In this document: positions 1 through 55,423 of the stretch, piece by piece
Position numbering within the stretch: the first letter of the stretch is position 1
Layout of the letters: every line of letters begins with the position of its first letter
NCBI GenBank assembly: GCA_018666805.1
Contig: JABIXB010000140.1
Location: 1 to 55,423, forward strand
From: Rhodospirillaceae bacterium
GTDB lineage: Bacteria > Pseudomonadota > Alphaproteobacteria > UBA828
DNA: 55,423 nucleotides
Direction: 5' to 3'
Notes under the pieces: model-generated
Databases searched by the model: none
Seen by the model: only the letters and a program-made list of their open reading frames with translations
What the model was told of the DNA's origin: nothing
Position numbers and translations under genes: made by a program

Positions 1-148
1 CGCGGTTGAAATGCGGCAGGCGGCGCGAGGCCGGCCAGGAGCGTACATCGATAACAGTTTCGATTTGTTGCGCCATCAGTAGACCGACGAAAGTCCCGAT
101 GTCATGGTTTGAGTGGCCAATCGTGTGCAGCAGGCGGGTGGTGCTCAT
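1..148 (-). CDS. DUF488 family protein, 5' part only
   Basis: The gene runs off the left edge, so only about 49 N-terminal residues are visible. The reverse strand from the ATG at 148 reads through LLHTIGHSNHDIGTFVGLL and then VIDVRSWPASRRLPHFNR. This is the typical opening of DUF488 proteins: a T-I-G-H-S strand, a helix, then a V-D-V-R-S/x-P-x-S-R block ending in a P-x-F-N motif. DUF488 proteins are small and cytoplasmic, and their biochemical role is not established. The gene is divergent from the molybdopterin oxidoreductase, with only 85 bases between the starts, so the two promoters must sit close together. The family call is firm for such a short piece; no function is inferred. Confidence 0.75.
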   Translation of the reverse strand, partial: MSTTRLLHTIGHSNHDIGTFVGLLMAQQIETVIDVRSWPASRRLPHFNR

Positions 149-233
149 GGCGTTATCATAAACTGTGATCACAACTCTTCCCAGCCGTCCCCATCAGCGC
201 TAGATTGCTCGCCTTAAGCCTGGAGGGCGAGAC

Positions 234-2258
234 ATGGCCGTGAACAAGGAAATTCTCAAAACCACCTGCCCGCGTGATTGCTATGACGCTTGCGGCATCG
301 AAGTGTTGCGCGAGAACGGCAAGATTGTATCGGTGCGCGGCGACAAGGATCATTTCGTCAGCCGCGGCAAACTGTGCGCCAAATGCCAGATCTTCTATAA
401 CGGCGTGGTTCTCGACGAAGGCGAGCGCCTGACGAGGCCGCTCAAGCGCGTCGGCGCCAAGGGCGAAGGCCGCTTTGAGCCGGTGTCGTGGGAGACGGCG
501 ATATCCGAGATCGCCGCCCGCCTTGGCCATATTGTCGAGGCAAACGGCGCCGAAAAAATCCTTCATGCTCATTACACCGGCACCTGCTCCCTGATCGCCA
601 ACTGTTTTCCCATGCGCTTTTTCTACCGCCTCGGCGCGCGCGAGGTTGAGCCCGATACGGTATGCAACATGGCCGGCCATGTGGCGCTCGGCTATATGCT
701 GGGCACGTCCGTGCATGGCTTCGATCCGCGCACCGTCAAGGACAGCAAATGCGTCATGGTGTGGGGCGCCAACCCGTCGGCCAGCGCACCGCATGCGCAT
801 AGCCAATGGCTGCCGGAAGCGCCGTGTCCGGTGATCGTCGTCGATCCGGTGCGCCATGCCACGGCGGCGGCGGCGGAATTGCATCTCCAGCTTTACCCCG
901 GCAGCGATGCTTCGCTGGCGTTTGCGATGATGCATGTGCTCAAGCGCGAGAATCTGATCGACCGTGAATTCCTCGCCAACCATTGCATCGGCTGGGATGA
1001 ATTGGAGCCGATGCTCGAGAGCTGCACGCCGGAATGGGGCGAGGCCGAAACCGGTGTGCCGGCGGCAGATATCGTCCGCGCGGCAAAAATGTATGGCGCC
1101 GGGCCGGCTCTCCTTTGGCTCGGCCAGGGCCTGCAACGCCAGCCCATGGGCGGCAATATCATGCGCGCCTGCGCAACCTTGCCGGCGATCTGCGGCAATT
1201 ATGCCAAGCCCGGCGCCGGCATGCTCTATCTCAATGGCGGCGGTCAGAAAGGCGTGGATGGCGATTATCTCGTTGCGCCGCATCTCGACAACAGCCCCGA
1301 TACGCTGAGCCAAATGGATATGGCGGCATATCTCGAGAACGCGGAAAATGCCCGCGCCTTTCTCTGCTGGAATATCAATCCGGTCGCATCCAGCCCCGAG
1401 CAGGCGCGCCTGATGAAGGCCATGTCGCGCGAAGACCTGTTCACCGTCGTGCTCGATATTTTTGCTACCGACACCACCGATTTCGCCGATTACGTTCTAC
1501 CCGCCGCGTCGTTCCTGGAATTCGACGATCTGGTGTCGGGCTATTTCAATATGTCCTTTTCGGCCCAGGCCAAGGTGGCCGAGCCGATGGGCGAAGCGCT
1601 GCCCAACCAGGAAATATTCCGCCGCCTGGCGAGCGCCATGGGCTTCACCGAGCCCGAGCTGCAGGAAAACGATGCGGATATCATCGCCCATGTGATGAAC
1701 GGCATGAGCATTGATGGCGGCTTTGCGGCGCTGAAAGAGAGCGGCACCCTCTTTCCCAATCCCGAGCCGCAATTGCAATTTGACGGGCATAAATATCTAA
1801 CCGAAAGCGGCAAGATCGAGATCGCAAGTGCTGCCGCTGAAGCGGACGGCCATCCACGCCTGCCGCAACCGGGCGCCGACGCGCGCCCCGGCGGCGGGCG
1901 TCTGCGCCTCATCACGCCAGCTTCCGAATGGCTGATGAACGATTCCTACGCCAACGACCCCAAGGTCGAAAAACAGCTCGGCGCGGCGACGGTGACGATT
2001 AATCCTGCCGATGCCAAAGCGCATGGCCTCAGCGCCGGCAGCCGGGTGCGCCTTTCCAACGGCACCGGCAGCCTGGATTTGGATTTGGTGGTTTCCGACA
2101 GCGTGCCCGAGGGCGCCGCGATGAGCGTGAAAGGCCGCTGGCCGCGCCGCGCCGGAAAAAATCGGGCAAACGTAAACGCGCTCAATTCGGGCGTGAAGTC
2201 GGATATGGGCGAAAGCACCGCCGTGCATGGTGTCGAGGTGGAGATCGCCGCGCTTTAG
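234..2258 (+). CDS. Molybdopterin-dependent oxidoreductase (DMSO reductase superfamily, FdhA/thiosulfate-reductase-like)
   Basis: The 674-residue protein opens with TCPRDCYDACGIEV, followed by GKLCAKC near residue 50. Together these are the four-cysteine [4Fe-4S] site of the family. The Molybdopterin domain follows, and a C-terminal Molydop_binding domain covers roughly the last 120 residues (LRLITPASEWLMNDSYAND, then a beta-rich segment). A Cys in DTVCNMAGH near residue 144 is a candidate Mo ligand. There is no twin-arginine signal, so it should be cytoplasmic. No membrane anchor or second iron-sulfur subunit lies beside it, so donor and acceptor are unknown. The start is supported by the GGAGGGCGAG stretch just upstream. 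A paralogue lies near the other end of the window on the opposite strand. The superfamily is certain, the substrate is not. Confidence 0.9.
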   Translation: MAVNKEILKTTCPRDCYDACGIEVLRENGKIVSVRGDKDHFVSRGKLCAKCQIFYNGVVLDEGERLTRPLKRVGAKGEGRFEPVSWETAISEIAARLGHIVEANGAEKILHAHYTGTCSLIANCFPMRFFYRLGAREVEPDTVCNMAGHVALGYMLGTSVHGFDPRTVKDSKCVMVWGANPSASAPHAHSQWLPEAPCPVIVVDPVRHATAAAAELHLQLYPGSDASLAFAMMHVLKRENLIDREFLANHCIGWDELEPMLESCTPEWGEAETGVPAADIVRAAKMYGAGPALLWLGQGLQRQPMGGNIMRACATLPAICGNYAKPGAGMLYLNGGGQKGVDGDYLVAPHLDNSPDTLSQMDMAAYLENAENARAFLCWNINPVASSPEQARLMKAMSREDLFTVVLDIFATDTTDFADYVLPAASFLEFDDLVSGYFNMSFSAQAKVAEPMGEALPNQEIFRRLASAMGFTEPELQENDADIIAHVMNGMSIDGGFAALKESGTLFPNPEPQLQFDGHKYLTESGKIEIASAAAEADGHPRLPQPGADARPGGGRLRLITPASEWLMNDSYANDPKVEKQLGAATVTINPADAKAHGLSAGSRVRLSNGTGSLDLDLVVSDSVPEGAAMSVKGRWPRRAGKNRANVNALNSGVKSDMGESTAVHGVEVEIAAL

Positions 2259-2605
2259 GCCCGGGAGAGCAAATCTCTTTGTATCGTCGCTCAGAAATAT
2301 TGCCCTTGAGAACGCTGCGGCGCGCTTAATTGACAATATTGTCCGCTGTGACGGGTTAAGCAGACATTATTTGGGCGTGGCGTATTCGTCTCCGCTTGAT
2401 CCGAAGGAGACTTCCGACACCTCCCTTCGTGCGCCACGCGGCGGCTGGCATATGACAAGGCTTCCGGTTTCAACCGTGTCGTCTCCTCGTAATTTGCGAT
2501 AGCATCGGTGTGGAGTCCCTTATTTTTCTAGGGTCGCCTTAAACATGGCCGAGCCGGCGAGAAACACTTCGGACCGGACAGAAAGAAAAAGCAAGGAGGA
2601 AACCT
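2259..2605. other. Intergenic region upstream of the E1 alpha/beta operon
   Basis: No gene is supported in these 347 bases. They hold a perfect 12-base palindrome at 2332-2343 and an inverted pair GTCTCC (2388-2393) / GGAGAC (2406-2411) with GTCTCC repeated about 70 bases further on. A strong Shine-Dalgarno AAGGAGG sits about 8 bases before the E1 alpha ATG. No convincing sigma-70 promoter was found: TTGACA at 2330-2335 has no good -10 partner at normal spacing. The region probably carries the operon promoter and operator. Confidence 0.5.
2332..2343. promoter_or_regulatory. Perfect 12-bp palindrome, possible operator
   Basis: GACAATATTGTC is fully self-complementary and lies 262 bases before the E1 alpha start in an otherwise gene-free stretch. 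It overlaps a TTGACA hexamer, the usual position for a repressor site. No known regulator is assigned. Confidence 0.35.
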
Positions 2606-3571
2606 ATGCAACTAAACAGGACTGAACTACTGCATGCGTATCGCACGATGGCGGCGTGCCGGCACTTTGAGGAAAGCGTTTACGTCAATTTCTCGGACGG
2701 CAAGATTCCCGGCTTTGTCCACCTGTCGGCTGGGCAGGAAGCCACCGCGGCTGGTGTTTACATGGCGTTGGAAGAGCGCGATTGGATCGCGACCACCCAT
2801 CGTGCGCATGGCCAATGCATCGCCCGCGGCATGGATCTGCAGGAAACCATGGATGAAATCTATGGCGCGGCCACCGGCGTTTGCGGCGGTAAGGGAGGAT
2901 CGATGCATATCGCCGACCTCGATAAGGGGATGCTCGGCGCCAACGGGATTATCGGTGCGACCGGGCCCTTGGCGGTCGGCGCCGGCCTTTCCGCCAGGGC
3001 AAAAGGCGAAGGCGGCATCGCCGTGGCGTTCTTTGGCGATGGCGGTTCGAACGCGGGGATGATCTTCGAAGCCTACAATATGGCGAATATCTGGAACCTG
3101 CCGGTGGTTTTTATTTGCGAGGATAACGGCTATGCCGAGGCGACTTCCTCGTCCTATTCGGTGGCGGGCACGCAAGTGGCCCGGGCGAAGGGCTTCGGCA
3201 TGCCGGGCGTCGAGGTCGATGGGTTCGATTTCTTCGCCGTCCTCGACGCGGCGAAAGAAGTCGTCGAACGCGCCCGGCGCGGCGATGGTCCCAGCCTGAT
3301 GCACATTAAAACCGCGCGATTCTACGGCCACTTTGTCGGTGATGCGCAGACCTACCGGGCGGAAGGCGAGGTCGAAAAGCTGCGCGCTGAAAAGGACTGC
3401 CTGAAATTATTCCGCGAGAAAGTCGTCGGCGCGGCTCTGCTCAGTGACGAAGAGCTCGACACGATATTCGAAGAGGAACGACAGCGCATTGAAAACACCA
3501 CGCTCGCCTCCCAGGCCGCACCGCGCGCCACCAAGGCCGACCTCATGACCGATGTTTACAGCTCGTATTAA
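2606..3571 (+). CDS. TPP-dependent 2-oxoacid/acetoin dehydrogenase E1 component, alpha subunit
   Basis: This is the thiamine-diphosphate-binding half of a heterotetrameric E1 (acetoin/pyruvate dehydrogenase type), which decarboxylates a 2-oxoacid or cleaves acetoin and passes the acyl group to lipoyl-E2. The 321 residues match AcoA/PdhA length. The TPP motif starts at GDGGSN and ends in ICEDNGYAEAT near residue 170. GGKGGSMHI near residue 95 is the typical phosphate-site loop. AAGGAGG lies about 8 bases before the ATG. The beta subunit starts 14 bases after the stop. No lipoyl E2 or E3 gene follows, so the complex must borrow these or work with partners encoded elsewhere. Acetoin versus pyruvate specificity cannot be read from the sequence. 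Confidence 0.88.
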   Translation: MQLNRTELLHAYRTMAACRHFEESVYVNFSDGKIPGFVHLSAGQEATAAGVYMALEERDWIATTHRAHGQCIARGMDLQETMDEIYGAATGVCGGKGGSMHIADLDKGMLGANGIIGATGPLAVGAGLSARAKGEGGIAVAFFGDGGSNAGMIFEAYNMANIWNLPVVFICEDNGYAEATSSSYSVAGTQVARAKGFGMPGVEVDGFDFFAVLDAAKEVVERARRGDGPSLMHIKTARFYGHFVGDAQTYRAEGEVEKLRAEKDCLKLFREKVVGAALLSDEELDTIFEEERQRIENTTLASQAAPRATKADLMTDVYSSY

Positions 3572-3585
3572 CCGGGGGATCCATA

Positions 3586-4590
3586 ATGCCTAAAAAAACA
3601 TACAGAGCAGCTATTAACGAGGCGATGGCAGGCGAAATGCGGCGCGACAGTTCGGTCATCGTGATGGGCGAAGACGTGTCCGGTGGAACCGGCTCGCCGG
3701 GTGAGGACGATGCCTGGGGCGGCCCGCTCGGTGTGACCAAGGGGTTGCATACCGAGTTCGGACCCACGCGGGTGCTCGACACGCCGATCTCAGAAGGTGG
3801 ATTCATGGGTGCCGCAGCCGGCGCCGCGATCACCGGCTTACGGCCGATCGTTGACTTGATGTTTGTCGACTTCCTCGGCGTCTGTCTCGACGGCATTTTC
3901 AACCAGGCGGCAAAGTTCCGCTACATGTTCGGCGGCAAGGCTGAAACCCCGCTTGTTGTCAGGACGATGTATGGCGCCGGCCTGAGGGCCGCGTCGCAGC
4001 ACAGCCAGACGCTTTATTCCATCTTCACCCATGTGCCCGGTGTAAAAGTGGTCGTGCCGTCGAACCCTTATGACGCGAAGGGGCTGATGATTCAGGCCAT
4101 TCGCGACAATGATCCAGTCGTCTTCTTCGAACATAAGGCGATGTACGACGATGAGGGCGAAGTTCCCGACGAGGCTTACACGATCCCGTTTGGTGAGGCG
4201 AATGTGCTCTCTGAAGGCGAGGACGTCACGATCGTCGCGATTGGCAAGATGGTGCATTTGGCCAGCGCAGCCGCCGACAATTTGGCGAAAGATGGCATTT
4301 CCTGCACGGTGATCGATCCGCGTACGCTGTCACCGCTGGACGAGGAAACCATCCTCGAAGAGGTCGAAGCGACCGGTCGTTTGGTTGTTGTCGATGAGAG
4401 TCACCCGCGCTGTTCCGTGGCCGCCGATATTTCGTCCATCGTCGGTGAAAAGGCGTTCAAATCGCTCAAGGCCGGAGTCCAGAAAGTCACGGCGCCGCAC
4501 TGCCCGGTGCCATTCGCGTCCGAGCTTGAAGATCTCTATATGCCGACCGTCGAGGACGTCGAAGCCGCGGTTCGCCGGACGATGGCCTAA
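3586..4590 (+). CDS. TPP-dependent 2-oxoacid/acetoin dehydrogenase E1 component, beta subunit
   Basis: This partner of the upstream alpha subunit has 334 residues, with an N-terminal pyrimidine-binding domain (VIVMGEDVSGG, then TPISEGGFMGAAAGAAITG) and a C-terminal transketolase_C domain (EDVTIVAIGKMVHLA to VVVDESHPRCSVAADI). The glutamate in TPISEGG matches the conserved residue that activates TPP in this family. The gene follows its partner by 14 bases, with GGGGGATCC as the spacer and a modest Shine-Dalgarno, so the pair is surely co-transcribed. The next gene downstream is a flavin-binding PNPOx-like protein rather than E2, which is unusual for aco or pdh operons. Confidence 0.88.
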   Translation: MPKKTYRAAINEAMAGEMRRDSSVIVMGEDVSGGTGSPGEDDAWGGPLGVTKGLHTEFGPTRVLDTPISEGGFMGAAAGAAITGLRPIVDLMFVDFLGVCLDGIFNQAAKFRYMFGGKAETPLVVRTMYGAGLRAASQHSQTLYSIFTHVPGVKVVVPSNPYDAKGLMIQAIRDNDPVVFFEHKAMYDDEGEVPDEAYTIPFGEANVLSEGEDVTIVAIGKMVHLASAAADNLAKDGISCTVIDPRTLSPLDEETILEEVEATGRLVVVDESHPRCSVAADISSIVGEKAFKSLKAGVQKVTAPHCPVPFASELEDLYMPTVEDVEAAVRRTMA

Positions 4591-4773
4591 TCACAGTTTG
4601 TCGCCCGGACGACTTCGCTGAATTGATATTCGCCAACCGTATCAAACATCCTGCCCGCGGGGGACAGAATTGGTATGCAACGAAAATATTAGAAAGTGGA
4701 TATATCCAAAATACCAACCACAAAATATAGAACATGCACTAAGAAAAATAATCATCGCTCCAGGAGTAGACAC

Positions 4774-5427
4774 ATGAATAAGAAACTTCCAATAACCGAA
4801 CGTAGCCGGCTGCGCCGCAAGAACGAGAGAGGTTCTTACGACCGCGCGACAATTGATGCCATTCTCGATGCGATGCCGATGTGCCATGTCGGTTATGTGA
4901 TAGACGGCTCTCCTATCGTGATGCCGACATTCCAATGGCGCGAAGGCGATCATGTCTATTGGCATGCGTCGAATGCCGGCCGTGGCTTGAAAGCGGCGGA
5001 AGGGGCGCCTGTTTGCTTGACCGTATCTCTGCTCGATGGACTCATACTGGCCAGAACAGGTTTGAATCATTCTGCTAATTTTCGCTCCGTTATGATCTTT
5101 GGTCAGCCGCACAAGATCACCGACCCCGGCCGAAAGGCCGACCTGCTCAATGGCATGATTGATGCTTTCTATCCTGGACGCAGCACGATCCTGCGCCCCA
5201 TGGCAGAATCGGATATCAAGCAGACATCGGTACTTTCACTTCCGATTGAGGAAGCTTCCGCCAAGATCCGTGAAGGTGGCCCACTTGATGAAGATGAGGA
5301 TTATGCTCTACCGATTTGGGCGGGCACCGTTCCGGTCCAAATGCAAATGATGCCGCCCATACCCGATCCGAGAAATCTCGATGGCGTCGAAATGCCTGAC
5401 CACGTTACCGCGATAAAATTTGGGTAG
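4774..5427 (+). CDS. Pyridoxamine 5'-phosphate oxidase-like flavin-nucleotide-binding protein
   Basis: The 217-residue protein has the split-barrel PNPOx-like fold: CHVGYVIDGSPIVMPTFQWR, DHVYWHASNAGRG and VCLTVSLLDGLILARTGLNHS correspond to the core strands of the flavin/nucleotide-binding family (Pyridox_ox_2 type, often annotated as antibiotic-resistance or FMN-binding protein). I start at the ATG at 4774 because AGGAG lies about 8 bases upstream. An earlier in-frame start at 4696 has no ribosome site and would add an unconserved tail. The gene is somewhat AT-richer than the flanking E1 genes. Its substrate is unknown, and it need not be linked to the E1 pair, from which it is separated by 183 bases. 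Confidence 0.75.
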   Translation: MNKKLPITERSRLRRKNERGSYDRATIDAILDAMPMCHVGYVIDGSPIVMPTFQWREGDHVYWHASNAGRGLKAAEGAPVCLTVSLLDGLILARTGLNHSANFRSVMIFGQPHKITDPGRKADLLNGMIDAFYPGRSTILRPMAESDIKQTSVLSLPIEEASAKIREGGPLDEDEDYALPIWAGTVPVQMQMMPPIPDPRNLDGVEMPDHVTAIKFG

Positions 5428-5448
5428 CGGCTGCTTCCGGCTAGATTA

Positions 5449-5502
5449 GGCTGTCAAACCATCATCCAGTTTACGTCAGGAGTTGGGCGCATGGCGGACA
5501 TC
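5449..5502 (+). repeat. Diverged direct repeat, copy A (3' side of sulfotransferase gene)
   Basis: This 54-base segment aligns without gaps to 6621-6674, with 37 of 54 identical positions counted by eye. Both copies start with GGCTRTCAAAC and end with GCGGACATC, and both have TTACGTC at about position 23. It lies just past the end of the sulfotransferase gene, between that gene and the PNPOx-like gene. Confidence 0.5.
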
Positions 5503-5601
5503 AACTTCGCAATTTCAAATTTTCCAACGCGGAGCAAAATTCAAGTCGGCCCTGACAGCCGGTTATGATCCATAAGAGACATTTTAATCTCTAGAGATTG
5601 T

Positions 5602-6513
5602 TCATCTTGCAGTGCCGCCTTCCGCAAGCCAGCGCGCGCATTCAGAACCGAGTTCGATTTGTGCCCGATCATCATAATTCCGACAAACTTCGGTGGGCAG
5701 AGTTTCTCTCCAACGGCCATTCTGACCTTTGTGAATGAATACCTGTGCGCCAGCGTCCCAAAAGGCGCCTCCAAGTGGGACACTCTTACTCGCGTTTTCT
5801 CGCATATAGTCGAAACTGCAGTACTCCAACATTTTTGGCCAGTGGCTATCATTTATAGGCGTTTCGAGAAATTCAGCCACCCGGCGCATTTCATGCGCCA
5901 AGTCCGATTTCAAATCAGCAAAATGCAGGAACAACACATTCGGCAAATGTCGGACTTCCCACCACGTACGAACATTCTCCCAAAAAGGCCACCAAGGAAA
6001 GCCATCTTTCATCAACCAATCTTGAAAATATCGGCTAATGTCTGCGACTGGTTTCTCAATTGGTGGCCCCACTCTTCCCGGAGTGTCATTCAATGCACTG
6101 TACCAAAAATCGTTCGCATTGGCGTGATGGTTATACATGCTCCAAACAACATCACGGCCATCGCGGCCAATGTAAATATACTTTGCAGGCGGCGAAAACA
6201 CCAAGGCATCCACAGGCAGGTGTGTCTTGAGAAAGCGTCGGTGAGTTTGTGCCTCTACTTCAGGTAGTTTGACTTCCTTGGGCGGTATTCGCAGGTCTAA
6301 CCAAGGTGACATTTCTGCTACTTCCAACCCTTCCTGAGCGGGGAATAGCAATTGTGCCACAATTTGCTGCAGCCACGTTGTGCCTGACTTGGCATAAGTA
6401 GATATGACGATATCGTCATCCCTAAAAACAAAATCATCCCAGATTGTCGAATCAATATGATGGTTATGGATGTCTCTTGATTTTTTGGGCCAATTGAAAG
6501 TGGTCTCTGTCAT
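5602..6513 (-). CDS. Sulfotransferase family protein (PAPS-dependent)
   Basis: The 303-residue protein transfers sulfate from PAPS to an acceptor. The 5'-phosphosulfate-binding loop is YAKSGTTWLQQIV near residue 40, and the 3'-phosphate site is IGRDGRDVVWSMYNH near residue 115. Both match cytosolic aryl/steroid-type Sulfotransfer_1 enzymes. H99, in FLKTHLPVDAL, matches the conserved catalytic-histidine region. There is no signal peptide. The base composition is clearly more AT-rich than most of the window. The gene stands alone, with its own flanking diverged direct repeats at 5449 and 6621, which suggests acquisition by transfer. The acceptor substrate is unknown. It is unrelated in sequence to the cysH/cysI genes at the right end, although they share the PAPS/APS precursor pool. 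Confidence 0.85.
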   Translation of the reverse strand: MTETTFNWPKKSRDIHNHHIDSTIWDDFVFRDDDIVISTYAKSGTTWLQQIVAQLLFPAQEGLEVAEMSPWLDLRIPPKEVKLPEVEAQTHRRFLKTHLPVDALVFSPPAKYIYIGRDGRDVVWSMYNHHANANDFWYSALNDTPGRVGPPIEKPVADISRYFQDWLMKDGFPWWPFWENVRTWWEVRHLPNVLFLHFADLKSDLAHEMRRVAEFLETPINDSHWPKMLEYCSFDYMRENASKSVPLGGAFWDAGAQVFIHKGQNGRWRETLPTEVCRNYDDRAQIELGSECARWLAEGGTAR

Positions 6514-6620
6514 GAGGCATTACCTAGAAAGTGAAAATGTCAGTTATCTTCTGGTTCAGTATTAATAACAATTTGTCGAAAAGTAACTAACCAATTGAAT
6601 GCCTTCTTTTGGCTTGGTTC

Positions 6621-6674
6621 GGCTATCAAACTGTCTACTGAATTACGTCCGAATTTGACAGCAAAGCGGACATC
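6621..6674 (+). repeat. Diverged direct repeat, copy B (5' side of sulfotransferase gene)
   Basis: This is the partner of 5449-5502: same length, ungapped, about 69 % identical by eye. It sits about 110 bases upstream of the sulfotransferase start codon, in the 285-base gap between that gene and otnC. The rest of that gap holds nothing recognisable. Confidence 0.5.
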
Positions 6675-6798
6675 GCGAATTGGAATCTCACTCAATATGC
6701 GCCTGAGCGCTGCACGGTAGTTGCGGGGGCAAGAGTTAGCGCGGCAACCGTAATTTGATTGTGTTGGCCCCTTAAACGCCGGGTGGCGTCTCCCGATG

Positions 6799-7431
6799 CT
6801 ACGACGGAAAGGCCTCGCGCAATTCCGCCACCTGTTCCGCCGTCAGCAGGCGCACATCGCAGCCGCGCAGAAGGAGATGGAGTTTGGCCGTCTCCTCCAG
6901 TTCTTCCGCCGCATAGACGGCGGCGTCCAACTCCTTACCGGCGACCACGGGCCCGTGGTTGGCGAGCAGGACGGCGTGGTGTTCTTTGGCGTATTTGGCC
7001 ACCGCTTCGGCCAGGGCCATGTCGCCGGGGCGGAAATAGGGCACTAGCGGTAATTTGCCGACGCGCATCACCGCATAGGCGGTGATCGGCGGCAGCACAT
7101 CATCCGGGTCGATATCGGCGAGAGTCGAAAGCGCCACCGAATATGTCGAGTGCAGGTGCACGATTGATTTTGCGCTCGGGCGCTCGCGGTACATGGCGAG
7201 GTGGAGAAAGGCTTCCTTGGAAGGCTTGTCACCGGCCAGTAACTTTCCCTCAGGCGATAATTTTGAAATGCGCGCCGGGTCGAGCCGGCCCATGCAGGAA
7301 TTGGTCGGCGTCACCAGCAGCCCATCCTCGACCAGATGGCTGATATTGCCCGACGAGCCGCAGCCATAGCCGCGTTCGAACAGCGATTTGCCGTGCAGCG
7401 CGATGCGTTCGCGCAGGTCTGTCTCGTTCAA
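6799..7431 (-). CDS. otnC: Class II aldolase family, OtnC-like 3-oxo-tetronate 4-phosphate decarboxylase
   Basis: This 210-residue class II aldolase/adducin-fold enzyme has the signature GNISHLVEDGLLVTPTNSCMG, the zinc-ligand segment IVHLHSTYSVALSTL (HxH) and a further histidine in VLLANHGPVVAG. Its direct partnership with an OtnK-like kinase (4-base ATGA overlap at 7428-7431) makes OtnC the best call: the kinase phosphorylates a 3-oxo-tetronate and OtnC decarboxylates it to dihydroxyacetone phosphate. In that pathway an OtnI isomerase and a dehydrogenase act upstream, and neither is seen nearby. L-fuculose-phosphate aldolase would be the alternative label from sequence alone. Confidence 0.82.
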   Translation of the reverse strand: MNETDLRERIALHGKSLFERGYGCGSSGNISHLVEDGLLVTPTNSCMGRLDPARISKLSPEGKLLAGDKPSKEAFLHLAMYRERPSAKSIVHLHSTYSVALSTLADIDPDDVLPPITAYAVMRVGKLPLVPYFRPGDMALAEAVAKYAKEHHAVLLANHGPVVAGKELDAAVYAAEELEETAKLHLLLRGCDVRLLTAEQVAELREAFPS

Positions 7432-8714
7432 TCGAGCACCTTGAACGCTTTGGTGAAAAAGTCGGGCGCGCCGAAATTACCGGATTTGAGCGCCAAGTGT
7501 AGCGGTGCGTCGCCGAGGCTCATGCACCACGGCACGCCGGGGTCGATCTGTTTGCCGATCATCAGCCCCCGTACGCCAAGCGCCTGAACGGCGGCGCCCG
7601 ATGTCTCGCCGCCGGCCAAGACCAGTTTTCCGACGCCGGCCTTGACCAGTCCCTTGGTGATTTTGGCGAGCGCGCGCTCGACCAGGGCGCCGGCTTTGTC
7701 GCGGCCATGTTTGGCTTGTGCCTTGGCGATCTCGGCCGGGCTGGCGCTGGCGTATATGAGAATTGGTTTTTGCCCGAGCTTCGGTTTGGCCCAAGCAATG
7801 GCCTCTTGGACGATATCCTGTTTACCGCCAAGCTTGACGGCATCGACATGGAAGGTCGGGTGCTTGGCTTTTTTCATGCGCGCGATCTGGTCCAACGTCG
7901 CTTCCGAGCAACTGCCGGCGATGACCGCCGCGTGGCCTTTGGCGCGCGGCAAACTGGCGGCATTTCCCCTGCGGCCAAGCGCACCCGAGGCGCGGAAATT
8001 GGCCGAGAGGCCCATCGCCACGCCGGAGCCGCCGGTGATTAGTTTCAGTTTTGCCGAGGCGCGGCCAATATCGATCAAATTTTTGTCGCTCAGCGCATCG
8101 ACAATCGCGTGCCGTTTGCCTTCCTTGCGTAGGCCTTGAAGCGCTTTTGCGATGGCGTCGGGGCCTTGGTCAACCGTCTCCCACGGCACCAACCCAACCG
8201 CATAGGGGGTTTGCTCGCCGAGCACCTCGACCAGATTGGCATTGGTCATTGGCGTAATCGGGTGGTTGCGCATGCCGGATGCCGAGAGCAGCACATCGCC
8301 GACAAACAAATGACCACGAAAGACGGTGCGGCCATTGGTCGGAAAGGCCGGGCAGGCGATGGTGATGCCGCCTTTTATCCGCTCCAGCATGGCATCTGCG
8401 ACCGGGCCGATATTGCCGCTCGGCGTCGAATCGAAGGTCGAGCAATATTTGAAGAAATACTGCTTGGCGCCGGCGGATTTAAGCCAGTCCATCGCCTTCA
8501 AAGATTTACGCACCGCTCGGATGGCCTGCGTGTTGCGCGATTTGAGCGCCACCACCACGGCGTCGGCATCCGGAACCACCATGCCCTTTTCGGGCACGTC
8601 GATCATTTGCACGGTGCGCATGCCGCTTGCCACCAGGGTGTTGCAGAGGTCGGTGGCACCCGTCATGTCGTCGGCCACCGCCCCCAATAAGATGCCTTTT
8701 TTTCTTTTTGCCAT
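7428..8714 (-). CDS. otnK: 3-oxo-tetronate kinase, OtnK-like (four-carbon acid sugar kinase), copy 1
   Basis: This 428-residue DUF1537-type kinase has an N-terminal sugar-binding domain (LGAVADDMTGATDLCNTL, FFKYCSTFDSTPSGNIGPV near residues 88-106) and a C-terminal nucleotide-binding domain (LVLAGGETSGAAVQALG, DPGVPWCMSL, LALKSGNFGAPDFF). All canonical family motifs are intact. It overlaps otnC by four bases and should be translationally coupled to it. A second, diverged copy lies 41 bases upstream in the same operon. The likely reaction is ATP-dependent phosphorylation of a 3-oxo-tetronate (oxidised erythronate/threonate). Confidence 0.85.
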   Translation of the reverse strand: MAKRKKGILLGAVADDMTGATDLCNTLVASGMRTVQMIDVPEKGMVVPDADAVVVALKSRNTQAIRAVRKSLKAMDWLKSAGAKQYFFKYCSTFDSTPSGNIGPVADAMLERIKGGITIACPAFPTNGRTVFRGHLFVGDVLLSASGMRNHPITPMTNANLVEVLGEQTPYAVGLVPWETVDQGPDAIAKALQGLRKEGKRHAIVDALSDKNLIDIGRASAKLKLITGGSGVAMGLSANFRASGALGRRGNAASLPRAKGHAAVIAGSCSEATLDQIARMKKAKHPTFHVDAVKLGGKQDIVQEAIAWAKPKLGQKPILIYASASPAEIAKAQAKHGRDKAGALVERALAKITKGLVKAGVGKLVLAGGETSGAAVQALGVRGLMIGKQIDPGVPWCMSLGDAPLHLALKSGNFGAPDFFTKAFKVLD

Positions 8715-8755
8715 TTGCCGCTTCGCCGCTGTATTGAGGATTAAAGTGTCGCTGC

Positions 8756-10069
8756 CTATTTCACCGCTTGCCAGGCGCGCGTGAAGAAATCGGCCGTGCC
8801 GAAATTTCCCGCCTTCAGCGCCAAGTGGATCGGCGGTTTGTCCAGGGTCATTGTCCAGGGCGCGCCGGGATCGATCTTATGGCCGATACGGAGCGAGTGA
8901 ATCTTAAGCGCTTTGATGGTTCCGCCCGAGGTTGCGCCGCCGGCGACAACCAATTGACCGACGCCGGCCTTGACCAGGCCTTTGGAAATTTTCGCCAGAC
9001 AGTCTTCGATCAAATTCCGGGATTTCTGGATGCCGTGCTTGCGCTGAATCTTCTTCACCGTCTCGGCATTGGTACTCGAATAAATCAGCACCGGACCATC
9101 CGCCAATTTCGGCTTGGCCCAATCCAATGCTTCCTTGGCGATATCCCGCTTGCCGCCGAGCTTCCTGCCATCGACAAAGAACGCCGGGCAGGTTTTCTTC
9201 ATGTGGGCGACTTGCGCCAAGGTTGCCTCGGAACAACTGCCGGCCACGACAGCCTGATAGCCTGTCGCCTTCGGCAATTCGTCGGCGCCGGAATCGGGGC
9301 CCATCAGGCCGGCGCGGCGGAAATTTTTGGGCAGCGCCATTGCCGCGCCCGAGGCCCCGGTTATCAATTTTATGTCGCGGCAGGCGGTGCCGATATCGCG
9401 TAAATTGCGCGTCGTGACCGCATCGACGATGGCGTAGCGCGAGCCCGCCGCGCGCAGGCGGTTCAATTCGCCCAAGATAGCAGCGGGGCCAAGTGTCACG
9501 ACCTCATGCGGCACCAGGTCAACTTTCGCTTTGGTCTGCCGGCTGAGCACTTTGATCAAATTTGATTGCTTCATCGGTGTTGCCGGATGGGTGCGCATAA
9601 AGGATTCAGACAGCAACAGATTGCCGACGAAAAGATGGCCCTGAAACACGGTGCGCCCGGCCACCGGAAATGACGGACAGAAAACCGTAAAATCTTCCTT
9701 CATCGCTTTTAACAGCGCATCCGCAACCGGCCCGATATTGCCGCGGTTGGTCGAATCGAAGGTCGGGCGGTATTTGAAATATATTTGCTCAGCACCGCGC
9801 GCCTGCAGCCAGCGAAGCGCGGCGAGGGATTGGCGTATCGCGTCTTTGGCCGGGGCCGTGCGGGTATTGAGCGCAATGACGATTGCGTCTGCGTCTTTTA
9901 TGGCCAAATCCTTGTGCGGCACGCCGATTTCCTGAACGGTGCGCATGCCTTGGCTCACCAGGGTGTAGCTCAGGTCGGTTGCGCCGGCGATGTCGTCGGC
10001 GATGGCGCCGAGGAGAATTTTGTTTTTCCCGCCCGCTTTCGTCGCTTTCACGCGTCTAATTTTAGCCAT
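8756..10069 (-). CDS. OtnK-like four-carbon acid sugar kinase, diverged copy 2
   Basis: This 437-residue paralogue of the downstream kinase is colinear along its whole length (LGAIADDIAGATDLSYTL, GRTVFQGHLFVGNLLLS, VAGGATSGGTIKAL, LALKAGNFGTADFF), about half identical by eye. The C-terminal ATP-binding motifs are kept. The substrate loop differs: KYCSTFDST of the canonical family is KYRPTFDST here (R101, P102). The copy therefore looks like a functional kinase with a changed substrate, or a partner subunit. It is the first otn-type gene of the minus-strand operon and starts 8 bases after the stop of the acyl-CoA dehydrogenase. Confidence 0.8.
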   Translation of the reverse strand: MAKIRRVKATKAGGKNKILLGAIADDIAGATDLSYTLVSQGMRTVQEIGVPHKDLAIKDADAIVIALNTRTAPAKDAIRQSLAALRWLQARGAEQIYFKYRPTFDSTNRGNIGPVADALLKAMKEDFTVFCPSFPVAGRTVFQGHLFVGNLLLSESFMRTHPATPMKQSNLIKVLSRQTKAKVDLVPHEVVTLGPAAILGELNRLRAAGSRYAIVDAVTTRNLRDIGTACRDIKLITGASGAAMALPKNFRRAGLMGPDSGADELPKATGYQAVVAGSCSEATLAQVAHMKKTCPAFFVDGRKLGGKRDIAKEALDWAKPKLADGPVLIYSSTNAETVKKIQRKHGIQKSRNLIEDCLAKISKGLVKAGVGQLVVAGGATSGGTIKALKIHSLRIGHKIDPGAPWTMTLDKPPIHLALKAGNFGTADFFTRAWQAVK

Positions 10070-10077
10070 GCCGCCCC

Positions 10078-11310
10078 CTAAAAAAATGCCTGTAGGCCGG
10101 TTTGCGCCCGGCCGAGGATGAGGGCGTGTACGTCATGCGTGCCCTCATAGGTGTTGACCGCTTCCAGATTCATGACATGGCGAATGACGTGATATTCGTC
10201 CGAAACGCCATTGCCGCCATGCATATCGCGTGCGGTGCGGGCAATGTCGATCGCCTTGCCGCAGGAATTGCGCTTGATCAGCGAGATCGTTTCCGGCGCC
10301 AGGCGCCCTTCGTCAAACAGCCGCCCGGCGCGCAAACAGGCCTGCAGGCCGATCGAGATTTCCGTCTGCATGTCGGCGAGTTTTTTCTGAATCAGCTGAT
10401 TGGCGGCGAGCGGGCGGTTGAACTGCTTGCGCTCGAGCGTATAGGAGCGCGCCGCATGCCAGCAGAATTCAGCCGCGCCGAGGGCGCCCCAGGCAATGCC
10501 ATAACGCGCCCGGTTGAGGCAGCCGAACGGCCCGCCCAAACCCGAAGCACCGGGCAGCTCATTTTCTGCCGGCACGAAGACTTCATCCATCTGGATCATG
10601 CCGGTGATCGAGGCGCGCAGGGAAAACTTGCCCTCGATCTTGGGCGCGCTTAAGCCCTTCATGCCTTTTTCGAGAATATAGCCGCGGATAATGCCGTCGT
10701 CGTTTTTGGCCCAGACGACAAACACATCGGCGATCGGCGAATTGGTAATCCAGTTTTTGGCGCCCGACAGGAGAAAGCCGCCATCGGTGCTTTTGGCGCG
10801 TGTGATCATCGAGCCCGGATCGGAGCCATGGTCGGGCTCGGTCAGGCCGAAGCAGCCGATCAGCTCGCCGGTTGCCAGGCCGGGCAGGAATTTTTGTTTC
10901 TGCACATCGCTGCCATAGGCGTTGATCGGATGCATCACCAGGCTCGATTGCACGCTCATGGCGGAGCGGTAGCCGGAATCGACATTCTCGACCTCGCGCG
11001 CCATCAGGCCGTAACAGACATAGGAAACGCCGGCGCAGCCATAGCCGTCGATGGTCGCGCCGAGCATGCCGAGCGCGCCCATCTCGTTCATGATCTCGCG
11101 GTCGAAGCGCTCGTGCCGGTTGGCTTCGAGGATGCGCGGCATGAGCTGTTCCTGGGCGTAGGCGTGCGCGGTATCGCGCACCAGGCACTCTTCTTCTGAG
11201 AGCTGCTCGCCGAGCAGGAAGGGATCTTCCCACTGAAACTTGGGGCGCGCAGGTTTGGCGGGTTTGCCCGCTTCCCTGACATTGGCCGCGCTTGCGGCTG
11301 GCTCGCTCAT
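10078..11310 (-). CDS. gcdH: Glutaryl-CoA dehydrogenase (acyl-CoA dehydrogenase family)
   Basis: GcdH oxidises and decarboxylates glutaryl-CoA to crotonyl-CoA with FAD in lysine, tryptophan and benzoate breakdown. The 410 residues carry [16 protein letters not shown], the glutaryl-carboxylate-binding Arg/Ser segment nearly identical to mammalian [17 protein letters not shown] for flavin binding, and [17 protein letters not shown] with the catalytic glutamate. The ATG at 11310 is chosen because GGAGA lies 8 bases upstream; an in-frame start 63 bases earlier adds a basic unconserved stretch. Residues 1-25 are an Ala/Pro-rich extension. Only 8 bases separate its stop from the next kinase gene, so it heads a GcdH-OtnK-OtnK-OtnC operon, an odd metabolic combination. 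Confidence 0.9.
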
Positions 11311-11456
11311 GGCTTCTCTCCGTGCAGGCTTTTTTAGCTTCTCCTTTCTAGCATTGCTGGGGTTGCGCTCCAAGCCCGCCGGTCGCGATCTCCGTACTGT
11401 TAATTTTTTCCCGAACGGGCAACAATGTCGCTCCTTCTCGCCATTCGGAATCCGAT

Positions 11457-12383
11457 GTGTACAACCCGTCGCCAGCCAGGGCCGCCAGCGCCAGCCTGCA
11501 GCAAACCGGTGTGTTGCCGCTTATTCTGCTGTTCGCGCTCGGGCTCGGCTTCGGCGTGAGCTTCACCTTGAACAAGCTCGCCACCACCAATGGCGTGCCG
11601 TTTATCCCCTATGTGTTTTGGCAATCCGCCGGTGCGGCGCTGTTGCTTGTTGTTGCCGCCCTGGGCTTGCGCCAACTGCCCGCCGTGACGGGCGCGCATA
11701 TCCGTATCTATGTGGTGATGGCGCTCCTCAATGTGGCGATCCCCTATTTGGTGCTGAGCTATGTCGCGCCCAAGCTGCCGGCTGGGCTGTTGCCGATCGG
11801 CCTCGCCCTGGTACCGGGGGTGATTTATTTGATGGCGCTCGCACTTCGCCAGGAGCGTTTCGGCGTGCTGCGCTTCGGCGGGATTTGCCTTGGCCTGGTC
11901 GGCGTGTTGGTGATCCTGCTGCCGAAAGCGAGCCTGCCCGAGCCCGATATGGTGGGATGGCTGGCGCTCAGCCTGGTGGCGACGCTCGCCTTTTCGCTGC
12001 GCGCCGTGCTGGTGCCGCTGATGCGCCCGCCGGCAACAACTTCGCTCTCGCTCGCCTGCGGCCTTCTGATCGCGGCGACCATCATCATGTTGGCGATCAT
12101 GGCGGCGAGCGGAGAGTGGTGGGCCTTTGAAGGCGACTTCGGCATCGGTCATGGCGCCACTGTCGCCGGCATGTTTAACAATGCGCTGATCCTGGTGCTG
12201 ATTTTCACCGTTATCCGCATGTCGGGCCCGGTGTTCTTCGGCGCCGTAAATTACATTTCGATGCTGGTCGGCGTCGCCCTTGGCATGCTTGTATTCGGTG
12301 AACAGCATTCGCTCTGGGTGTGGCTTGCCATCGCCCTGGTGCTGGTCGGCCTCTATCTGGTTAACCGCGGCAAGGCACGATGA
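11457..12383 (+). CDS. DMT superfamily (EamA) transporter
   Basis: This 308-residue integral membrane protein has about ten predicted helices in two EamA repeats. Examples are [20 protein letters not shown] at the N terminus and [15 protein letters not shown] at the C terminus. Drug/metabolite transporters of this type mostly export small metabolites, and the substrate cannot be read. The GTG start at 11457 has GGAA 6 bases upstream; no ATG in frame fits. The stop overlaps the next start by four bases (ATGA), coupling it to a close paralogue. It is divergent from gcdH with 146 bases between. Confidence 0.82.
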
Positions 12384-13309
12384 CAAATAGCAAGACCGAA
12401 GCGGCGCGCGCCGCATGGCGCAGCCCGGGCGCCATTCCGATATTGATGCTGTTCGTGCTCGGGCTGTCGTTTGCCGTGGTGCTCGTTCTCAACCGGGTCG
12501 CCGTCGAGGGTGGCGTGCCGTTCATCCCCTATGTGTTTTGGCAATCGCTCGGCGGCTTTGCGATCCTCCTGTTGCTGGCTCTGACCATGAGCGGCAGGCC
12601 GCCGCTGAGCTGGGCGCATATTCGTGTCTATATGGTCACCGGATCGCTCAACCTGACCATTCCCTATCTGATTTTCGCTTTTGTTGCGGCCAAGGTGCCG
12701 ACCGGAATCCTCGGTCTCAGCCTGTCGCTTGTGCCGGTGACGATTTACATGCTCGCGCTGATATTCCGGCTCGACAGTTTTCGCATCGTCCGCTTTTTCG
12801 GCATCCTGCTCGGGCTGGCCGGAATTCTGTTCGTCCTGTTGCCGGAGGCCAGCCTGCCGTCGCCGGATATGGTCGGCTGGGTGGCGCTCGGTTTCGTCGC
12901 GCCGCTGTGCTATGCGCTGAATGCCGTCTGTGTCGCGATGCTACGCCCGCCCGAGGGCGATTCGGTGCAACTCGCCAGTGGCTTGATGTTTACCGGCAGT
13001 GTTTCGATGCTGGTGGTGATGGCGGTAACCGGCGAGTGGTGGGCCTTCGAAGGCAGTTTCGGCGACGGTCATTGGGCCACCCTGGTGGCGATGGCCAATA
13101 ACGCGCTGTCCTTTTATCTGATCTTCGAGCTGATCAAGCGCGCCGGGCCGGTGTTCTTCTCGATGGTAAATTACGTCGCCACCTTGACCGCCATGGGGCT
13201 TGGTATCTGGATTTTCAGCGATGCGCACAGCATCTGGATCTGGGCGGCGCTGGTGCTGATCGGCGCCAGCCTGGTGCTGGTGAATTTCGTCTCGATGCGC
13301 GGGCGTTGA
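12380..13309 (+). CDS. DMT superfamily (EamA) transporter, tandem paralogue
   Basis: This 309-residue ten-helix EamA protein is clearly a duplicate of the gene before it: [16 protein letters not shown] against [16 protein letters not shown], and [14 protein letters not shown] against [14 protein letters not shown]. The two are translationally coupled by an ATGA overlap and could form a heterodimeric exporter, as other paired DMT proteins do. That is inference. Convergent ompA-like lipoprotein gene lies downstream, with a shared hairpin between. Confidence 0.82.
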   Translation: MTNSKTEAARAAWRSPGAIPILMLFVLGLSFAVVLVLNRVAVEGGVPFIPYVFWQSLGGFAILLLLALTMSGRPPLSWAHIRVYMVTGSLNLTIPYLIFAFVAAKVPTGILGLSLSLVPVTIYMLALIFRLDSFRIVRFFGILLGLAGILFVLLPEASLPSPDMVGWVALGFVAPLCYALNAVCVAMLRPPEGDSVQLASGLMFTGSVSMLVVMAVTGEWWAFEGSFGDGHWATLVAMANNALSFYLIFELIKRAGPVFFSMVNYVATLTAMGLGIWIFSDAHSIWIWAALVLIGASLVLVNFVSMRGR

Positions 13310-13311
13310 AA

Positions 13312-13346
13312 TAAAAAAGGAGGCCGGCGAGAAATCACCGGCCCCC
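13312..13346 (-). terminator. Rho-independent terminator of the OmpA-family gene
   Basis: Read on the minus strand, an 11-bp GC-rich stem (two mismatches, 6-base loop) is followed by TTTTTT. The T tract lies at 13313-13318 on the plus strand as A residues. It sits 17 bases past the stop of the minus-strand OmpA-family gene. On the plus strand the stem lacks a T tract, so it works poorly for the DMT gene. Confidence 0.75.
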
Positions 13347-13362
13347 TTAATCACGTTACCGG

Positions 13363-14280
13363 CTATTTCAGGAATATTTCGACACGCCGGTTCCTGCCTT
13401 CTTTGACACCGTCGACCGTTTTGGCGGCGAGCTGGTTTTCGCCGTGGTTTTCGATGTTGATATTCAAATTAACGCCACCGAAACGGCGCACCATATCGAC
13501 AACGGCAAGCGCCCGTTTCTGCGCCAGGTCCTGGTTGTAGCTTGAGGCACCGGCACGGTCCGTATGGGCCGAAACCACCATATCGTTGACCTTCAACTGG
13601 CGCGTCGCCGCCACCGCGTCGCCGATCGTATGGGTGGCGTCCTTGGAAACCGTCGCGCTGTTGAAATCGAAATAGATCACATAGTGGGTCGATGCCGGCT
13701 CGATTTCCGGCAGCGCCATGGGCTCCGCTTCCTCGACCACCGGATCCGCCATCGGTTCGGGCGCCGGGCGGAGCGCATTTTCAACCGTCACGATGGCGCC
13801 GAAGAAGGCGGCGCGGCAGGCGGCGATATCTTCGGGCTGGATATTTTCTTCCTGCTCCTCGACCCAGCAGTCGAACATGGCTTGGGCGTGCGCGGCGCTG
13901 ACCGGCACCTTGGTCCGGCCCGAGGCATCGAGCGCCGACGTCAGGCGGTCGCGTGCTCTGTCGAGTTCATCCACATTGGCTTCAGGAATATCCCAATTCT
14001 CCAACATGACGGGCAGAGGCGCATTGCCCGAGGCCGACGCCACCGCCCGTTCAGCGAAAATGTCTGAGCGGCTATAATCAAACTCGGCATATTCGTCCTC
14101 TGCCTGGGTCATATATTCGCTATAAAGAGCGTTCTCGAAGGCGGTTCCGCTCGGCTGGGCATCGCGTGCGTCGTACAGACCGAAGCCGGAGCAGGCGCCG
14201 AGCAGCAGCAATCCGGCGCCAAGAGCAAGGCTCCTGTTGAGCGCTCTATATTTGAGTATGGATAGCAGTCGATATTTCAT
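13363..14280 (-). CDS. OmpA-family outer-membrane lipoprotein
   Basis: The 305-residue protein has a lipoprotein signal: a basic N terminus, then LALGAGLLLLGACSG with the lipobox Cys at about residue 30. A variable periplasmic region of about 150 residues follows, then a C-terminal OmpA-like peptidoglycan-binding domain (YVIYFDFNSATVSKDA, SAHTDRAGASSYNQDLAQKR, GRNRRVEIFLK). The Asp in HTDRAG and the Arg in RNRRVE are the usual diaminopimelate-contacting residues. It probably tethers the outer membrane to peptidoglycan. The middle part (DYSRSDIFAERAVASASG) looks helical and unlike Pal, so it is not a simple Pal homologue. It has its own terminator and is divergent from the small gene at 14517. 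Confidence 0.85.
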   Translation of the reverse strand: MKYRLLSILKYRALNRSLALGAGLLLLGACSGFGLYDARDAQPSGTAFENALYSEYMTQAEDEYAEFDYSRSDIFAERAVASASGNAPLPVMLENWDIPEANVDELDRARDRLTSALDASGRTKVPVSAAHAQAMFDCWVEEQEENIQPEDIAACRAAFFGAIVTVENALRPAPEPMADPVVEEAEPMALPEIEPASTHYVIYFDFNSATVSKDATHTIGDAVAATRQLKVNDMVVSAHTDRAGASSYNQDLAQKRALAVVDMVRRFGGVNLNINIENHGENQLAAKTVDGVKEGRNRRVEIFLK

Positions 14281-14516
14281 TTCGGCTTTTTCCCCTATGT
14301 TTCGTATTTCATTAAATTCGCCGGTCTAGCATTGTGAATTTGAAGGGCGGGGCTCCGGCCACCACACGCGACAATACTAATGTATAATAATTAATGTGAA
14401 AAAGATGACAGTGATCACATTGGGCGATTTTTTTGTCAGATCTCTTGCGGCCGCTGCGCGCCGCCGCCATGCTGATTCTGGCTCTGTGATGACCGGGAAT
14501 TAATCAGAAGGCGGCC

Positions 14517-14750
14517 ATGCGACGGCAGAAAATTAATGGTCGGGAAATCCTGTTGGAGTTCCACCATGTCGGCGATTACGTCAAAGTTTCGGCGATCGAT
14601 ACCTCGACCAATATTGAGGCATCTATCGTCGGCTCGCCGCGCATAAGCCAGCAGGAATTGACCCGCCTCGCCGTGCGTAAGTTGGATTATGTGCTGAAAA
14701 AAAAGCGCAAGGCGGCCAAGGCCAAGCCGGAGCGCGGCATTAAAGTCTGA
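14517..14750 (+). CDS. Small conserved basic protein (DUF6898-like)
   Basis: This 77-residue protein begins MRRQKINGREILLEFHHVG and continues with a beta strand (YVKVSAIDTSTNIEASIVG), a helix (SQQELTRLAVRKLDYVLK) and a Lys-rich tail. It resembles a small alphaproteobacterial family of unknown function whose members read DYVKVSAIDxxTGxEVxIVG; the family label is from memory. AGAAGGCGG just upstream is a good ribosome site. It is convergent with the MucR-like regulator, only 14 bases from its stop. A TATAAT lies at 14383 but without a clear -35. The function is unknown. Confidence 0.65.
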   Translation: MRRQKINGREILLEFHHVGDYVKVSAIDTSTNIEASIVGSPRISQQELTRLAVRKLDYVLKKKRKAAKAKPERGIKV

Positions 14751-14764
14751 AAATATACGGTCGT

Positions 14765-15190
14765 TTAGTTTTCGCTGCGCTTTTGCCCGAGGCCGATTTT
14801 TTTGGCGAATTCCGAACGCCGTTTGGCGTAATTCGGCGCCACCATCGGATAGTCCGCCGGCAAACCCCAGCGCGCGCGGTATTCATCGGGAGTCAATCCA
14901 AACGTGGTGCGCAAGTGCCGTTTGAGCATTTTTAGTTTGCGCCCGTCTTCCAGGCAGATGATGTAGTCCGGCGTGATCGAGCGGCGGATCGGCACCGCCG
15001 GTTTCCCCGCCGCCTTTTCAGCGCCGTTATCGCCCTGATCGACCTGGCGCAAGGCGGCGCCTACGGTGCGGACGATTTCCGGCACCTGATCTGCTGAGAG
15101 TGAATTATTGCCGACATAGGCAGCGACGATTTCCGCCGTCATGCGTAACAATTCATTTTCATCGACGTTGTTTTCGTTATCTTCCGGCAT
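14765..15190 (-). CDS. MucR/Ros family transcriptional regulator with incomplete zinc site
   Basis: The 141-residue protein has the C-terminal Ros/MucR DNA-binding domain: PDYIICLEDGRKLKMLKRHL, then LTPDEYRARWGLPADYPMVA and the basic tail. MucR proteins are H-NS-like global silencers in alphaproteobacteria that bind AT-rich DNA and often their own promoter. Of the four zinc ligands of Ros (C79, C82, H92, H97), this protein keeps C79 and H92 but has Asp at 82 and Phe at 97, so it should fold without zinc, as described for some Mesorhizobium homologues. An N-terminal acidic helix would mediate oligomerisation. The very AT-rich region upstream fits autoregulation. Confidence 0.88.
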   Translation of the reverse strand: MPEDNENNVDENELLRMTAEIVAAYVGNNSLSADQVPEIVRTVGAALRQVDQGDNGAEKAAGKPAVPIRRSITPDYIICLEDGRKLKMLKRHLRTTFGLTPDEYRARWGLPADYPMVAPNYAKRRSEFAKKIGLGQKRSEN

Positions 15191-15479
15191 AGTATTAGCG
15201 TCATTTTTTATTTACAGACTATAATTTAATGACAGTGTGATTTGCAGGTGTCAAATAATATTAATACGTACACCCAATACATGCGCTTGACTATTAGGTA
15301 CAATAATATTCATGACATTTACACGGCTTGGGTAAGACTCAAATAGGCATGTTATACGCACGATCTATTGTGGCCGAGGCACTGTGGCTACGCGAGATAT
15401 GGTGTCGGTGGGCTTGCCCCGCGCCACAATGTGCGCGTATACAATAAATCCATTCCAAAACGAGTAAGCGTTCGAGTAC
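15191..15479. other. AT-rich divergent promoter region between mucR-like gene and rpiB
   Basis: These 289 bases are strikingly AT-rich in the 150 bases next to the regulator. On the minus strand TTGACA (15254-15249) is a fair -35 for the regulator gene, but its -10 partner is poor. On the plus strand TTGGGT at 15328 and TATACG at 15353, 19 bases apart, are a weak promoter candidate for rpiB-glyA. Runs of TAATATT fit MucR-type binding. No gene is seen. Confidence 0.35.
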
Positions 15480-15914
15480 ATGTCCGTAAAAGCCGTCGCG
15501 ATTGCTTCCGACCATCGGGGGATTGCCTTGAAAGCAGCCCTTGCCGTCACTCTGCGCGCCCGGGGATTGAAGGTCTTGGACCTTGGCCCCGACAGCGAGG
15601 ACGCGGTCGATTATCCCGATTTTGCCGACAAGCTCGCGCATGAAATCAACTCCGGCGAGGCCGAGCGCGGCGTCTTGATTTGCGGCTCCGGTATCGGCAT
15701 GAGCATTGCCGCCAACCGCCACCGCCAGGTGCGCGCGGCGCTTTGCCATGATGCCGACGCGGCGCGCCTGACGCGCCAACATAATGACGCAAATGTGCTC
15801 ACCCTGCCTGGTTCCTCGATTAGCGAAGCAGAGGCCCAGGCGTGCCTGGGCGCCTTTCTCGACACCGATTTTGAAGGCGGGCGTCATGCCCGCCGGGTTG
15901 CCAAGCTGGCGTGA
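15480..15914 (+). CDS. rpiB: Ribose-5-phosphate isomerase B
   Basis: RpiB interconverts ribose 5-phosphate and ribulose 5-phosphate in the pentose phosphate pathway. The 144-residue protein matches the family: IASDHRGIALKAAL near the N terminus, GVLICGSGIGMSIAANR with the catalytic Cys and phosphate-binding loop at about residue 65, and HNDANVLTLPGSSIS near residue 100. The start follows a weak GAGTA ribosome site. It lies just ahead of glyA, an arrangement common in alphaproteobacteria. Its divergent neighbour is the MucR-like gene. Confidence 0.92.
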   Translation: MSVKAVAIASDHRGIALKAALAVTLRARGLKVLDLGPDSEDAVDYPDFADKLAHEINSGEAERGVLICGSGIGMSIAANRHRQVRAALCHDADAARLTRQHNDANVLTLPGSSISEAEAQACLGAFLDTDFEGGRHARRVAKLA

Positions 15915-15950
15915 TTCCTTAAATTTTTTGTATGGCGAGTGAATTTAGCA

Positions 15951-17276
15951 ATGTCCGCATCTAAGCCAAGCGCCGGCCTGTCGGCCGGCGTTCGTCACGA
16001 AGATTTCTTTTCCGGCTCGCTCGCCTCGGCCGACCCGGAGGTCAAGGACGCGATAAGCCAGGAAGTCGCGCGCCTGCAGAATTCCATCGAGCTGATTGCC
16101 TCGGAAAATATCGTCTCACGCGCCGTACTCGAGGCGCAGGGCTCGGTGATGACCAACAAATATGCCGAGGGCTATCCCGGCCGGCGCTATTATGGCGGTT
16201 GCGAATATGTCGACGTCACCGAACGTCTGGCGATTTCCCGCGCCAAGCAAATATTCTCCTCGGGCTTTGCCAATGTGCAGCCGCATTCCGGCTCGCAGGC
16301 CAATCAGGCAGCCTATATGGCGGTGATGAAGCCGGGCGATAAATTGCTTGGCATGTCGCTCGCGGCCGGTGGGCATCTCACCCATGGCGCCGCGCCGAAC
16401 CAGTCAGGCAAATGGTTTAAGGCGGTGCAATATGGCGTCCGCCAGCAGGATGCCGCGATCGATTTCGATGAGGTGGCAAGCCTGGCGAAAGAGCACAAGC
16501 CGCAAGTCATTGTCTGCGGCGGCTCGGCCTACCCGCGCTTTATCGATTTTGCCCGTTTTCGCCAGATCGCTGATTCGGTCGGCGCGGTGATGATTGTCGA
16601 TATGGCGCATTTTGCCGGATTGGTGGCGGCGGGTGTGCACCCGAGCCCCGTGCCGCACGCCGATATCGTGACCACGACAACGCATAAAACCCTGCGCGGC
16701 CCGCGCGGCGGCATGATTCTCACCAATGACGAAGCGCTCGCCAAAAAAATTGATTCGGCTATTTTCCCGGGCTTGCAGGGCGGTCCGCTGGAGCATGTCA
16801 TTGCCGCCAAGGCGGTTGCTTTCGGCGAAGCGCTCCGGCCCGAATTCCGCAGCTACGGCGAGCGCATTGTCGATAACGCAAATATTCTCGCCGACACCCT
16901 GGCCGCGAACGGCATCGATATCGTCTCGGGCGGCACGGATACGCATTTATTATTGGCCGATCTGCGGCCCAAGAAACTCACCGGCAAAGCGGCGGAAGAA
17001 AGCCTTGAGCGGGCCGGAATGACCTGTAACAAAAACGCCATTCCCTTCGATCCGCAAAAACCGTCGATCACGTCCGGCATTCGCCTCGGCTCGCCGGCGG
17101 CAACCAGCCGGGGTTTCGGGGCTGAGGAATTCCGCCAGGTCGGCAATTGGATTGCCGAGGTTCTCGATGGTTTGGCCGCGAACCCGGACAACAACGAACT
17201 GGTGGAGGCACGGGTGCGCGAGCAAACCGTCGCCTTGTGCCGCAATTTCCCCATTTATCCCGATTTGGATTATTAG
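15951..17276 (+). CDS. glyA: Serine hydroxymethyltransferase
   Basis: GlyA is the PLP enzyme that converts serine plus tetrahydrofolate into glycine and methylene-THF. The 441-residue protein has [36 protein letters not shown] and the PLP-lysine motif [17 protein letters not shown] use the ATG at 15951; a GTG 12 bases earlier is open in frame but gives a non-homologous start with no ribosome site. It heads the glyA-nrdR-rib-nusB-thiL block, with 14 bases to nrdR, so C1 metabolism is transcribed together with riboflavin synthesis. Confidence 0.95.
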
Positions 17277-17290
17277 GTCAGGAAGACGCC

Positions 17291-17755
17291 ATGCGCTGTC
17301 CTTTTTGTGGTCACGACGATACGCAAGTAAAAGATTCCCGGCCGACGGAAGACAATACGTCGATCCGCCGGCGCCGCGCCTGCCCCAACTGCGGCGGCCG
17401 CTTCACCACCTTCGAGCGCATTCAGATGCGCGAGTTGACGGTCATCAAGCGCAACGGTCAGCGCACCTCGTTCGAGCGCGACAAGCTGGCCCGCTCGATG
17501 GCGATTGCGCTCCGTAAACGGCCGGTCGAGCCGGATCGGGTGGAGCGCGTGATCAACGGCATCGTGCGCCGGCTCGAAAGCTTGGGTGAACAGGAGATCC
17601 CCTCCAGCGTGGTCGGCGAGATGATCATGGAGGCGCTCGCCGGGCTTGATTCGGTGGCTTATGTGCGCTTCGCCTCGGTCTATAAGAATTTCCGCGAGGC
17701 CAAGGATTTCGAAAAATTCATCGGCGGCTTGGGTGGCGACGACGAAGAGCAGTGA
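17291..17755 (+). CDS. nrdR: Transcriptional repressor NrdR
   Basis: NrdR is the ATP/dATP-sensing repressor of ribonucleotide reductase genes. The 154-residue protein has the N-terminal zinc ribbon [18 protein letters not shown] with its second Cys pair in [13 protein letters not shown], then the ATP-cone domain ([20 protein letters not shown]). The ATG at 17291 is chosen because the zinc ribbon starts at Met1 and AGGAAGACGCC precedes it. The open frame continues upstream into glyA, but that part is not protein-like. It lies between glyA and ribD, the usual alphaproteobacterial location. Confidence 0.95.
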
Positions 17756-18845
17756 TGCGTCCCTAGATAAGCGCCACATGGCGGCGGCGTTGGCGCTGGC
17801 CGAACGTGGGCTGGGCGCCGTATGGCCGAATCCGGCGGTTGGTTGCGTGTTGGTGAAGGATGGCCGTGTCATCGGGCGCGGCTGGACCCAGACCGGCGGA
17901 CGGCCGCATGCGGAAAGCGAGGCGCTGGCGCGCGCCGGCGATGCGGCCAAGGGCGCAACCGCCTATGTCACGCTCGAGCCCTGCGCCCATCACGGTGAAA
18001 CAGGCCCGTGCGCCGAAGCGTTGGCAAAAGCCGGCATCGCGCGCCTGGTGGCGGCGATGGCGGATCCCGACCCGCGTGTCTCCGGGCGCGGGTTTGCCCA
18101 TCTGAAAACAGCCGGTATCGAAGTTTTGATTGGCCCCGGCGGCGATCAGGCGGCGCGCCTCAATGCCGGCTTTTTGCGCCGGGTCGAGAGCGGCCGCCCG
18201 CTGGTCACGCTTAAGCTGGCGACCAGCCTCGATGGCCGCATCGCCACGGCAAGCGGTGAAAGCAAATGGATTACCGGTGATTTGTCGCGCGCCCGTGGCC
18301 ATCTCCTGCGCGCCCAGCATGACGCCATCCTGGTCGGCTCGGGCACGGCGCTCACGGATGACCCCGGCTTGACCTGTCGCCTGCCCGGCCTCGCGCCACG
18401 TTCGCCGCTGCGCGTCGTGATGGATGGCCGCCTCAGACTGCCACTCGGTCACCAATTGGTGACAGGCGCGCATGACGTGCCGACCTGGCTCGTGACCACG
18501 AGTGGATCTGCTAAAGATTATATTGCGGCTGGCGTAGAGGTTATCACGGTGGCGCCCGATGAAAGTGGCCATCCGGATGCGCTGGCGACGCTTGAGGCGC
18601 TCGGCGCGCGCGGCATTACCCGCCTTTTGATCGAAGGCGGCGCGCATGTTTCAGCGGCGTTTCTCGGCGCCGGCCTGGTCGACCGCCTCGCCTGTTTCCG
18701 TGCCGCCAACATGATCGGCGGCGATGGCGCGCCGGCAGTTGAATCTTTTGCCCTCGATCGCCTTGACGCAGCGCCGGCCTTTGTTCGCCAAGCGCTTCAC
18801 GAATTGGACGGCGATGTGCTTGAATCACTCGACGCGTTAATTTAG
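17733..18845 (+). CDS. ribD: Bifunctional riboflavin deaminase/reductase RibD
   Basis: RibD deaminates and then reduces the GTP-cyclohydrolase II product in riboflavin synthesis. The N-terminal cytidine-deaminase-like domain has [31 protein letters not shown] and the zinc ligands in [13 protein letters not shown]. The C-terminal reductase domain has [20 protein letters not shown] and [15 protein letters not shown] prefer the GTG at 17733, which gives 370 residues and keeps the conserved Asp-x-x-x-Met start helix; it overlaps nrdR by 23 bases. The ATG at 17778 (355 residues) is the alternative. The stop lies 8 bases from ribE. Confidence 0.9.
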
Positions 18846-18853
18846 AGAACGGC

Positions 18854-19450
18854 ATGTTTACCGGAATAATCACTGATTTGGGACGGGTGCGCGAGATTCG
18901 CCAGACAACGGATGGCGACGACCGGCGTATCCTGATCGAGACCGCCTACGATACCGCTGGTATTGCGCTCGGCGCCTCGATCGCTTGCGCCGGGCCGTGC
19001 CTAACGGTGGTTGAAACCGGGCCTAATTGGTTTGCGGTTGATGTCAGCGGCGAGACGATGGCGCGGACAACGATTGGCGGCTGGCAGGCCGGGAGCCGCA
19101 TCAATCTGGAGCGCGCGCTCTCAATTGGCGACGAATTGGGCGGCCATCTGGTAACCGGCCACATAGATGGTGTCGGTCAACTTCAGGCACGCCGCGACGA
19201 TGGTGAATCGGTCCGTATGGAGTTTGCGGCGCCCGCCGGATTGATGAAATTTATCGCCGGAAAAGGCTCGATTTCGATAGATGGCGTGTCGCTCACCGTG
19301 AATGAGGTGGGGCCAGACAGCTTCGGCGTTAACATTATTCCGCATACACTCAGCGTAACGACGCTGGGTGAAATGGCACCGGGCGCTGCCGTCAATCTTG
19401 AGATCGACCTTCTTGCGCGCTACGTTGCCCGGCTCACAGAGGAAGTTTGA
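18854..19450 (+). CDS. ribE: Riboflavin synthase, alpha chain
   Basis: Riboflavin synthase dismutates two 6,7-dimethyl-8-ribityllumazines to riboflavin. The 198-residue protein shows the internal duplication of two lumazine-binding repeats: MFTGIITDLGRV with CLTVVETG in the first, and GHLVTGHIDGVGQ with VSLTVNEVGPDSFGV in the second. The Met-Phe-Thr-Gly start is invariant in the family and fixes the ATG. The stop overlaps a possible TTG start of the next gene. No FMN riboswitch was seen upstream of this or of the other rib genes here. Confidence 0.95.
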   Translation: MFTGIITDLGRVREIRQTTDGDDRRILIETAYDTAGIALGASIACAGPCLTVVETGPNWFAVDVSGETMARTTIGGWQAGSRINLERALSIGDELGGHLVTGHIDGVGQLQARRDDGESVRMEFAAPAGLMKFIAGKGSISIDGVSLTVNEVGPDSFGVNIIPHTLSVTTLGEMAPGAAVNLEIDLLARYVARLTEEV

Positions 19451-19455
19451 ACAAT

Positions 19456-20604
19456 ATGTTGCGCGTCGCCACCCCTACCAGCGAGGCTCTCTCGTCGATC
19501 GAAGAGGCCATCGAAGAATTCCGCAATGGCCGGATGATCGTTCTCGTTGACGATGAAGAGCGGGAGAATGAGGGCGACCTCGTTATTCCGGCCCAATTGG
19601 CTACGCCGGAGACGATTAATTTCATGGCCAGATACGGGCGCGGGCTGATCTGCCTGGCGCTGCAGCCCGAGCGTTGCCATGAGCTTGGCCTGGAACTGAT
19701 GCCCAAGCGCAACGAATCACGCCACGATACGGCGTTTACCGTCTCGATTGAGGCGCGCGAAGGTGTGACCACCGGAATTTCCGCGTCGGACCGCTCGCGT
19801 ACCGTCATGGCGGCGATCGATCCGGCCAGTGGGCCGCATGATATCGTCTCGCCCGGACATGTCTTTCCGCTGATGGCGCGCGATGGCGGCGTGCTGGTGC
19901 GTGCCGGCCATACCGAGGCGGGCGTCGATATGGCGCGCCTTGCCGGCCTCAACCCCTCGGCGGTGATCTGTGAAATTATGAATGACGATGGCTCGATGGC
20001 GCGCATGGCGGATCTCGAAGCGTTCGCCCAGCGCCACGCCGTCAAGGTGGCGTCGATCGCCGATTTGATCTCCTACCGTTTGCGCAATGACACCTTCGTC
20101 GAGCGTATCGAGGAGACCGAGCTGCATAGCCGCTATGGCGGCGCGTTCAAAATGTACGTCTATGCCAATACGGTGGAATATTCCGAACATATCGTGTTGG
20201 TGAAAGGCGATATCAGCGACGATGAGCCGGTCCTGGTGCGGGTCCATGATTTCGATCCGCTCGACGATTTGCTGGCCGATAGTTCGAGCGGTCACGAGGG
20301 CAAGTTGCAGGCGGCGATGCGCATTGTCGGCGAGCGCGGGCGCGGTGTGGTCGTCATCATTCGCGAGCCGCGCCAATCGCGCGTCTCCGAATTGGTGCGC
20401 GCGCGTCACAGCGGCAGCGAGGCGACGGGCCTGCGCGATTATGGCGTTGGCGCGCAGATTCTGCGCGATCTCGGCATTCACGAGATGATCCTGTTGCACA
20501 ATACCGAGTGGACCATTGTCGGCCTTGACGGCTATGGCCTGAAGGTCGTCGGCCAAATGCCGATACCGTCGGGGCCAGTCGGTGAAGTCGGCAAAAATGG
20601 CTGA
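19456..20604 (+). CDS. ribB: 3,4-dihydroxy-2-butanone-4-phosphate synthase with degenerate GTP cyclohydrolase II domain (RibBX type)
   Basis: The N-terminal domain (about residues 10-205) is a complete DHBP synthase: VLVDDEERENEGDLVIPA, TPETINFMARYGRGLICLAL, VSPGHVFPLMARDGG and RAGHTEAGVDM, with the acidic Mg2+ site and catalytic loop. The C-terminal domain resembles GTP cyclohydrolase II, but the zinc-binding C-x2-G-D-x(n)-C-x-C region is absent. In its place stands DPLDDLLADSSSGHEGKLQ. This matches the RibBX variant described in Proteobacteria, so GTP cyclohydrolase II must be encoded elsewhere. The ATG at 19456 has GAGGAAG 11 bases upstream; a TTG at 19447 is possible. Confidence 0.9.
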   Translation: MLRVATPTSEALSSIEEAIEEFRNGRMIVLVDDEERENEGDLVIPAQLATPETINFMARYGRGLICLALQPERCHELGLELMPKRNESRHDTAFTVSIEAREGVTTGISASDRSRTVMAAIDPASGPHDIVSPGHVFPLMARDGGVLVRAGHTEAGVDMARLAGLNPSAVICEIMNDDGSMARMADLEAFAQRHAVKVASIADLISYRLRNDTFVERIEETELHSRYGGAFKMYVYANTVEYSEHIVLVKGDISDDEPVLVRVHDFDPLDDLLADSSSGHEGKLQAAMRIVGERGRGVVVIIREPRQSRVSELVRARHSGSEATGLRDYGVGAQILRDLGIHEMILLHNTEWTIVGLDGYGLKVVGQMPIPSGPVGEVGKNG

Positions 20605-21040
20605 AGCGCTTCATATCCTGGTCGCCGAAGCGCGCTTTTACGATGATATCGCCGATGAGTTGATGCTGGGCGCGTGCGCGGTTCTCGACGAAGCGGGTGC
20701 CACTTACGAAACCGTCGCGCTGCCGGGCGCCTTTGAAATCCCCGCCGCGTTCAAAATGGCGATGGCGAGCGGGCGCTTCGATGGCTATATCGCGCTCGGC
20801 TGCGTGATCCGCGGCGAAACCTCGCATTATGATTATGTTTGCGGTGAATCGGCGCGTGGCTTGATGTCGCTTGCGACGCGCCACGGCATCGCTATCGGCT
20901 ATGGCATATTGACGACGGAGAACCGCGAGCAAGCCTGGACGCGGGCGTCGCGGGCGGAAAAAAACAAAGGCGCCTTCGCCGCCGAGACCTGTTTGCGCAT
21001 GGCTCGGCTACGCCGCGATTTTTCTCAAAAGGCGGGTTGA
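20597..21040 (+). CDS. ribH: 6,7-dimethyl-8-ribityllumazine synthase
   Basis: RibH condenses DHBP with the ribitylamino-pyrimidinedione. The 147-residue protein has ILVAEARFYDDIADELMLGA, ETVALPGAFEIPAAFKM, and CVIRGETSHYDYVCGESARG with the catalytic His region near residue 85. At the N terminus, Glu-Ala-Arg-Phe-Tyr replaces the more usual R/S-R-F/W-N. The ATG at 20597 overlaps ribB by 8 bases. A GTG at 20582 would add five residues. With ribD, ribE and ribB it covers every riboflavin step except GTP cyclohydrolase II and the phosphatase. Confidence 0.93.
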   Translation: MAEALHILVAEARFYDDIADELMLGACAVLDEAGATYETVALPGAFEIPAAFKMAMASGRFDGYIALGCVIRGETSHYDYVCGESARGLMSLATRHGIAIGYGILTTENREQAWTRASRAEKNKGAFAAETCLRMARLRRDFSQKAG

Positions 21041-21045
21041 ACACC

Positions 21046-21561
21046 ATGGCGGAAATAAAAAAACAGCCGGGGCAGGGGCGCAGTGTGGCGCGCCTCGGTG
21101 CGGTGCAGGCGCTCTATCAGATGGAGCTTTCGGACGCTCAGCCGGATGAGGTTATCAAGGAGTTCGTCGCCCACCGCATCGGTCAGGAGATCGAGGGCGA
21201 TGCTTACGCCGAGGCCGATCGCGCGCATTTTAAATGGTTGGTGCTGAACACCCACAGCCGGATCGACGAATTGGATAGCTGTATCGGCAGCGCGCTCGAC
21301 GCCGACTGGACGGTGACACGTTTGGGCGCGCTGATGCGCGCTCTGCTCCGGGCGGCGGCGGCCGAACTTTCGGCCCGCCCCGACATTCCGGCGCGAGTGG
21401 TGATGAATGAATATGTTGAGTTGGCAGGCGCTTTCTTCTCACAGCGTGAGCCTGCCTTCGTCAATGCGGCGCTCGATACCTTGGCGCACCGCTTGCGCGC
21501 CGATGAGTTCGCGCCGTCGGACCAGGCGGGCGGCAATGTCAGACCACCGGCCGGGCACTGA
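21046..21561 (+). CDS. nusB: Transcription antitermination factor NusB
   Basis: NusB binds boxA RNA with NusE/S10 during rRNA transcription. The 171-residue all-helical protein has ARLGAVQALYQMEL at the N terminus, a central RAHFKWLVLNTHSRIDELD segment and the C-terminal VVMNEYVELAGAFFSQREPAFVNAALD signature. The ATG at 21046 has AAGGCGGG about 10 bases upstream. A TTG at 21037 overlaps ribH but is less likely. Its end overlaps thiL by 26 bases. Confidence 0.93.
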   Translation: MAEIKKQPGQGRSVARLGAVQALYQMELSDAQPDEVIKEFVAHRIGQEIEGDAYAEADRAHFKWLVLNTHSRIDELDSCIGSALDADWTVTRLGALMRALLRAAAAELSARPDIPARVVMNEYVELAGAFFSQREPAFVNAALDTLAHRLRADEFAPSDQAGGNVRPPAGH

Positions 21562-22528
21562 ATTCGATCTGATCCTGCGTCATTTTGCGCCGCTCGCAAG
21601 CGGCGAGGCGGGCGCCTATGCGCTCTGCGACGACGCTGCATCGCTTGCCGTGAAGCCCGGCCACGAGCTCATCGTCACCAAGGATATGATGGCGGCGGGG
21701 GTGCATTTTTTCGCCACCGACCCGCCGGAGACGCTTGGCCGCAAGATATTGCGCGCCAATCTATCGGATTTGGCGGCGATGGGTGCGACGCCCCGGGCCT
21801 ATGCCATGGGGCTGGCCCTGCCCGGAGATTTACCGCCGGACTGGCTGGAGAAATTCGTCGCCGGGCTGGCCGAGGACCAAGCCCAGTTCGGCGTCACGCT
21901 GATTGGCGGCGATACCATTCGCGCCGCCGACGGCTTGACGATGTCGCTCACCGCATTCGGAGAAATAGCCGCGGGCCGCGCCTTGCGCCGCTCCGGCGCC
22001 AAGCCCGGCGATGCGATCTTTGCGAGCGGCACAATCGGCGATGCGGCGCTCGGCCTGCAAGTCGCTGAGGGCCGCCCATTGGCGGGTGTGGCGGCGGCAG
22101 AGAGGGAAACCCTCCTGGCGCGCTACCGTCTGCCCGAGCCGCGTACAGAATTAGGCAGAGGCCTGGTCGGTCTGGCGAGCGCGGCGATCGATATATCCGA
22201 CGGCCTGGTCGCCGATCTCGGCCATATATGCACGGCGTCGGAAGTCGGCGCGCGCATTGAAGTGGAACGGGTTCCTTTATCGGACGCCGCAGCGGCAGCC
22301 TGCCGCGCCGCGCCGGAGCTTATTCAGCGCCTGCTTTCGGGCGGCGACGATTATGAATTGCTGGTGTGCGCGCCAGCGCAAGCTGAAGAAGATGTGGTCG
22401 CAGCCGCCCGGGCCGCCGATATTCCGCTCGGCCGCATTGGCACAGTGATGCCGGGCTCCGGTGTTTGCGTGATCGGCTCAGACGGCGGCGAAATGATGCT
22501 TGAGCGCGGCGGATACAGGCATTTCTAG
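21536..22528 (+). CDS. thiL: Thiamine-monophosphate kinase
   Basis: ThiL phosphorylates thiamine phosphate to thiamine diphosphate. The 330-residue protein has an N-terminal AIRS domain (CDDAASLAVKPGHELIVTKD, GRKILRANLSDLAAMGATP, TLIGGDTIRAADGLTMSLT) and a C-terminal AIRS_C domain (SAAIDISDGLVADLGHIC, LLSGGDDYELLVCAP). The ATG at 21536 begins the conserved part and lies inside nusB; GGCGGGCGG precedes it. Thiamine diphosphate is the cofactor of the E1 pair at 2.6-4.6 kb, but the genes are not linked. Confidence 0.93.
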   Translation: MSDHRPGTEFDLILRHFAPLASGEAGAYALCDDAASLAVKPGHELIVTKDMMAAGVHFFATDPPETLGRKILRANLSDLAAMGATPRAYAMGLALPGDLPPDWLEKFVAGLAEDQAQFGVTLIGGDTIRAADGLTMSLTAFGEIAAGRALRRSGAKPGDAIFASGTIGDAALGLQVAEGRPLAGVAAAERETLLARYRLPEPRTELGRGLVGLASAAIDISDGLVADLGHICTASEVGARIEVERVPLSDAAAAACRAAPELIQRLLSGGDDYELLVCAPAQAEEDVVAAARAADIPLGRIGTVMPGSGVCVIGSDGGEMMLERGGYRHF

Positions 22529-22615
22529 CGCGCTTCGGGATATTCACCCTTTGTTCAGTCTTGTCGTCCATCATCATGGCGTGAACCCCTGAATTTTTTG
22601 CGGCGCGCGCTCGTC

Positions 22616-23068
22616 ATGGCGAAAAAGAAAAGTAAAAAGAAGTTATTTATCATCGCCGGTCTGGTCTTGATCGGCGTGGTCGCGGTCGGCGGCTATCAGA
22701 TGATGATGGGCAGCAAAGAAGGTGAGCCTTCCAAGCCGGATGTGTCGAGCGAGCTTGGATTTATCGGCCTCGATCCCTTCCTGGCGCCGGTCATTGAAGG
22801 CCGGAGAATAGCCAAATATGTCGCCGTCGGGGTCGTGTTGGAGCTCTACAACGTAGACCATAAGCCTTTGATTCGTAAGTATATGACGCCGCTCAGGAAC
22901 GCCTTCATCGACGATTTCGTGTTTCAGGCGCAAATGAACAGCGGAACCTCGGAATCGATCCACTTAAAGCGCGTAAAGACCCGCTTCCACACCTTGGCGG
23001 ACCGCATTGTCGGCCCCGATATCGTCAAGGAAATTCTTATCAGCCATGTCATAGATCGGGGTTTTTAG
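22616..23068 (+). CDS. FliL-like single-pass inner-membrane protein
   Basis: The 150-residue protein has a Lys-rich N terminus (MAKKKSKKK), one membrane helix (LFIIAGLVLIGVVAVGGYQ, about residues 10-30) and a periplasmic domain. In that domain LDPFLAPVIEGRRIAKYVAV, VVLELYNVDHKPLIRKYM and PLRNAFIDDFV resemble the stomatin-like fold of FliL. No flagellar gene is near, so it is a FliL-like protein of unknown role. The start at 22616 gives the typical lysine-rich head; a TTG 18 bases earlier is open. It lies between thiL and hppA, 87 bases after thiL. Confidence 0.6.
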   Translation: MAKKKSKKKLFIIAGLVLIGVVAVGGYQMMMGSKEGEPSKPDVSSELGFIGLDPFLAPVIEGRRIAKYVAVGVVLELYNVDHKPLIRKYMTPLRNAFIDDFVFQAQMNSGTSESIHLKRVKTRFHTLADRIVGPDIVKEILISHVIDRGF

Positions 23069-23247
23069 GCCCTGTCCCGGGTGAATCCGGGGCCGGGCGA
23101 AATATTTCCTGCCTCGGGCCGGTTGCGTTCTGATCCGTCTTCTGGCATTTTCCGCGCGCGCAAAAATCGAGTTGCGGGATTCGCGCCGCTTGATGGATAT
23201 GTGTCCGCGCGCCTCATCACTCCTTATTATTAGAGGACCAGCCTGAA

Positions 23248-25338
23248 ATGGACGGGATTTATTGGTTCGCAGTCGGCGCCGGTGTCGTCGCGCTGCTCTA
23301 CGGCATTTACGCAATTCGCTCGGTGCTTGCTGCAAGCGCCGGCAACGAACGCATGCAGGAGATTGCAAGCGCTATCCAGGAAGGCGCACGCGCCTACCTG
23401 AACCGGCAATACATGACCATCGGTATGGTCGGCGTGGTGATCTTCGTCATTTTGCTGGTTCTATTGGGTTACAAGGTCGGCATCGGCTTTGCCATCGGCG
23501 CCATTCTCTCTGCGCTTGCCGGCTATATCGGCATGTATGTATCGGTGCGCGCCAATGTGCGTACCGCCGATGCGGCGCGCCAGGGAATTGCACCGGCGCT
23601 TGGCATCGCATTCCGCTCAGGTGCGGTGACCGGCATGCTGGTGGTTGGCCTCGGTCTGCTCGGTGTCGCTGTCTATTACGGCATCCTGGTTTCGGCCGAT
23701 GTTGAAACCGGTGAAATTCTCGAATCTCTCGTTGCCTTGGGCTTTGGCGGTTCGCTGATTTCCATTTTCGCCCGCCTTGGCGGCGGCATCTTCACCAAGG
23801 GTGCGGATGTCGGCGCGGATTTGGTCGGCAAGGTTGAAGCCGGTATCCCCGAGGATGATCCGCGTAACCCGGCGACGATTGCTGACAATGTCGGCGACAA
23901 TGTCGGTGACTGCGCCGGTATGGCGGCGGATCTGTTCGAGACATTTGCGGTGACTGTGGTCGCCACGATGTTGCTGATCGCCGTCTATTTCAGCGGCGAT
24001 ATGCTCGATAAGATGATGCTCTACCCGCTGGCGCTTGGCGGCGCCGGTATTCTGGCGTCGGTGCTCGGCACGTTTTTTGTCCGCCTCGGCAAGAGCCAGA
24101 ATATCATGGCGGCGCTTTATAAGGGCTTCCTCGCCTCGTCGGTTATTGCCGCTGTGGCATTTTACTTCGTCACCGACTGGGTAGTCGGCTGGGGCACCGA
24201 GTTCATGATAAGCGACAAGGTGGTGACCGGTGGCGACCTGTTCTGGTGCGGCCTTGTCGGCCTTGTCGTTACCGGGCTGATGATCTGGGTGACGGAATAT
24301 TACACCTCGACCGAATACAAGCCGGTCAAATCGATCGCCCAGGCGTCGACCACGGGGCATGCGACCAACGTCATTCAAGGCCTGGCGGTCTCCATGCAGG
24401 CAACCGCGATTCCGGCGCTGATTATTTCTGCCGGTATCATCCTGGCCTATCTCTTTGCCGGCCTGTTTGGTATCTCGATTGCGGTGACGGCGATGTTGGC
24501 CTTGGCCGGTATGGTCGTGGCGCTCGATGCATACGGCCCGGTAACGGATAATGCCGGCGGCATTGCCGAGATGTCCGAGTTGCCGGAAGAAGTGCGCAAG
24601 ACCACCGATGCACTGGATGCGGTCGGCAACACGACCAAAGCGGTGACCAAGGGCTATGCGATTGCCTCCGCCGGTCTCGCGGCGTTGGTGCTGTTTGCCG
24701 CCTTTACCCAGGATATTGGGCGATACTTCCCCAATATCGGCAAGCTGGATTTCTCGCTCAGCAACCCCTATGTCGTGGTTGGCCTGTTTATCGGTGGCGT
24801 GCTGCCGTTCCTGTTCGGCTCCATGGCGATGCTTGCCGTTGGCCGCGCCGCGGCTGCGGTGGTGATCGAGGTGCGCCGGCAGTTCAAGGAAATCCCCGGC
24901 ATCATGGAAGGCACCGGCAAGCCCGAATATGGCAAAGCGGTTGATTTGCTGACCAAGTCGGCGATCCGCGAAATGATCCTGCCGTCGCTGCTGCCGATTG
25001 TGGCGCCGATCCTGCTCTACATCGTCATCTGGCTGATTGCTGGTCAGGTTGCGGCACTTTCCGCACTGGGCGCAATGCTGATGGGCACCATCGTCACCGG
25101 CCTGTTCCTCGCCATTTCGATGACGGCGGGCGGCGGTGCCTGGGACAATGCCAAGAAATATGTCGAGGACGGCAATCTCGGCGGCAAGGGTTCCGACGCG
25201 CATCATGCGGCAGTGACCGGCGATACGGTCGGCGATCCCTACAAGGATACCGCCGGTCCGGCGATTAACCCGATGATCAAAATCACCAACATCGTTGCGA
25301 TCCTGATGCTGGCGGTTATTGCGATGATCGTCGGTTAA
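23248..25338 (+). CDS. hppA: Membrane-bound proton-translocating pyrophosphatase, K+-independent type
   Basis: HppA hydrolyses pyrophosphate and pumps protons across the membrane. It has 696 residues and about 16 membrane helices. Substrate motifs are [25 protein letters not shown], split here as [14 protein letters not shown] and [19 protein letters not shown], and the C-terminal [19 protein letters not shown]. Residue 464 in [10 protein letters not shown] is Lys. Lys at this site (Ala in the other class) marks the K+-independent H+-PPases. AGAGGA lies about 10 bases before the ATG, and a strong terminator follows. A long open frame on the opposite strand is only codon-bias shadow. Confidence 0.95.
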
Positions 25339-25361
25339 GGCCGAATAACAGAAGCACGGAA

Positions 25362-25392
25362 AAGCGGGGGGCAATTGCCCCCCGCTTTTTTC
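25362..25392 (+). terminator. Strong rho-independent terminator of hppA
   Basis: An 11-bp perfect stem (AAGCGGGGGGC / GCCCCCCGCTT) with an AATT loop runs straight into a six-T tract. It lies 23 bases after the hppA stop. On the minus strand the A-rich flank gives a T tract as well, so it may also stop the convergent bamE transcript. Confidence 0.93.
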
Positions 25393-25410
25393 GTTTAGCA
25401 GCGGAACTTA

Positions 25411-25893
25411 CTATCGGCTGCCCGGGCCACCGACGCCAAGGTTGCCCAATAACTGCTCGAAAACGCCCATTTCGCGGCCCTTGGTCGGGGTCGTTCGTTC
25501 CACCAGGTCAATGTCACGCGCTTGGTCGTTCGACAAATGGGCCACCTGCTGAACGAATCCGGCCTGATCGAACTCGACCAGCACGACGACAGCCTCGATC
25601 AGATCCGGGTCGTAAAACGCCAGGTGTTCGGTTTTGCGCGTGATGTAATACCAGCGTGTGTCTTCAAAGGTGCCGATCGCGGTGGGAGACCCCAGCATGT
25701 CCAAAACCTGGTCCCGGGTTTGCTGGCCGGGTTTGATTTGCGCCAGGGATTCGGGATTGGGCACATGGCCGCGCAGGTTGATTTCGGGCGCACAGCTCGC
25801 GGCGCCAAGCGCGCCTGCCAGCACCAGCGCCGCAGCGAACTGGCGCGGGCCTACGGTTTTGCGGAGTTTGCGGATTTTTGAGAATCTTATCAT
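25411..25893 (-). CDS. bamE: Outer membrane assembly lipoprotein BamE (SmpA/OmlA family)
   Basis: BamE is a small lipoprotein of the beta-barrel assembly machine. The 160-residue protein has a lipoprotein signal ending at LVLAGALGAASCAP. Next comes the SmpA_OmlA domain: LAQIKPGQQTRDQVLDMLGSP, RWYYITRKTEHLAFYDPDLIE and VVVLVEFDQAGFVQQV. The length is longer than E. coli BamE because of a C-terminal tail (GREMGVFEQLLGNLGVGGPG), which is usual in alphaproteobacteria. It is divergent from the cytochrome chaperone-like gene, an arrangement conserved in the class. Confidence 0.9.
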   Translation of the reverse strand: MIRFSKIRKLRKTVGPRQFAAALVLAGALGAASCAPEINLRGHVPNPESLAQIKPGQQTRDQVLDMLGSPTAIGTFEDTRWYYITRKTEHLAFYDPDLIEAVVVLVEFDQAGFVQQVAHLSNDQARDIDLVERTTPTKGREMGVFEQLLGNLGVGGPGSR

Positions 25894-26015
25894 TGGCGGA
25901 TATTATAGCGCTTGTGGGCGGCGTGTGCCTTATAACGATGATGCGATAATGGTGATGGGGTGCGAAAATGCGCGCCCTGCCGGATAGTGTCAATGTTCTC
26001 GGGACGATAAGCAAA

Positions 26016-26612
26016 ATGAAGTTTTTAAGCGGCTTGCTGGGCCATGCCAAACAACGTGCCCGGGAGCGTGATCAGGCGCTTTCCCTCTATGTGGCATCGG
26101 TCGAACAGGCGCGCCAACCGAGCTTTTATTCCGACTGCGACGTGGCCGACACATTGGACGGCCGCTTTGACCTGATTGTCCTGCATGTCTATCTCGTCAT
26201 GCGCACCCTGCGTCCGGCCGAGGAGCAGGGAAAACGCCTGTCCGATCTCATATTTAAGATCATGATGGATGATATGGACATGAATCTGCGCGAAATGGGT
26301 GTCGGTGACTTGAGCGTGGGAAAGCGCGTGAAAGCCATGGCGCGTGCCTTTTATGGCCGCTCCGCCGCCTATGATGCAGCGCTCGACGGCACAGGGGATT
26401 CGGGTGGGGATTCGGATGCGGATTCGGCTGAAAACGGCCTGGAAGAGACGCTGCAACGAAATATTTACGGCGCCGAGGCGCCCGAACCGGAGCAGGTCGG
26501 GCAGCTTTCGGACTATGTCCGCCGCGCGCTGGCGGCGCTCGCGGCGCAGCCCAGTGAGGCGTTGCTGGCCGGCGATGTTGCCTTCCCCCCGGCGCCCTCG
26601 TCGGCCGCTTGA
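26016..26612 (+). CDS. Ubiquinol-cytochrome c chaperone (CBP3-like) family protein
   Basis: The 198-residue protein matches the Ubiq_cyt_C_chap domain over residues 20-140: RFDLIVLHVYLVMRTLRPAE, LSDLIFKIMMDDMDMNLREM and GDLSVGKRVKAMARAFYGR. In mitochondria CBP3 assists cytochrome b synthesis and assembly of the bc1 complex, and the bacterial homologue probably has a related membrane-assembly role. The Met at 26016 is chosen because the conserved region starts there. The upstream in-frame start at 25968 adds unconserved residues. The C-terminal third is acidic and alanine-rich. It belongs to the conserved bamE-chaperone-DUF177-rpmF block. Confidence 0.85.
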   Translation: MKFLSGLLGHAKQRARERDQALSLYVASVEQARQPSFYSDCDVADTLDGRFDLIVLHVYLVMRTLRPAEEQGKRLSDLIFKIMMDDMDMNLREMGVGDLSVGKRVKAMARAFYGRSAAYDAALDGTGDSGGDSDADSAENGLEETLQRNIYGAEAPEPEQVGQLSDYVRRALAALAAQPSEALLAGDVAFPPAPSSAA

Positions 26613-26778
26613 GCGCGAGCGGGGGCAAAATCGCAGCGCCATATTGACGTGCCGGGCTGCTGCCAATAAGGTGCGCGCCCGTTCGTCAATCGAACGGTTG
26701 ATGATAATGTGTGAACCCCCAGTTTTCCGGCGCTTTTGCGCCCAGATGCCGCATCGCCGATGAAAGGTTTGCGCTGCC

Positions 26779-27339
26779 GTGGATCAAGTTAATCCAAATG
26801 TGGAGATGCCGCGCCCCGTGGACGTGAGCGATTTGCCGTCTCTCGGCCACAATGTCCCCGTGCAGGCGACAGCGGCGGAGTGTGCGGCGCTTTGCCGCCG
26901 CTTCGGGCTCGAGGCATTGCAAGATTTTTCGGCCCGTCTTCGCGTCGAGCGCGCGCGTACCCGGGGCGGCGTCCGGGCAATTCGTGTGCACGGCGCCGTC
27001 AGCGCCGAGGTGAGGCAAATTTGCGTGCTGACGCTCGAAAGCTTCACCGTGCAGGTTGCGGATGAATTGGATATATATTTCGTGCCGCCGACCGAGTTGG
27101 AGGACGGCGAGAGCGATTTGATCGACAACTTGAATGAGGAAATTCTCGAACCCTTGGCGGAGCCGGAGATTGATGTGGGCGAATTGGCGGCGCAGCATTT
27201 GGCATTGGCGCTTGATCCCCATCCGCGCCGGCCGGGCGCAGCTGCGCAACCCGGCATGGCGGCGGCAAATGAAGCGAATGCGGCCGAGGAGACCGAAAAC
27301 CCGTTTGCGATACTTGGACAACTGAAACACAAGATGTAA
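26779..27339 (+). CDS. yceD: DUF177 (YceD-like) protein, 23S rRNA accumulation factor family
   Basis: YceD/DUF177 proteins are needed for normal 23S rRNA levels in E. coli and plants, and they are almost always encoded just before rpmF, as here. The 186-residue protein has FSARLRVERARTRGGVRAIR and GAVSAEVRQICVLTLESF, where the usual C-x-x-C-L pair is partly replaced. Next come an acidic segment (ELEDGESDLIDNLNEEILEP) and VGELAAQHLALALDPHPR near the C terminus. The GTG start at 26779 has GAAAGG 11 bases upstream. An ATG at 26806 is the alternative start. Confidence 0.85.
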   Translation: MDQVNPNVEMPRPVDVSDLPSLGHNVPVQATAAECAALCRRFGLEALQDFSARLRVERARTRGGVRAIRVHGAVSAEVRQICVLTLESFTVQVADELDIYFVPPTELEDGESDLIDNLNEEILEPLAEPEIDVGELAAQHLALALDPHPRRPGAAAQPGMAAANEANAAEETENPFAILGQLKHKM

Positions 27340-27353
27340 TGTTCTGAACCCAC

Positions 27354-27421
27354 GGCTCGGCGCAACGCAATATAAATACCGCCGCATTACCCTAATGCGG
27401 TCGGCGGGATTGCGCCGAACC
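27354..27421 (+). promoter_or_regulatory. Long two-part hairpin in the rpmF leader
   Basis: The 102-base gap between yceD and rpmF holds an outer stem TCGGCGCAA (27357-27365) / TTGCGCCGA (27410-27418), extended by two G-C pairs past one mismatch. Nested inside is CCGCATTA (27382-27389) / TAATGCGG (27393-27400) with a CCC loop, plus CCG/CGG pairs past a bulge. No T tract follows, so it is not a plain terminator. It ends 20 bases before the rpmF start codon and could act as a ribosomal-protein leader or RNA-processing site. Confidence 0.55.
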
Positions 27422-27441
27422 AAGCTAGAGAGAGATTTGTT

Positions 27442-27627
27442 ATGGCAGTTCCGAAGAAGAAAATTTCTGTTTCCAGGCGTAATATGCGCCGCTCGCACGA
27501 TTCGCTGAAACGCAGCAATGCCGTCGAATGCTCGAATTGCGGCGAACTGAAACGACCGCACCATGTGTGTGCTGCTTGTGGTCACTATGGTGATCATGAA
27601 GTGGCCGAACCTGCGGATGTGGCGTAA
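27442..27627 (+). CDS. rpmF: 50S ribosomal protein L32
   Basis: L32 has 61 residues and begins [20 protein letters not shown]. It carries an intact zinc ribbon, C30-x2-C33 and C43-x2-C46, so this is the zinc-binding (C+) form. AGAGAGAG lies about 8 bases before the ATG. It sits between yceD and plsX as in most Proteobacteria. The structured leader upstream suggests separate control of its translation. Confidence 0.96.
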
Positions 27628-27657
27628 GCGGCCCAACTTAGCCGGAGCTTCGCCGTC

Positions 27658-28707
27658 ATGAGCAAAGAAGTCATACTTGCGCTTGACGCGATGGGCGGTG
27701 ATCAGGCGCCCGATATGGTTGTAAAGGGCGCAAATATTGCTCGTGTGCGCCATCCCGATCTCAGGTTTATTCTGTTTGGTGACGAATCCAAGATCGGCCC
27801 CTTGCTGCGCCGTTTTAAGAAGCTGGCGGCGGTATGTACGGTTCAGCACACCGACGAGGCCGTCATGAGCGACGATAAGATCGCCGTGGTGTTGCGCCAG
27901 AGGCGCAATTCAAGCATGTCGCTCGCGGTCAAATGTGTTGGCCAGGGCGAGGCCCAGGGGGTCGTTTCCGCTGGAAATACCGGGGCGCTGATGGCGTTGG
28001 CCAAGATTGGCCTGAAGACCCTCCCCGGCATCGACCGGCCGGCCATGGGCTCGATATTTCCAACCCAGCGCGGCGAGAGCGTGATGCTCGATTTGGGCGC
28101 CAACATCGATTGCAGTTCGGCCCATTTGGTGCAGTTCGCCATTATGGGTGAGGTTTTTGCCAGAAATGTGCTCGGCGTTAGCGAGCCGACAGTTGGTTTG
28201 CTCAATATCGGCTCCGAGGAAGGCAAGGGCAACGACACCATTCGCGGTGCGGCGGCGGCGCTGCGCGAATCCGGTCTGCCGATCAAATTTCACGGTTTTA
28301 TCGAAGGCGATGATATTGCGGCGGGAACGGTTGATGTTGTCGTCACCGACGGTTTTGCCGGCAACATCGCGTTAAAAACGGCGGAAGGCACGGCGCGCCT
28401 CTATGGCGGCTATATCCGCAGTGCCTTCAAGCGCTCGGTGATGTCGCGCGTCGGCTATTTGCTCGCCCGTCCGGCGCTCAAGATGCTGCGTGACCGCCTC
28501 GATCCGCGCGCTTACAACGGCGCCATGTTTCTCGGCGTCAACGGCGTTGCGGTCAAAAGTCACGGCGGCACCGATTACAAGGGTTTCGCCAATGCGCTCG
28601 ATGTTGCGGCGGATATGGTGCGCCAAGGTATTAACCCCAAGATCATCGACGAGTTGCTGCGCCTGAAAATTGACGATACATCCGAGCCAAAGAGGGCCGC
28701 AATTTAG
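27658..28707 (+). CDS. plsX: Phosphate acyltransferase PlsX
   Basis: PlsX makes acyl-phosphate from acyl-ACP for phospholipid synthesis. The 349-residue protein starts ILALDAMGGDQAPDMVVKG and has SAGNTGALMALAKIGLKTLPG, LLNIGSEEGKGNDTIRGA and VVTDGFAGNIALKTAEG, the family signatures. Its stop codon is followed directly by the fabH ATG with no intervening base, so the two are coupled. The link of rpmF with plsX and fabH joins ribosome and membrane synthesis. Confidence 0.95.
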   Translation: MSKEVILALDAMGGDQAPDMVVKGANIARVRHPDLRFILFGDESKIGPLLRRFKKLAAVCTVQHTDEAVMSDDKIAVVLRQRRNSSMSLAVKCVGQGEAQGVVSAGNTGALMALAKIGLKTLPGIDRPAMGSIFPTQRGESVMLDLGANIDCSSAHLVQFAIMGEVFARNVLGVSEPTVGLLNIGSEEGKGNDTIRGAAAALRESGLPIKFHGFIEGDDIAAGTVDVVVTDGFAGNIALKTAEGTARLYGGYIRSAFKRSVMSRVGYLLARPALKMLRDRLDPRAYNGAMFLGVNGVAVKSHGGTDYKGFANALDVAADMVRQGINPKIIDELLRLKIDDTSEPKRAAI

Positions 28708-29679
28708 ATGTTGCGCTCTCGAATACTCGGTTGCGGCTCCTATCTGCCCGAAAAAGTGCTCACAAATGACGATCTCGCCAAGATCGTCGATACCGACAAT
28801 GATTGGATCGTCGGGCGCACCGGCATTACCCAACGTCATATCGCCGCCGATGATCAATTGACCTCGGATCTGGCGTTGGCGGCAGCCGAGCGGGCTGTTG
28901 CGGCAGCGGGTATCGATGTTGCTGAACTCGATCTGCTGATTCTCGCAACCTCCACCCCGGACAATACCTTCCCCGCGACGGCGGCCAAGGTGCAGGCGCG
29001 CCTCGGCATGCACCAGGGCGCCGCATTCGACGTTCAGGCGGTGTGTGCCGGGTTTATCTGCGCGCTCCGGGTGGCGGACAGTTTTCTCCGTTCGGGCCAG
29101 GCGCGGACCGCCCTGATCATCGGCGCCGAGACCTATTCGAGAATTCTCGATTGGCAGGACCGCACGACCTGTGTGCTGTTTGGCGATGGCGCCGGCGCGG
29201 CTGTGTTGCGCGCCGAGGAAGCGGACGGAAATAGCGCCGATAGGGGTGTTTTATCGGTCAAAATGCATACTGATGGCCGTCATTATGATGCGCTTTATGT
29301 CGATGGCGGCGTTTCCTCGACCCAGACGGCAGGTCATCTCAGGATGCAGGGCAAGGAGGTTTACCGTCACGCGGTGGTAAATTTGGCTGCCGTGGCGGGT
29401 GAAGCATTGGAGGCTGCGGGGCTTGAAACGGGCGATATTGACTGGCTGGTGCCGCATCAGGCCAACCTGCGCATCATGAATGCCATTGCCAGCCGCCTCG
29501 ACTTGCCAACGGAAAAAATGGTGGTCACCGTCGACCGCCACGCCAATACCTCCTCGGCCTCTATTCCGCTGGCGCTGGTGGAAGCCATCCAGGATGGCCG
29601 AATCAAGCCGGGCGATCTGGTAGTGATGGAGGCGATTGGCGGCGGATTTGTCTGGGGCTCGGCGGTGGTTCGCTGGTAA
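28708..29679 (+). CDS. fabH: Beta-ketoacyl-ACP synthase III
   Basis: FabH starts fatty-acid synthesis by condensing acetyl-CoA with malonyl-ACP. The 323-residue thiolase-fold enzyme has the catalytic Cys at 113 ([14 protein letters not shown]), His in [12 protein letters not shown] and Asn in [15 protein letters not shown]. The N terminus has [12 protein letters not shown]. The start is the first codon after the plsX stop. All three catalytic residues are present, so it should be active. Choice of starter unit cannot be read. Confidence 0.95.
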
Positions 29680-29787
29680 GATTCTGTTAAGGCGCTGAGA
29701 CGGCCCGAAAAAATGGCATCGCGCGTGTTGACGGCCCCGCTTCAAGACGCTACCGTTTCGACCTCAAATTGAGGGGGCAATCCAAAT

Positions 29788-30138
29788 ATGACCGGCAAAA
29801 CGGTCACCCGCGCCGATCTGGCGGAAGCAGTGTTTCGTGAAGTAGGGCTCTCGCGCAATGAGTCTGCGAAGCTTGTCGAGTCCGTTCTCGGCCTGATCAC
29901 AGATAGCCTGGCGAAAAGCGAAAGCGTCAAGATTTCGTCTTTCGGCAGCTTTTCCGTGCGCATGAAGGGGCAGAGAATAGGGCGCAATCCCAAGACCGGT
30001 GAGGAAGTCCCGATCCTGCCGCGCAAGGTTCTGGTGTTTCGTGCATCGCACGTGCTGAAGGATCAAATCAACGGCGAGACCAGCGCGGATGAGGCGGATG
30101 CAGCGCCCGAATATTCGCCCTCCGACCCGTCCTCCTGA
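29788..30138 (+). CDS. ihfA: Integration host factor subunit alpha
   Basis: IhfA pairs with IhfB to bend DNA sequence-specifically. The 116-residue protein has [20 protein letters not shown] and the DNA-binding arm [17 protein letters not shown] followed by [10 protein letters not shown]. It has a C-terminal acidic tail of about 15 residues beyond the usual end ([20 protein letters not shown]). GAGGGGGC about 10 bases upstream supports the start. The next gene, a MerR-type regulator, begins 6 bases later; this pair is conserved in alphaproteobacteria. Confidence 0.93.
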
Positions 30139-30144
30139 TAGACC

Positions 30145-30576
30145 ATGACGAATGTGCAATCGACCGACACGGCGTCCGGGCGGGTGAGTAAATCGCCGGA
30201 CGCGTTTCGCACAATTCGTGAAGTATCTGAGGAACTTGATGTCCCCCAGCATGTCCTGCGCTTTTGGGAGACCAAGTTTAATCAGGTGCGCCCGCTGAAG
30301 CGTGGCGGCGGACGGCGCTATTATCGCCCCGAGGATGTCGATCTGTTACGCCGTATCCGCTCTTTGCTCTATGCCGATGGATACACCATCCGCGGCGTGC
30401 AGAAACTCATGCGCGAAACCGGCGGCAAGGTGCCGGGCGTGGCTGCCGAATCCGAGCCCGCGAAAGAAGCGACGGCCGCCCGGGCGGGCGAACGCAGCGA
30501 TGGACGTACGCGGGAAATACTGAGCGAGCTGGAAACACTGCGCGACATGTTGCGCGGCCGTATTCCCAACCAATAA
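30145..30576 (+). CDS. MerR family transcriptional regulator
   Basis: The 143-residue protein has a winged helix-turn-helix: [20 protein letters not shown], then [20 protein letters not shown] and [20 protein letters not shown]. These correspond to helix 1, the recognition helix and the wing. The C-terminal part is short and lacks effector-binding cysteines, so it is not a metal sensor. The same gene follows ihfA throughout the alphaproteobacteria, but its target is unknown. It ends 102 bases before the tRNA-Pro gene, with no clear terminator between. Confidence 0.9.
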
Positions 30577-30615
30577 CCCCTCAATAAAATAGTTCGGCCG
30601 GCGGCGCGCACTAAA

Positions 30616-30644
30616 TTGCGCCGCCTCGGCAGCGGCGGTATAAT
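30616..30644 (+). promoter_or_regulatory. Sigma-70-type promoter of tRNA-Pro
   Basis: TTGCGC at 30616-30621 and a perfect TATAAT at 30639-30644 are separated by exactly 17 bases. The predicted transcription start is about 25-30 bases before the tRNA. The -35 element overlaps the right arm of an 8-bp hairpin (GGCGGCGC / GCGCCGCC, 30600-30625). Confidence 0.65.
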
Positions 30645-30678
30645 GGCCGCCTTCCAGCCCGTAGGCGGCATGGAATGT

Positions 30679-30755
30679 CGGAGCGTGGCGCAGCCTGGTA
30701 GCGCACTTGTCTGGGGGACAAGGGGTCGTGGGTTCGAATCCCGCCGCTCCGACCA
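30679..30755 (+). tRNA. tRNA-Pro (anticodon GGG)
   Basis: The 77-base cloverleaf includes an encoded CCA. The acceptor stem CGGAGCG pairs with CGCTCCG, the D arm is GCGCAGCCTGGTAGCGC, and the anticodon stem-loop is CTTGT-CTGGGGG-ACAAG with anticodon GGG. The T arm is GTGGG-TTCGAAT-CCCGC. It reads CCC and CCT proline codons. A small open frame that spans it is a translation artefact of the tRNA sequence. Confidence 0.97.
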
Positions 30756-30794
30756 TTTTTCGCAAATTCACCTCACCATTATCATGGATAGATC

Positions 30795-31940
30795 ATGAAA
30801 CTCAGCAGTGACCGAATTTTGACCACCCATGTTGGTAGTCTGCCGCGGCCCGACGGCGTATCGGAATTTCTCCTGCAAAAAGAAAATGACGATAGCTACG
30901 ACCAGGCCGGATTTGACGCCTGCATGAGCGATGCGGTGAACCAAGTGGTCGCGCGCCAGGTCGAGGCCGGTATCGATATCGTCAGTGACGGCGAGATGAG
31001 CAAGATCGGCTACGCCACCTATATCAAGGACCGCTATCACGGCATCTCCGGCGACAGCCCGCGGCGTATTCCGGGCGACCTCAAGCTTTATCCCAACTAT
31101 GTGCAGAAGATTGCCGCCCAGGGCGAGACGCCGAAACTGGCGCGGCCCATGTGCACCGGCGAGATCAGCGTCAAGGATGAGGCCGCGCTGGTGAGCGATA
31201 TTGATAACCTCACAAACGCCGTGGCCAAGAGCGGCGCCGTGCAGGGCTTTATGAACGCGGCCTCGCCGGGCGTCATCTCGGTGTTTCAGCCGAACGAATA
31301 TTACGCCGACGAGGACCAGTATCTCGAGGCGCTGTCGGAGGCCATGCGGGCCGAGTATGAGGCGATCAATGCCGCCGGTCTGGTGATCCAGCTCGACTGC
31401 CCGGATTTGGCCATGGGCCGCCACACCATGTATGCCGATGCAAGCGACGCCGAGTTCATCAAACGCGCCGAGGCCCAGGTCGAAGCGCTCAACCATGCGC
31501 TCAGGAACATCCCGGCGGATATGGCGCGCATGCATCTTTGCTGGGGCAATTACGAAGGCCCGCATGTTTGCGATATTGCGCTCGAGAAGATCGTTCATGT
31601 GGTGAAAAAGGTGAAACCCCAGGTGCTCTCCTTCGAGGCGTCAAATCCGCGCCATGCGCATGAATGGGCGGTCTGGCGCGATGCAAAAATAGCGGACGAT
31701 AAAGTGCTGCTGCCGGGCGTGATCGATTCGGTCTCCAACTTTGTCGAGCATCCTGATTTTGTCGCCGAGCGCATCTGCCGCTTCGCCGATTTTGTCGGCC
31801 GCGAGCGCGTGTTGGCGGGCAGCGATTGCGGTTTTGCCACCTTCGCCGGCTTCGGCAAGATCGACCCGGATATCTGCTACGCCAAACTAAACACCCTGGC
31901 CAAAGGCGCCGAGATCGCGTCGAAGCGATTGTGGTCGTGA
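30795..31940 (+). CDS. Cobalamin-independent methionine synthase-like (MetE C-terminal family) methyltransferase
   Basis: The 381-residue protein corresponds only to the C-terminal catalytic barrel of MetE: TTHVGSLPRPDGVSEFL at the start, EAGIDIVSDGEMSKIGYATY, MHLCWGNYEGPH, LSFEASNPRHAHEW, and GSDCGFATFAGFGKIDP at the end. The His, Cys, Glu and final Cys zinc ligands of the family are in place. It lacks the MetE N-terminal domain and has none of the folate-polyglutamate features, so it belongs to the single-domain family whose members move alkyl groups between thiols. The substrate is not known. It is followed by SRAP with 3 bases between. Confidence 0.82.
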   Translation: MKLSSDRILTTHVGSLPRPDGVSEFLLQKENDDSYDQAGFDACMSDAVNQVVARQVEAGIDIVSDGEMSKIGYATYIKDRYHGISGDSPRRIPGDLKLYPNYVQKIAAQGETPKLARPMCTGEISVKDEAALVSDIDNLTNAVAKSGAVQGFMNAASPGVISVFQPNEYYADEDQYLEALSEAMRAEYEAINAAGLVIQLDCPDLAMGRHTMYADASDAEFIKRAEAQVEALNHALRNIPADMARMHLCWGNYEGPHVCDIALEKIVHVVKKVKPQVLSFEASNPRHAHEWAVWRDAKIADDKVLLPGVIDSVSNFVEHPDFVAERICRFADFVGRERVLAGSDCGFATFAGFGKIDPDICYAKLNTLAKGAEIASKRLWS

Positions 31941-31943
31941 ATT

Positions 31944-32630
31944 ATGTGCGGACGCTTTTCCCAGTTTCATAGTTGGGAGGAGGTTCACGCTTTCCTCAAT
32001 ATTTTCGGGCCGCCCAGAAATCTGCCGGCGCGCTACAACATCGCACCGACCCAGGATGCGGCTATTGCGCGGCATGGGAGAGAGGGCCGCTCGCTCGATT
32101 TCCTGCGTTGGGGTCTGGTGCCGTCCTGGGCCAAGGATAGCTCGATGGCGGCACGCATGATCAACGCGCGCGCCGAAACGGTGGCGCAAAAACCCTCCTT
32201 CCGCGATGCCTTCAAGCAGCGCCGCTGCCTCGTGCCGGCGGATGGGTTTTACGAATGGCGCGGGCCGAAGGGCGCCAAGCAACCTTACCGAATTCTCAGT
32301 CCCGACCAGGGATTGTTCGCTTTTGCCGGCCTCTGGGAGCGTTGGGATAAGGGCGGCGCCGAGCCGATCGAAAGCTTCACCATCATCACCACCGAAGCCA
32401 ACAGCAAGCTTGCCGCCGTGCACGCGCGCATGCCGGTTATTCTCGATCCGGCCGATTTCGAGCGCTGGCTGTCGCCTGATCTGGCGGTGAATGATGCCCT
32501 CGCCCTGCTGCGCCCGGCGCCCGACGAGGCGCTCGAATTTCACGCCGTCGGCAAACATGTCAACAACGCCCGCAATGACGACCCGGCGTGCATCACACCG
32601 CTGCCGGAAGACGGAGAGGATGATCTTTGA
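31944..32630 (+). CDS. SRAP (SOS response-associated peptidase) family protein, YedK/HMCES-like
   Basis: SRAP proteins form thiazolidine crosslinks with abasic sites in single-stranded DNA and protect them. Cys2 follows the initiator Met (MCGRFSQ), and this Cys becomes the catalytic N terminus. Conserved Asn, Glu and His are in RYNIAPTQ, PADGFYEWRG and AVHARMPVIL. The 228-residue length is normal. The start is fixed by the invariant Met-Cys-Gly-Arg. It is probably co-transcribed with the MetE-like gene, but a functional link is not evident. Confidence 0.93.
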   Translation: MCGRFSQFHSWEEVHAFLNIFGPPRNLPARYNIAPTQDAAIARHGREGRSLDFLRWGLVPSWAKDSSMAARMINARAETVAQKPSFRDAFKQRRCLVPADGFYEWRGPKGAKQPYRILSPDQGLFAFAGLWERWDKGGAEPIESFTIITTEANSKLAAVHARMPVILDPADFERWLSPDLAVNDALALLRPAPDEALEFHAVGKHVNNARNDDPACITPLPEDGEDDL

Positions 32631-32681
32631 GGACATTTGCGCGCCCTTGCGCCGCGACGGAAATGGAGGCTAGATAGACGT

Positions 32682-33464
32682 ATGGATGATTCGCAGGCGC
32701 TTGAGGCGGCCCGGATATTGCACAGTGCATGGCGCGACAAGACCCTGGTTCAGGGGTTGCCAGAATCGTGCCGCCCGCAAAATTTGGATGGCGGCTATCA
32801 AATTCAAGCGGCACTGGAAGGACTGCACGGCACACCGGTCGTCGGATACAAAATCGGCGCAACCAACGAAGCTGCACAGCGTATCTTCGATGTCGATTCG
32901 CCATTTTTCGGCCGGCTGTTTGAGCCCGCTCTGCGCACCAGCCCGGCCGAAATTCCCACCGGCGCTGTGATCCTTCACATAATCGAGGCCGAATTCGACT
33001 TCACCATGAGTGGGGACTTGCCGCCGCGCGACGACCCCTACCGCCAGGACGAAGTCATGGCCAAGGTCGAGAACTTAATGCCGGCCATCGAAATTCCCGA
33101 TTCGCGCTATGAGAATTGGCGCGAGGCCGGCATGCCGCAACTCGTCGCCGACAATGCCATCGCATCGCTGTTGGTGCTGGGCGAACCGGCGCGCAATTGG
33201 CGCGACCTAGATCTTTCGCGCCATTCCCTCGCGGTTAAGGTCAACGGCGAAACGGTTGATGAGGGCGTCGGCGCCAATGTGCTCGGCGATCCGCGCGCCG
33301 CGCTGACCTGGCTGGCGAATGCGCTCTCGGAGCGCGGTATGGGACTTGAGGCGGGGCAGATCGTCACCACCGGCAGTGCGGCAAACGTGATTAAGGTCAA
33401 TCCAGGAGACACGGTGGTGGCCGATTTCGGTGATTTGGGCATGGCAGAGGCTAATTTCGGCTGA
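32682..33464 (+). CDS. 2-keto-4-pentenoate hydratase-like protein (FAA hydrolase superfamily)
   Basis: The 260-residue protein resembles MhpD/XylJ hydratases, which add water to 2-hydroxypenta-2,4-dienoate in aromatic meta-cleavage. Motifs are VVGYKIGATNEAAQRIFDVD, EAEFDFTMSGDLPPRD with the metal-binding glutamate pair, PAIEIPDSRYENW and ANVLGDPRAALTWLANAL. I start at the ATG at 32682, since the frame upstream overlaps the end of SRAP and lacks homology; GGAGG lies about 12 bases before it. The aromatic-degradation partners (dioxygenase, aldolase) are not nearby, so its natural substrate is open. Confidence 0.87.
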   Translation: MDDSQALEAARILHSAWRDKTLVQGLPESCRPQNLDGGYQIQAALEGLHGTPVVGYKIGATNEAAQRIFDVDSPFFGRLFEPALRTSPAEIPTGAVILHIIEAEFDFTMSGDLPPRDDPYRQDEVMAKVENLMPAIEIPDSRYENWREAGMPQLVADNAIASLLVLGEPARNWRDLDLSRHSLAVKVNGETVDEGVGANVLGDPRAALTWLANALSERGMGLEAGQIVTTGSAANVIKVNPGDTVVADFGDLGMAEANFG

Positions 33465-33482
33465 AGCCAAGGAGCGGCGATC

Positions 33483-33815
33483 ATGACCGAGGGTAAAGCG
33501 ACGAGCGCGACGGCACAGTTTGAGATCGGCCAGATCGTCCATCACCGGCTGTTCGATTATCGCGGCGTGATATTGGACGTCGATCCCGATTTCCAGGGCG
33601 GCGAGGAATGGTATCAGAAAATGGCCCGCTCGCACCCGCCCAAGGACAAGCCGTGGTACCATCTTCTGGTCGATAATTCCGAGGCCACGACCTATGTGGC
33701 GGAGCGCAATCTTGAGCCCTCCCCCGATCTCGGGCCGATCCACCACAGCCTGCTGGCGCACGGTTTGATGCGCTATGAAGACGGCCACTATGTGGTGAAG
33801 CGCCGGCTGGTCTGA
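33483..33815 (+). CDS. hspQ: Heat shock protein HspQ (hemimethylated DNA-binding, YccV-like)
   Basis: The 110-residue protein has the YccV domain: [52 protein letters not shown] and AERNLEPS. In E. coli HspQ promotes degradation of denatured DnaA and acts as a Lon specificity factor. AAGGAGCG lies about 8 bases upstream. No sigma-32 promoter was recognised. Its stop is followed by the repeat-rich panB upstream region. Confidence 0.88.
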
Positions 33816-33824
33816 GTTCGCGGC

Positions 33825-33921
33825 CGCAACAAGCGAATGTTGCGACGCAACAACAGGGTGGACATTAGGGTGGACATTTTCAACAAACAGGCCAAGAATA
33901 AAAGAAATTATCCTTGTTGCG
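33825..33921. promoter_or_regulatory. Cluster of TGTTGCG/CGCAACA half-sites upstream of panB
   Basis: The heptamer TGTTGCG or its complement occurs four times in 97 bases: CGCAACA at 33825 and 33846, and TGTTGCG at 33838 and 33915. The copies at 33838 and 33846 form a perfect inverted repeat with a one-base centre (33838-33852). The last copy lies about 40 bases before the panB start and also extends into TTGC-GCT-GCAA. This looks like a multi-site operator for a dimeric regulator of panBC. Confidence 0.5.
33855..33878 (+). repeat. Tandem 12-bp direct repeat
   Basis: AGGGTGGACATT occurs twice back to back between the half-site cluster members upstream of panB. It may be a chance duplication or part of the promoter. 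No known site matches. Confidence 0.5.
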
Positions 33922-33960
33922 CTGCAATATAGGAACCAATCCGAAGGGAAAGGGATTTAC

Positions 33961-34848
33961 ATGTCAGGATATAGCTCGGAGCGCAGAATAAACATACGCG
34001 ATCTGGCCGGCATGAAGGGCAGCCGCCCGATCGTTAGTCTGACCGCCTATAGCGCACCGATGGCGCGCACCCTGGACCGGCACACCGACATGATACTCGT
34101 CGGCGATTCGCTCGGCATGGTGGTCTATGGCATGGAAACCACGGTCGGCGTCACCTTGGACATGATGGTGGCGCACGGCGCCGCTGTGGTGCGCGCCACC
34201 AGCCGCGCTTGCGTTATTGTCGACCTGCCTTTCGGTACCTACCAGGAATCGCCCGAGGCGGCGTTCCGTGCCGCGGCGCGCGTTATGGCCGAGACCGGCT
34301 GTAGCGGGGTCAAGCTCGAAGGCGGCGTTGAAATGGCCGAAACCGTGCGCTTCCTAAGCCAGCGCGGCATTCCGGTACTGGGCCATATTGGTCTGATGCC
34401 GCAATCGGTCAATGCCGCCGGCGGCTTCGGCGTGCAGGGCAAAACCGACGATGGTGCGCGGCGGATTCGCGCCGATGCCAGCGCCATTGCCGATGCCGGC
34501 GCGTTCGCCATCGTTATCGAAAACACGGTCGAGGCGTTGGCCAGCTCGCTCACCCAGGAACTGAAAGTGCCGACCATCGGCATCGGCGCCTCGCCGGCCT
34601 GCGATGGGCAAATTCTGGTGACCGAGGATATCGTCGGTCTCGGCGGCGATTTCATGCCGCGTTTTGCCAAGCGCTTTGCCGAACTCGGCACGGCCCTCGA
34701 TAGCGCGGTCAGCGAATATGCCGAGGCGGTGCGTGAGCGCAGCTTTCCGGCGGCCGAGCATTGCTTCATCCCGCCGGCCAAGGGCGCGGGCGCCAAGCCG
34801 CGTCTGGCGGCTGTCTCGCCGCAGGCAAAAGGGCAGCGCGGCGCCTGA
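33961..34848 (+). CDS. panB: 3-methyl-2-oxobutanoate hydroxymethyltransferase
   Basis: PanB makes ketopantoate from 2-oxoisovalerate and methylene-THF, the first step of pantothenate synthesis. The 295-residue TIM barrel has [63 protein letters not shown] and [19 protein letters not shown]. Two metal-site aspartates are replaced or kept as usual: GDSLG keeps the first. The C-terminal 30 residues are a basic tail. It is followed by panC with 4 bases between. Confidence 0.94.
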
Positions 34849-34852
34849 CAGC

Positions 34853-35692
34853 ATGGCGAATATTGTCCGAAACGTCGGCGCATTGCGTGCGGCAGTAGCG
34901 GAATATCGGGGTAGCGGCGAGCGCGTCGCCCTGGTGCCGACCATGGGCGCGCTGCACGGCGGGCACATGGCCCTGGTTGACGCGGCGCGCGGCGCTGCGG
35001 AGCGCACCATAGTCAGTATATTCATCAACCCAACCCAATTCGCGCCAACAGAGGATTTGGCCAGCTATCCGCGCAGCGAGGCGGAAGACCTGCGCCAATT
35101 AGCCGAAGCCGGCGTTGATCTCGTCTTCATGCCGGCGCCGGATGAGGTCTATGGCGCGGGCTTCGCCACATCGGTGAGCGTCGCCGGCCCCGGCGCCGGG
35201 CTGGAGAGCGCGGCGCGGCCGCATTTCTTCACCGGCGTCGCCACCGTGGTGGCCAAGCTGCTGCTGCAATGCCTGCCCGATGCCGCGGCATTCGGCGAGA
35301 AGGATTATCAGCAGCTGCAAGTGGTGCGCCGCCTGGTGCGCGATCTCGATATTCCGTGCGAAATTCTCGCCATTCCGACGGTGCGCGAGGCGGATGGCCT
35401 GGCCTGCTCGTCGCGCAATGCCTATCTCACGCCGGCCGAACGTGCTGTTGCCGCCGGGCTCTATGAAATATTGCAGGCAATGGCGCAGCGCCTCGCCACG
35501 GGCGGCGCCGTCATCACGGAAATCGAGGACGGCATGCGGTGCCTCGAACAGGCCGGTTTCGATGTGATTGATTATCTCGCATTGTGCGACGGCGAGAGCC
35601 TGGTGCCGTTATCCGAATTGCACGATGGCGCACGGCTGCTGGCCGCGGTGCGGCTCGGCAATACCCGCCTGATCGATAACGTTGCGCTCTAG
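34853..35692 (+). CDS. panC: Pantothenate synthetase
   Basis: PanC joins pantoate and beta-alanine with ATP. The 279-residue protein has LVPTMGALHGGHMALVDAA with HIGH-like ATP-binding histidines (H-G-G-H), VSIFINPTQFAPTEDLASYP, RPHFFTGVATVVAKLL, GEKDYQQLQVVRRLV and ACSSRNAYLTPAER (KMSKS equivalent). I use the ATG at 34853, which begins the conserved part; the open frame extends back into panB without homology. The last base of its TAG lies in a CTAG shared with the stop of the convergent dehydrogenase. GTG/ATG alternatives were not needed. Confidence 0.94.
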   Translation: MANIVRNVGALRAAVAEYRGSGERVALVPTMGALHGGHMALVDAARGAAERTIVSIFINPTQFAPTEDLASYPRSEAEDLRQLAEAGVDLVFMPAPDEVYGAGFATSVSVAGPGAGLESAARPHFFTGVATVVAKLLLQCLPDAAAFGEKDYQQLQVVRRLVRDLDIPCEILAIPTVREADGLACSSRNAYLTPAERAVAAGLYEILQAMAQRLATGGAVITEIEDGMRCLEQAGFDVIDYLALCDGESLVPLSELHDGARLLAAVRLGNTRLIDNVAL

Positions 35693-36876
35693 CTGCCCGG
35701 CATTTCGCCGCGAATAGCAACGATAAAGAGCTGCGCCAGATCTTGCCGGCTGAGCGGGCGCGGGTTGCAGGCGCGCGCCTGATCGATTTCGGCCAGCGCC
35801 ACCAATTCATCGACGCCGCTTTCCTCGACGCCGAGATCGGCCAAGCTATGTGGGATGCCAATTTCTTGGCGCAGCTCCAACACCCATTGAATCAAGCCGT
35901 CCGCCCCGCTCCCCGGCAGCCCCAGATGGCTCGCCAGGCGGGTCAGCGGCGCCTCGATATCCTGCCGGTTAAAGGCCAGGACATAGGGCATGAAAATCGC
36001 ATTGGTGAGGCCGTGATGGGCGTTGTAGAGCGCCCCGACCGGATGGCTGAGCGCGTGAATGGCGCCGAGGCCTTTCTGAAAGGCGGTCGCCCCCATCATC
36101 GACGCAACCAGCATATGCGCCCGGGCGGAGATATCGCTGCCGTCCGCGACGGCGGTTGGCAGCCACTCCTTGATCAGGCGCATGCCTTCCAACGCCATAC
36201 CATCGGCCATCGGGTGAAAGCCGCGCGCGCAATAGGCTTCAAGATTATGCGCCAGCGCGTCCATGCCGGTCGCGGCGGTCAAATCGGCGGGTAGGCTGAG
36301 GGTCAAGGCCGGGTCGAGGATCACGGCGCCCGGCATCAGCTTGGGATGAAAAATGAGCTTCTTGCAGCGTGCGCTTTCGTCGGTAATGACCGCCACGCGG
36401 CCAACCTCGGAGCCGGTGCCGGCGGTTGTCGGTACGGCGACCACCGGCGCAATGGCATCGGCGTCGGCACGCAGATACCAATCCTCGCGATCCTCGAAAT
36501 CCCAAATCGGGCGGTGTTGGCCCGCCATCAGGGCGGTTGCCTTGGCCACATCCATCGCACTGCCGCCGCCAAAGGCAATGATGCCGTCATGATTGCCGGC
36601 GCGGTAAACGGCAACGGCATCGGCAACATTGGCGCTTACCGGATTGGCAGCCACATCGGAGAAGGACGCAGCGGGCAGACCCGCATCGGTACATAGGCTA
36701 AGCGCATTTTGAACCATGTCGCTCTCGGCCAGGCCGGGGTCGGTGATGAGAAGCGGCCGCGCAATGCCGATCTTGGCGCAGGCTTCCGCCAGCTCTTCGA
36801 CACGGCCGGTGCCGAAACGGATTGCTGTCGGATAACTCCAGTCGCCGAGCAGAGCCCAGCCGACACCGATATTCAT
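35689..36876 (-). CDS. Iron-containing alcohol dehydrogenase
   Basis: This 395-residue group III dehydrogenase has a nucleotide-binding N-terminal half (ADAVAVYRAGNHDGIIAFGG with GGGSAMDVAKATAL, and VPTTAGTGSEVGRVAVITD) and a metal-binding helical half. The Asp and three His ligands lie in GMDALAHNLEAYCARGFHP and ALSHPVGALYNAHHGLTNA. The protein reduces or oxidises an unknown alcohol/aldehyde with NAD(P). Its last four bases overlap panC's stop (CTAG), so the two genes are strictly convergent. A tiny membrane-protein gene sits 70 bases upstream on the same strand. Confidence 0.92.
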   Translation of the reverse strand: MNIGVGWALLGDWSYPTAIRFGTGRVEELAEACAKIGIARPLLITDPGLAESDMVQNALSLCTDAGLPAASFSDVAANPVSANVADAVAVYRAGNHDGIIAFGGGSAMDVAKATALMAGQHRPIWDFEDREDWYLRADADAIAPVVAVPTTAGTGSEVGRVAVITDESARCKKLIFHPKLMPGAVILDPALTLSLPADLTAATGMDALAHNLEAYCARGFHPMADGMALEGMRLIKEWLPTAVADGSDISARAHMLVASMMGATAFQKGLGAIHALSHPVGALYNAHHGLTNAIFMPYVLAFNRQDIEAPLTRLASHLGLPGSGADGLIQWVLELRQEIGIPHSLADLGVEESGVDELVALAEIDQARACNPRPLSRQDLAQLFIVAIRGEMPGS

Positions 36877-36946
36877 AGTCCCTCCAATTTTCTTGATTGG
36901 AGGGAGATTAGCAAATTAGGCGCGCAGTGTCCTAATTCGCGTTGTC

Positions 36947-37069
36947 CTATTCGCCTTCTTCGATCTTGCGCTGATCGGTGATCAGCGTCTTGGCCGAATA
37001 AAAAATTCCAATGAACAGCAATCCGGTCACAAAACAAACGAGCAGCGGCAGGGCCAAATCCCAAGGCAT
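36947..37069 (-). CDS. Small single-pass membrane protein, 40 residues
   Basis: From the ATG at 37069 the minus strand encodes 40 residues: MPWDLALP, one hydrophobic helix LLVCFVTGLLFIGIFY (about residues 9-24), then a charged tail with SAKTLITDQRKIEEGE. A ribosome site GGAAGGAAC lies about 7 bases before the start, which, with the membrane helix and the charge pattern, supports a real gene. Similar small proteins often act as transporter or respiratory-enzyme subunits, but no homologue is recognised. It lies between the iron-dependent alcohol dehydrogenase (70 bases downstream) and the small hydrolase, all on the minus strand. Confidence 0.65.
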   Translation of the reverse strand: MPWDLALPLLVCFVTGLLFIGIFYSAKTLITDQRKIEEGE

Positions 37070-37087
37070 ATTCAAGTTCCTTCCCTC

Positions 37088-37141
37088 GCCGGGTTCGAAG
37101 CCCGGTCGAAAATAATTTTCACTCTATCCGTGGCGTGGATA
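37088..37141 (-). other. Three consecutive hairpins in the leader of the 40-residue protein gene
   Basis: Reading the transcript 5' to 3' (minus strand), there are TATCC / GGATA with a 7-base loop (37141-37125), GAAAA / TTTTC with a 3-base loop (37120-37108), and ACCGGG / CCCGGC with a TTCGAA-type loop (37106-37088, one G-T pair). The last has the form of a tRNA T arm, though no tRNA surrounds it. The start codon follows 19 bases later. Confidence 0.4.
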
Positions 37142-37256
37142 ACCAAGCAGGGCGCTTCAGTCAAGCAATGATCAGGGGCGCCGTGAATATTCGTTCTACG
37201 CCCGTTAAATACGCCCGTTTGGGTTAATAAATTATCTTCAGGGTCGGATTAATAAT

Positions 37257-37889
37257 TTACGCGAGAGATTTGACGAATTCAGCGATGGCACCCGCGCCCT
37301 CGGCCCAATTGTGCTCGTTATCGGCGTCTGAATCATCCGCCGTGACGAGATGATGGTCACCGCCCTCGAGCCAGGTCACTTTGACATTTTCCGGCAGCCC
37401 ATAGCCGGCAACCTCGTCCGGCGCGCCGAACGGGTCTTCGCCGCCCTGCAGGATCAGGGTCGGCGCGGCGATATTTTTTAAATATTCGATGCGGGTATTT
37501 TCAGGTTTTTCCGGCGGATGAAAGGGGTAGCCGAGGCAGATCACGCCTTTGGCCCCGACCTGATTGGCAATCAGGGTGGCGATCCGGCCGCCCAGCGATT
37601 TGCCGCCGATGACGAGATTCGAGCCGCCGCCGAGCGCACCGACCACCGCCAGATAGCGCTCGACCAGAACCGGCGCCGGGCTTGGCGGATAGCGTTTGCC
37701 CTCGGTGCGCTGGCGTTGCATGTAGGGAAATTCGAAGCGCGCGACGCGAAAACCGCCTTTGGCGATTCCTTCAGCGAAGGCATTCATGAACGGAGCGTCC
37801 ATCGGCACGCCGGCGCCGTGCGCGAGCACGACGGTCACGGCCGCATCTTCCGGTCCATCGAAAAGAAATTTGATGTTGCCCGTGGTCAT
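37257..37889 (-). CDS. Small alpha/beta hydrolase (KANL3/Tex30-like, dienelactone-hydrolase fold)
   Basis: The 210-residue protein has VVLAHGAGVPMDAPFM as the oxyanion-hole region, the nucleophile elbow GGKSLGGRIATLIA (Ser), the acid DPFGAPDE and the histidine in LEGGDHHLVT. It matches the bacterial family related to KAT8/NSL3 regulators. The reaction is unknown; esterase or acyl-protein hydrolase activity is plausible. It lies on the minus strand, divergent from the monooxygenase cluster with 140 bases between starts, so the intergenic region must hold both promoters. Confidence 0.83.
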   Translation of the reverse strand: MTTGNIKFLFDGPEDAAVTVVLAHGAGVPMDAPFMNAFAEGIAKGGFRVARFEFPYMQRQRTEGKRYPPSPAPVLVERYLAVVGALGGGSNLVIGGKSLGGRIATLIANQVGAKGVICLGYPFHPPEKPENTRIEYLKNIAAPTLILQGGEDPFGAPDEVAGYGLPENVKVTWLEGGDHHLVTADDSDADNEHNWAEGAGAIAEFVKSLA

Positions 37890-38029
37890 GTTCCAGTCCC
37901 CTTTTGTGCACAGATTCCCTGAGATTTAGGTGGTTTGCCTATTCTCCGTCAAGTCTGAAGCCCCTCCGGTGTTGGCAATTCAGGTGCCGGTGAATAAACT
38001 TAGTGCCTGCTTTGCCCTGGGAGGAACCA

Positions 38030-39526
38030 ATGGCGCTGTTAGATCGCTCGGACTGGTACGATATTGCCCGCGATACCAATTGGACGCCGGGCTATGTTCC
38101 GCGTGAGGAAATATTTCCGCCCCAATTGAGCGATCCTTACGGCATCCCGGTCGAGCAATGGGAAACCTTCGATGAGCCTTACAAGGTTTCCTACCGCGAA
38201 TATGTCAAAATTCAGCGCGAGAAGGATTCCTCCGCCTATTCGGTAAAGGCGGCGCTGTCGCGCTCCAAATTCCACGACGATTTGGATGAAGGCTGGGCCA
38301 GTGTGCTCAAGCTGCATTATGGCGCCGTCGCCCTGACCGAATATCAGGCCTGCCAATTTCAGGCGCGCATGGTGCGTTTTGGCCCGTCGCCGTCGATGCG
38401 CAATATGGCGACCTACGGCATGCTCGATGAGCTGCGTCACGCCCAGTTGCAATTATTCTTCCCGCACGAGCTGGTGTCACGCGACCGTCAATATGATTGG
38501 GCGCATGAGGCGGCGCACACCAAGAACTGGGCCGTTCTCGGCGGCCGTCACGCGATCGACGATATCATGATGTGCCGCGACGCGGTGACCGGAACGATCA
38601 TGGTTTCCTTTGCGTTTGAGACCGGCCTGACAAATCTGCAGATGGTCGGCCTGTCGACGGATGCGGCCAATATGGGCGATTTCACCTTCGCCAATATGAT
38701 CACCAGCATCCAGTCGGACGAGGCGCGCCACGCCCAGCTCGGCTCGCCGGCGATTGAGATCATGATCAACAACGGCAAGAAGAAAGAGGCGCAGCAAGCC
38801 GTCGATGTCGCCTTTTGGCGCATGTGGCGTCTCTTTGCCATCACCGTCGGCATTCCGATGGATTATTACATTCCGCTCGATCAGCGCCATTTGTCGTTCA
38901 AGGAATTCATGCACGAGTGGATCATCCGCCAATATGACCGCCAGGTGCGCGATCTCGGCCTCGAGACGCCGTGGTATTGGGATCTTCTGGCCGACGATAT
39001 CGAGAACCATCACCATTGCCAGCAGGGCGGTATCTGGTCATGGCGGCCGACCGTGTGGTGGAATCCGCCCGGCGCCGTCGGCCCGCGCGAACGCGAATGG
39101 CTGGAGGAAAAATATCCCGGCTGGAACGACAGTTACGGCACCTATTGGGATGTCATTACCGACAATCTGCTGCATGGCCGGGAAGAAAAAACCCATCCCG
39201 AATGTATCCCGATCATCTGCAATATGTGCCAGATACCGATTTCCAACCGGCCGGGCGAGGCGTGGAAGGCGCGCGCCCTGCAATTGGAGCATGAAGGCCG
39301 GCGCTACAATTTCTGCACCGAACCGTGCCGCTGGATTTTCACCACCGATCCCGATCGCTACAAGCACCACTTAACGATTGTCGACCGCATGTATTCCGGC
39401 GAGATCGATCCGCCGACGCTCGATAATGTCCTCACCTATATGGGCATCGGCGTGGTCAGCGAGGGCGGCCGTGACGGCCATGATTATAGCTGGGTCGATG
39501 GTTTCCGCACCCAGGCGGCGGAATAG
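38030..39526 (+). CDS. tmoA: Soluble diiron monooxygenase hydroxylase, alpha subunit (toluene-4-monooxygenase TmoA-like)
   Basis: The alpha subunit carries the diiron centre that inserts an oxygen atom into a hydrocarbon. The 498 residues are colinear with T4MO TmoA. The iron ligands fall at identical numbers: E104 (TEYQA), E134 and H137 (DELRH), E197 (FETG), E231 and H234 (DEARH), with T201 in the pocket. Residues 100 and 103, Ile and Gly in T4MO, are Val and Thr here. C397, C400, C429 and C433 form a CNMC...FCTEPC motif that T4MO largely lacks. GGGAGGAA lies 6 bases before the ATG; the upstream in-frame GTG is not needed. It heads a five-gene hydroxylase operon without a reductase gene. Confidence 0.92.
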   Translation: MALLDRSDWYDIARDTNWTPGYVPREEIFPPQLSDPYGIPVEQWETFDEPYKVSYREYVKIQREKDSSAYSVKAALSRSKFHDDLDEGWASVLKLHYGAVALTEYQACQFQARMVRFGPSPSMRNMATYGMLDELRHAQLQLFFPHELVSRDRQYDWAHEAAHTKNWAVLGGRHAIDDIMMCRDAVTGTIMVSFAFETGLTNLQMVGLSTDAANMGDFTFANMITSIQSDEARHAQLGSPAIEIMINNGKKKEAQQAVDVAFWRMWRLFAITVGIPMDYYIPLDQRHLSFKEFMHEWIIRQYDRQVRDLGLETPWYWDLLADDIENHHHCQQGGIWSWRPTVWWNPPGAVGPREREWLEEKYPGWNDSYGTYWDVITDNLLHGREEKTHPECIPIICNMCQIPISNRPGEAWKARALQLEHEGRRYNFCTEPCRWIFTTDPDRYKHHLTIVDRMYSGEIDPPTLDNVLTYMGIGVVSEGGRDGHDYSWVDGFRTQAAE

Positions 39527-39540
39527 GGGAGGGCAGAGAG

Positions 39541-39819
39541 ATGTCAGCCTTTCCGATCCTCTCGCGCTTTCAAAATGATTGCCACGTCAAGGTGGTCGAG
39601 GCCGAGCCGGCGCAAAGTATCGATGCTCTGGCGGAGGCGTGCGCCTATCACTCGATTGGCGTGCACGTCAAAGATCAGCCGGGCAAGATCCTGCGCGTCC
39701 GTCCGACCAGCGATAACGACGATGCCGCGCCGTGGCCGCGCGAGATGACGGTGGCCGAGGCCGGGATTAAATATTTCGACAGCATCGATATCTATTTCAC
39801 CGATCCGGGCGCCGGCTAG
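39541..39819 (+). CDS. tmoB: Monooxygenase hydroxylase gamma subunit (TmoB-like)
   Basis: This is the small structural subunit of the (alpha-beta-gamma)2 hydroxylase, with a ubiquitin-like fold. The 92-residue protein starts MSAFPILSRFQNDCHVKVVE and ends near REMTVAEAGIKYFDSIDIYF, the same beginning and end pattern as TmoB. GGGGAGGGCAGAGAG just upstream is a strong ribosome site. It lies 14 bases after tmoA. It has no catalytic residues. Confidence 0.85.
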   Translation: MSAFPILSRFQNDCHVKVVEAEPAQSIDALAEACAYHSIGVHVKDQPGKILRVRPTSDNDDAAPWPREMTVAEAGIKYFDSIDIYFTDPGAG

Positions 39820-39820
39820 C

Positions 39821-40156
39821 ATGGCATTCACCAAAGTGTGCACGCTCGACGATGTGTGGCAGGGCGAGATGGAAGCCTTTGAGGTCGACGGTACGGAAGT
39901 TCTCCTGGTCCACACGCTCGACGGCGAAGTCCATGCCGTGCAGGCGATCTGTCCGCATCAGGAAGTCGAACTGGCCGAGGGCGAGCTGGAGGGCAAGGTG
40001 CTGACCTGCTGCATGCATCTTTGGCAGTTCGACGTGTCGAGCGGCAAGGGCCTCAACCCGACCCACGCCGAACTGGCCAAATTTCCGGTTAAGATCGAAG
40101 GCGATGATGTGCTGGTCGATGTCGCCGGAATCGAGGCAAAGTTCGCCCATGCTTAA
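39821..40156 (+). CDS. tmoC: Rieske ferredoxin of the monooxygenase (TmoC-like)
   Basis: TmoC shuttles electrons from the reductase to the hydroxylase. The 111-residue protein has a Rieske [2Fe-2S] site: C44-x-H46 in AICPHQEVELAEGE and C63-x2-H66 in LTCCMHLWQFD. An additional Cys64 lies inside the second loop. The TmoC pattern (EVELAEGELEGKVLTCCMHLW) is much closer to toluene monooxygenase ferredoxins than to other Rieske types. The ATG follows the tmoB stop by 1 base, so the two are coupled. Its own electron donor is not encoded next to it. Confidence 0.92.
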   Translation: MAFTKVCTLDDVWQGEMEAFEVDGTEVLLVHTLDGEVHAVQAICPHQEVELAEGELEGKVLTCCMHLWQFDVSSGKGLNPTHAELAKFPVKIEGDDVLVDVAGIEAKFAHA

Positions 40157-40168
40157 AAGGAAACGCAA

Positions 40169-40474
40169 ATGAGTGGCGGCGAAGACGCAAGAAAAAATTC
40201 CGTCGGCCCGGTGTTGCGTGCCGGCGAGGTCGCGGATGCGGTGGTCGAAGCGATCCAGGAGGATAATCCGGACAAGCAATTCCTGATTGAGGACCGCGTC
40301 GCCTATATCCGCATCGAGACCGAAGGCGAATGCGTGCTGCGCCAGGAAACGCTTTCCGATGCGCTCGGGCGGCCGATCACCATGCCGGAGGTCGAGGTCA
40401 ACCTGACCTCATTTGCTGGGCGGATCGAGACAACGGATACGGAGATGCGGTTTTATCTCAAGAAATCGCTCTGA
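40169..40474 (+). CDS. tmoD: Monooxygenase effector protein (TmoD-like)
   Basis: The effector binds the hydroxylase and controls reactivity and specificity of the diiron centre. The 101-residue protein matches TmoD through SVGPVLRAGEVADAVVEAI, DNPDKQFLIEDRVAYIRIE, ETLSDALGRPITMPEVEVNL and SFAGRIETTDTEMRFYL. It has no cofactor motif, as expected. The gene order tmoC-tmoD is that of T4MO and isoprene monooxygenase. AAAAGGAAACGC about 8 bases upstream is its ribosome site. Confidence 0.92.
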   Translation: MSGGEDARKNSVGPVLRAGEVADAVVEAIQEDNPDKQFLIEDRVAYIRIETEGECVLRQETLSDALGRPITMPEVEVNLTSFAGRIETTDTEMRFYLKKSL

Positions 40475-40502
40475 GCACGGCAATGGATGAAAGTGATGTG
40501 CC

Positions 40503-41492
40503 ATGACTGATGCCCCCGATCTGAAGCCGCTCAAGACCTGGAGCCATCTCGCCGGCCAGCGCCGCCGGCCGAGCGAATATGAAATCGTCTCGACCAATCT
40601 GTTGTGGAGCACCGACGACGAACTTCCATGGTCGCTCTCGCCCGACATGGACATGAACCAGTGGTATTTGAAATACCGCGATGGCTCACCGCTCAAGCAT
40701 GTTGATTGGGACGCTTTTCGCGATCCGGATGGCCTCGTCTACCGCACCTACAATATCCTGCAGGACGGCCAGGAGGCTTATGTTGACGGCCTGTTGGATG
40801 AGCACAATGCCAGTGGCCATGACGCTGAGTTAAGCGCCGGATGGCTCGATAGCCTGGCTCTTCTCTACACCCCGGCGCGCTACATGCTGCACGCCGTTCA
40901 GATGAGCTCGGCCTATCTCGTGCAGATGGCGCCGGCGAGCACGATCGTCAATTGCGCCATGCTGCAGGCCGCCGATCAGTTGCGCTGGGTATCGCGCACC
41001 GCCTATCGCACCAAGGAGCTTTCCCTCACCGCGCCGGACAAGGGCTTTGGCGACAAGGAACGCGCTCTTTGGGAAAATGATCCGGCGTGGCAGGGCTTTC
41101 GCGAGCTGATGGAACGGGCGCTGGTGGCCTATGACTGGGGCGAACAATTCGTCGCCCTCAATCTGGTCGCCAAACCGGCCATCGATGAAGCCTTTGTGCG
41201 CCAGCTCGGCCAAGCCGCCCACCGCGCCGGCGATGGTTTGCTGCGCCAACTGTTGGATGCGCAACAGGCCGATAGTGTGCGCGCGCGCAATTGGAGCGCC
41301 GCACTGGTTGCCCTCGCCCTGCAAACGGATGGCAACAAACAAGTTTTGGCGGATTGGGTGGCGAAATGGGCGCCGTTGGGCGACGCCGCCAGCGATGCTT
41401 TTTGCGCGGCACTGCCCGATGCCGGCGATGCGGCGGCACAGGCGAAAGACGAGGCCGAGGCGTTCCGCGCCGGGCTTGGCTTGGGCCGCTAG
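40503..41492 (+). CDS. tmoE: Monooxygenase hydroxylase beta subunit (TmoE-like)
   Basis: The non-catalytic beta subunit has a ferritin-like helical fold without iron ligands. The 329-residue protein is the size of TmoE (about 327) and has TWSHLAGQRRRPSEYEIVST, WYLKYRDGSPLKHVDWDAF, PDGLVYRTYNILQDGQEAYV, and RYMLHAVQMSSAYLVQMAPAS in the usual order. It follows tmoD by 28 bases. In T4MO-type operons the reductase tmoF comes next; here the next gene is a short-chain reductase instead. Confidence 0.92.
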   Translation: MTDAPDLKPLKTWSHLAGQRRRPSEYEIVSTNLLWSTDDELPWSLSPDMDMNQWYLKYRDGSPLKHVDWDAFRDPDGLVYRTYNILQDGQEAYVDGLLDEHNASGHDAELSAGWLDSLALLYTPARYMLHAVQMSSAYLVQMAPASTIVNCAMLQAADQLRWVSRTAYRTKELSLTAPDKGFGDKERALWENDPAWQGFRELMERALVAYDWGEQFVALNLVAKPAIDEAFVRQLGQAAHRAGDGLLRQLLDAQQADSVRARNWSAALVALALQTDGNKQVLADWVAKWAPLGDAASDAFCAALPDAGDAAAQAKDEAEAFRAGLGLGR

Positions 41493-41515
41493 GCGTTAAA
41501 ATCTAAGGAGGAACT

Positions 41516-42571
41516 ATGGCGCGGAAAAAAGCGCTGGTCGTCGGCGGTCTCGGCGTTATCGGACGCAACCTGATCAACCACATGGCGGCGCAAGACGATT
41601 GGGATATCGTCGCTGTCAGCCGCCGCGCGCCGGATAAGGAAATGGCGGCGAAAGCCGATTTCATCTCCTGTGACCTGTTGGATATGGCGCAAGCCGAGGC
41701 CAAGCTCGCGCATCTCAGCGACGTGACGCATATCTTCTGTTGCGCCCTCTATGGCGGCATCGACGCCACCACGACCGAGCAAAACCGCGCCCTGGTGGCC
41801 AATCCGGTGACGGTGATGTCGGCCGCCTCAAACAGCCTGGAGCGCGTCGTGCTGCAGGAAGGCAGCAAGGCCTATGGCCGCCAGCTCGGGCCGTTCAAAA
41901 CGCCGGCCAAGGAATCCGATTCACGCCACATGCCGCCCAATTTCTATTACGAGCAGGAAGATTTCCTGATCGATTTTCAAAACGGCAAAGATTGGAGCTG
42001 GGCGGTGCTCAGGCCGGAAGCGGTGTGCGGCTTCGCTGTCGGCAATCCGATGAATCTCATCATGTGCTTCGGCACCTACGCCGCGATCTCGAAAGAGCTC
42101 GGCATGCCGCTTAAATATCCCGGTGACCTACGCGGCTTCGAAGCGATCAATCAGGTCACCGATTCAGGCCTGTTGGCGCGCATGACCTTGTGGAGCGCGA
42201 CTTCGCCCAACGCCGCCAACGAGATTTTCAACATCACCAATGGCGACGGCTTCCGTTATGTCAATGTGTGGCCCGATTGGGCCGCTGCCTTCGGCATGGA
42301 GGTCGGCATGGCGCAACGCATCATCTCGGCCGAGGTCATGCCCGACAAAGGCCCGGTGTGGGACCGCATTGTCGAAAAGCACGGCCTGATGAAACTGACT
42401 TATGAACAAACGGCGGGCTGGCCCTATTTCGATTTCAACATGGATACCGCTTGGGACGTGCTGATGTCGGACGCCAAGCGCATCGATAAGGGCTTTACCG
42501 AAATGGTCGATACGGAAAAAATGTTTCTCGACCTTTTCGCCGAATTTCGCTTGAGGAAGGTTTTGCCCTAA
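41516..42571 (+). CDS. PRISE-type NAD(P)-dependent enone reductase (progesterone 5-beta-reductase/iridoid synthase-like)
   Basis: The 351-residue SDR has the nucleotide-binding motif VVGGLGVIGRNL (about residues 8-19). The PRISE catalytic pair is present: K118 in GSKAYG and Y145 in PPNFYYEQEDFLID. Plant and bacterial PRISE enzymes reduce conjugated enones by 1,4-addition. The neighbouring diiron hydroxylase suggests the product of hydroxylation, or a later enone, as the substrate. AAGGAGGAA about 8 bases before the ATG is strong. It lies 23 bases after tmoE in the same operon. An NAD-dependent epimerase label would miss this PRISE signature. Confidence 0.82.
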   Translation: MARKKALVVGGLGVIGRNLINHMAAQDDWDIVAVSRRAPDKEMAAKADFISCDLLDMAQAEAKLAHLSDVTHIFCCALYGGIDATTTEQNRALVANPVTVMSAASNSLERVVLQEGSKAYGRQLGPFKTPAKESDSRHMPPNFYYEQEDFLIDFQNGKDWSWAVLRPEAVCGFAVGNPMNLIMCFGTYAAISKELGMPLKYPGDLRGFEAINQVTDSGLLARMTLWSATSPNAANEIFNITNGDGFRYVNVWPDWAAAFGMEVGMAQRIISAEVMPDKGPVWDRIVEKHGLMKLTYEQTAGWPYFDFNMDTAWDVLMSDAKRIDKGFTEMVDTEKMFLDLFAEFRLRKVLP

Positions 42572-42584
42572 CGGGGATTTGCAT

Positions 42585-43622
42585 ATGGCGACAGAAAATA
42601 TGGATACGCCGTTTCAACTGCGCGAGGGTTTGCACAAGCGCGAGATCATCCGTCTCAAACCGGCGGACGTGCCGGTGATCGATTTCGGCCGCATCTATTG
42701 CACCAACAAGGCGGATCAACGCGAGCTTGGCGACGAGCTGCGCGCCGCCTGCACGGGGCCCGGCTATTTTTACCTCTATAACCACCAGTTCCCGCAATCG
42801 GTGATCGACCGCGCCTATGCCGCCATGCAGCGTTTCTTTGCTCAGCCGCTCGACGAGAAGATGAAGAATCATTATCTCGAATCGCCCAATCACCGGGGCT
42901 ATGTGCCGCTGAATGGCATCCAGGCCGATCACAGCCTGAAAGGCAGCGATATTTCCGAAGCCATCGAAATGGCCGATGATCTGCCCGAGGACGATCCGGA
43001 CTATCTCAGGGGTTTGCGTTTTTACGGCCCCAACAATTGGCCGGCATATCCGCCCGATTTCCGCTGGGCGCTCGGCACCTATTATGATTGCCAGATCGAG
43101 CTTGGCCGCTCGATCTACCGTGCCTTCGAACTGGCGCTCGATTTGGAGCCGGGCTATTTCACCGAAAAATACACCAAGCCGCTGTCGCGCACCCGGGTGT
43201 GTTATTACCCGCCCGGCGACGAGGATTTCAATATCGCCCATATCGGCCTCGGCGCGCATACCGACTATGAATGCTTCACCACGGTGTGGCAGAACGGCGT
43301 GCCGGGCCTGCAAATGTTGACGCAGGGCGGCGATTGGCTTGAGCTGCCGGCCATTCCCGGCACCTTCGCCGTCAATCTCGGTGATCTCCTGCAACAATGG
43401 ACCAACGACACGTTCGTCTCGACAGCGCACCGCGTGATCAACACCACGCCCGAGGAGCGCTTCTCGCTGGTGCAGTTTTTCGGCGTCGATTACGACGTGT
43501 TGGTCGAGGGCTTGCCGGGTTGCGTCAGCGCCGATAATCCATGGAAATACAAAGCCATCAAGGCGGGCGAACATTCCGAACAAATGGTGGCGCGTACTTA
43601 CGGCTATGACGGCGGTGCTTGA
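42585..43622 (+). CDS. Isopenicillin N synthase family 2-oxoglutarate/Fe(II) oxygenase
   Basis: The 345-residue double-stranded beta-helix oxygenase has the DIOX_N-like domain (VPVIDFGRIYC, GPGYFYLYNHQFPQSVID) and the iron site H225-x-D227 (AHTDYECFTTVWQ) with H282 (VSTAHRVINT). R292 in EERFSLVQFF is the 2-oxoglutarate-binding arginine. Its relatives hydroxylate, desaturate or cyclise secondary metabolites and hormones. The ATG at 42585 has GGGG upstream; a TTG two codons earlier is ignored. It starts 13 bases after the PRISE gene, so it is the seventh gene of the monooxygenase operon. Its stop is one base from that of the convergent PaaK-like gene. Confidence 0.88.
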   Translation: MATENMDTPFQLREGLHKREIIRLKPADVPVIDFGRIYCTNKADQRELGDELRAACTGPGYFYLYNHQFPQSVIDRAYAAMQRFFAQPLDEKMKNHYLESPNHRGYVPLNGIQADHSLKGSDISEAIEMADDLPEDDPDYLRGLRFYGPNNWPAYPPDFRWALGTYYDCQIELGRSIYRAFELALDLEPGYFTEKYTKPLSRTRVCYYPPGDEDFNIAHIGLGAHTDYECFTTVWQNGVPGLQMLTQGGDWLELPAIPGTFAVNLGDLLQQWTNDTFVSTAHRVINTTPEERFSLVQFFGVDYDVLVEGLPGCVSADNPWKYKAIKAGEHSEQMVARTYGYDGGA

Positions 43623-43623
43623 G

Positions 43624-45009
43624 CTATAGCTCCGATTTGAATTCCTCGTATTTTTCGCCGGCCTGGCGTTCGATCTTTTTCACATAGCTAAGCTTAATTT
43701 CAAACGGATGGCCAAGGCGGGCGAGCATGCGCTCGCGTAGCGCTTCTTCTTCCTGTTCATTGAGCGGCCGTTCGACCACCAGGCGCGCTTCGATCGCCTG
43801 CCGGCTTTTTTGCACGAACTGATATTGCCGCACCGGCGCGATTTCGGCGAAGCGGCTGCCGCCCATCAGTGGCCAGCTGCGCGAGCCATCGGGCAGGGTG
43901 AGCATGGCCCGCGCCCGGCCCATGATGCGGGTCAGCACCGGCAGGCCGCGCCCGCATGGGCAGGGAGCGCCCACTTCGGCGTAATCGCCGATATCGTAGC
44001 GCAGCAGCGGCGTGGCAAAATTATGTAAGGGCGTCACCACGACGCGGCCGACCTCGCCCGGCTGACACGGCGTACTATCGCCATCCAATATTTCGATCAG
44101 CGCGCACTCGCTCTGGACATGATAGTTCTCAGTCTCGGGGCATTGCAGGGCGATGTAGCCGGTCTCCTGGGTGCTGTACATGTCGGCGATCTCAATGCCC
44201 CAGAGACGCCGGCATTGCGCGCGCAAGGCCGGGTCGAGCACTTCCGACAGGGTTTGCACCTCGCGTAGGCTCGGATATCGCACGCCGCTCTCTTCGCTCA
44301 GGCGCAGCAATTCGCCGAGGTTGGACGGGTTGGTGCTGAGATAGGCGGCGTTCTGGCGCGCCAGCCATTCGCCCTGATCGGCGACGGGCGTGGTGATGGT
44401 CAGCTTGGCCGCCGGCCCGGTGCGAAACAGCGCCGCCGGTGAGCCCCAATTATCGCTCTCGATACCATCCGGATAGGCGGCGCGGGCTGAGCGGTCATAG
44501 CGGATGGTGGCGAAAGTGGCGCTGAGATCGCGCTTGCGCCAGATATGGTCGCGCAAGGTAAAGGCGGTCCAATAAAAAGCACTGAGCTCGGTGCGGCTCA
44601 CACTGACCGGCTTGCCGGTCGAGCCGGTCGTTGTCGATTGGCTAGTCCTGCCGTGGCCCTTGGGCGGTTCCGTGCATTGCAGTTTTGTGCCCGATTTTTG
44701 CAGTTCGTCGCGGGTGAGAATGGGCAGCTCGCGCCATGCTTCTTCGCTGAGTGGCTTGTGTTGGCCGATGCCCGCCGCTTCCAGTCGTTTGCTGAGATAC
44801 GGGATATGCTGGTGCGCGAAGTGGCACAGCTTTTCGATCTGACCGAGCTGATGGGCGTGCAATTTCTCCGCCGGCCACCATTGCGATTGTTCAAGCTGAA
44901 ACAGCACGGCGAGCAGCGACGCACCCTCGCGCCCCGGCACGGCTGGCCAGCCGATGCCCTCGATTGCAGAAAGCGTGTGTTCGCTGATATCCGCCGGCTG
45001 TTCGTTCAT
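43624..45009 (-). CDS. PaaK/CapK-like adenylate-forming enzyme
   Basis: The 461-residue protein belongs to the phenylacetate-CoA ligase / coenzyme F390 synthetase family. Typical elements are SQSTTTGSTGKPVSVSRTEL (P-loop-like Ser/Thr/Gly motif near residue 125), DMYSTQETGYIALQC, VVTPLHNFATPLLRYDIGDY and CGRGLPVLTRIMGRA. It should activate a carboxylic acid with ATP. The CoA-transfer or other second step and the acid are unknown. Its start overlaps the preceding DMT transporter stop by four bases (ATGA type), so it is coupled with an exporter. It is convergent with the monooxygenase operon. Confidence 0.82.
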   Translation of the reverse strand: MNEQPADISEHTLSAIEGIGWPAVPGREGASLLAVLFQLEQSQWWPAEKLHAHQLGQIEKLCHFAHQHIPYLSKRLEAAGIGQHKPLSEEAWRELPILTRDELQKSGTKLQCTEPPKGHGRTSQSTTTGSTGKPVSVSRTELSAFYWTAFTLRDHIWRKRDLSATFATIRYDRSARAAYPDGIESDNWGSPAALFRTGPAAKLTITTPVADQGEWLARQNAAYLSTNPSNLGELLRLSEESGVRYPSLREVQTLSEVLDPALRAQCRRLWGIEIADMYSTQETGYIALQCPETENYHVQSECALIEILDGDSTPCQPGEVGRVVVTPLHNFATPLLRYDIGDYAEVGAPCPCGRGLPVLTRIMGRARAMLTLPDGSRSWPLMGGSRFAEIAPVRQYQFVQKSRQAIEARLVVERPLNEQEEEALRERMLARLGHPFEIKLSYVKKIERQAGEKYEEFKSEL

Positions 45010-45932
45010 TTTTTCGCCCGTGCGCCGAGGGTGAGCAGCAGCACGCTCATCGCCATCAGCGCCGTGCCACCCCAGACATAGAGACTATACCGTTCGCCGA
45101 ATAGAATCATGCCCCAACCGAAGCCGGCGGCGACGGAGAGATAGTTCATCTGCGAGAAAAATACCGGGCCGGAGAGGCGGACAATCTCAAGGAACAGCAC
45201 ATAGAATATGGCGTTCAACAAAGTGGCGTAGAGAAAATTCCAGTTCACGCCGGGGTCGGCGCCGGCAAAAAAATAGAATTGGCCGCTGGCGGCCATGATC
45301 GGCAGAAGCAGCGCTGCGGCTGCCAATAGCATGCCGGCGGCGAACACCGTGGGCGGCATCATCGGCGGCCGTACCAGCGCGGTGAGCACGTTGCCGAGGC
45401 CGAGCAACAACGGCGCCAGCAGGGCGAGGAGCAGCCACCACACCATATCGGGCTCGGGCAGGCTGACATCGGGCAGGACGATCACCAGGATGCCGCCGAG
45501 GCCGGCCGCCAGTCCGGCGATACTGAGCAGCTTCAGGCGGTCGACGCCGAGCAAAATGGCGAAAAAATAGGTCAGGGTCGGGGCCAGTATGACGACCATG
45601 CTGATCAGGCCCTGTGGCAGCTTATCGGCGAGAAAGGTCAGTACCGCCATTGGCGCGCCCATGGCAAAGATGCCGACCGCCAGATAGGCGCGGATATAGG
45701 TGAATTTCAGGCGTGGCATCTCGCCCCTGAGAATAGCCACGCCGAGCAGCACGGTTCCGGCGAACAGCATTGGCCAAAAGGCGAAGGCAAAGGGCGGCAC
45801 GCCGCCATCGACCGCGATCTTGTTGAGCACGAAGCGCAGCGGCGCAATGATCCCGCCGGCCAACATGAGAGACAGCGACAGCGCGCCGACGCGCGTTTCC
45901 AAGCCGGCTGAGGGCCGTTGCTTTGCCGCCAA
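45006..45932 (-). CDS. DMT superfamily (EamA) transporter
   Basis: This 308-residue ten-helix exporter of the drug/metabolite family has GGIIAPLRFVLNKIAVDGG and LTYFFAILLGVDRLKLLS among its helices, with an EPDMVWW loop matching EPDMVGW in the tandem pair at 11.5 kb. The start at 45932 is TTG with GAGGGAA about 8 bases upstream; no ATG fits. It is the first gene of a two-gene operon with the PaaK-like enzyme. It is divergent from the glutamine-synthetase-like gene with 147 bases between. Confidence 0.8.
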   Translation of the reverse strand: MAAKQRPSAGLETRVGALSLSLMLAGGIIAPLRFVLNKIAVDGGVPPFAFAFWPMLFAGTVLLGVAILRGEMPRLKFTYIRAYLAVGIFAMGAPMAVLTFLADKLPQGLISMVVILAPTLTYFFAILLGVDRLKLLSIAGLAAGLGGILVIVLPDVSLPEPDMVWWLLLALLAPLLLGLGNVLTALVRPPMMPPTVFAAGMLLAAAALLLPIMAASGQFYFFAGADPGVNWNFLYATLLNAIFYVLFLEIVRLSGPVFFSQMNYLSVAAGFGWGMILFGERYSLYVWGGTALMAMSVLLLTLGARAKK

Positions 45933-46079
45933 AATGGATTCCCTCTACTGCCGCCACCGCTGCCGTTGCGCTGTCTTAGCCTATCCGCCCGCGCCGCCGC
46001 CGACAACGTGGGCTCGACGCATCGCGGCCTGTTGGGCTATCTTCCGCCGGATAAAAAAATATATGGGAAGGGCTGAAAG

Positions 46080-47426
46080 ATGTCAGCAGGGAGCGAATGG
46101 CCGGTGCATTTCAGCGGCGGCGAAGGTGACGTGATGGCTTGGCTGCGCGAACATAATGTCGAGCGCATCCGGGCCGAGTTTTCCGATTTTAACAGTATCG
46201 CGCGCGGCAAGGCGGTTTCGGTGGCGCAGTTTGAGCATGTCATGCAGCATGGCCTCGCCTTTGCCGCCACGATCATGGCTGTCGATAACAAAGCCTATGT
46301 GGTGCCCGGCACCGATTATGCGGAATCCATCGGCTATGGCGATTTCATACTCAAGCCCGATCTTTCCACGCTCCGTCTGCTGCGCCACGAAGGCGGCTCG
46401 GCGCAGGTGGTCGGTTCGCTGGTGTGGCCGGATGGCTCGCTTGTCGATAGCTGCCCGCGCAACGTTCTCGCCCGGGTGGCCGGACAAGCGGCGGAAATGG
46501 GCTTTACCGCCTTTGCCGCGCCGGAGCTCGAATTTTACCTGCTCAATGAGGATTACGAGCTCCTCGACGAAGGCGTGCAATGCTATTCGATGCATAAGCG
46601 CACGATGTTTCTGGCTGAGGAGCTGGCTCTTCTCGAAGCGGCGTCGGCGCACTGCCAGTTGGAAAACAGCCATTACGAATATGGCCCCGGGCAATATGAA
46701 ATGACCATGCGCTATCAGGAAATTTGCCGCATGGCCGATACGGGGCAATTGTTCCGCTCTACCCTGAAGGAGGCCGCCATGGGTATGGGCGGGCGTATCT
46801 CCTTCATGGCCAAGCCGTTTGATGGCGTTACCGGCAATTCCTGTCATATGCATTTGTCGTTAACCGATGCGGCGGGGAAAAACGTCTTTGCCGCGCCCGA
46901 GGCGCCCCAGCATATCAGCGATACGTGCCGCCATTTCATCGGCGGCGTGCTGGCGCATATGCCCGAATTGACGGCGATCTTCTTCCCCAATTCCAATTCC
47001 TACCGCCGTCTGGTGCCGGGAAATTTCGCCCCGATTTCGCTTGTTTGGGGCGTCGATAACCGCACCACGGCGGTGCGTGTGCTGAATGAGACGCCGGAGG
47101 CAACGCGGGCGGAACTGCGCGTCTGTGGCGGCGATATCCAAATTCATTTGGCGATGGCGGCATATCTCGCTGCCGGGCTGGATGGCATCCGCAAAGGCAC
47201 CGACCCCGGCGCGCAATCGGTTGGCGATCTCGACGAGCAGGATGTCACCCGCATTCCCGATGATTGGGGCAAAGCGCTTGATGTTTTCGACGCCTCCGAC
47301 TGGGTAAAGGAAGCGTTTGGCGAGGAGTTCTGCCGCAACTTCAGCGTTCTCAAACGCTTCGAGTATGATGCTTACCGCCGCACCGTGCCCGAGACCGAGC
47401 GCAAAGCCTATATCGAGTTTCTGTAG
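46080..47426 (+). CDS. Glutamine synthetase family protein (PuuA/gamma-glutamylamide-synthetase-like)
   Basis: The 448-residue protein has the GS beta-grasp N-terminal part (ERIRAEFSDFNSIARGKAV) and the catalytic barrel: AAPELEFYLLNEDYELLD with the metal-ligand glutamates, ENSHYEYGPGQYEMTM, FMAKPFDGVTGNSCHMHLSL, and NRTTAVRVLNETPEATRAEL. It lacks the GlnA adenylylation-loop tyrosine pattern, so it is probably a ligase that joins glutamate to an amine other than ammonia. Its end overlaps the convergent transporter gene by 19 bases. The link with two DMT exporters may mean amine handling, but this is inference. Confidence 0.85.
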   Translation: MSAGSEWPVHFSGGEGDVMAWLREHNVERIRAEFSDFNSIARGKAVSVAQFEHVMQHGLAFAATIMAVDNKAYVVPGTDYAESIGYGDFILKPDLSTLRLLRHEGGSAQVVGSLVWPDGSLVDSCPRNVLARVAGQAAEMGFTAFAAPELEFYLLNEDYELLDEGVQCYSMHKRTMFLAEELALLEAASAHCQLENSHYEYGPGQYEMTMRYQEICRMADTGQLFRSTLKEAAMGMGGRISFMAKPFDGVTGNSCHMHLSLTDAAGKNVFAAPEAPQHISDTCRHFIGGVLAHMPELTAIFFPNSNSYRRLVPGNFAPISLVWGVDNRTTAVRVLNETPEATRAELRVCGGDIQIHLAMAAYLAAGLDGIRKGTDPGAQSVGDLDEQDVTRIPDDWGKALDVFDASDWVKEAFGEEFCRNFSVLKRFEYDAYRRTVPETERKAYIEFL

Positions 47427-48358
47427 CGCGGCCGGGCGGCACGCTGCAGGCGCATTTTACTGAGCGTATTGGTGGCAAGGCCGAGCAGCAGCAGCGCTGC
47501 CGCGGCCCAGATATAGCCGCTTACCGAGCCGCCGAAAAACAGCGCCTGCCAGCCGAAGCCGCCGAGCACGATGATATAGGCGGCCTGCGAAACAAACACC
47601 GCGCCGGCCATGGTGATGATCACGAACATCAGCCACCAGCGCGCGACATTGATCAGCGTCGCGTAGAGCACGGCGAAATCGCCCTCGGCGCTTGGCCCCG
47701 GAAATAGATGAAAATCGCCGGCGATGGCGGTGATCGGCAGCATAATGATGCCGGCGGCGAGGAGAACGCCGGTGCCCAATTGCAGGCCATCGCTCTCGGG
47801 CGGCGCATAAAGGTCGATAAAAATATTAAAGAGGGCAAACAAGACCGGCACGAGCAGTATCAGCAACACCCAGCCGACCATGCCGGGCTCGGGCAGGCTT
47901 GCCTCCGGTATCAGGATCAACAGGATGCCGCTCAAGCCTGCGAGCAACCCGGCAACGCTGAGCCAGCGAAAGCGCTCAAGCTTGACCGGCAGGGCGAACA
48001 GATAGCTGAGGAGCGGCGCCAGCACGACAATCATGGTGATCACGCTAGATGGCAGGTGCGGTGCGGCCAAGGTGAGCAGCGTCATTGGCGCGGCGAGGCC
48101 GATGACGCCGCCGATAAAATAGACGAGCAAATGACGGCGGCCCGTGAACGGCAATTTGCGCCTGAGAATGCAGACGATCAGCAGGATCAAGCCACCACCG
48201 AGCGATACCCACACCACATAGCCGAGTGCCGGCACGCCATTTTCGGTGGCGATTCGGTTGACCGGAAAGAGCAGGCTGTAAATCAGCCCGGCGATTATCA
48301 GCAGAAAAACCGAAAGCGGCCCAATATTGCGCTTGGGCGCCTCATTTTTATTGTTCAT
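47408..48358 (-). CDS. DMT superfamily (EamA) transporter
   Basis: This 316-residue ten-helix EamA protein has SVFLLIIAGLIYSLLFPVNR, NGVPALGYVVWVSLGG, and EPGMVGWVLLILLVPVLFA. It shares the NGVP..YV.W and EP.MVGW landmarks with the three other DMT proteins in the window, so all four come from one subfamily. It starts 12 bases after the stop of the molybdopterin oxidoreductase and may be co-transcribed with it. The substrate is unknown. Confidence 0.8.
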   Translation of the reverse strand: MNNKNEAPKRNIGPLSVFLLIIAGLIYSLLFPVNRIATENGVPALGYVVWVSLGGGLILLIVCILRRKLPFTGRRHLLVYFIGGVIGLAAPMTLLTLAAPHLPSSVITMIVVLAPLLSYLFALPVKLERFRWLSVAGLLAGLSGILLILIPEASLPEPGMVGWVLLILLVPVLFALFNIFIDLYAPPESDGLQLGTGVLLAAGIIMLPITAIAGDFHLFPGPSAEGDFAVLYATLINVARWWLMFVIITMAGAVFVSQAAYIIVLGGFGWQALFFGGSVSGYIWAAAALLLLGLATNTLSKMRLQRAARPRYRNSI

Positions 48359-48370
48359 TCTTCGTCTATA

Positions 48371-50464
48371 TCAAATGGCGGCGAGACTTACAGCATTGTC
48401 ATGAAAGGCGGCGCCGCCGATCGGCTTGACTGGATCGGCGCCGGTTAAGGCGTTGATGCCGATACCGCCCTCAAAGGCGTCATTCGGCCAAATGCTCTCA
48501 ACCACCAGAACACCGGGCTGCAAACCGGCGAATATTTCGGCATGCAGGACAATCTCGCCGCGCCCATTGGCGAGGCGGACGCGCGCGCCGTCTTCGATGC
48601 CGAGCCTGGCGGCGTCCTTGGGATGGACAAGCACGCTCGGGCGCACTTCGCGCTCGCGCGATGTTGGCGTCTCGGTAAAGCTGGAATTGAGATAATTGCG
48701 CGCCGGCGCGGTGATCAGGCGGAACGGGTGCGCTGCCGTCGCTTCCTCTGTCACCGCCCAGTGATCCGGGAATTCGGGCATGCCGCTGGCATCCGCTTGG
48801 CCATGCGCGCAGCCCGCCGTGGTCCAGGCCGTCGGAGCGAACGCCGGCCAATTGGGCCGGAAGTGAAATTTACCGTCCTTGTGAGCGAAGCCGTTGGCAT
48901 AATGGGCGTCTTCATATTTGGGCCGGTAATCGAGCCAGCGCATGGCGCGCAGACTGTCCGGGTCGGGCAGGCCGGAGGCGCTTAGCGTCTCGGCTAATAT
49001 TTCCTCGCCCGTCATGTCGAAGCCGGGATGCTCGGCGCCGACCCGTTTGGCGATCTCGCAAATGACGAAGTGATTGTCGCGCGCCTCGCCCGGCGGCTCG
49101 ACGATCTTGGCGCCGAGTTGGATATGCGGATGGCCGCCGCCCTGGTAAAGGTCGCTATGTTCCAAAAACGCCGTTGCCGGCAGAACGATATCGGCCATTT
49201 TGGCCGTGTCGGTGAGAAGCTGTTCATGCACGCAGGTAAACAGGTCATCGCGGGCGAAGCCGGCATGGACCTTATTAAGATCGGGCGCCACCATCATCGG
49301 GTTGGTGTTTTGAATCAGCAGCGCCGTCACCGGTGGGCCGTCGCCGAGATCTTGCCTGTCACCGCTCAAGATGGCGCCGATACGCGATTGATCGAGCATC
49401 CGTACGCCAGTGTCTTTGACATCCAACCCTTCAATCAGCGTCTTGTCCCAGGGATAAATGCCTTCATTGTTCTTGAACGCGCCGCCGCCTTCATACTGCC
49501 ACGAGCCACGAACAGTCGCGATGGAGAGCGCCGCATGCATATTGACCGGCCCGTTGCGGCTGCGCGTAAAGCCGAAGCCGAGGCGGAAATATGTGCGGTC
49601 GGTCTCGCCGATCAGCTTGGCGAAAGCCTCGATCTCATCCACCGAGAGGCCGGTGATCGCTGCCGCCCATTCGGGGCTGCGGCATTTCAGATGCGCTTCG
49701 AGCTCGCGCGGCGCATCGGCATAGCGGTTCATATAGTCCCAATCCGCTTTGCCATCGCGGAACAGCACATGCATCACCGCGCAGGCCAGTGCGCCGTCCG
49801 TGCCGGGGCGGAGACAGAGATGCATATCCGCCTGGCGCGCGGTGGCGTTGAGATAGGGATCGATAACGATGATTTTGGCGCCGCGCGTTTTGCGTGCCTG
49901 AATGGCATGGCGCATGACGTTGATTTGCGTCGCCGCCGCGTTGGTGCCCCAAATAATAACCAGGTCCGATTTTGCCATCTCGCGCGGATCGACACCCTGC
50001 AGTTTGCCGGCGCCGGCCTCGAAACCGAGCCACGCCATATTGACGCAGATGGTGGTATGGAACTGCGAATAGCCCTTGGCGTGGCGCAAGCGGTTGATGC
50101 CGTCGCGCATCAGGAGGCCCATGGTGCCGGCGAAATAATACGGCCAGATGGCTTCCGCGCCGTGGCGCTGCTCGGCTTTTAGAAACGCTTCGCCCACTTC
50201 ATCAAGCGCCGCTTGCCAGCTAATCGGGCGGAATTCACCATCGCCTTTGGCGCCGCTGCGCTGCAACGGCTCGGTCAGGCGGCCGGGATGGTGCAGGCGC
50301 TCGGCATAGCGCGCGACCTTGGCGCAGATGGTGCCATCCGTATAGCTGTTGTCGCGCGCGCCGCGAATGCGCCCGATGGTGAAATCGTCGAGCTTCTCTA
50401 CCTCCAGGGCGCAGGTGGACGGGCAGTCATGCGGGCAGGCGCTATGATGGATTTCAGGTAACAT
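48371..50464 (-). CDS. Molybdopterin-dependent oxidoreductase (DMSO reductase superfamily), second copy
   Basis: The 697-residue protein has the N-terminal [4Fe-4S] cluster site CPHDCPSTCALEV with GTICAKVARY, the Mo-pterin domain (ICVNMAWLGFEAG with a candidate Mo-ligand Cys, GTNAAATQINVMRHAIQARK), and a C-terminal Molydop_binding domain (LITAPARNYLNSSFTETPTS onward). There is no Tat signal, so it is cytoplasmic. It resembles the protein at 234-2258 in length and domain order but is clearly a different subfamily (about one third alike by eye). No other redox subunit is next to it; a DMT transporter follows 12 bases later. The substrate is not known. Confidence 0.9.
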   Translation of the reverse strand: MLPEIHHSACPHDCPSTCALEVEKLDDFTIGRIRGARDNSYTDGTICAKVARYAERLHHPGRLTEPLQRSGAKGDGEFRPISWQAALDEVGEAFLKAEQRHGAEAIWPYYFAGTMGLLMRDGINRLRHAKGYSQFHTTICVNMAWLGFEAGAGKLQGVDPREMAKSDLVIIWGTNAAATQINVMRHAIQARKTRGAKIIVIDPYLNATARQADMHLCLRPGTDGALACAVMHVLFRDGKADWDYMNRYADAPRELEAHLKCRSPEWAAAITGLSVDEIEAFAKLIGETDRTYFRLGFGFTRSRNGPVNMHAALSIATVRGSWQYEGGGAFKNNEGIYPWDKTLIEGLDVKDTGVRMLDQSRIGAILSGDRQDLGDGPPVTALLIQNTNPMMVAPDLNKVHAGFARDDLFTCVHEQLLTDTAKMADIVLPATAFLEHSDLYQGGGHPHIQLGAKIVEPPGEARDNHFVICEIAKRVGAEHPGFDMTGEEILAETLSASGLPDPDSLRAMRWLDYRPKYEDAHYANGFAHKDGKFHFRPNWPAFAPTAWTTAGCAHGQADASGMPEFPDHWAVTEEATAAHPFRLITAPARNYLNSSFTETPTSREREVRPSVLVHPKDAARLGIEDGARVRLANGRGEIVLHAEIFAGLQPGVLVVESIWPNDAFEGGIGINALTGADPVKPIGGAAFHDNAVSLAAI

Positions 50465-50522
50465 TTTGTTTCCAGATCGGCCATATGGGCACGGGCGAGT
50501 GTTCCGGGCGGGCGCGGCCGTG

Positions 50523-51206
50523 TCAACAAAAGCCGCCGGTAAAGGGGACGAACGCTACCGGTAAAATCTTCTCTGTCGTTACCTTCCCGCGGGCGGTTTT
50601 GCCAATCACAGTCAGATCCTGCGCTTCTCCCACCGGGCCAATCGGAATGACAAGTTTGGCGCCCGGCTTCAACTGCGCTATCAGCGCGGGCGGCGGCTTC
50701 GGCGCGGCGGCGGCAACGATGATGCCGTCAAACGGCGCGCGCTCGGGCCAGCCCAACGCGCCGTCGCCAATTCTGATGCTGACATTGCTATAGCCGAGGC
50801 GCTTCAAGCGCCTTTTGCTGGCGCGGGCGATGTCGGCAACGATCTCGATGGCGGCGACGTCATGCGCCAATTCGGCCAAAACGGCGCTTTGATAGCCGCA
50901 GCCGGCGCCGATTTCGAGCAGGTTGGCGGAAGTTTTTGCATCCGCCGGCAGGTCGAGGAATTCGCTCATCAGGGCGACGATAAAAGGCTGCGATATGGTT
51001 TGCCCGTGGCCGATTGGGAGCGGCCGGTTTTTATAGGCCAACGCGATATCCTCTGGCCGCACGAATTTGTGCCGGGGGACGGCGCGAAGTGCGTCGTGCA
51101 CGGCAGGCGACAATGCGCGCCGGCCGGTGAGAGCGGCAGTCTCAAGCATGTCCTTTTCGATTGCGCGCAGCATCTCTTGCTGAGCATCGCGCCAGTTTTT
51201 GCTCAT
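50523..51206 (-). CDS. pcm: Protein-L-isoaspartate O-methyltransferase
   Basis: PCMT repairs isoaspartyl residues in aged proteins using SAM. The 227-residue protein has VPRHKFVRPEDIALAYKNRP, LPIGHGQTISQPFIVALM (substrate loop), the SAM motif LLEIGAGCGYQSAVLAELAH, and FDGIIVAAAAPKPPPALIAQ. The end (EKILPVAFVPFTGGF) is the usual C-terminal strand. A Cys is the last residue. It is divergent from uspA, with 92 bases between starts; both serve stress survival. Confidence 0.93.
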   Translation of the reverse strand: MSKNWRDAQQEMLRAIEKDMLETAALTGRRALSPAVHDALRAVPRHKFVRPEDIALAYKNRPLPIGHGQTISQPFIVALMSEFLDLPADAKTSANLLEIGAGCGYQSAVLAELAHDVAAIEIVADIARASKRRLKRLGYSNVSIRIGDGALGWPERAPFDGIIVAAAAPKPPPALIAQLKPGAKLVIPIGPVGEAQDLTVIGKTARGKVTTEKILPVAFVPFTGGFC

Positions 51207-51298
51207 TTTGCCAGTTCCGCCCGAATGATGATCTGGGTCAAGGTATTGCCCGGCTTAGGGTCTAGCATATTGGCATTAACGGTTCGTAGGAGATTGCC

Positions 51299-51742
51299 AT
51301 GTATCATAACATTCTCGTCGCCTATGACGGCTCAAAACATGCCGACAAGGCCATGGATATCGCGCTGGAATTGGCAGCGAAGTTCGATGCCGAATTGCAC
51401 CTCGTGCAGGTCGTAAACCATGCCCATGCCACGAGCGGTGCGGCCGAATATGCGCGCTCCGAAAATATCGATGACCCTGATCAGTTGGAAATCGAAGTGG
51501 CGAAGGCCGATTTGCTGAAGCGCTTCACGCCGAAGGCACGTGACGCGGGTGTCGAAAATATACACACCGAAGTCACGCGCGGCGACCCGGCGGAATGCTT
51601 GTTGAATTATGTGCAGGATCGCGACGTCGACATGGTGGTCATGGGACGGCGCGGTGTTGGCCGCGTCGAAGGCTTATTGGTCGGTAGCGTCTCTTCGAAA
51701 ATGAGCGCGCTTGCGGAGAGTGCCGTTCTTACGGTCAAGTGA
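51299..51742 (+). CDS. Universal stress protein, UspA family
   Basis: The 147-residue Rossmann-like protein has ILVAYDGSKHADKAMDIALE and the nucleotide-binding motif VMGRRGVGRVEGLLVGSVSS, with the G-2x-G-9x-G-S/T pattern of ATP-binding Usp proteins, so it probably binds ATP. AGGAGATTGCC before the ATG is a good ribosome site. A strong GC-rich hairpin follows directly after the stop. Confidence 0.92.
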   Translation: MYHNILVAYDGSKHADKAMDIALELAAKFDAELHLVQVVNHAHATSGAAEYARSENIDDPDQLEIEVAKADLLKRFTPKARDAGVENIHTEVTRGDPAECLLNYVQDRDVDMVVMGRRGVGRVEGLLVGSVSSKMSALAESAVLTVK

Positions 51743-51748
51743 TGCCCG

Positions 51749-51785
51749 GGGCGCCGCCTTTCAGGCGTTGAAAGAGCCGGCGCCC
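51749..51785 (+). other. Stable hairpin just after uspA
   Basis: GGGCGCCG (51749-51756) pairs perfectly with CGGCGCCC (51778-51785), and an inner stem CTTTCA / TGAAAG closes a 5-base loop. It starts 7 bases after the uspA stop but is not followed by a T tract. It may be an RNA-stability element or a Rho-assisted terminator. Confidence 0.5.
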
Positions 51786-51847
51786 TGCTCCAACATGAGG
51801 TCTGAACGCGCGGTATAGCGCGCGCTGGACCGACAGGGGAGCGTCAC

Positions 51848-52858
51848 ATGAGCGATTATGAAATTTTTGAGGCAGGCGAGGTGCGTCTGCAAAGCGGCGC
51901 CACCGTGCGCGATGCCAAACTGGCCTATAAAACCTATGGCACGCTGAACGCGGCCAAGGACAATGTCATCATTCAACCGACCTGGTATTCCGGCAATCAC
52001 AATGATGTCGAATGGTCGATCGGCCCGGACATGGCGCTCAACCCGGAGGAATATTTCATCATCGTGCCCAATCTGCTCGGCAATGGCCTGTCCTCCTCGC
52101 CGAGCAACACACCGCCGCCTTATGACCGCGCGCGGTTTCCCAATTGCACGATGTATGACAATGTCCGCCTGCAGCACCGCCTGGTGACCGAGAAGTTCGG
52201 CATCGAGAAAATCAAGCTGGTGACCGGCTGGTCGATGGGCGCGGCGCAAACCTATCAATGGGGCTGCCTCTATGCCGATATGGTTGAGAACATCGTGCCG
52301 ACCTGCGGCTCGGCCAAATGCTCGCGTCATAATTTCGTCTTCCTTGAAGGCGTCAAGGCGGCGTTGACGGCGGATGGCGCGTGGCAGCATGGCTGGTACG
52401 ACAGTCCGCCGACCACCGGCCTGCGCGCCATGGCGCGGGTCTATGCCGGCTGGGGATTCTCGCAAGCCTTCTACCGCGCCGAAGAGGATCTCAAGCTCGG
52501 CTTTTCCTCGCTCGAGGATTTTCTCATCGCCTTTTGGGAAGGCTTCTTCATTCACAAGGACGCCAACAATCTGCTGGCGCTGTTATGGACCTGGCAATAT
52601 GCCGACATCAGCGACAATGAAGTGTTCGGCGGCGATTTCGACAAGGCGCTCGCCGCCATCACCTGCAAGGCCTTCGTCATGCCGGGGCGGACCGATCTCT
52701 ATTTTCCGGTGGCCGATAATGAATATGAAGTGAGCAAGATGCCGAACGCCGAGCTGCGCGTGTTCGAATCGATCTACGGCCATTTCGCCTCAAGCGCGCT
52801 CAATGCCGACGACGTGAAATTTCAAAACGACGCGATCAAAGAGATTTTGGCCGGCTAG
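51848..52858 (+). CDS. MetX-like alpha/beta hydrolase (homoserine acetyltransferase superfamily)
   Basis: The 336-residue protein begins like MetX: LQSGATVRDAKLAYKTYGTL, then NVIIQPTWYSGNHNDVEW instead of the acyltransferase N-V-x-L-x-x-H-x-L-T-G. The nucleophile elbow is VTGWSMGAAQTYQWGCLY, and the Asp and His of the triad are in PGRTDLYFPVAD and YGHFASSALN. The acetyl-CoA-binding His/Thr segment is missing, so it is probably a hydrolase rather than a homoserine acetyltransferase. GGGGAGCG lies about 9 bases before the ATG. A terminator follows. Confidence 0.83.
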   Translation: MSDYEIFEAGEVRLQSGATVRDAKLAYKTYGTLNAAKDNVIIQPTWYSGNHNDVEWSIGPDMALNPEEYFIIVPNLLGNGLSSSPSNTPPPYDRARFPNCTMYDNVRLQHRLVTEKFGIEKIKLVTGWSMGAAQTYQWGCLYADMVENIVPTCGSAKCSRHNFVFLEGVKAALTADGAWQHGWYDSPPTTGLRAMARVYAGWGFSQAFYRAEEDLKLGFSSLEDFLIAFWEGFFIHKDANNLLALLWTWQYADISDNEVFGGDFDKALAAITCKAFVMPGRTDLYFPVADNEYEVSKMPNAELRVFESIYGHFASSALNADDVKFQNDAIKEILAG

Positions 52859-52874
52859 TCATATTTGGAATCAG

Positions 52875-52912
52875 CAACCCCGCCGCAATGAATTGGGCGG
52901 GGTTGTTTTTTT
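52875..52912 (+). terminator. Rho-independent terminator of the MetX-like gene
   Basis: A perfect 10-bp stem CAACCCCGCC (52875-52884) / GGCGGGGTTG (52896-52905) with an 11-base loop is followed by seven T residues. It lies 16 bases after the stop codon. Confidence 0.93.
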
Positions 52913-52919
52913 GGGTGGC

Positions 52920-52976
52920 TTAGAAGCTCACCGCCCAGCTCAATGCCGAGCCTAAGGTTCGTTTGTCGAGCCTATG
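52920..52976 (-). pseudogene. Possible remnant of an outer-membrane beta-barrel C terminus
   Basis: On the minus strand, 18 codons before a TAA read HRLDKRTLGSALSWAVSF. This is the pattern of a last beta strand with the terminal phenylalanine recognised by the Bam complex. An in-frame TGA directly precedes it, and nothing upstream extends the homology. It lies in the 259-base gap between the terminator and cysH; the rest of that gap shows no gene. Confidence 0.35.
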
Positions 52977-53117
52977 TCAGGTGCTTCTTGGGTGGAGTCA
53001 TTATCGTAACCTCCTGCCGTATCTGAGGATAACATTAGCACAAATCGGCGCCGTGCGTGAGCCCGCCGAACGGCCTAGGACGAATTGCCACAGGCCGTCG
53101 ATACAATTCCGGATCGG

Positions 53118-53858
53118 CTATGACCAGCGAGCGTGATGGATGCCGCATTCGCTCTTGGCGTGGCCTTGCCAGCGTCCGTCGCGCCCGCCCGCATCGGGCG
53201 AAACCGGCGCCGTGCACGGGGCGCAGCCAATCGAGGCATAGCCCTCAGCCATGAGCGGATGGCGCGGCAGGCCGCGTTCTTGGAAGGTGCGGTCGATTTT
53301 TTTGGCGCTCCAATGGGCCAGCGGGTTGAGGCGGATGCGGCCATCGATGGCCTCGATCGTTTCCACGCCGCCGCGCTCGCCACCATGATCGCGCTTGCGT
53401 CCGGTGATCCACGCGTCGAAACCACCCAGCGCGCGTTCAAGCGGCAGCACCTTACGCAGATAGCAGCAGAGATTGGGGTTGTGCCGCCACAGTTCGCCAT
53501 CCGGATCGTGCCCACCGATATCAAACGCCACCGGCTCGACCGTGCGCACATCGGTTAAGCCGAGGCGGCGAACCAAAATATCGCGGTAGGTCAGGGTGTG
53601 GTGAAAGAGCTTGCCGGAATCGATGAAGATAACCGGCGTGGCGGGGTCTATGCGGGCGACCATGTCCAACAGGATGGCGGCTTCCGCGCCGAAGGAAGAG
53701 ACCAGCGCGATGCGGCCCTTATATTGCCATTCCAGCATGACACGCAGCAGCGCTTCACCTTCGAGCGCGCCGTATCTTTCACTGAGCGCGTCCGCGCGCG
53801 CTGTTGTTTGGTTGAGCCGTTCAGCGTCGGGCCGGTAGGTTTCAGCGCTACCATTCAT
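53118..53858 (-). CDS. cysH: Adenylyl-sulfate/phosphoadenylyl-sulfate reductase
   Basis: CysH reduces activated sulfate to sulfite in assimilation. The 246-residue protein has the PP-loop (LVSSFGAEAAILLDMVARID), and both cysteine pairs of the [4Fe-4S] type, C131-C132 (NLCCYLRK) and C212-x2-C215 (GCAPCTAP), marking it as an APS (rather than PAPS) reductase. The catalytic Cys is C238 in SECGIHH. It lies 9 bases past DUF934 in the cysI-DUF934-cysH run. No upstream sulfate transporter or adenylyltransferase is in view. Confidence 0.92.
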   Translation of the reverse strand: MNGSAETYRPDAERLNQTTARADALSERYGALEGEALLRVMLEWQYKGRIALVSSFGAEAAILLDMVARIDPATPVIFIDSGKLFHHTLTYRDILVRRLGLTDVRTVEPVAFDIGGHDPDGELWRHNPNLCCYLRKVLPLERALGGFDAWITGRKRDHGGERGGVETIEAIDGRIRLNPLAHWSAKKIDRTFQERGLPRHPLMAEGYASIGCAPCTAPVSPDAGGRDGRWQGHAKSECGIHHARWS

Positions 53859-53867
53859 TTTCTTCTC

Positions 53868-54371
53868 CTACTCCGCCGCCGCTTGGCGGTGCCGTAGCAA
53901 ACCGGCGGTCGCACGCGGGTTATCTGTCGGCTGATACCAGACCGAAATCTCTGAAATAGCGCGCAGCCATCCTTCCAGCGCGCCACCGCCGGAGGCCTGA
54001 AACGCATCGAACCCGCAACGATGCATAAACAGGAATTGATCGCGCGCAACATCGCCGACGGCGCGCAGTTCGCCTTTGAAGCCGTAGCGCTCGCGCAGTA
54101 ATCTTGCCGTGCTGTAGGGCCGGCCATCGCGGAAGGTCGGGAAGTCGAGCGCGATCAGGGTGAATTCATGCAGCTCCGCCGCGATGTCATCCGCCTGCTC
54201 GTCGCTTTGCAAATAAACGCCAAGCGGCTCGCCGCGCCGGCGCAGCGTCTCTTTCTCGCGCCGCCAGCGTGCCGGCGTAACGGCCACCGGGCCGCAATCG
54301 GGCAGCGCGGCATGATCGGCCAAAAACACCCAGCCATCTTGCGCGATGGTGCCGTTTCTAATCAGAGGCAT
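53868..54371 (-). CDS. DUF934 family protein (sulfite-reduction operon partner)
   Basis: The 167-residue protein has WVFLADHAALPDCGPVAVTP, LIALDFPTFRDGRPYSTARL and LRAVGDVARDQFLFMHRCGF, the signature of DUF934. Members are nearly always beside cysI and cysH, and a role in electron transfer to sulfite reductase has been considered, but the biochemistry is not settled. I use the ATG at 54371, which starts MPLIRNGTIAQDGW; a longer start at 54422 lies inside cysI. It overlaps cysI by 14 bases. Confidence 0.88.
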   Translation of the reverse strand: MPLIRNGTIAQDGWVFLADHAALPDCGPVAVTPARWRREKETLRRRGEPLGVYLQSDEQADDIAAELHEFTLIALDFPTFRDGRPYSTARLLRERYGFKGELRAVGDVARDQFLFMHRCGFDAFQASGGGALEGWLRAISEISVWYQPTDNPRATAGLLRHRQAAAE

Positions 54372-55423
54372 AGAGGCGCTCCTTGAATGGTTCGCGGCCG
54401 AGGCGGGCATAGGCATCGACAAAGAGCTCGCCCGTTTGGCGCAGGTCGAGATAGGTATTCACTACCGTTTCGACCGCATCGGTAATATCACCGGCAGAGA
54501 AAGCCGGCCCGATAACCTCGCCGATTGCGGCATTGCCGTCGGCCCGCCCGCCGAGCGTAATCTGGTAATTCTCCGCGCCCTTGCGGTCGAGCCCGAGAAT
54601 GCCGATATGGCCGACATGGTGATGGCCGCAGGCGTTGATGCAGCCGGAAATATTGAGCCGGAGGTCGCCGATATCCTGTTGCCGCGCCAAATCCCGGAAG
54701 CGCTCGCTGATCGCCTGGGCAACAGGGATCGAGCGCGCCGTCGCCAGGCTGCAATAATCCATGCCCGGGCAGGCGATGATGTCGCTGATCAAGCCGCGGT
54801 TGGCGGTGGCGAGCCGGTTGGCTTTCAGTGTCTGCCAGACCTCAAAGAGATCGCGCTTGCGCACATGCGGCAAAACCAAATTTTGCTGATGCGTGGCGCG
54901 CAGTTCGTCAAAGCTGAACTGTGCCGCGAGATCGGCCACTGCCTCCATCTGATCGGCATCGATATCGCCGGGCACCTGGCCGATCGATTTCAGCGACACC
55001 GTGACAATCGCATAACCCGGCTGCTTGTGGGCATCGACATTGTGCTCGAGCCAATTGTCGAACGCGCTGTTCGCACGCCGCGCCGCGTCGAGACCCTCGT
55101 CGCTGCCGGCTGAGGGCTCGAAGGGCGGTGGGGTAAAATAGCGCTCGATACGTGCCACTTCCGCCGCCGGCAAATCGACAAACCCCCGGCGCACCTGGCG
55201 CCACTCGGCTTCGATCCGCTCGGCCAGGGCATCGGCGCCCATCTCATGCACCAGAATTTTGATGCGCGCCTTATACATATTTTCGCGCCGGCCGAGCTGG
55301 TTATAGACCCTGAGAATGCTCTCGAGATAGGACAGGAGATATTCTTTCGGCAGGAATTCGCGGATCGTTTTGGCGATCATCGGCGTGCGTCCCTGGCCGC
55401 CGCCGACCATCACCTCGAAGCCG
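54358..55423 (-). CDS. cysI: Nitrite/sulfite reductase hemoprotein (CysI-like), truncated by window end
   Basis: The visible 355 residues are the C-terminal part; the gene continues past the right edge. The siroheme-[4Fe-4S] ligands are in IIACPGMDYCSLATARSI and ISGCINACGHHHVGHIG, the C-x5-C and C-x3-C arrangement. The ferredoxin-like repeat QQNLVLPHVRKRDLFEVWQ is also seen. Context (DUF934, cysH on the same strand, overlapping by 14 bases) favours assimilatory sulfite reductase over nitrite reductase. Its partner flavoprotein CysJ is not in view, which fits the one-subunit or ferredoxin-dependent type found with DUF934. Confidence 0.9.
   Translation of the reverse strand, partial: GFEVMVGGGQGRTPMIAKTIREFLPKEYLLSYLESILRVYNQLGRRENMYKARIKILVHEMGADALAERIEAEWRQVRRGFVDLPAAEVARIERYFTPPPFEPSAGSDEGLDAARRANSAFDNWLEHNVDAHKQPGYAIVTVSLKSIGQVPGDIDADQMEAVADLAAQFSFDELRATHQQNLVLPHVRKRDLFEVWQTLKANRLATANRGLISDIIACPGMDYCSLATARSIPVAQAISERFRDLARQQDIGDLRLNISGCINACGHHHVGHIGILGLDRKGAENYQITLGGRADGNAAIGEVIGPAFSAGDITDAVETVVNTYLDLRQTGELFVDAYARLGREPFKERLYASD

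Follow-up and report, generated by a model that had tools for sequence, protein, structure and literature searches.

Reductases of the PRISE/VEP1 family are not new in bacteria: the parts of Tarrio et al. (2011, PMC3144213) drawn on here map them there, trace the family to an alphaproteobacterium with several transfers to eukaryotes, and divide the bacterial sequences into clusters I, IIa and IIb. The original prediction for the gene described here had placed its emphasis on plants, and this has to be corrected, as bacterial PRISEs are on record and the family is inferred to be of bacterial origin. The same parts of that paper describe a Phe directly before Tyr179, read Arg63 as a marker of NADPH use, give His152 as strictly conserved in clusters IIa and IIb, and mention one bacterial cluster without Tyr179. 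The conserved catalytic pair is Tyr-178/Lys-146 in iridoid synthase (in the sections used of PMC5582856) and Tyr-179/Lys-147 in the Plantago enzyme (in those used of PMC6172241). The roles of these two residues are partly open even in the plant PRISEs; the latter sections cite iridoid synthase lysine mutants that kept much activity in some reports and little in others, and a Plantago Y179F mutant that failed to express. PRISE enzymes are promiscuous in the test tube.

The closest described monooxygenase systems are the operons of toluene/o-xylene monooxygenase (ToMO, touABCDEF) and toluene-4-monooxygenase (T4MO, tmoABCDEF). Here we describe a PRISE gene, PRISE1, that lies directly behind an operon of this type in the window, i.e. 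the whole 55,423-nucleotide stretch of Rhodospirillaceae DNA that was analysed. The PRISE family is already known; a search of the literature, without most subscription journals, turned up no report of such a reductase paired with a diiron monooxygenase.

The reductase gene and the operon in front of it

PRISE1 is a real, intact and well conserved bacterial PRISE gene behind a real monooxygenase operon (Table 1). The predicted ORF exists, encoding 351 amino acids from an ATG at 41516 to a stop codon that ends at 42571, with an AAGGAGG upstream that resembles a ribosome-binding site. The tmoE stop lies 23 bp before the ATG, and the next ORF begins 7 bp past the PRISE1 stop. PRISE1 is not a chance ORF, because its orthologs are conserved at 78-94% identity across genera and dN/dS is well below 1 (0.04-0.13 in three of seven comparisons, those with dS of about 1 or less, dS being near or past saturation in the rest).

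Table 1. Genes and sites of the monooxygenase-PRISE1 region in window coordinates.
Feature	Coordinates	Strand	Evidence
tmoA-like diiron hydroxylase alpha subunit	38003..39526	+	Pfam Phenol_Hydrox E=6.5e-74
tmoB-like subunit	39541..39819	+	Pfam TmoB E=1.3e-19
tmoC-like Rieske ferredoxin	39821..40156	+	Pfam Rieske E=1.4e-19
tmoD-like effector protein	40169..40474	+	Pfam MmoB_DmpM E=4.8e-29
tmoE-like diiron hydroxylase beta subunit	40503..41492	+	Pfam Phenol_Hydrox E=7.3e-71
AAGGAGG, likely ribosome-binding site of PRISE1	41505..41511	+	sequence, recognised by eye
PRISE1, PRISE/VEP1-family reductase (GxxGxxG G10-G16, R36, K118, Q123, Y144)	41516..42571	+	Pfam, phmmer, alignment, AlphaFold, Foldseek, VIA-align
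2-oxoglutarate/Fe(II) (2OG) oxygenase	42579..43622	+	Pfam DIOX_N + 2OG-FeII_Oxy

The genes upstream of PRISE1 are of the T4MO/ToMO type, with the A, B, C, D and E subunits in order and with TmoA keeping E104, E134, H137, E197, E231 and H234 (ToMO numbering), which we take to be the diiron ligand positions. The gene directly upstream had been called tmoE, correctly by subunit type (Pfam Phenol_Hydrox). TmoA matches the ToMO and T4MO alpha subunits at E of about 1e-202, and its likely true start is 38030 (codon 10 of the ORF), where ToMO begins. The locus is like the touABCDEF/tmoABCDEF operons in its A-E subunit order, in having F in relatives and in its ligand positions; unlike them, it has a PRISE gene added behind, and tmoF is absent from the window operon. 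Reductase homologs of 43% and 49% identity lie elsewhere in the window genome (3.92 Mb in 317 contigs, 98.3% complete), at contig ends. When 37800-43800 was scanned for promoters and terminators, the hits did not exceed those in shuffled sequence. Spacing, strand and conservation are therefore the basis of the operon, and the tmo genes are probably co-transcribed with PRISE1.

The substrate pocket of the monooxygenase differs from that of ToMO. At positions 100, 103, 176, 192, 205 and 214, ToMO has Ile, Glu, Phe, Leu, Phe and Glu, whereas the TmoAs linked to PRISE1 have Val, Thr, Met or Ile, Val, Met and Asn; all seven rows of their clade lack Phe at 176 and at 205 and lack Glu at 214. Toluene should therefore not be assumed as the substrate. 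No ring-cleavage family was present among the 20 window proteins scanned (30.8-52.9 kb), in contrast to the Ideonella plasmid, and toluene degradation is weakened as a candidate by this result together with the pocket. Nor, with an isoprene-type pathway in view, was a glutathione transferase found among the same 20 proteins. In the TmoA tree, which was limited to matches covering at least about 430 residues of the query, those TmoAs of linked operons that entered it form one clade (seven rows, the window counted twice; support 99), which also takes in one TmoA of G301, a genome of genus g3 without PRISE1. Two further clusters, L183 (G081:C65) and L178 (G299:C85), each have two different tmoA-like alphas in tandem and a single tmoE; the tandem alphas are about 76% and 65-66% identical to the window TmoA.

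Family, active site and origin of PRISE1

Membership of the PRISE family, as originally predicted, holds in Pfam, in phmmer against the PDB and in the predicted fold. The best Pfam family is PRISE (PF22917; E=1.5e-22, 80.6 bits against a cut-off of 27, residues 58-351). Iridoid synthase was the top phmmer match (E=1.7e-45), enzymes named progesterone 5-beta-reductase matched at 1.2e-43 and weaker, and after the PRISEs a single other SDR matched (E 6e-4). The AlphaFold model, a prediction built from 68 natural sequences, has a pLDDT of 95.2 and a pTM of 0.92. With this model Foldseek ranked PRISE structures in all of places 1-20 (TM about 0.9) and other SDRs below, and VIA-align gave Z 46.0 for iridoid synthase (rmsd 1.9 A over 344-347 residues, span 1-351) against Z 28.7 for the best non-PRISE chain. 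PRISE1 is 27-30% identical to plant PRISEs. It is like those compared (Catharanthus iridoid synthase, Digitalis and Arabidopsis progesterone 5-beta-reductase and Plantago PmMOR) in its whole predicted fold (Z 44-46, rmsd 1.5-2.0 A, 341-349 residues), its catalytic Lys and Tyr and its NADPH-type Arg; it is unlike them in its loop, KAYGRQ rather than KHYLGP, and in the position of its gene with a diiron monooxygenase operon.

We aligned 68 proteins, including eight PRISE1 orthologs (the window among them, those of G294, G295 and G299 being left out) and 28 of 71 more distant loci (L087-L157). The catalytic Lys had been identified correctly as K118, which is invariant in all 68 rows, as are G10, G13, G16, R36 and N90. 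The catalytic Tyr had been given as Y145, one residue too far: NFYY is N142-F143-Y144-Y145, and the HMMER alignment places Y144 on the Tyr of the iridoid synthase NFYH, so that Y144 (Tyr in 67 of the 68 rows) is the counterpart of Tyr178 of iridoid synthase and Tyr179 of the 5-beta-reductases, with Y145 aligning with Tyr180 (Tyr in 53 rows). The Lys147/Tyr179 pair of PRISEs (Digitalis numbering), which replaces the YxxxK of SDRs, is thus present as K118 and Y144, and F143-Y144 fits the Phe-before-Tyr179 pattern as given in the parts of PMC3144213 cited above. R36 follows the second strand at the position of Arg63; PRISE1 probably prefers NADPH, because this residue is both invariant and at the NADPH-marker position.

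The loop of PRISE1 is of the bacterial cluster-II type (KxYGxx), not of the plant type; 20 of the 68 aligned rows have plant-like KHYLGP and 48 have cluster-II KxYGx, and in the alignment the cluster I marks His148, Leu150, Gly151 and Pro152 are absent from the PRISE1 loop. As far as the sections used of PMC3144213 describe cluster IIa, PRISE1 is like it in the KxYGx loop and the Tyr at 179, keeping Gly121 (Gly150) and Tyr144 (Tyr179), but unlike it in having Gln123 for His152, as do all eight aligned orthologs. Across the 48 cluster-II rows this position is His in 37, Gln in 10 and Thr in one, the Gln rows being the eight PRISE1 orthologs and two rows of one other family, i.e. Gln occurs in two of the 40 cluster-II rows that are not PRISE1 orthologs. 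The Gln loop departs from the description of cluster II in those sections. Because the loop is of the bacterial type, progesterone and 8-oxogeranial are not specially indicated as substrates, and the sequence offers no special reason to expect the iridoid synthase reaction (cyclisation of 8-oxogeranial) of PRISE1.

In the PRISE tree, built by a quick method with SH-aLRT support only and rooted on one long-branched plant sequence, so that its deep order is unsure, the eight PRISE1 rows form one clade (support 100) on a long stem of 0.71, adjoined by other PRISEs of the same bacterial family. A plant-type PRISE, or a recent transfer from plants, can be set aside, since the loop is of the cluster-II type and the nearest tree rows are Alphaproteobacteria. 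Among the best 80 of 126 relatives, those closest to PRISE1 are from metagenome-assembled genomes, some labelled Lake Baikal or Red Sea. The window genome has a second PRISE (G000:C147:5334-6380; L002, L181), 47% identical to PRISE1, whose neighbours look by eye like aminotransferase and dehydrogenase genes; no tmo gene was matched on its 6.6-kb contig. A 41% identical homolog (L097) lies on a contig titled Vibrio cholerae strain 35D, where transfer, mislabelling or contamination is possible.

Distribution of the gene pairing

A close PRISE1 ortholog (at least 78% identity) is present in 11 of the 21 genomes of the family, and in seven of these it lies directly behind tmoE or tmoE-tmoF on the same strand, which bears out the location first noted for the window gene. 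The tmoE-PRISE1 junction occurs in the window genome (G000), G293 (on two contigs overlapping at 90.7% identity, counted once), G295 and G296. G289 and G290 show the order tmoABCDEF-PRISE1, and in G291 a contig opens with tmoE-tmoF-PRISE1; the tmoF products of G290 and G291 are Fer2, FAD and NAD(P) reductases by domain test. In one of the 11 (G294) tmoE and PRISE1 are each at a contig end, and this genome is counted neither as linked nor as unlinked. In the other three (G081, G298 and G299) PRISE1 lacks a tmo neighbour but keeps the 2OG gene next to it, so PRISE1 can serve without an adjacent tmo operon. Since the simple gene caller gives shadow ORFs in places, e.g. over the window tmoC and tmoD, neighbouring tmo, PRISE and 2OG genes were assigned by tblastn.

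The tmo-PRISE1 arrangement occurs in two different chromosomal settings. In genus g1 the upstream flank has ABH11 in all three genomes checked (window, G295 and G293) and Fe-ADH in two of these three, with the 2OG gene downstream of PRISE1. G289 and G290 have uvrC upstream, and in G289, G290 and G291 PRISE1 is followed by a formate-THF ligase gene that converges on it (Pfam typing was of the G290 proteins). The motifs H227xD, H284 and R294xS are present in the 2OG enzyme, and its gene directly follows PRISE1 in eight of the 11 ortholog genomes, i.e. all five of g1 and all three of g2. Further along the window (45006-48358) a glutamine-synthetase-like gene lies between two EamA transporter genes on the other strand, and these genes are kept near PRISE1 and the 2OG gene in those g1 and g2 loci that are long enough.

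The two partners also occur apart. All eight genomes of genus g3 have a tmoE homolog without PRISE1, including G301 with its TmoA of the linked clade; G298 (67% complete) has PRISE1 and no tmoE, and G292 and G297 have neither. At seven g3 loci (L063-L067, L069 and L070) the tmoE homologs are 67-71% identical to that of the window, and no other tmo gene was matched within their 1.5-kb flanks.

The association with the diiron monooxygenase is sound but confined to a single family of aquatic Alphaproteobacteria. In the class sample (289 genomes) 44 carry a PRISE homolog at E<=1e-20; in the phylum sample (398 genomes) 28 do so at E<=1e-40. Five of the class genomes encode both a PRISE and a TmoA homolog; three of these belong to the family, and the pair of the window is the only adjacent one in that sample; at the cut-offs used, the window genome is the only one of the phylum sample with both. 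No tmo or 2OG gene matching those of the window at E<=1e-10 was found at 71 more distant PRISE loci (57 of which carry about 8 kb on both sides) or in 16 further neighbourhoods, 15 of them outside the family. Among the grounds on which the original prediction was to fall was a lack of co-occurrence with the diiron cluster in other genomes; co-occurrence was seen within the family and the link was missing from the samples outside it.

Possible roles of PRISE1

Our analysis leads us to propose that PRISE1 acts as an ene-reductase that uses NADPH and shares a pathway with the monooxygenase encoded upstream; its substrate would be an electrophilic carbonyl derived from the product of that monooxygenase, and we give this reading about even credence. 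Because the gene sits right behind the monooxygenase genes, the probable target of PRISE1 is a double bond in a compound derived from what the monooxygenase makes. The monooxygenase, with its pocket unlike that of ToMO, would oxidise a small unsaturated or aromatic compound to a product that is, or readily becomes, an alpha,beta-unsaturated carbonyl; PRISE1 would then deliver a hydride of NADPH to the beta carbon while Tyr144, aided by Lys118, polarises the carbonyl; and the product would be a saturated, non-electrophilic carbonyl, on which the 2OG oxygenase encoded behind PRISE1 in two genera may act next. The hydride transfer and enone reduction are here extrapolated from plant enzymes of 27-30% identity, and the source of the carbonyl is suggested by gene order; substrate class, reaction direction and shared pathway are likewise proposals.

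The original prediction had the hydroxylated product oxidised to an enone and then reduced. A PRISE with its Lys/Tyr pair and its placement with a monooxygenase both stand, while the separate alcohol oxidation and any link outside the family do not. Fe-ADH (35689-36876 in the window) is present in the window and G295, no ADH is in the gene call for G293 (L179), and none lies beside tmoABCDEF-PRISE1 in G289 or G290; as an alcohol dehydrogenase is not constant in the cluster, this oxidation step has no dedicated, conserved gene. If an enone-type product arose directly, e.g. by oxygenation of a furan or pyrrole ring, no alcohol oxidation would be needed.

PRISE1 could instead be a general scavenger, as plant PRISEs are efficient reductases of methyl vinyl ketone and 2-cyclohexenone and have been argued to serve in detoxification (in the parts used of PMC8778713 and PMC11643720). 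The patchy occurrence of PRISEs in bacteria, their varied neighbours and the three genomes in which PRISE1 lacks an adjacent tmo operon agree with this, but a scavenger would have no need to keep its place after a monooxygenase operon in two distinct settings, and the close conservation of the orthologs with their shared active-site-loop Gln suggests one specific substrate; we consider the idea unlikely. That PRISE1 partners the 2OG oxygenase, together with the transporter and glutamine-synthetase-like genes, the tmo operon being a neighbour by history, would explain why the 2OG gene is retained in all three genomes without adjacent tmo and why the EamA and glutamine-synthetase-like genes recur further along. 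However, G289, G290 and G291, with tmoF before PRISE1 and the converging ligase gene after it, have no 2OG gene in the stretch examined, and we judge this partnership improbable.

Alternatively, PRISE1 may have drifted away from C=C reduction and now catalyse a different SDR reaction, carbonyl reduction or epimerisation, with the monooxygenase product as substrate. The replacement of the cluster-II His152 by Gln123 in every aligned ortholog fits such a change, extended-SDR epimerases share the wider fold (Z about 27-29), and the Plantago PRISE is said to reduce aldehydes too (in the sections used of PMC6172241). The retained K118/Y144 pair and a fold match to PRISEs far above that to other SDRs nevertheless speak against this drift, which we hold to be very unlikely.

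A more specific form of the ene-reductase proposal is that the two enzymes form an oxidise-then-reduce module, in which the remodelled T4MO-type enzyme would open an aromatic, heteroaromatic or terpenoid substrate directly to an electrophilic enone, enal or ene-dione and the PRISE, with His152 changed to Gln, would capture it by reduction with NADPH, perhaps cyclising it; in this detail we hold it to be distinctly unlikely. If true, it would provide a natural substrate for a bacterial PRISE and a bacterial counterpart to the monooxygenase-iridoid synthase route of plants, with an oxygenase of another kind. The occurrence of a PRISE behind a monooxygenase operon in two settings means that its natural bacterial substrate can be sought via the product of the upstream enzyme, and the pairing of an oxygen-inserting enzyme with an NADPH-dependent ene-reductase would be useful in biocatalysis.

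Other genes were seen near these clusters. Paralogous tmo clusters of the family, at L180, L189, L197 and L200, have hydantoinase A/B, amidase, RidA-like or molybdenum hydroxylase genes in their vicinity (recognised by eye), and the PRISE1 locus of G295 (L187/L188) is also near such genes, e.g. hydantoinase A/B and molybdenum hydroxylase (typed by Pfam). These neighbours hint at nitrogen-heterocycle catabolism, which stays a lead because they are not constant. Far upstream in the window, on the reverse strand (6799-10069), tandem SBD_N/NBD_C kinases of 428 and 437 aa lie beside a class II aldolase by Pfam, a combination that presumably belongs to a four-carbon sugar-acid pathway.
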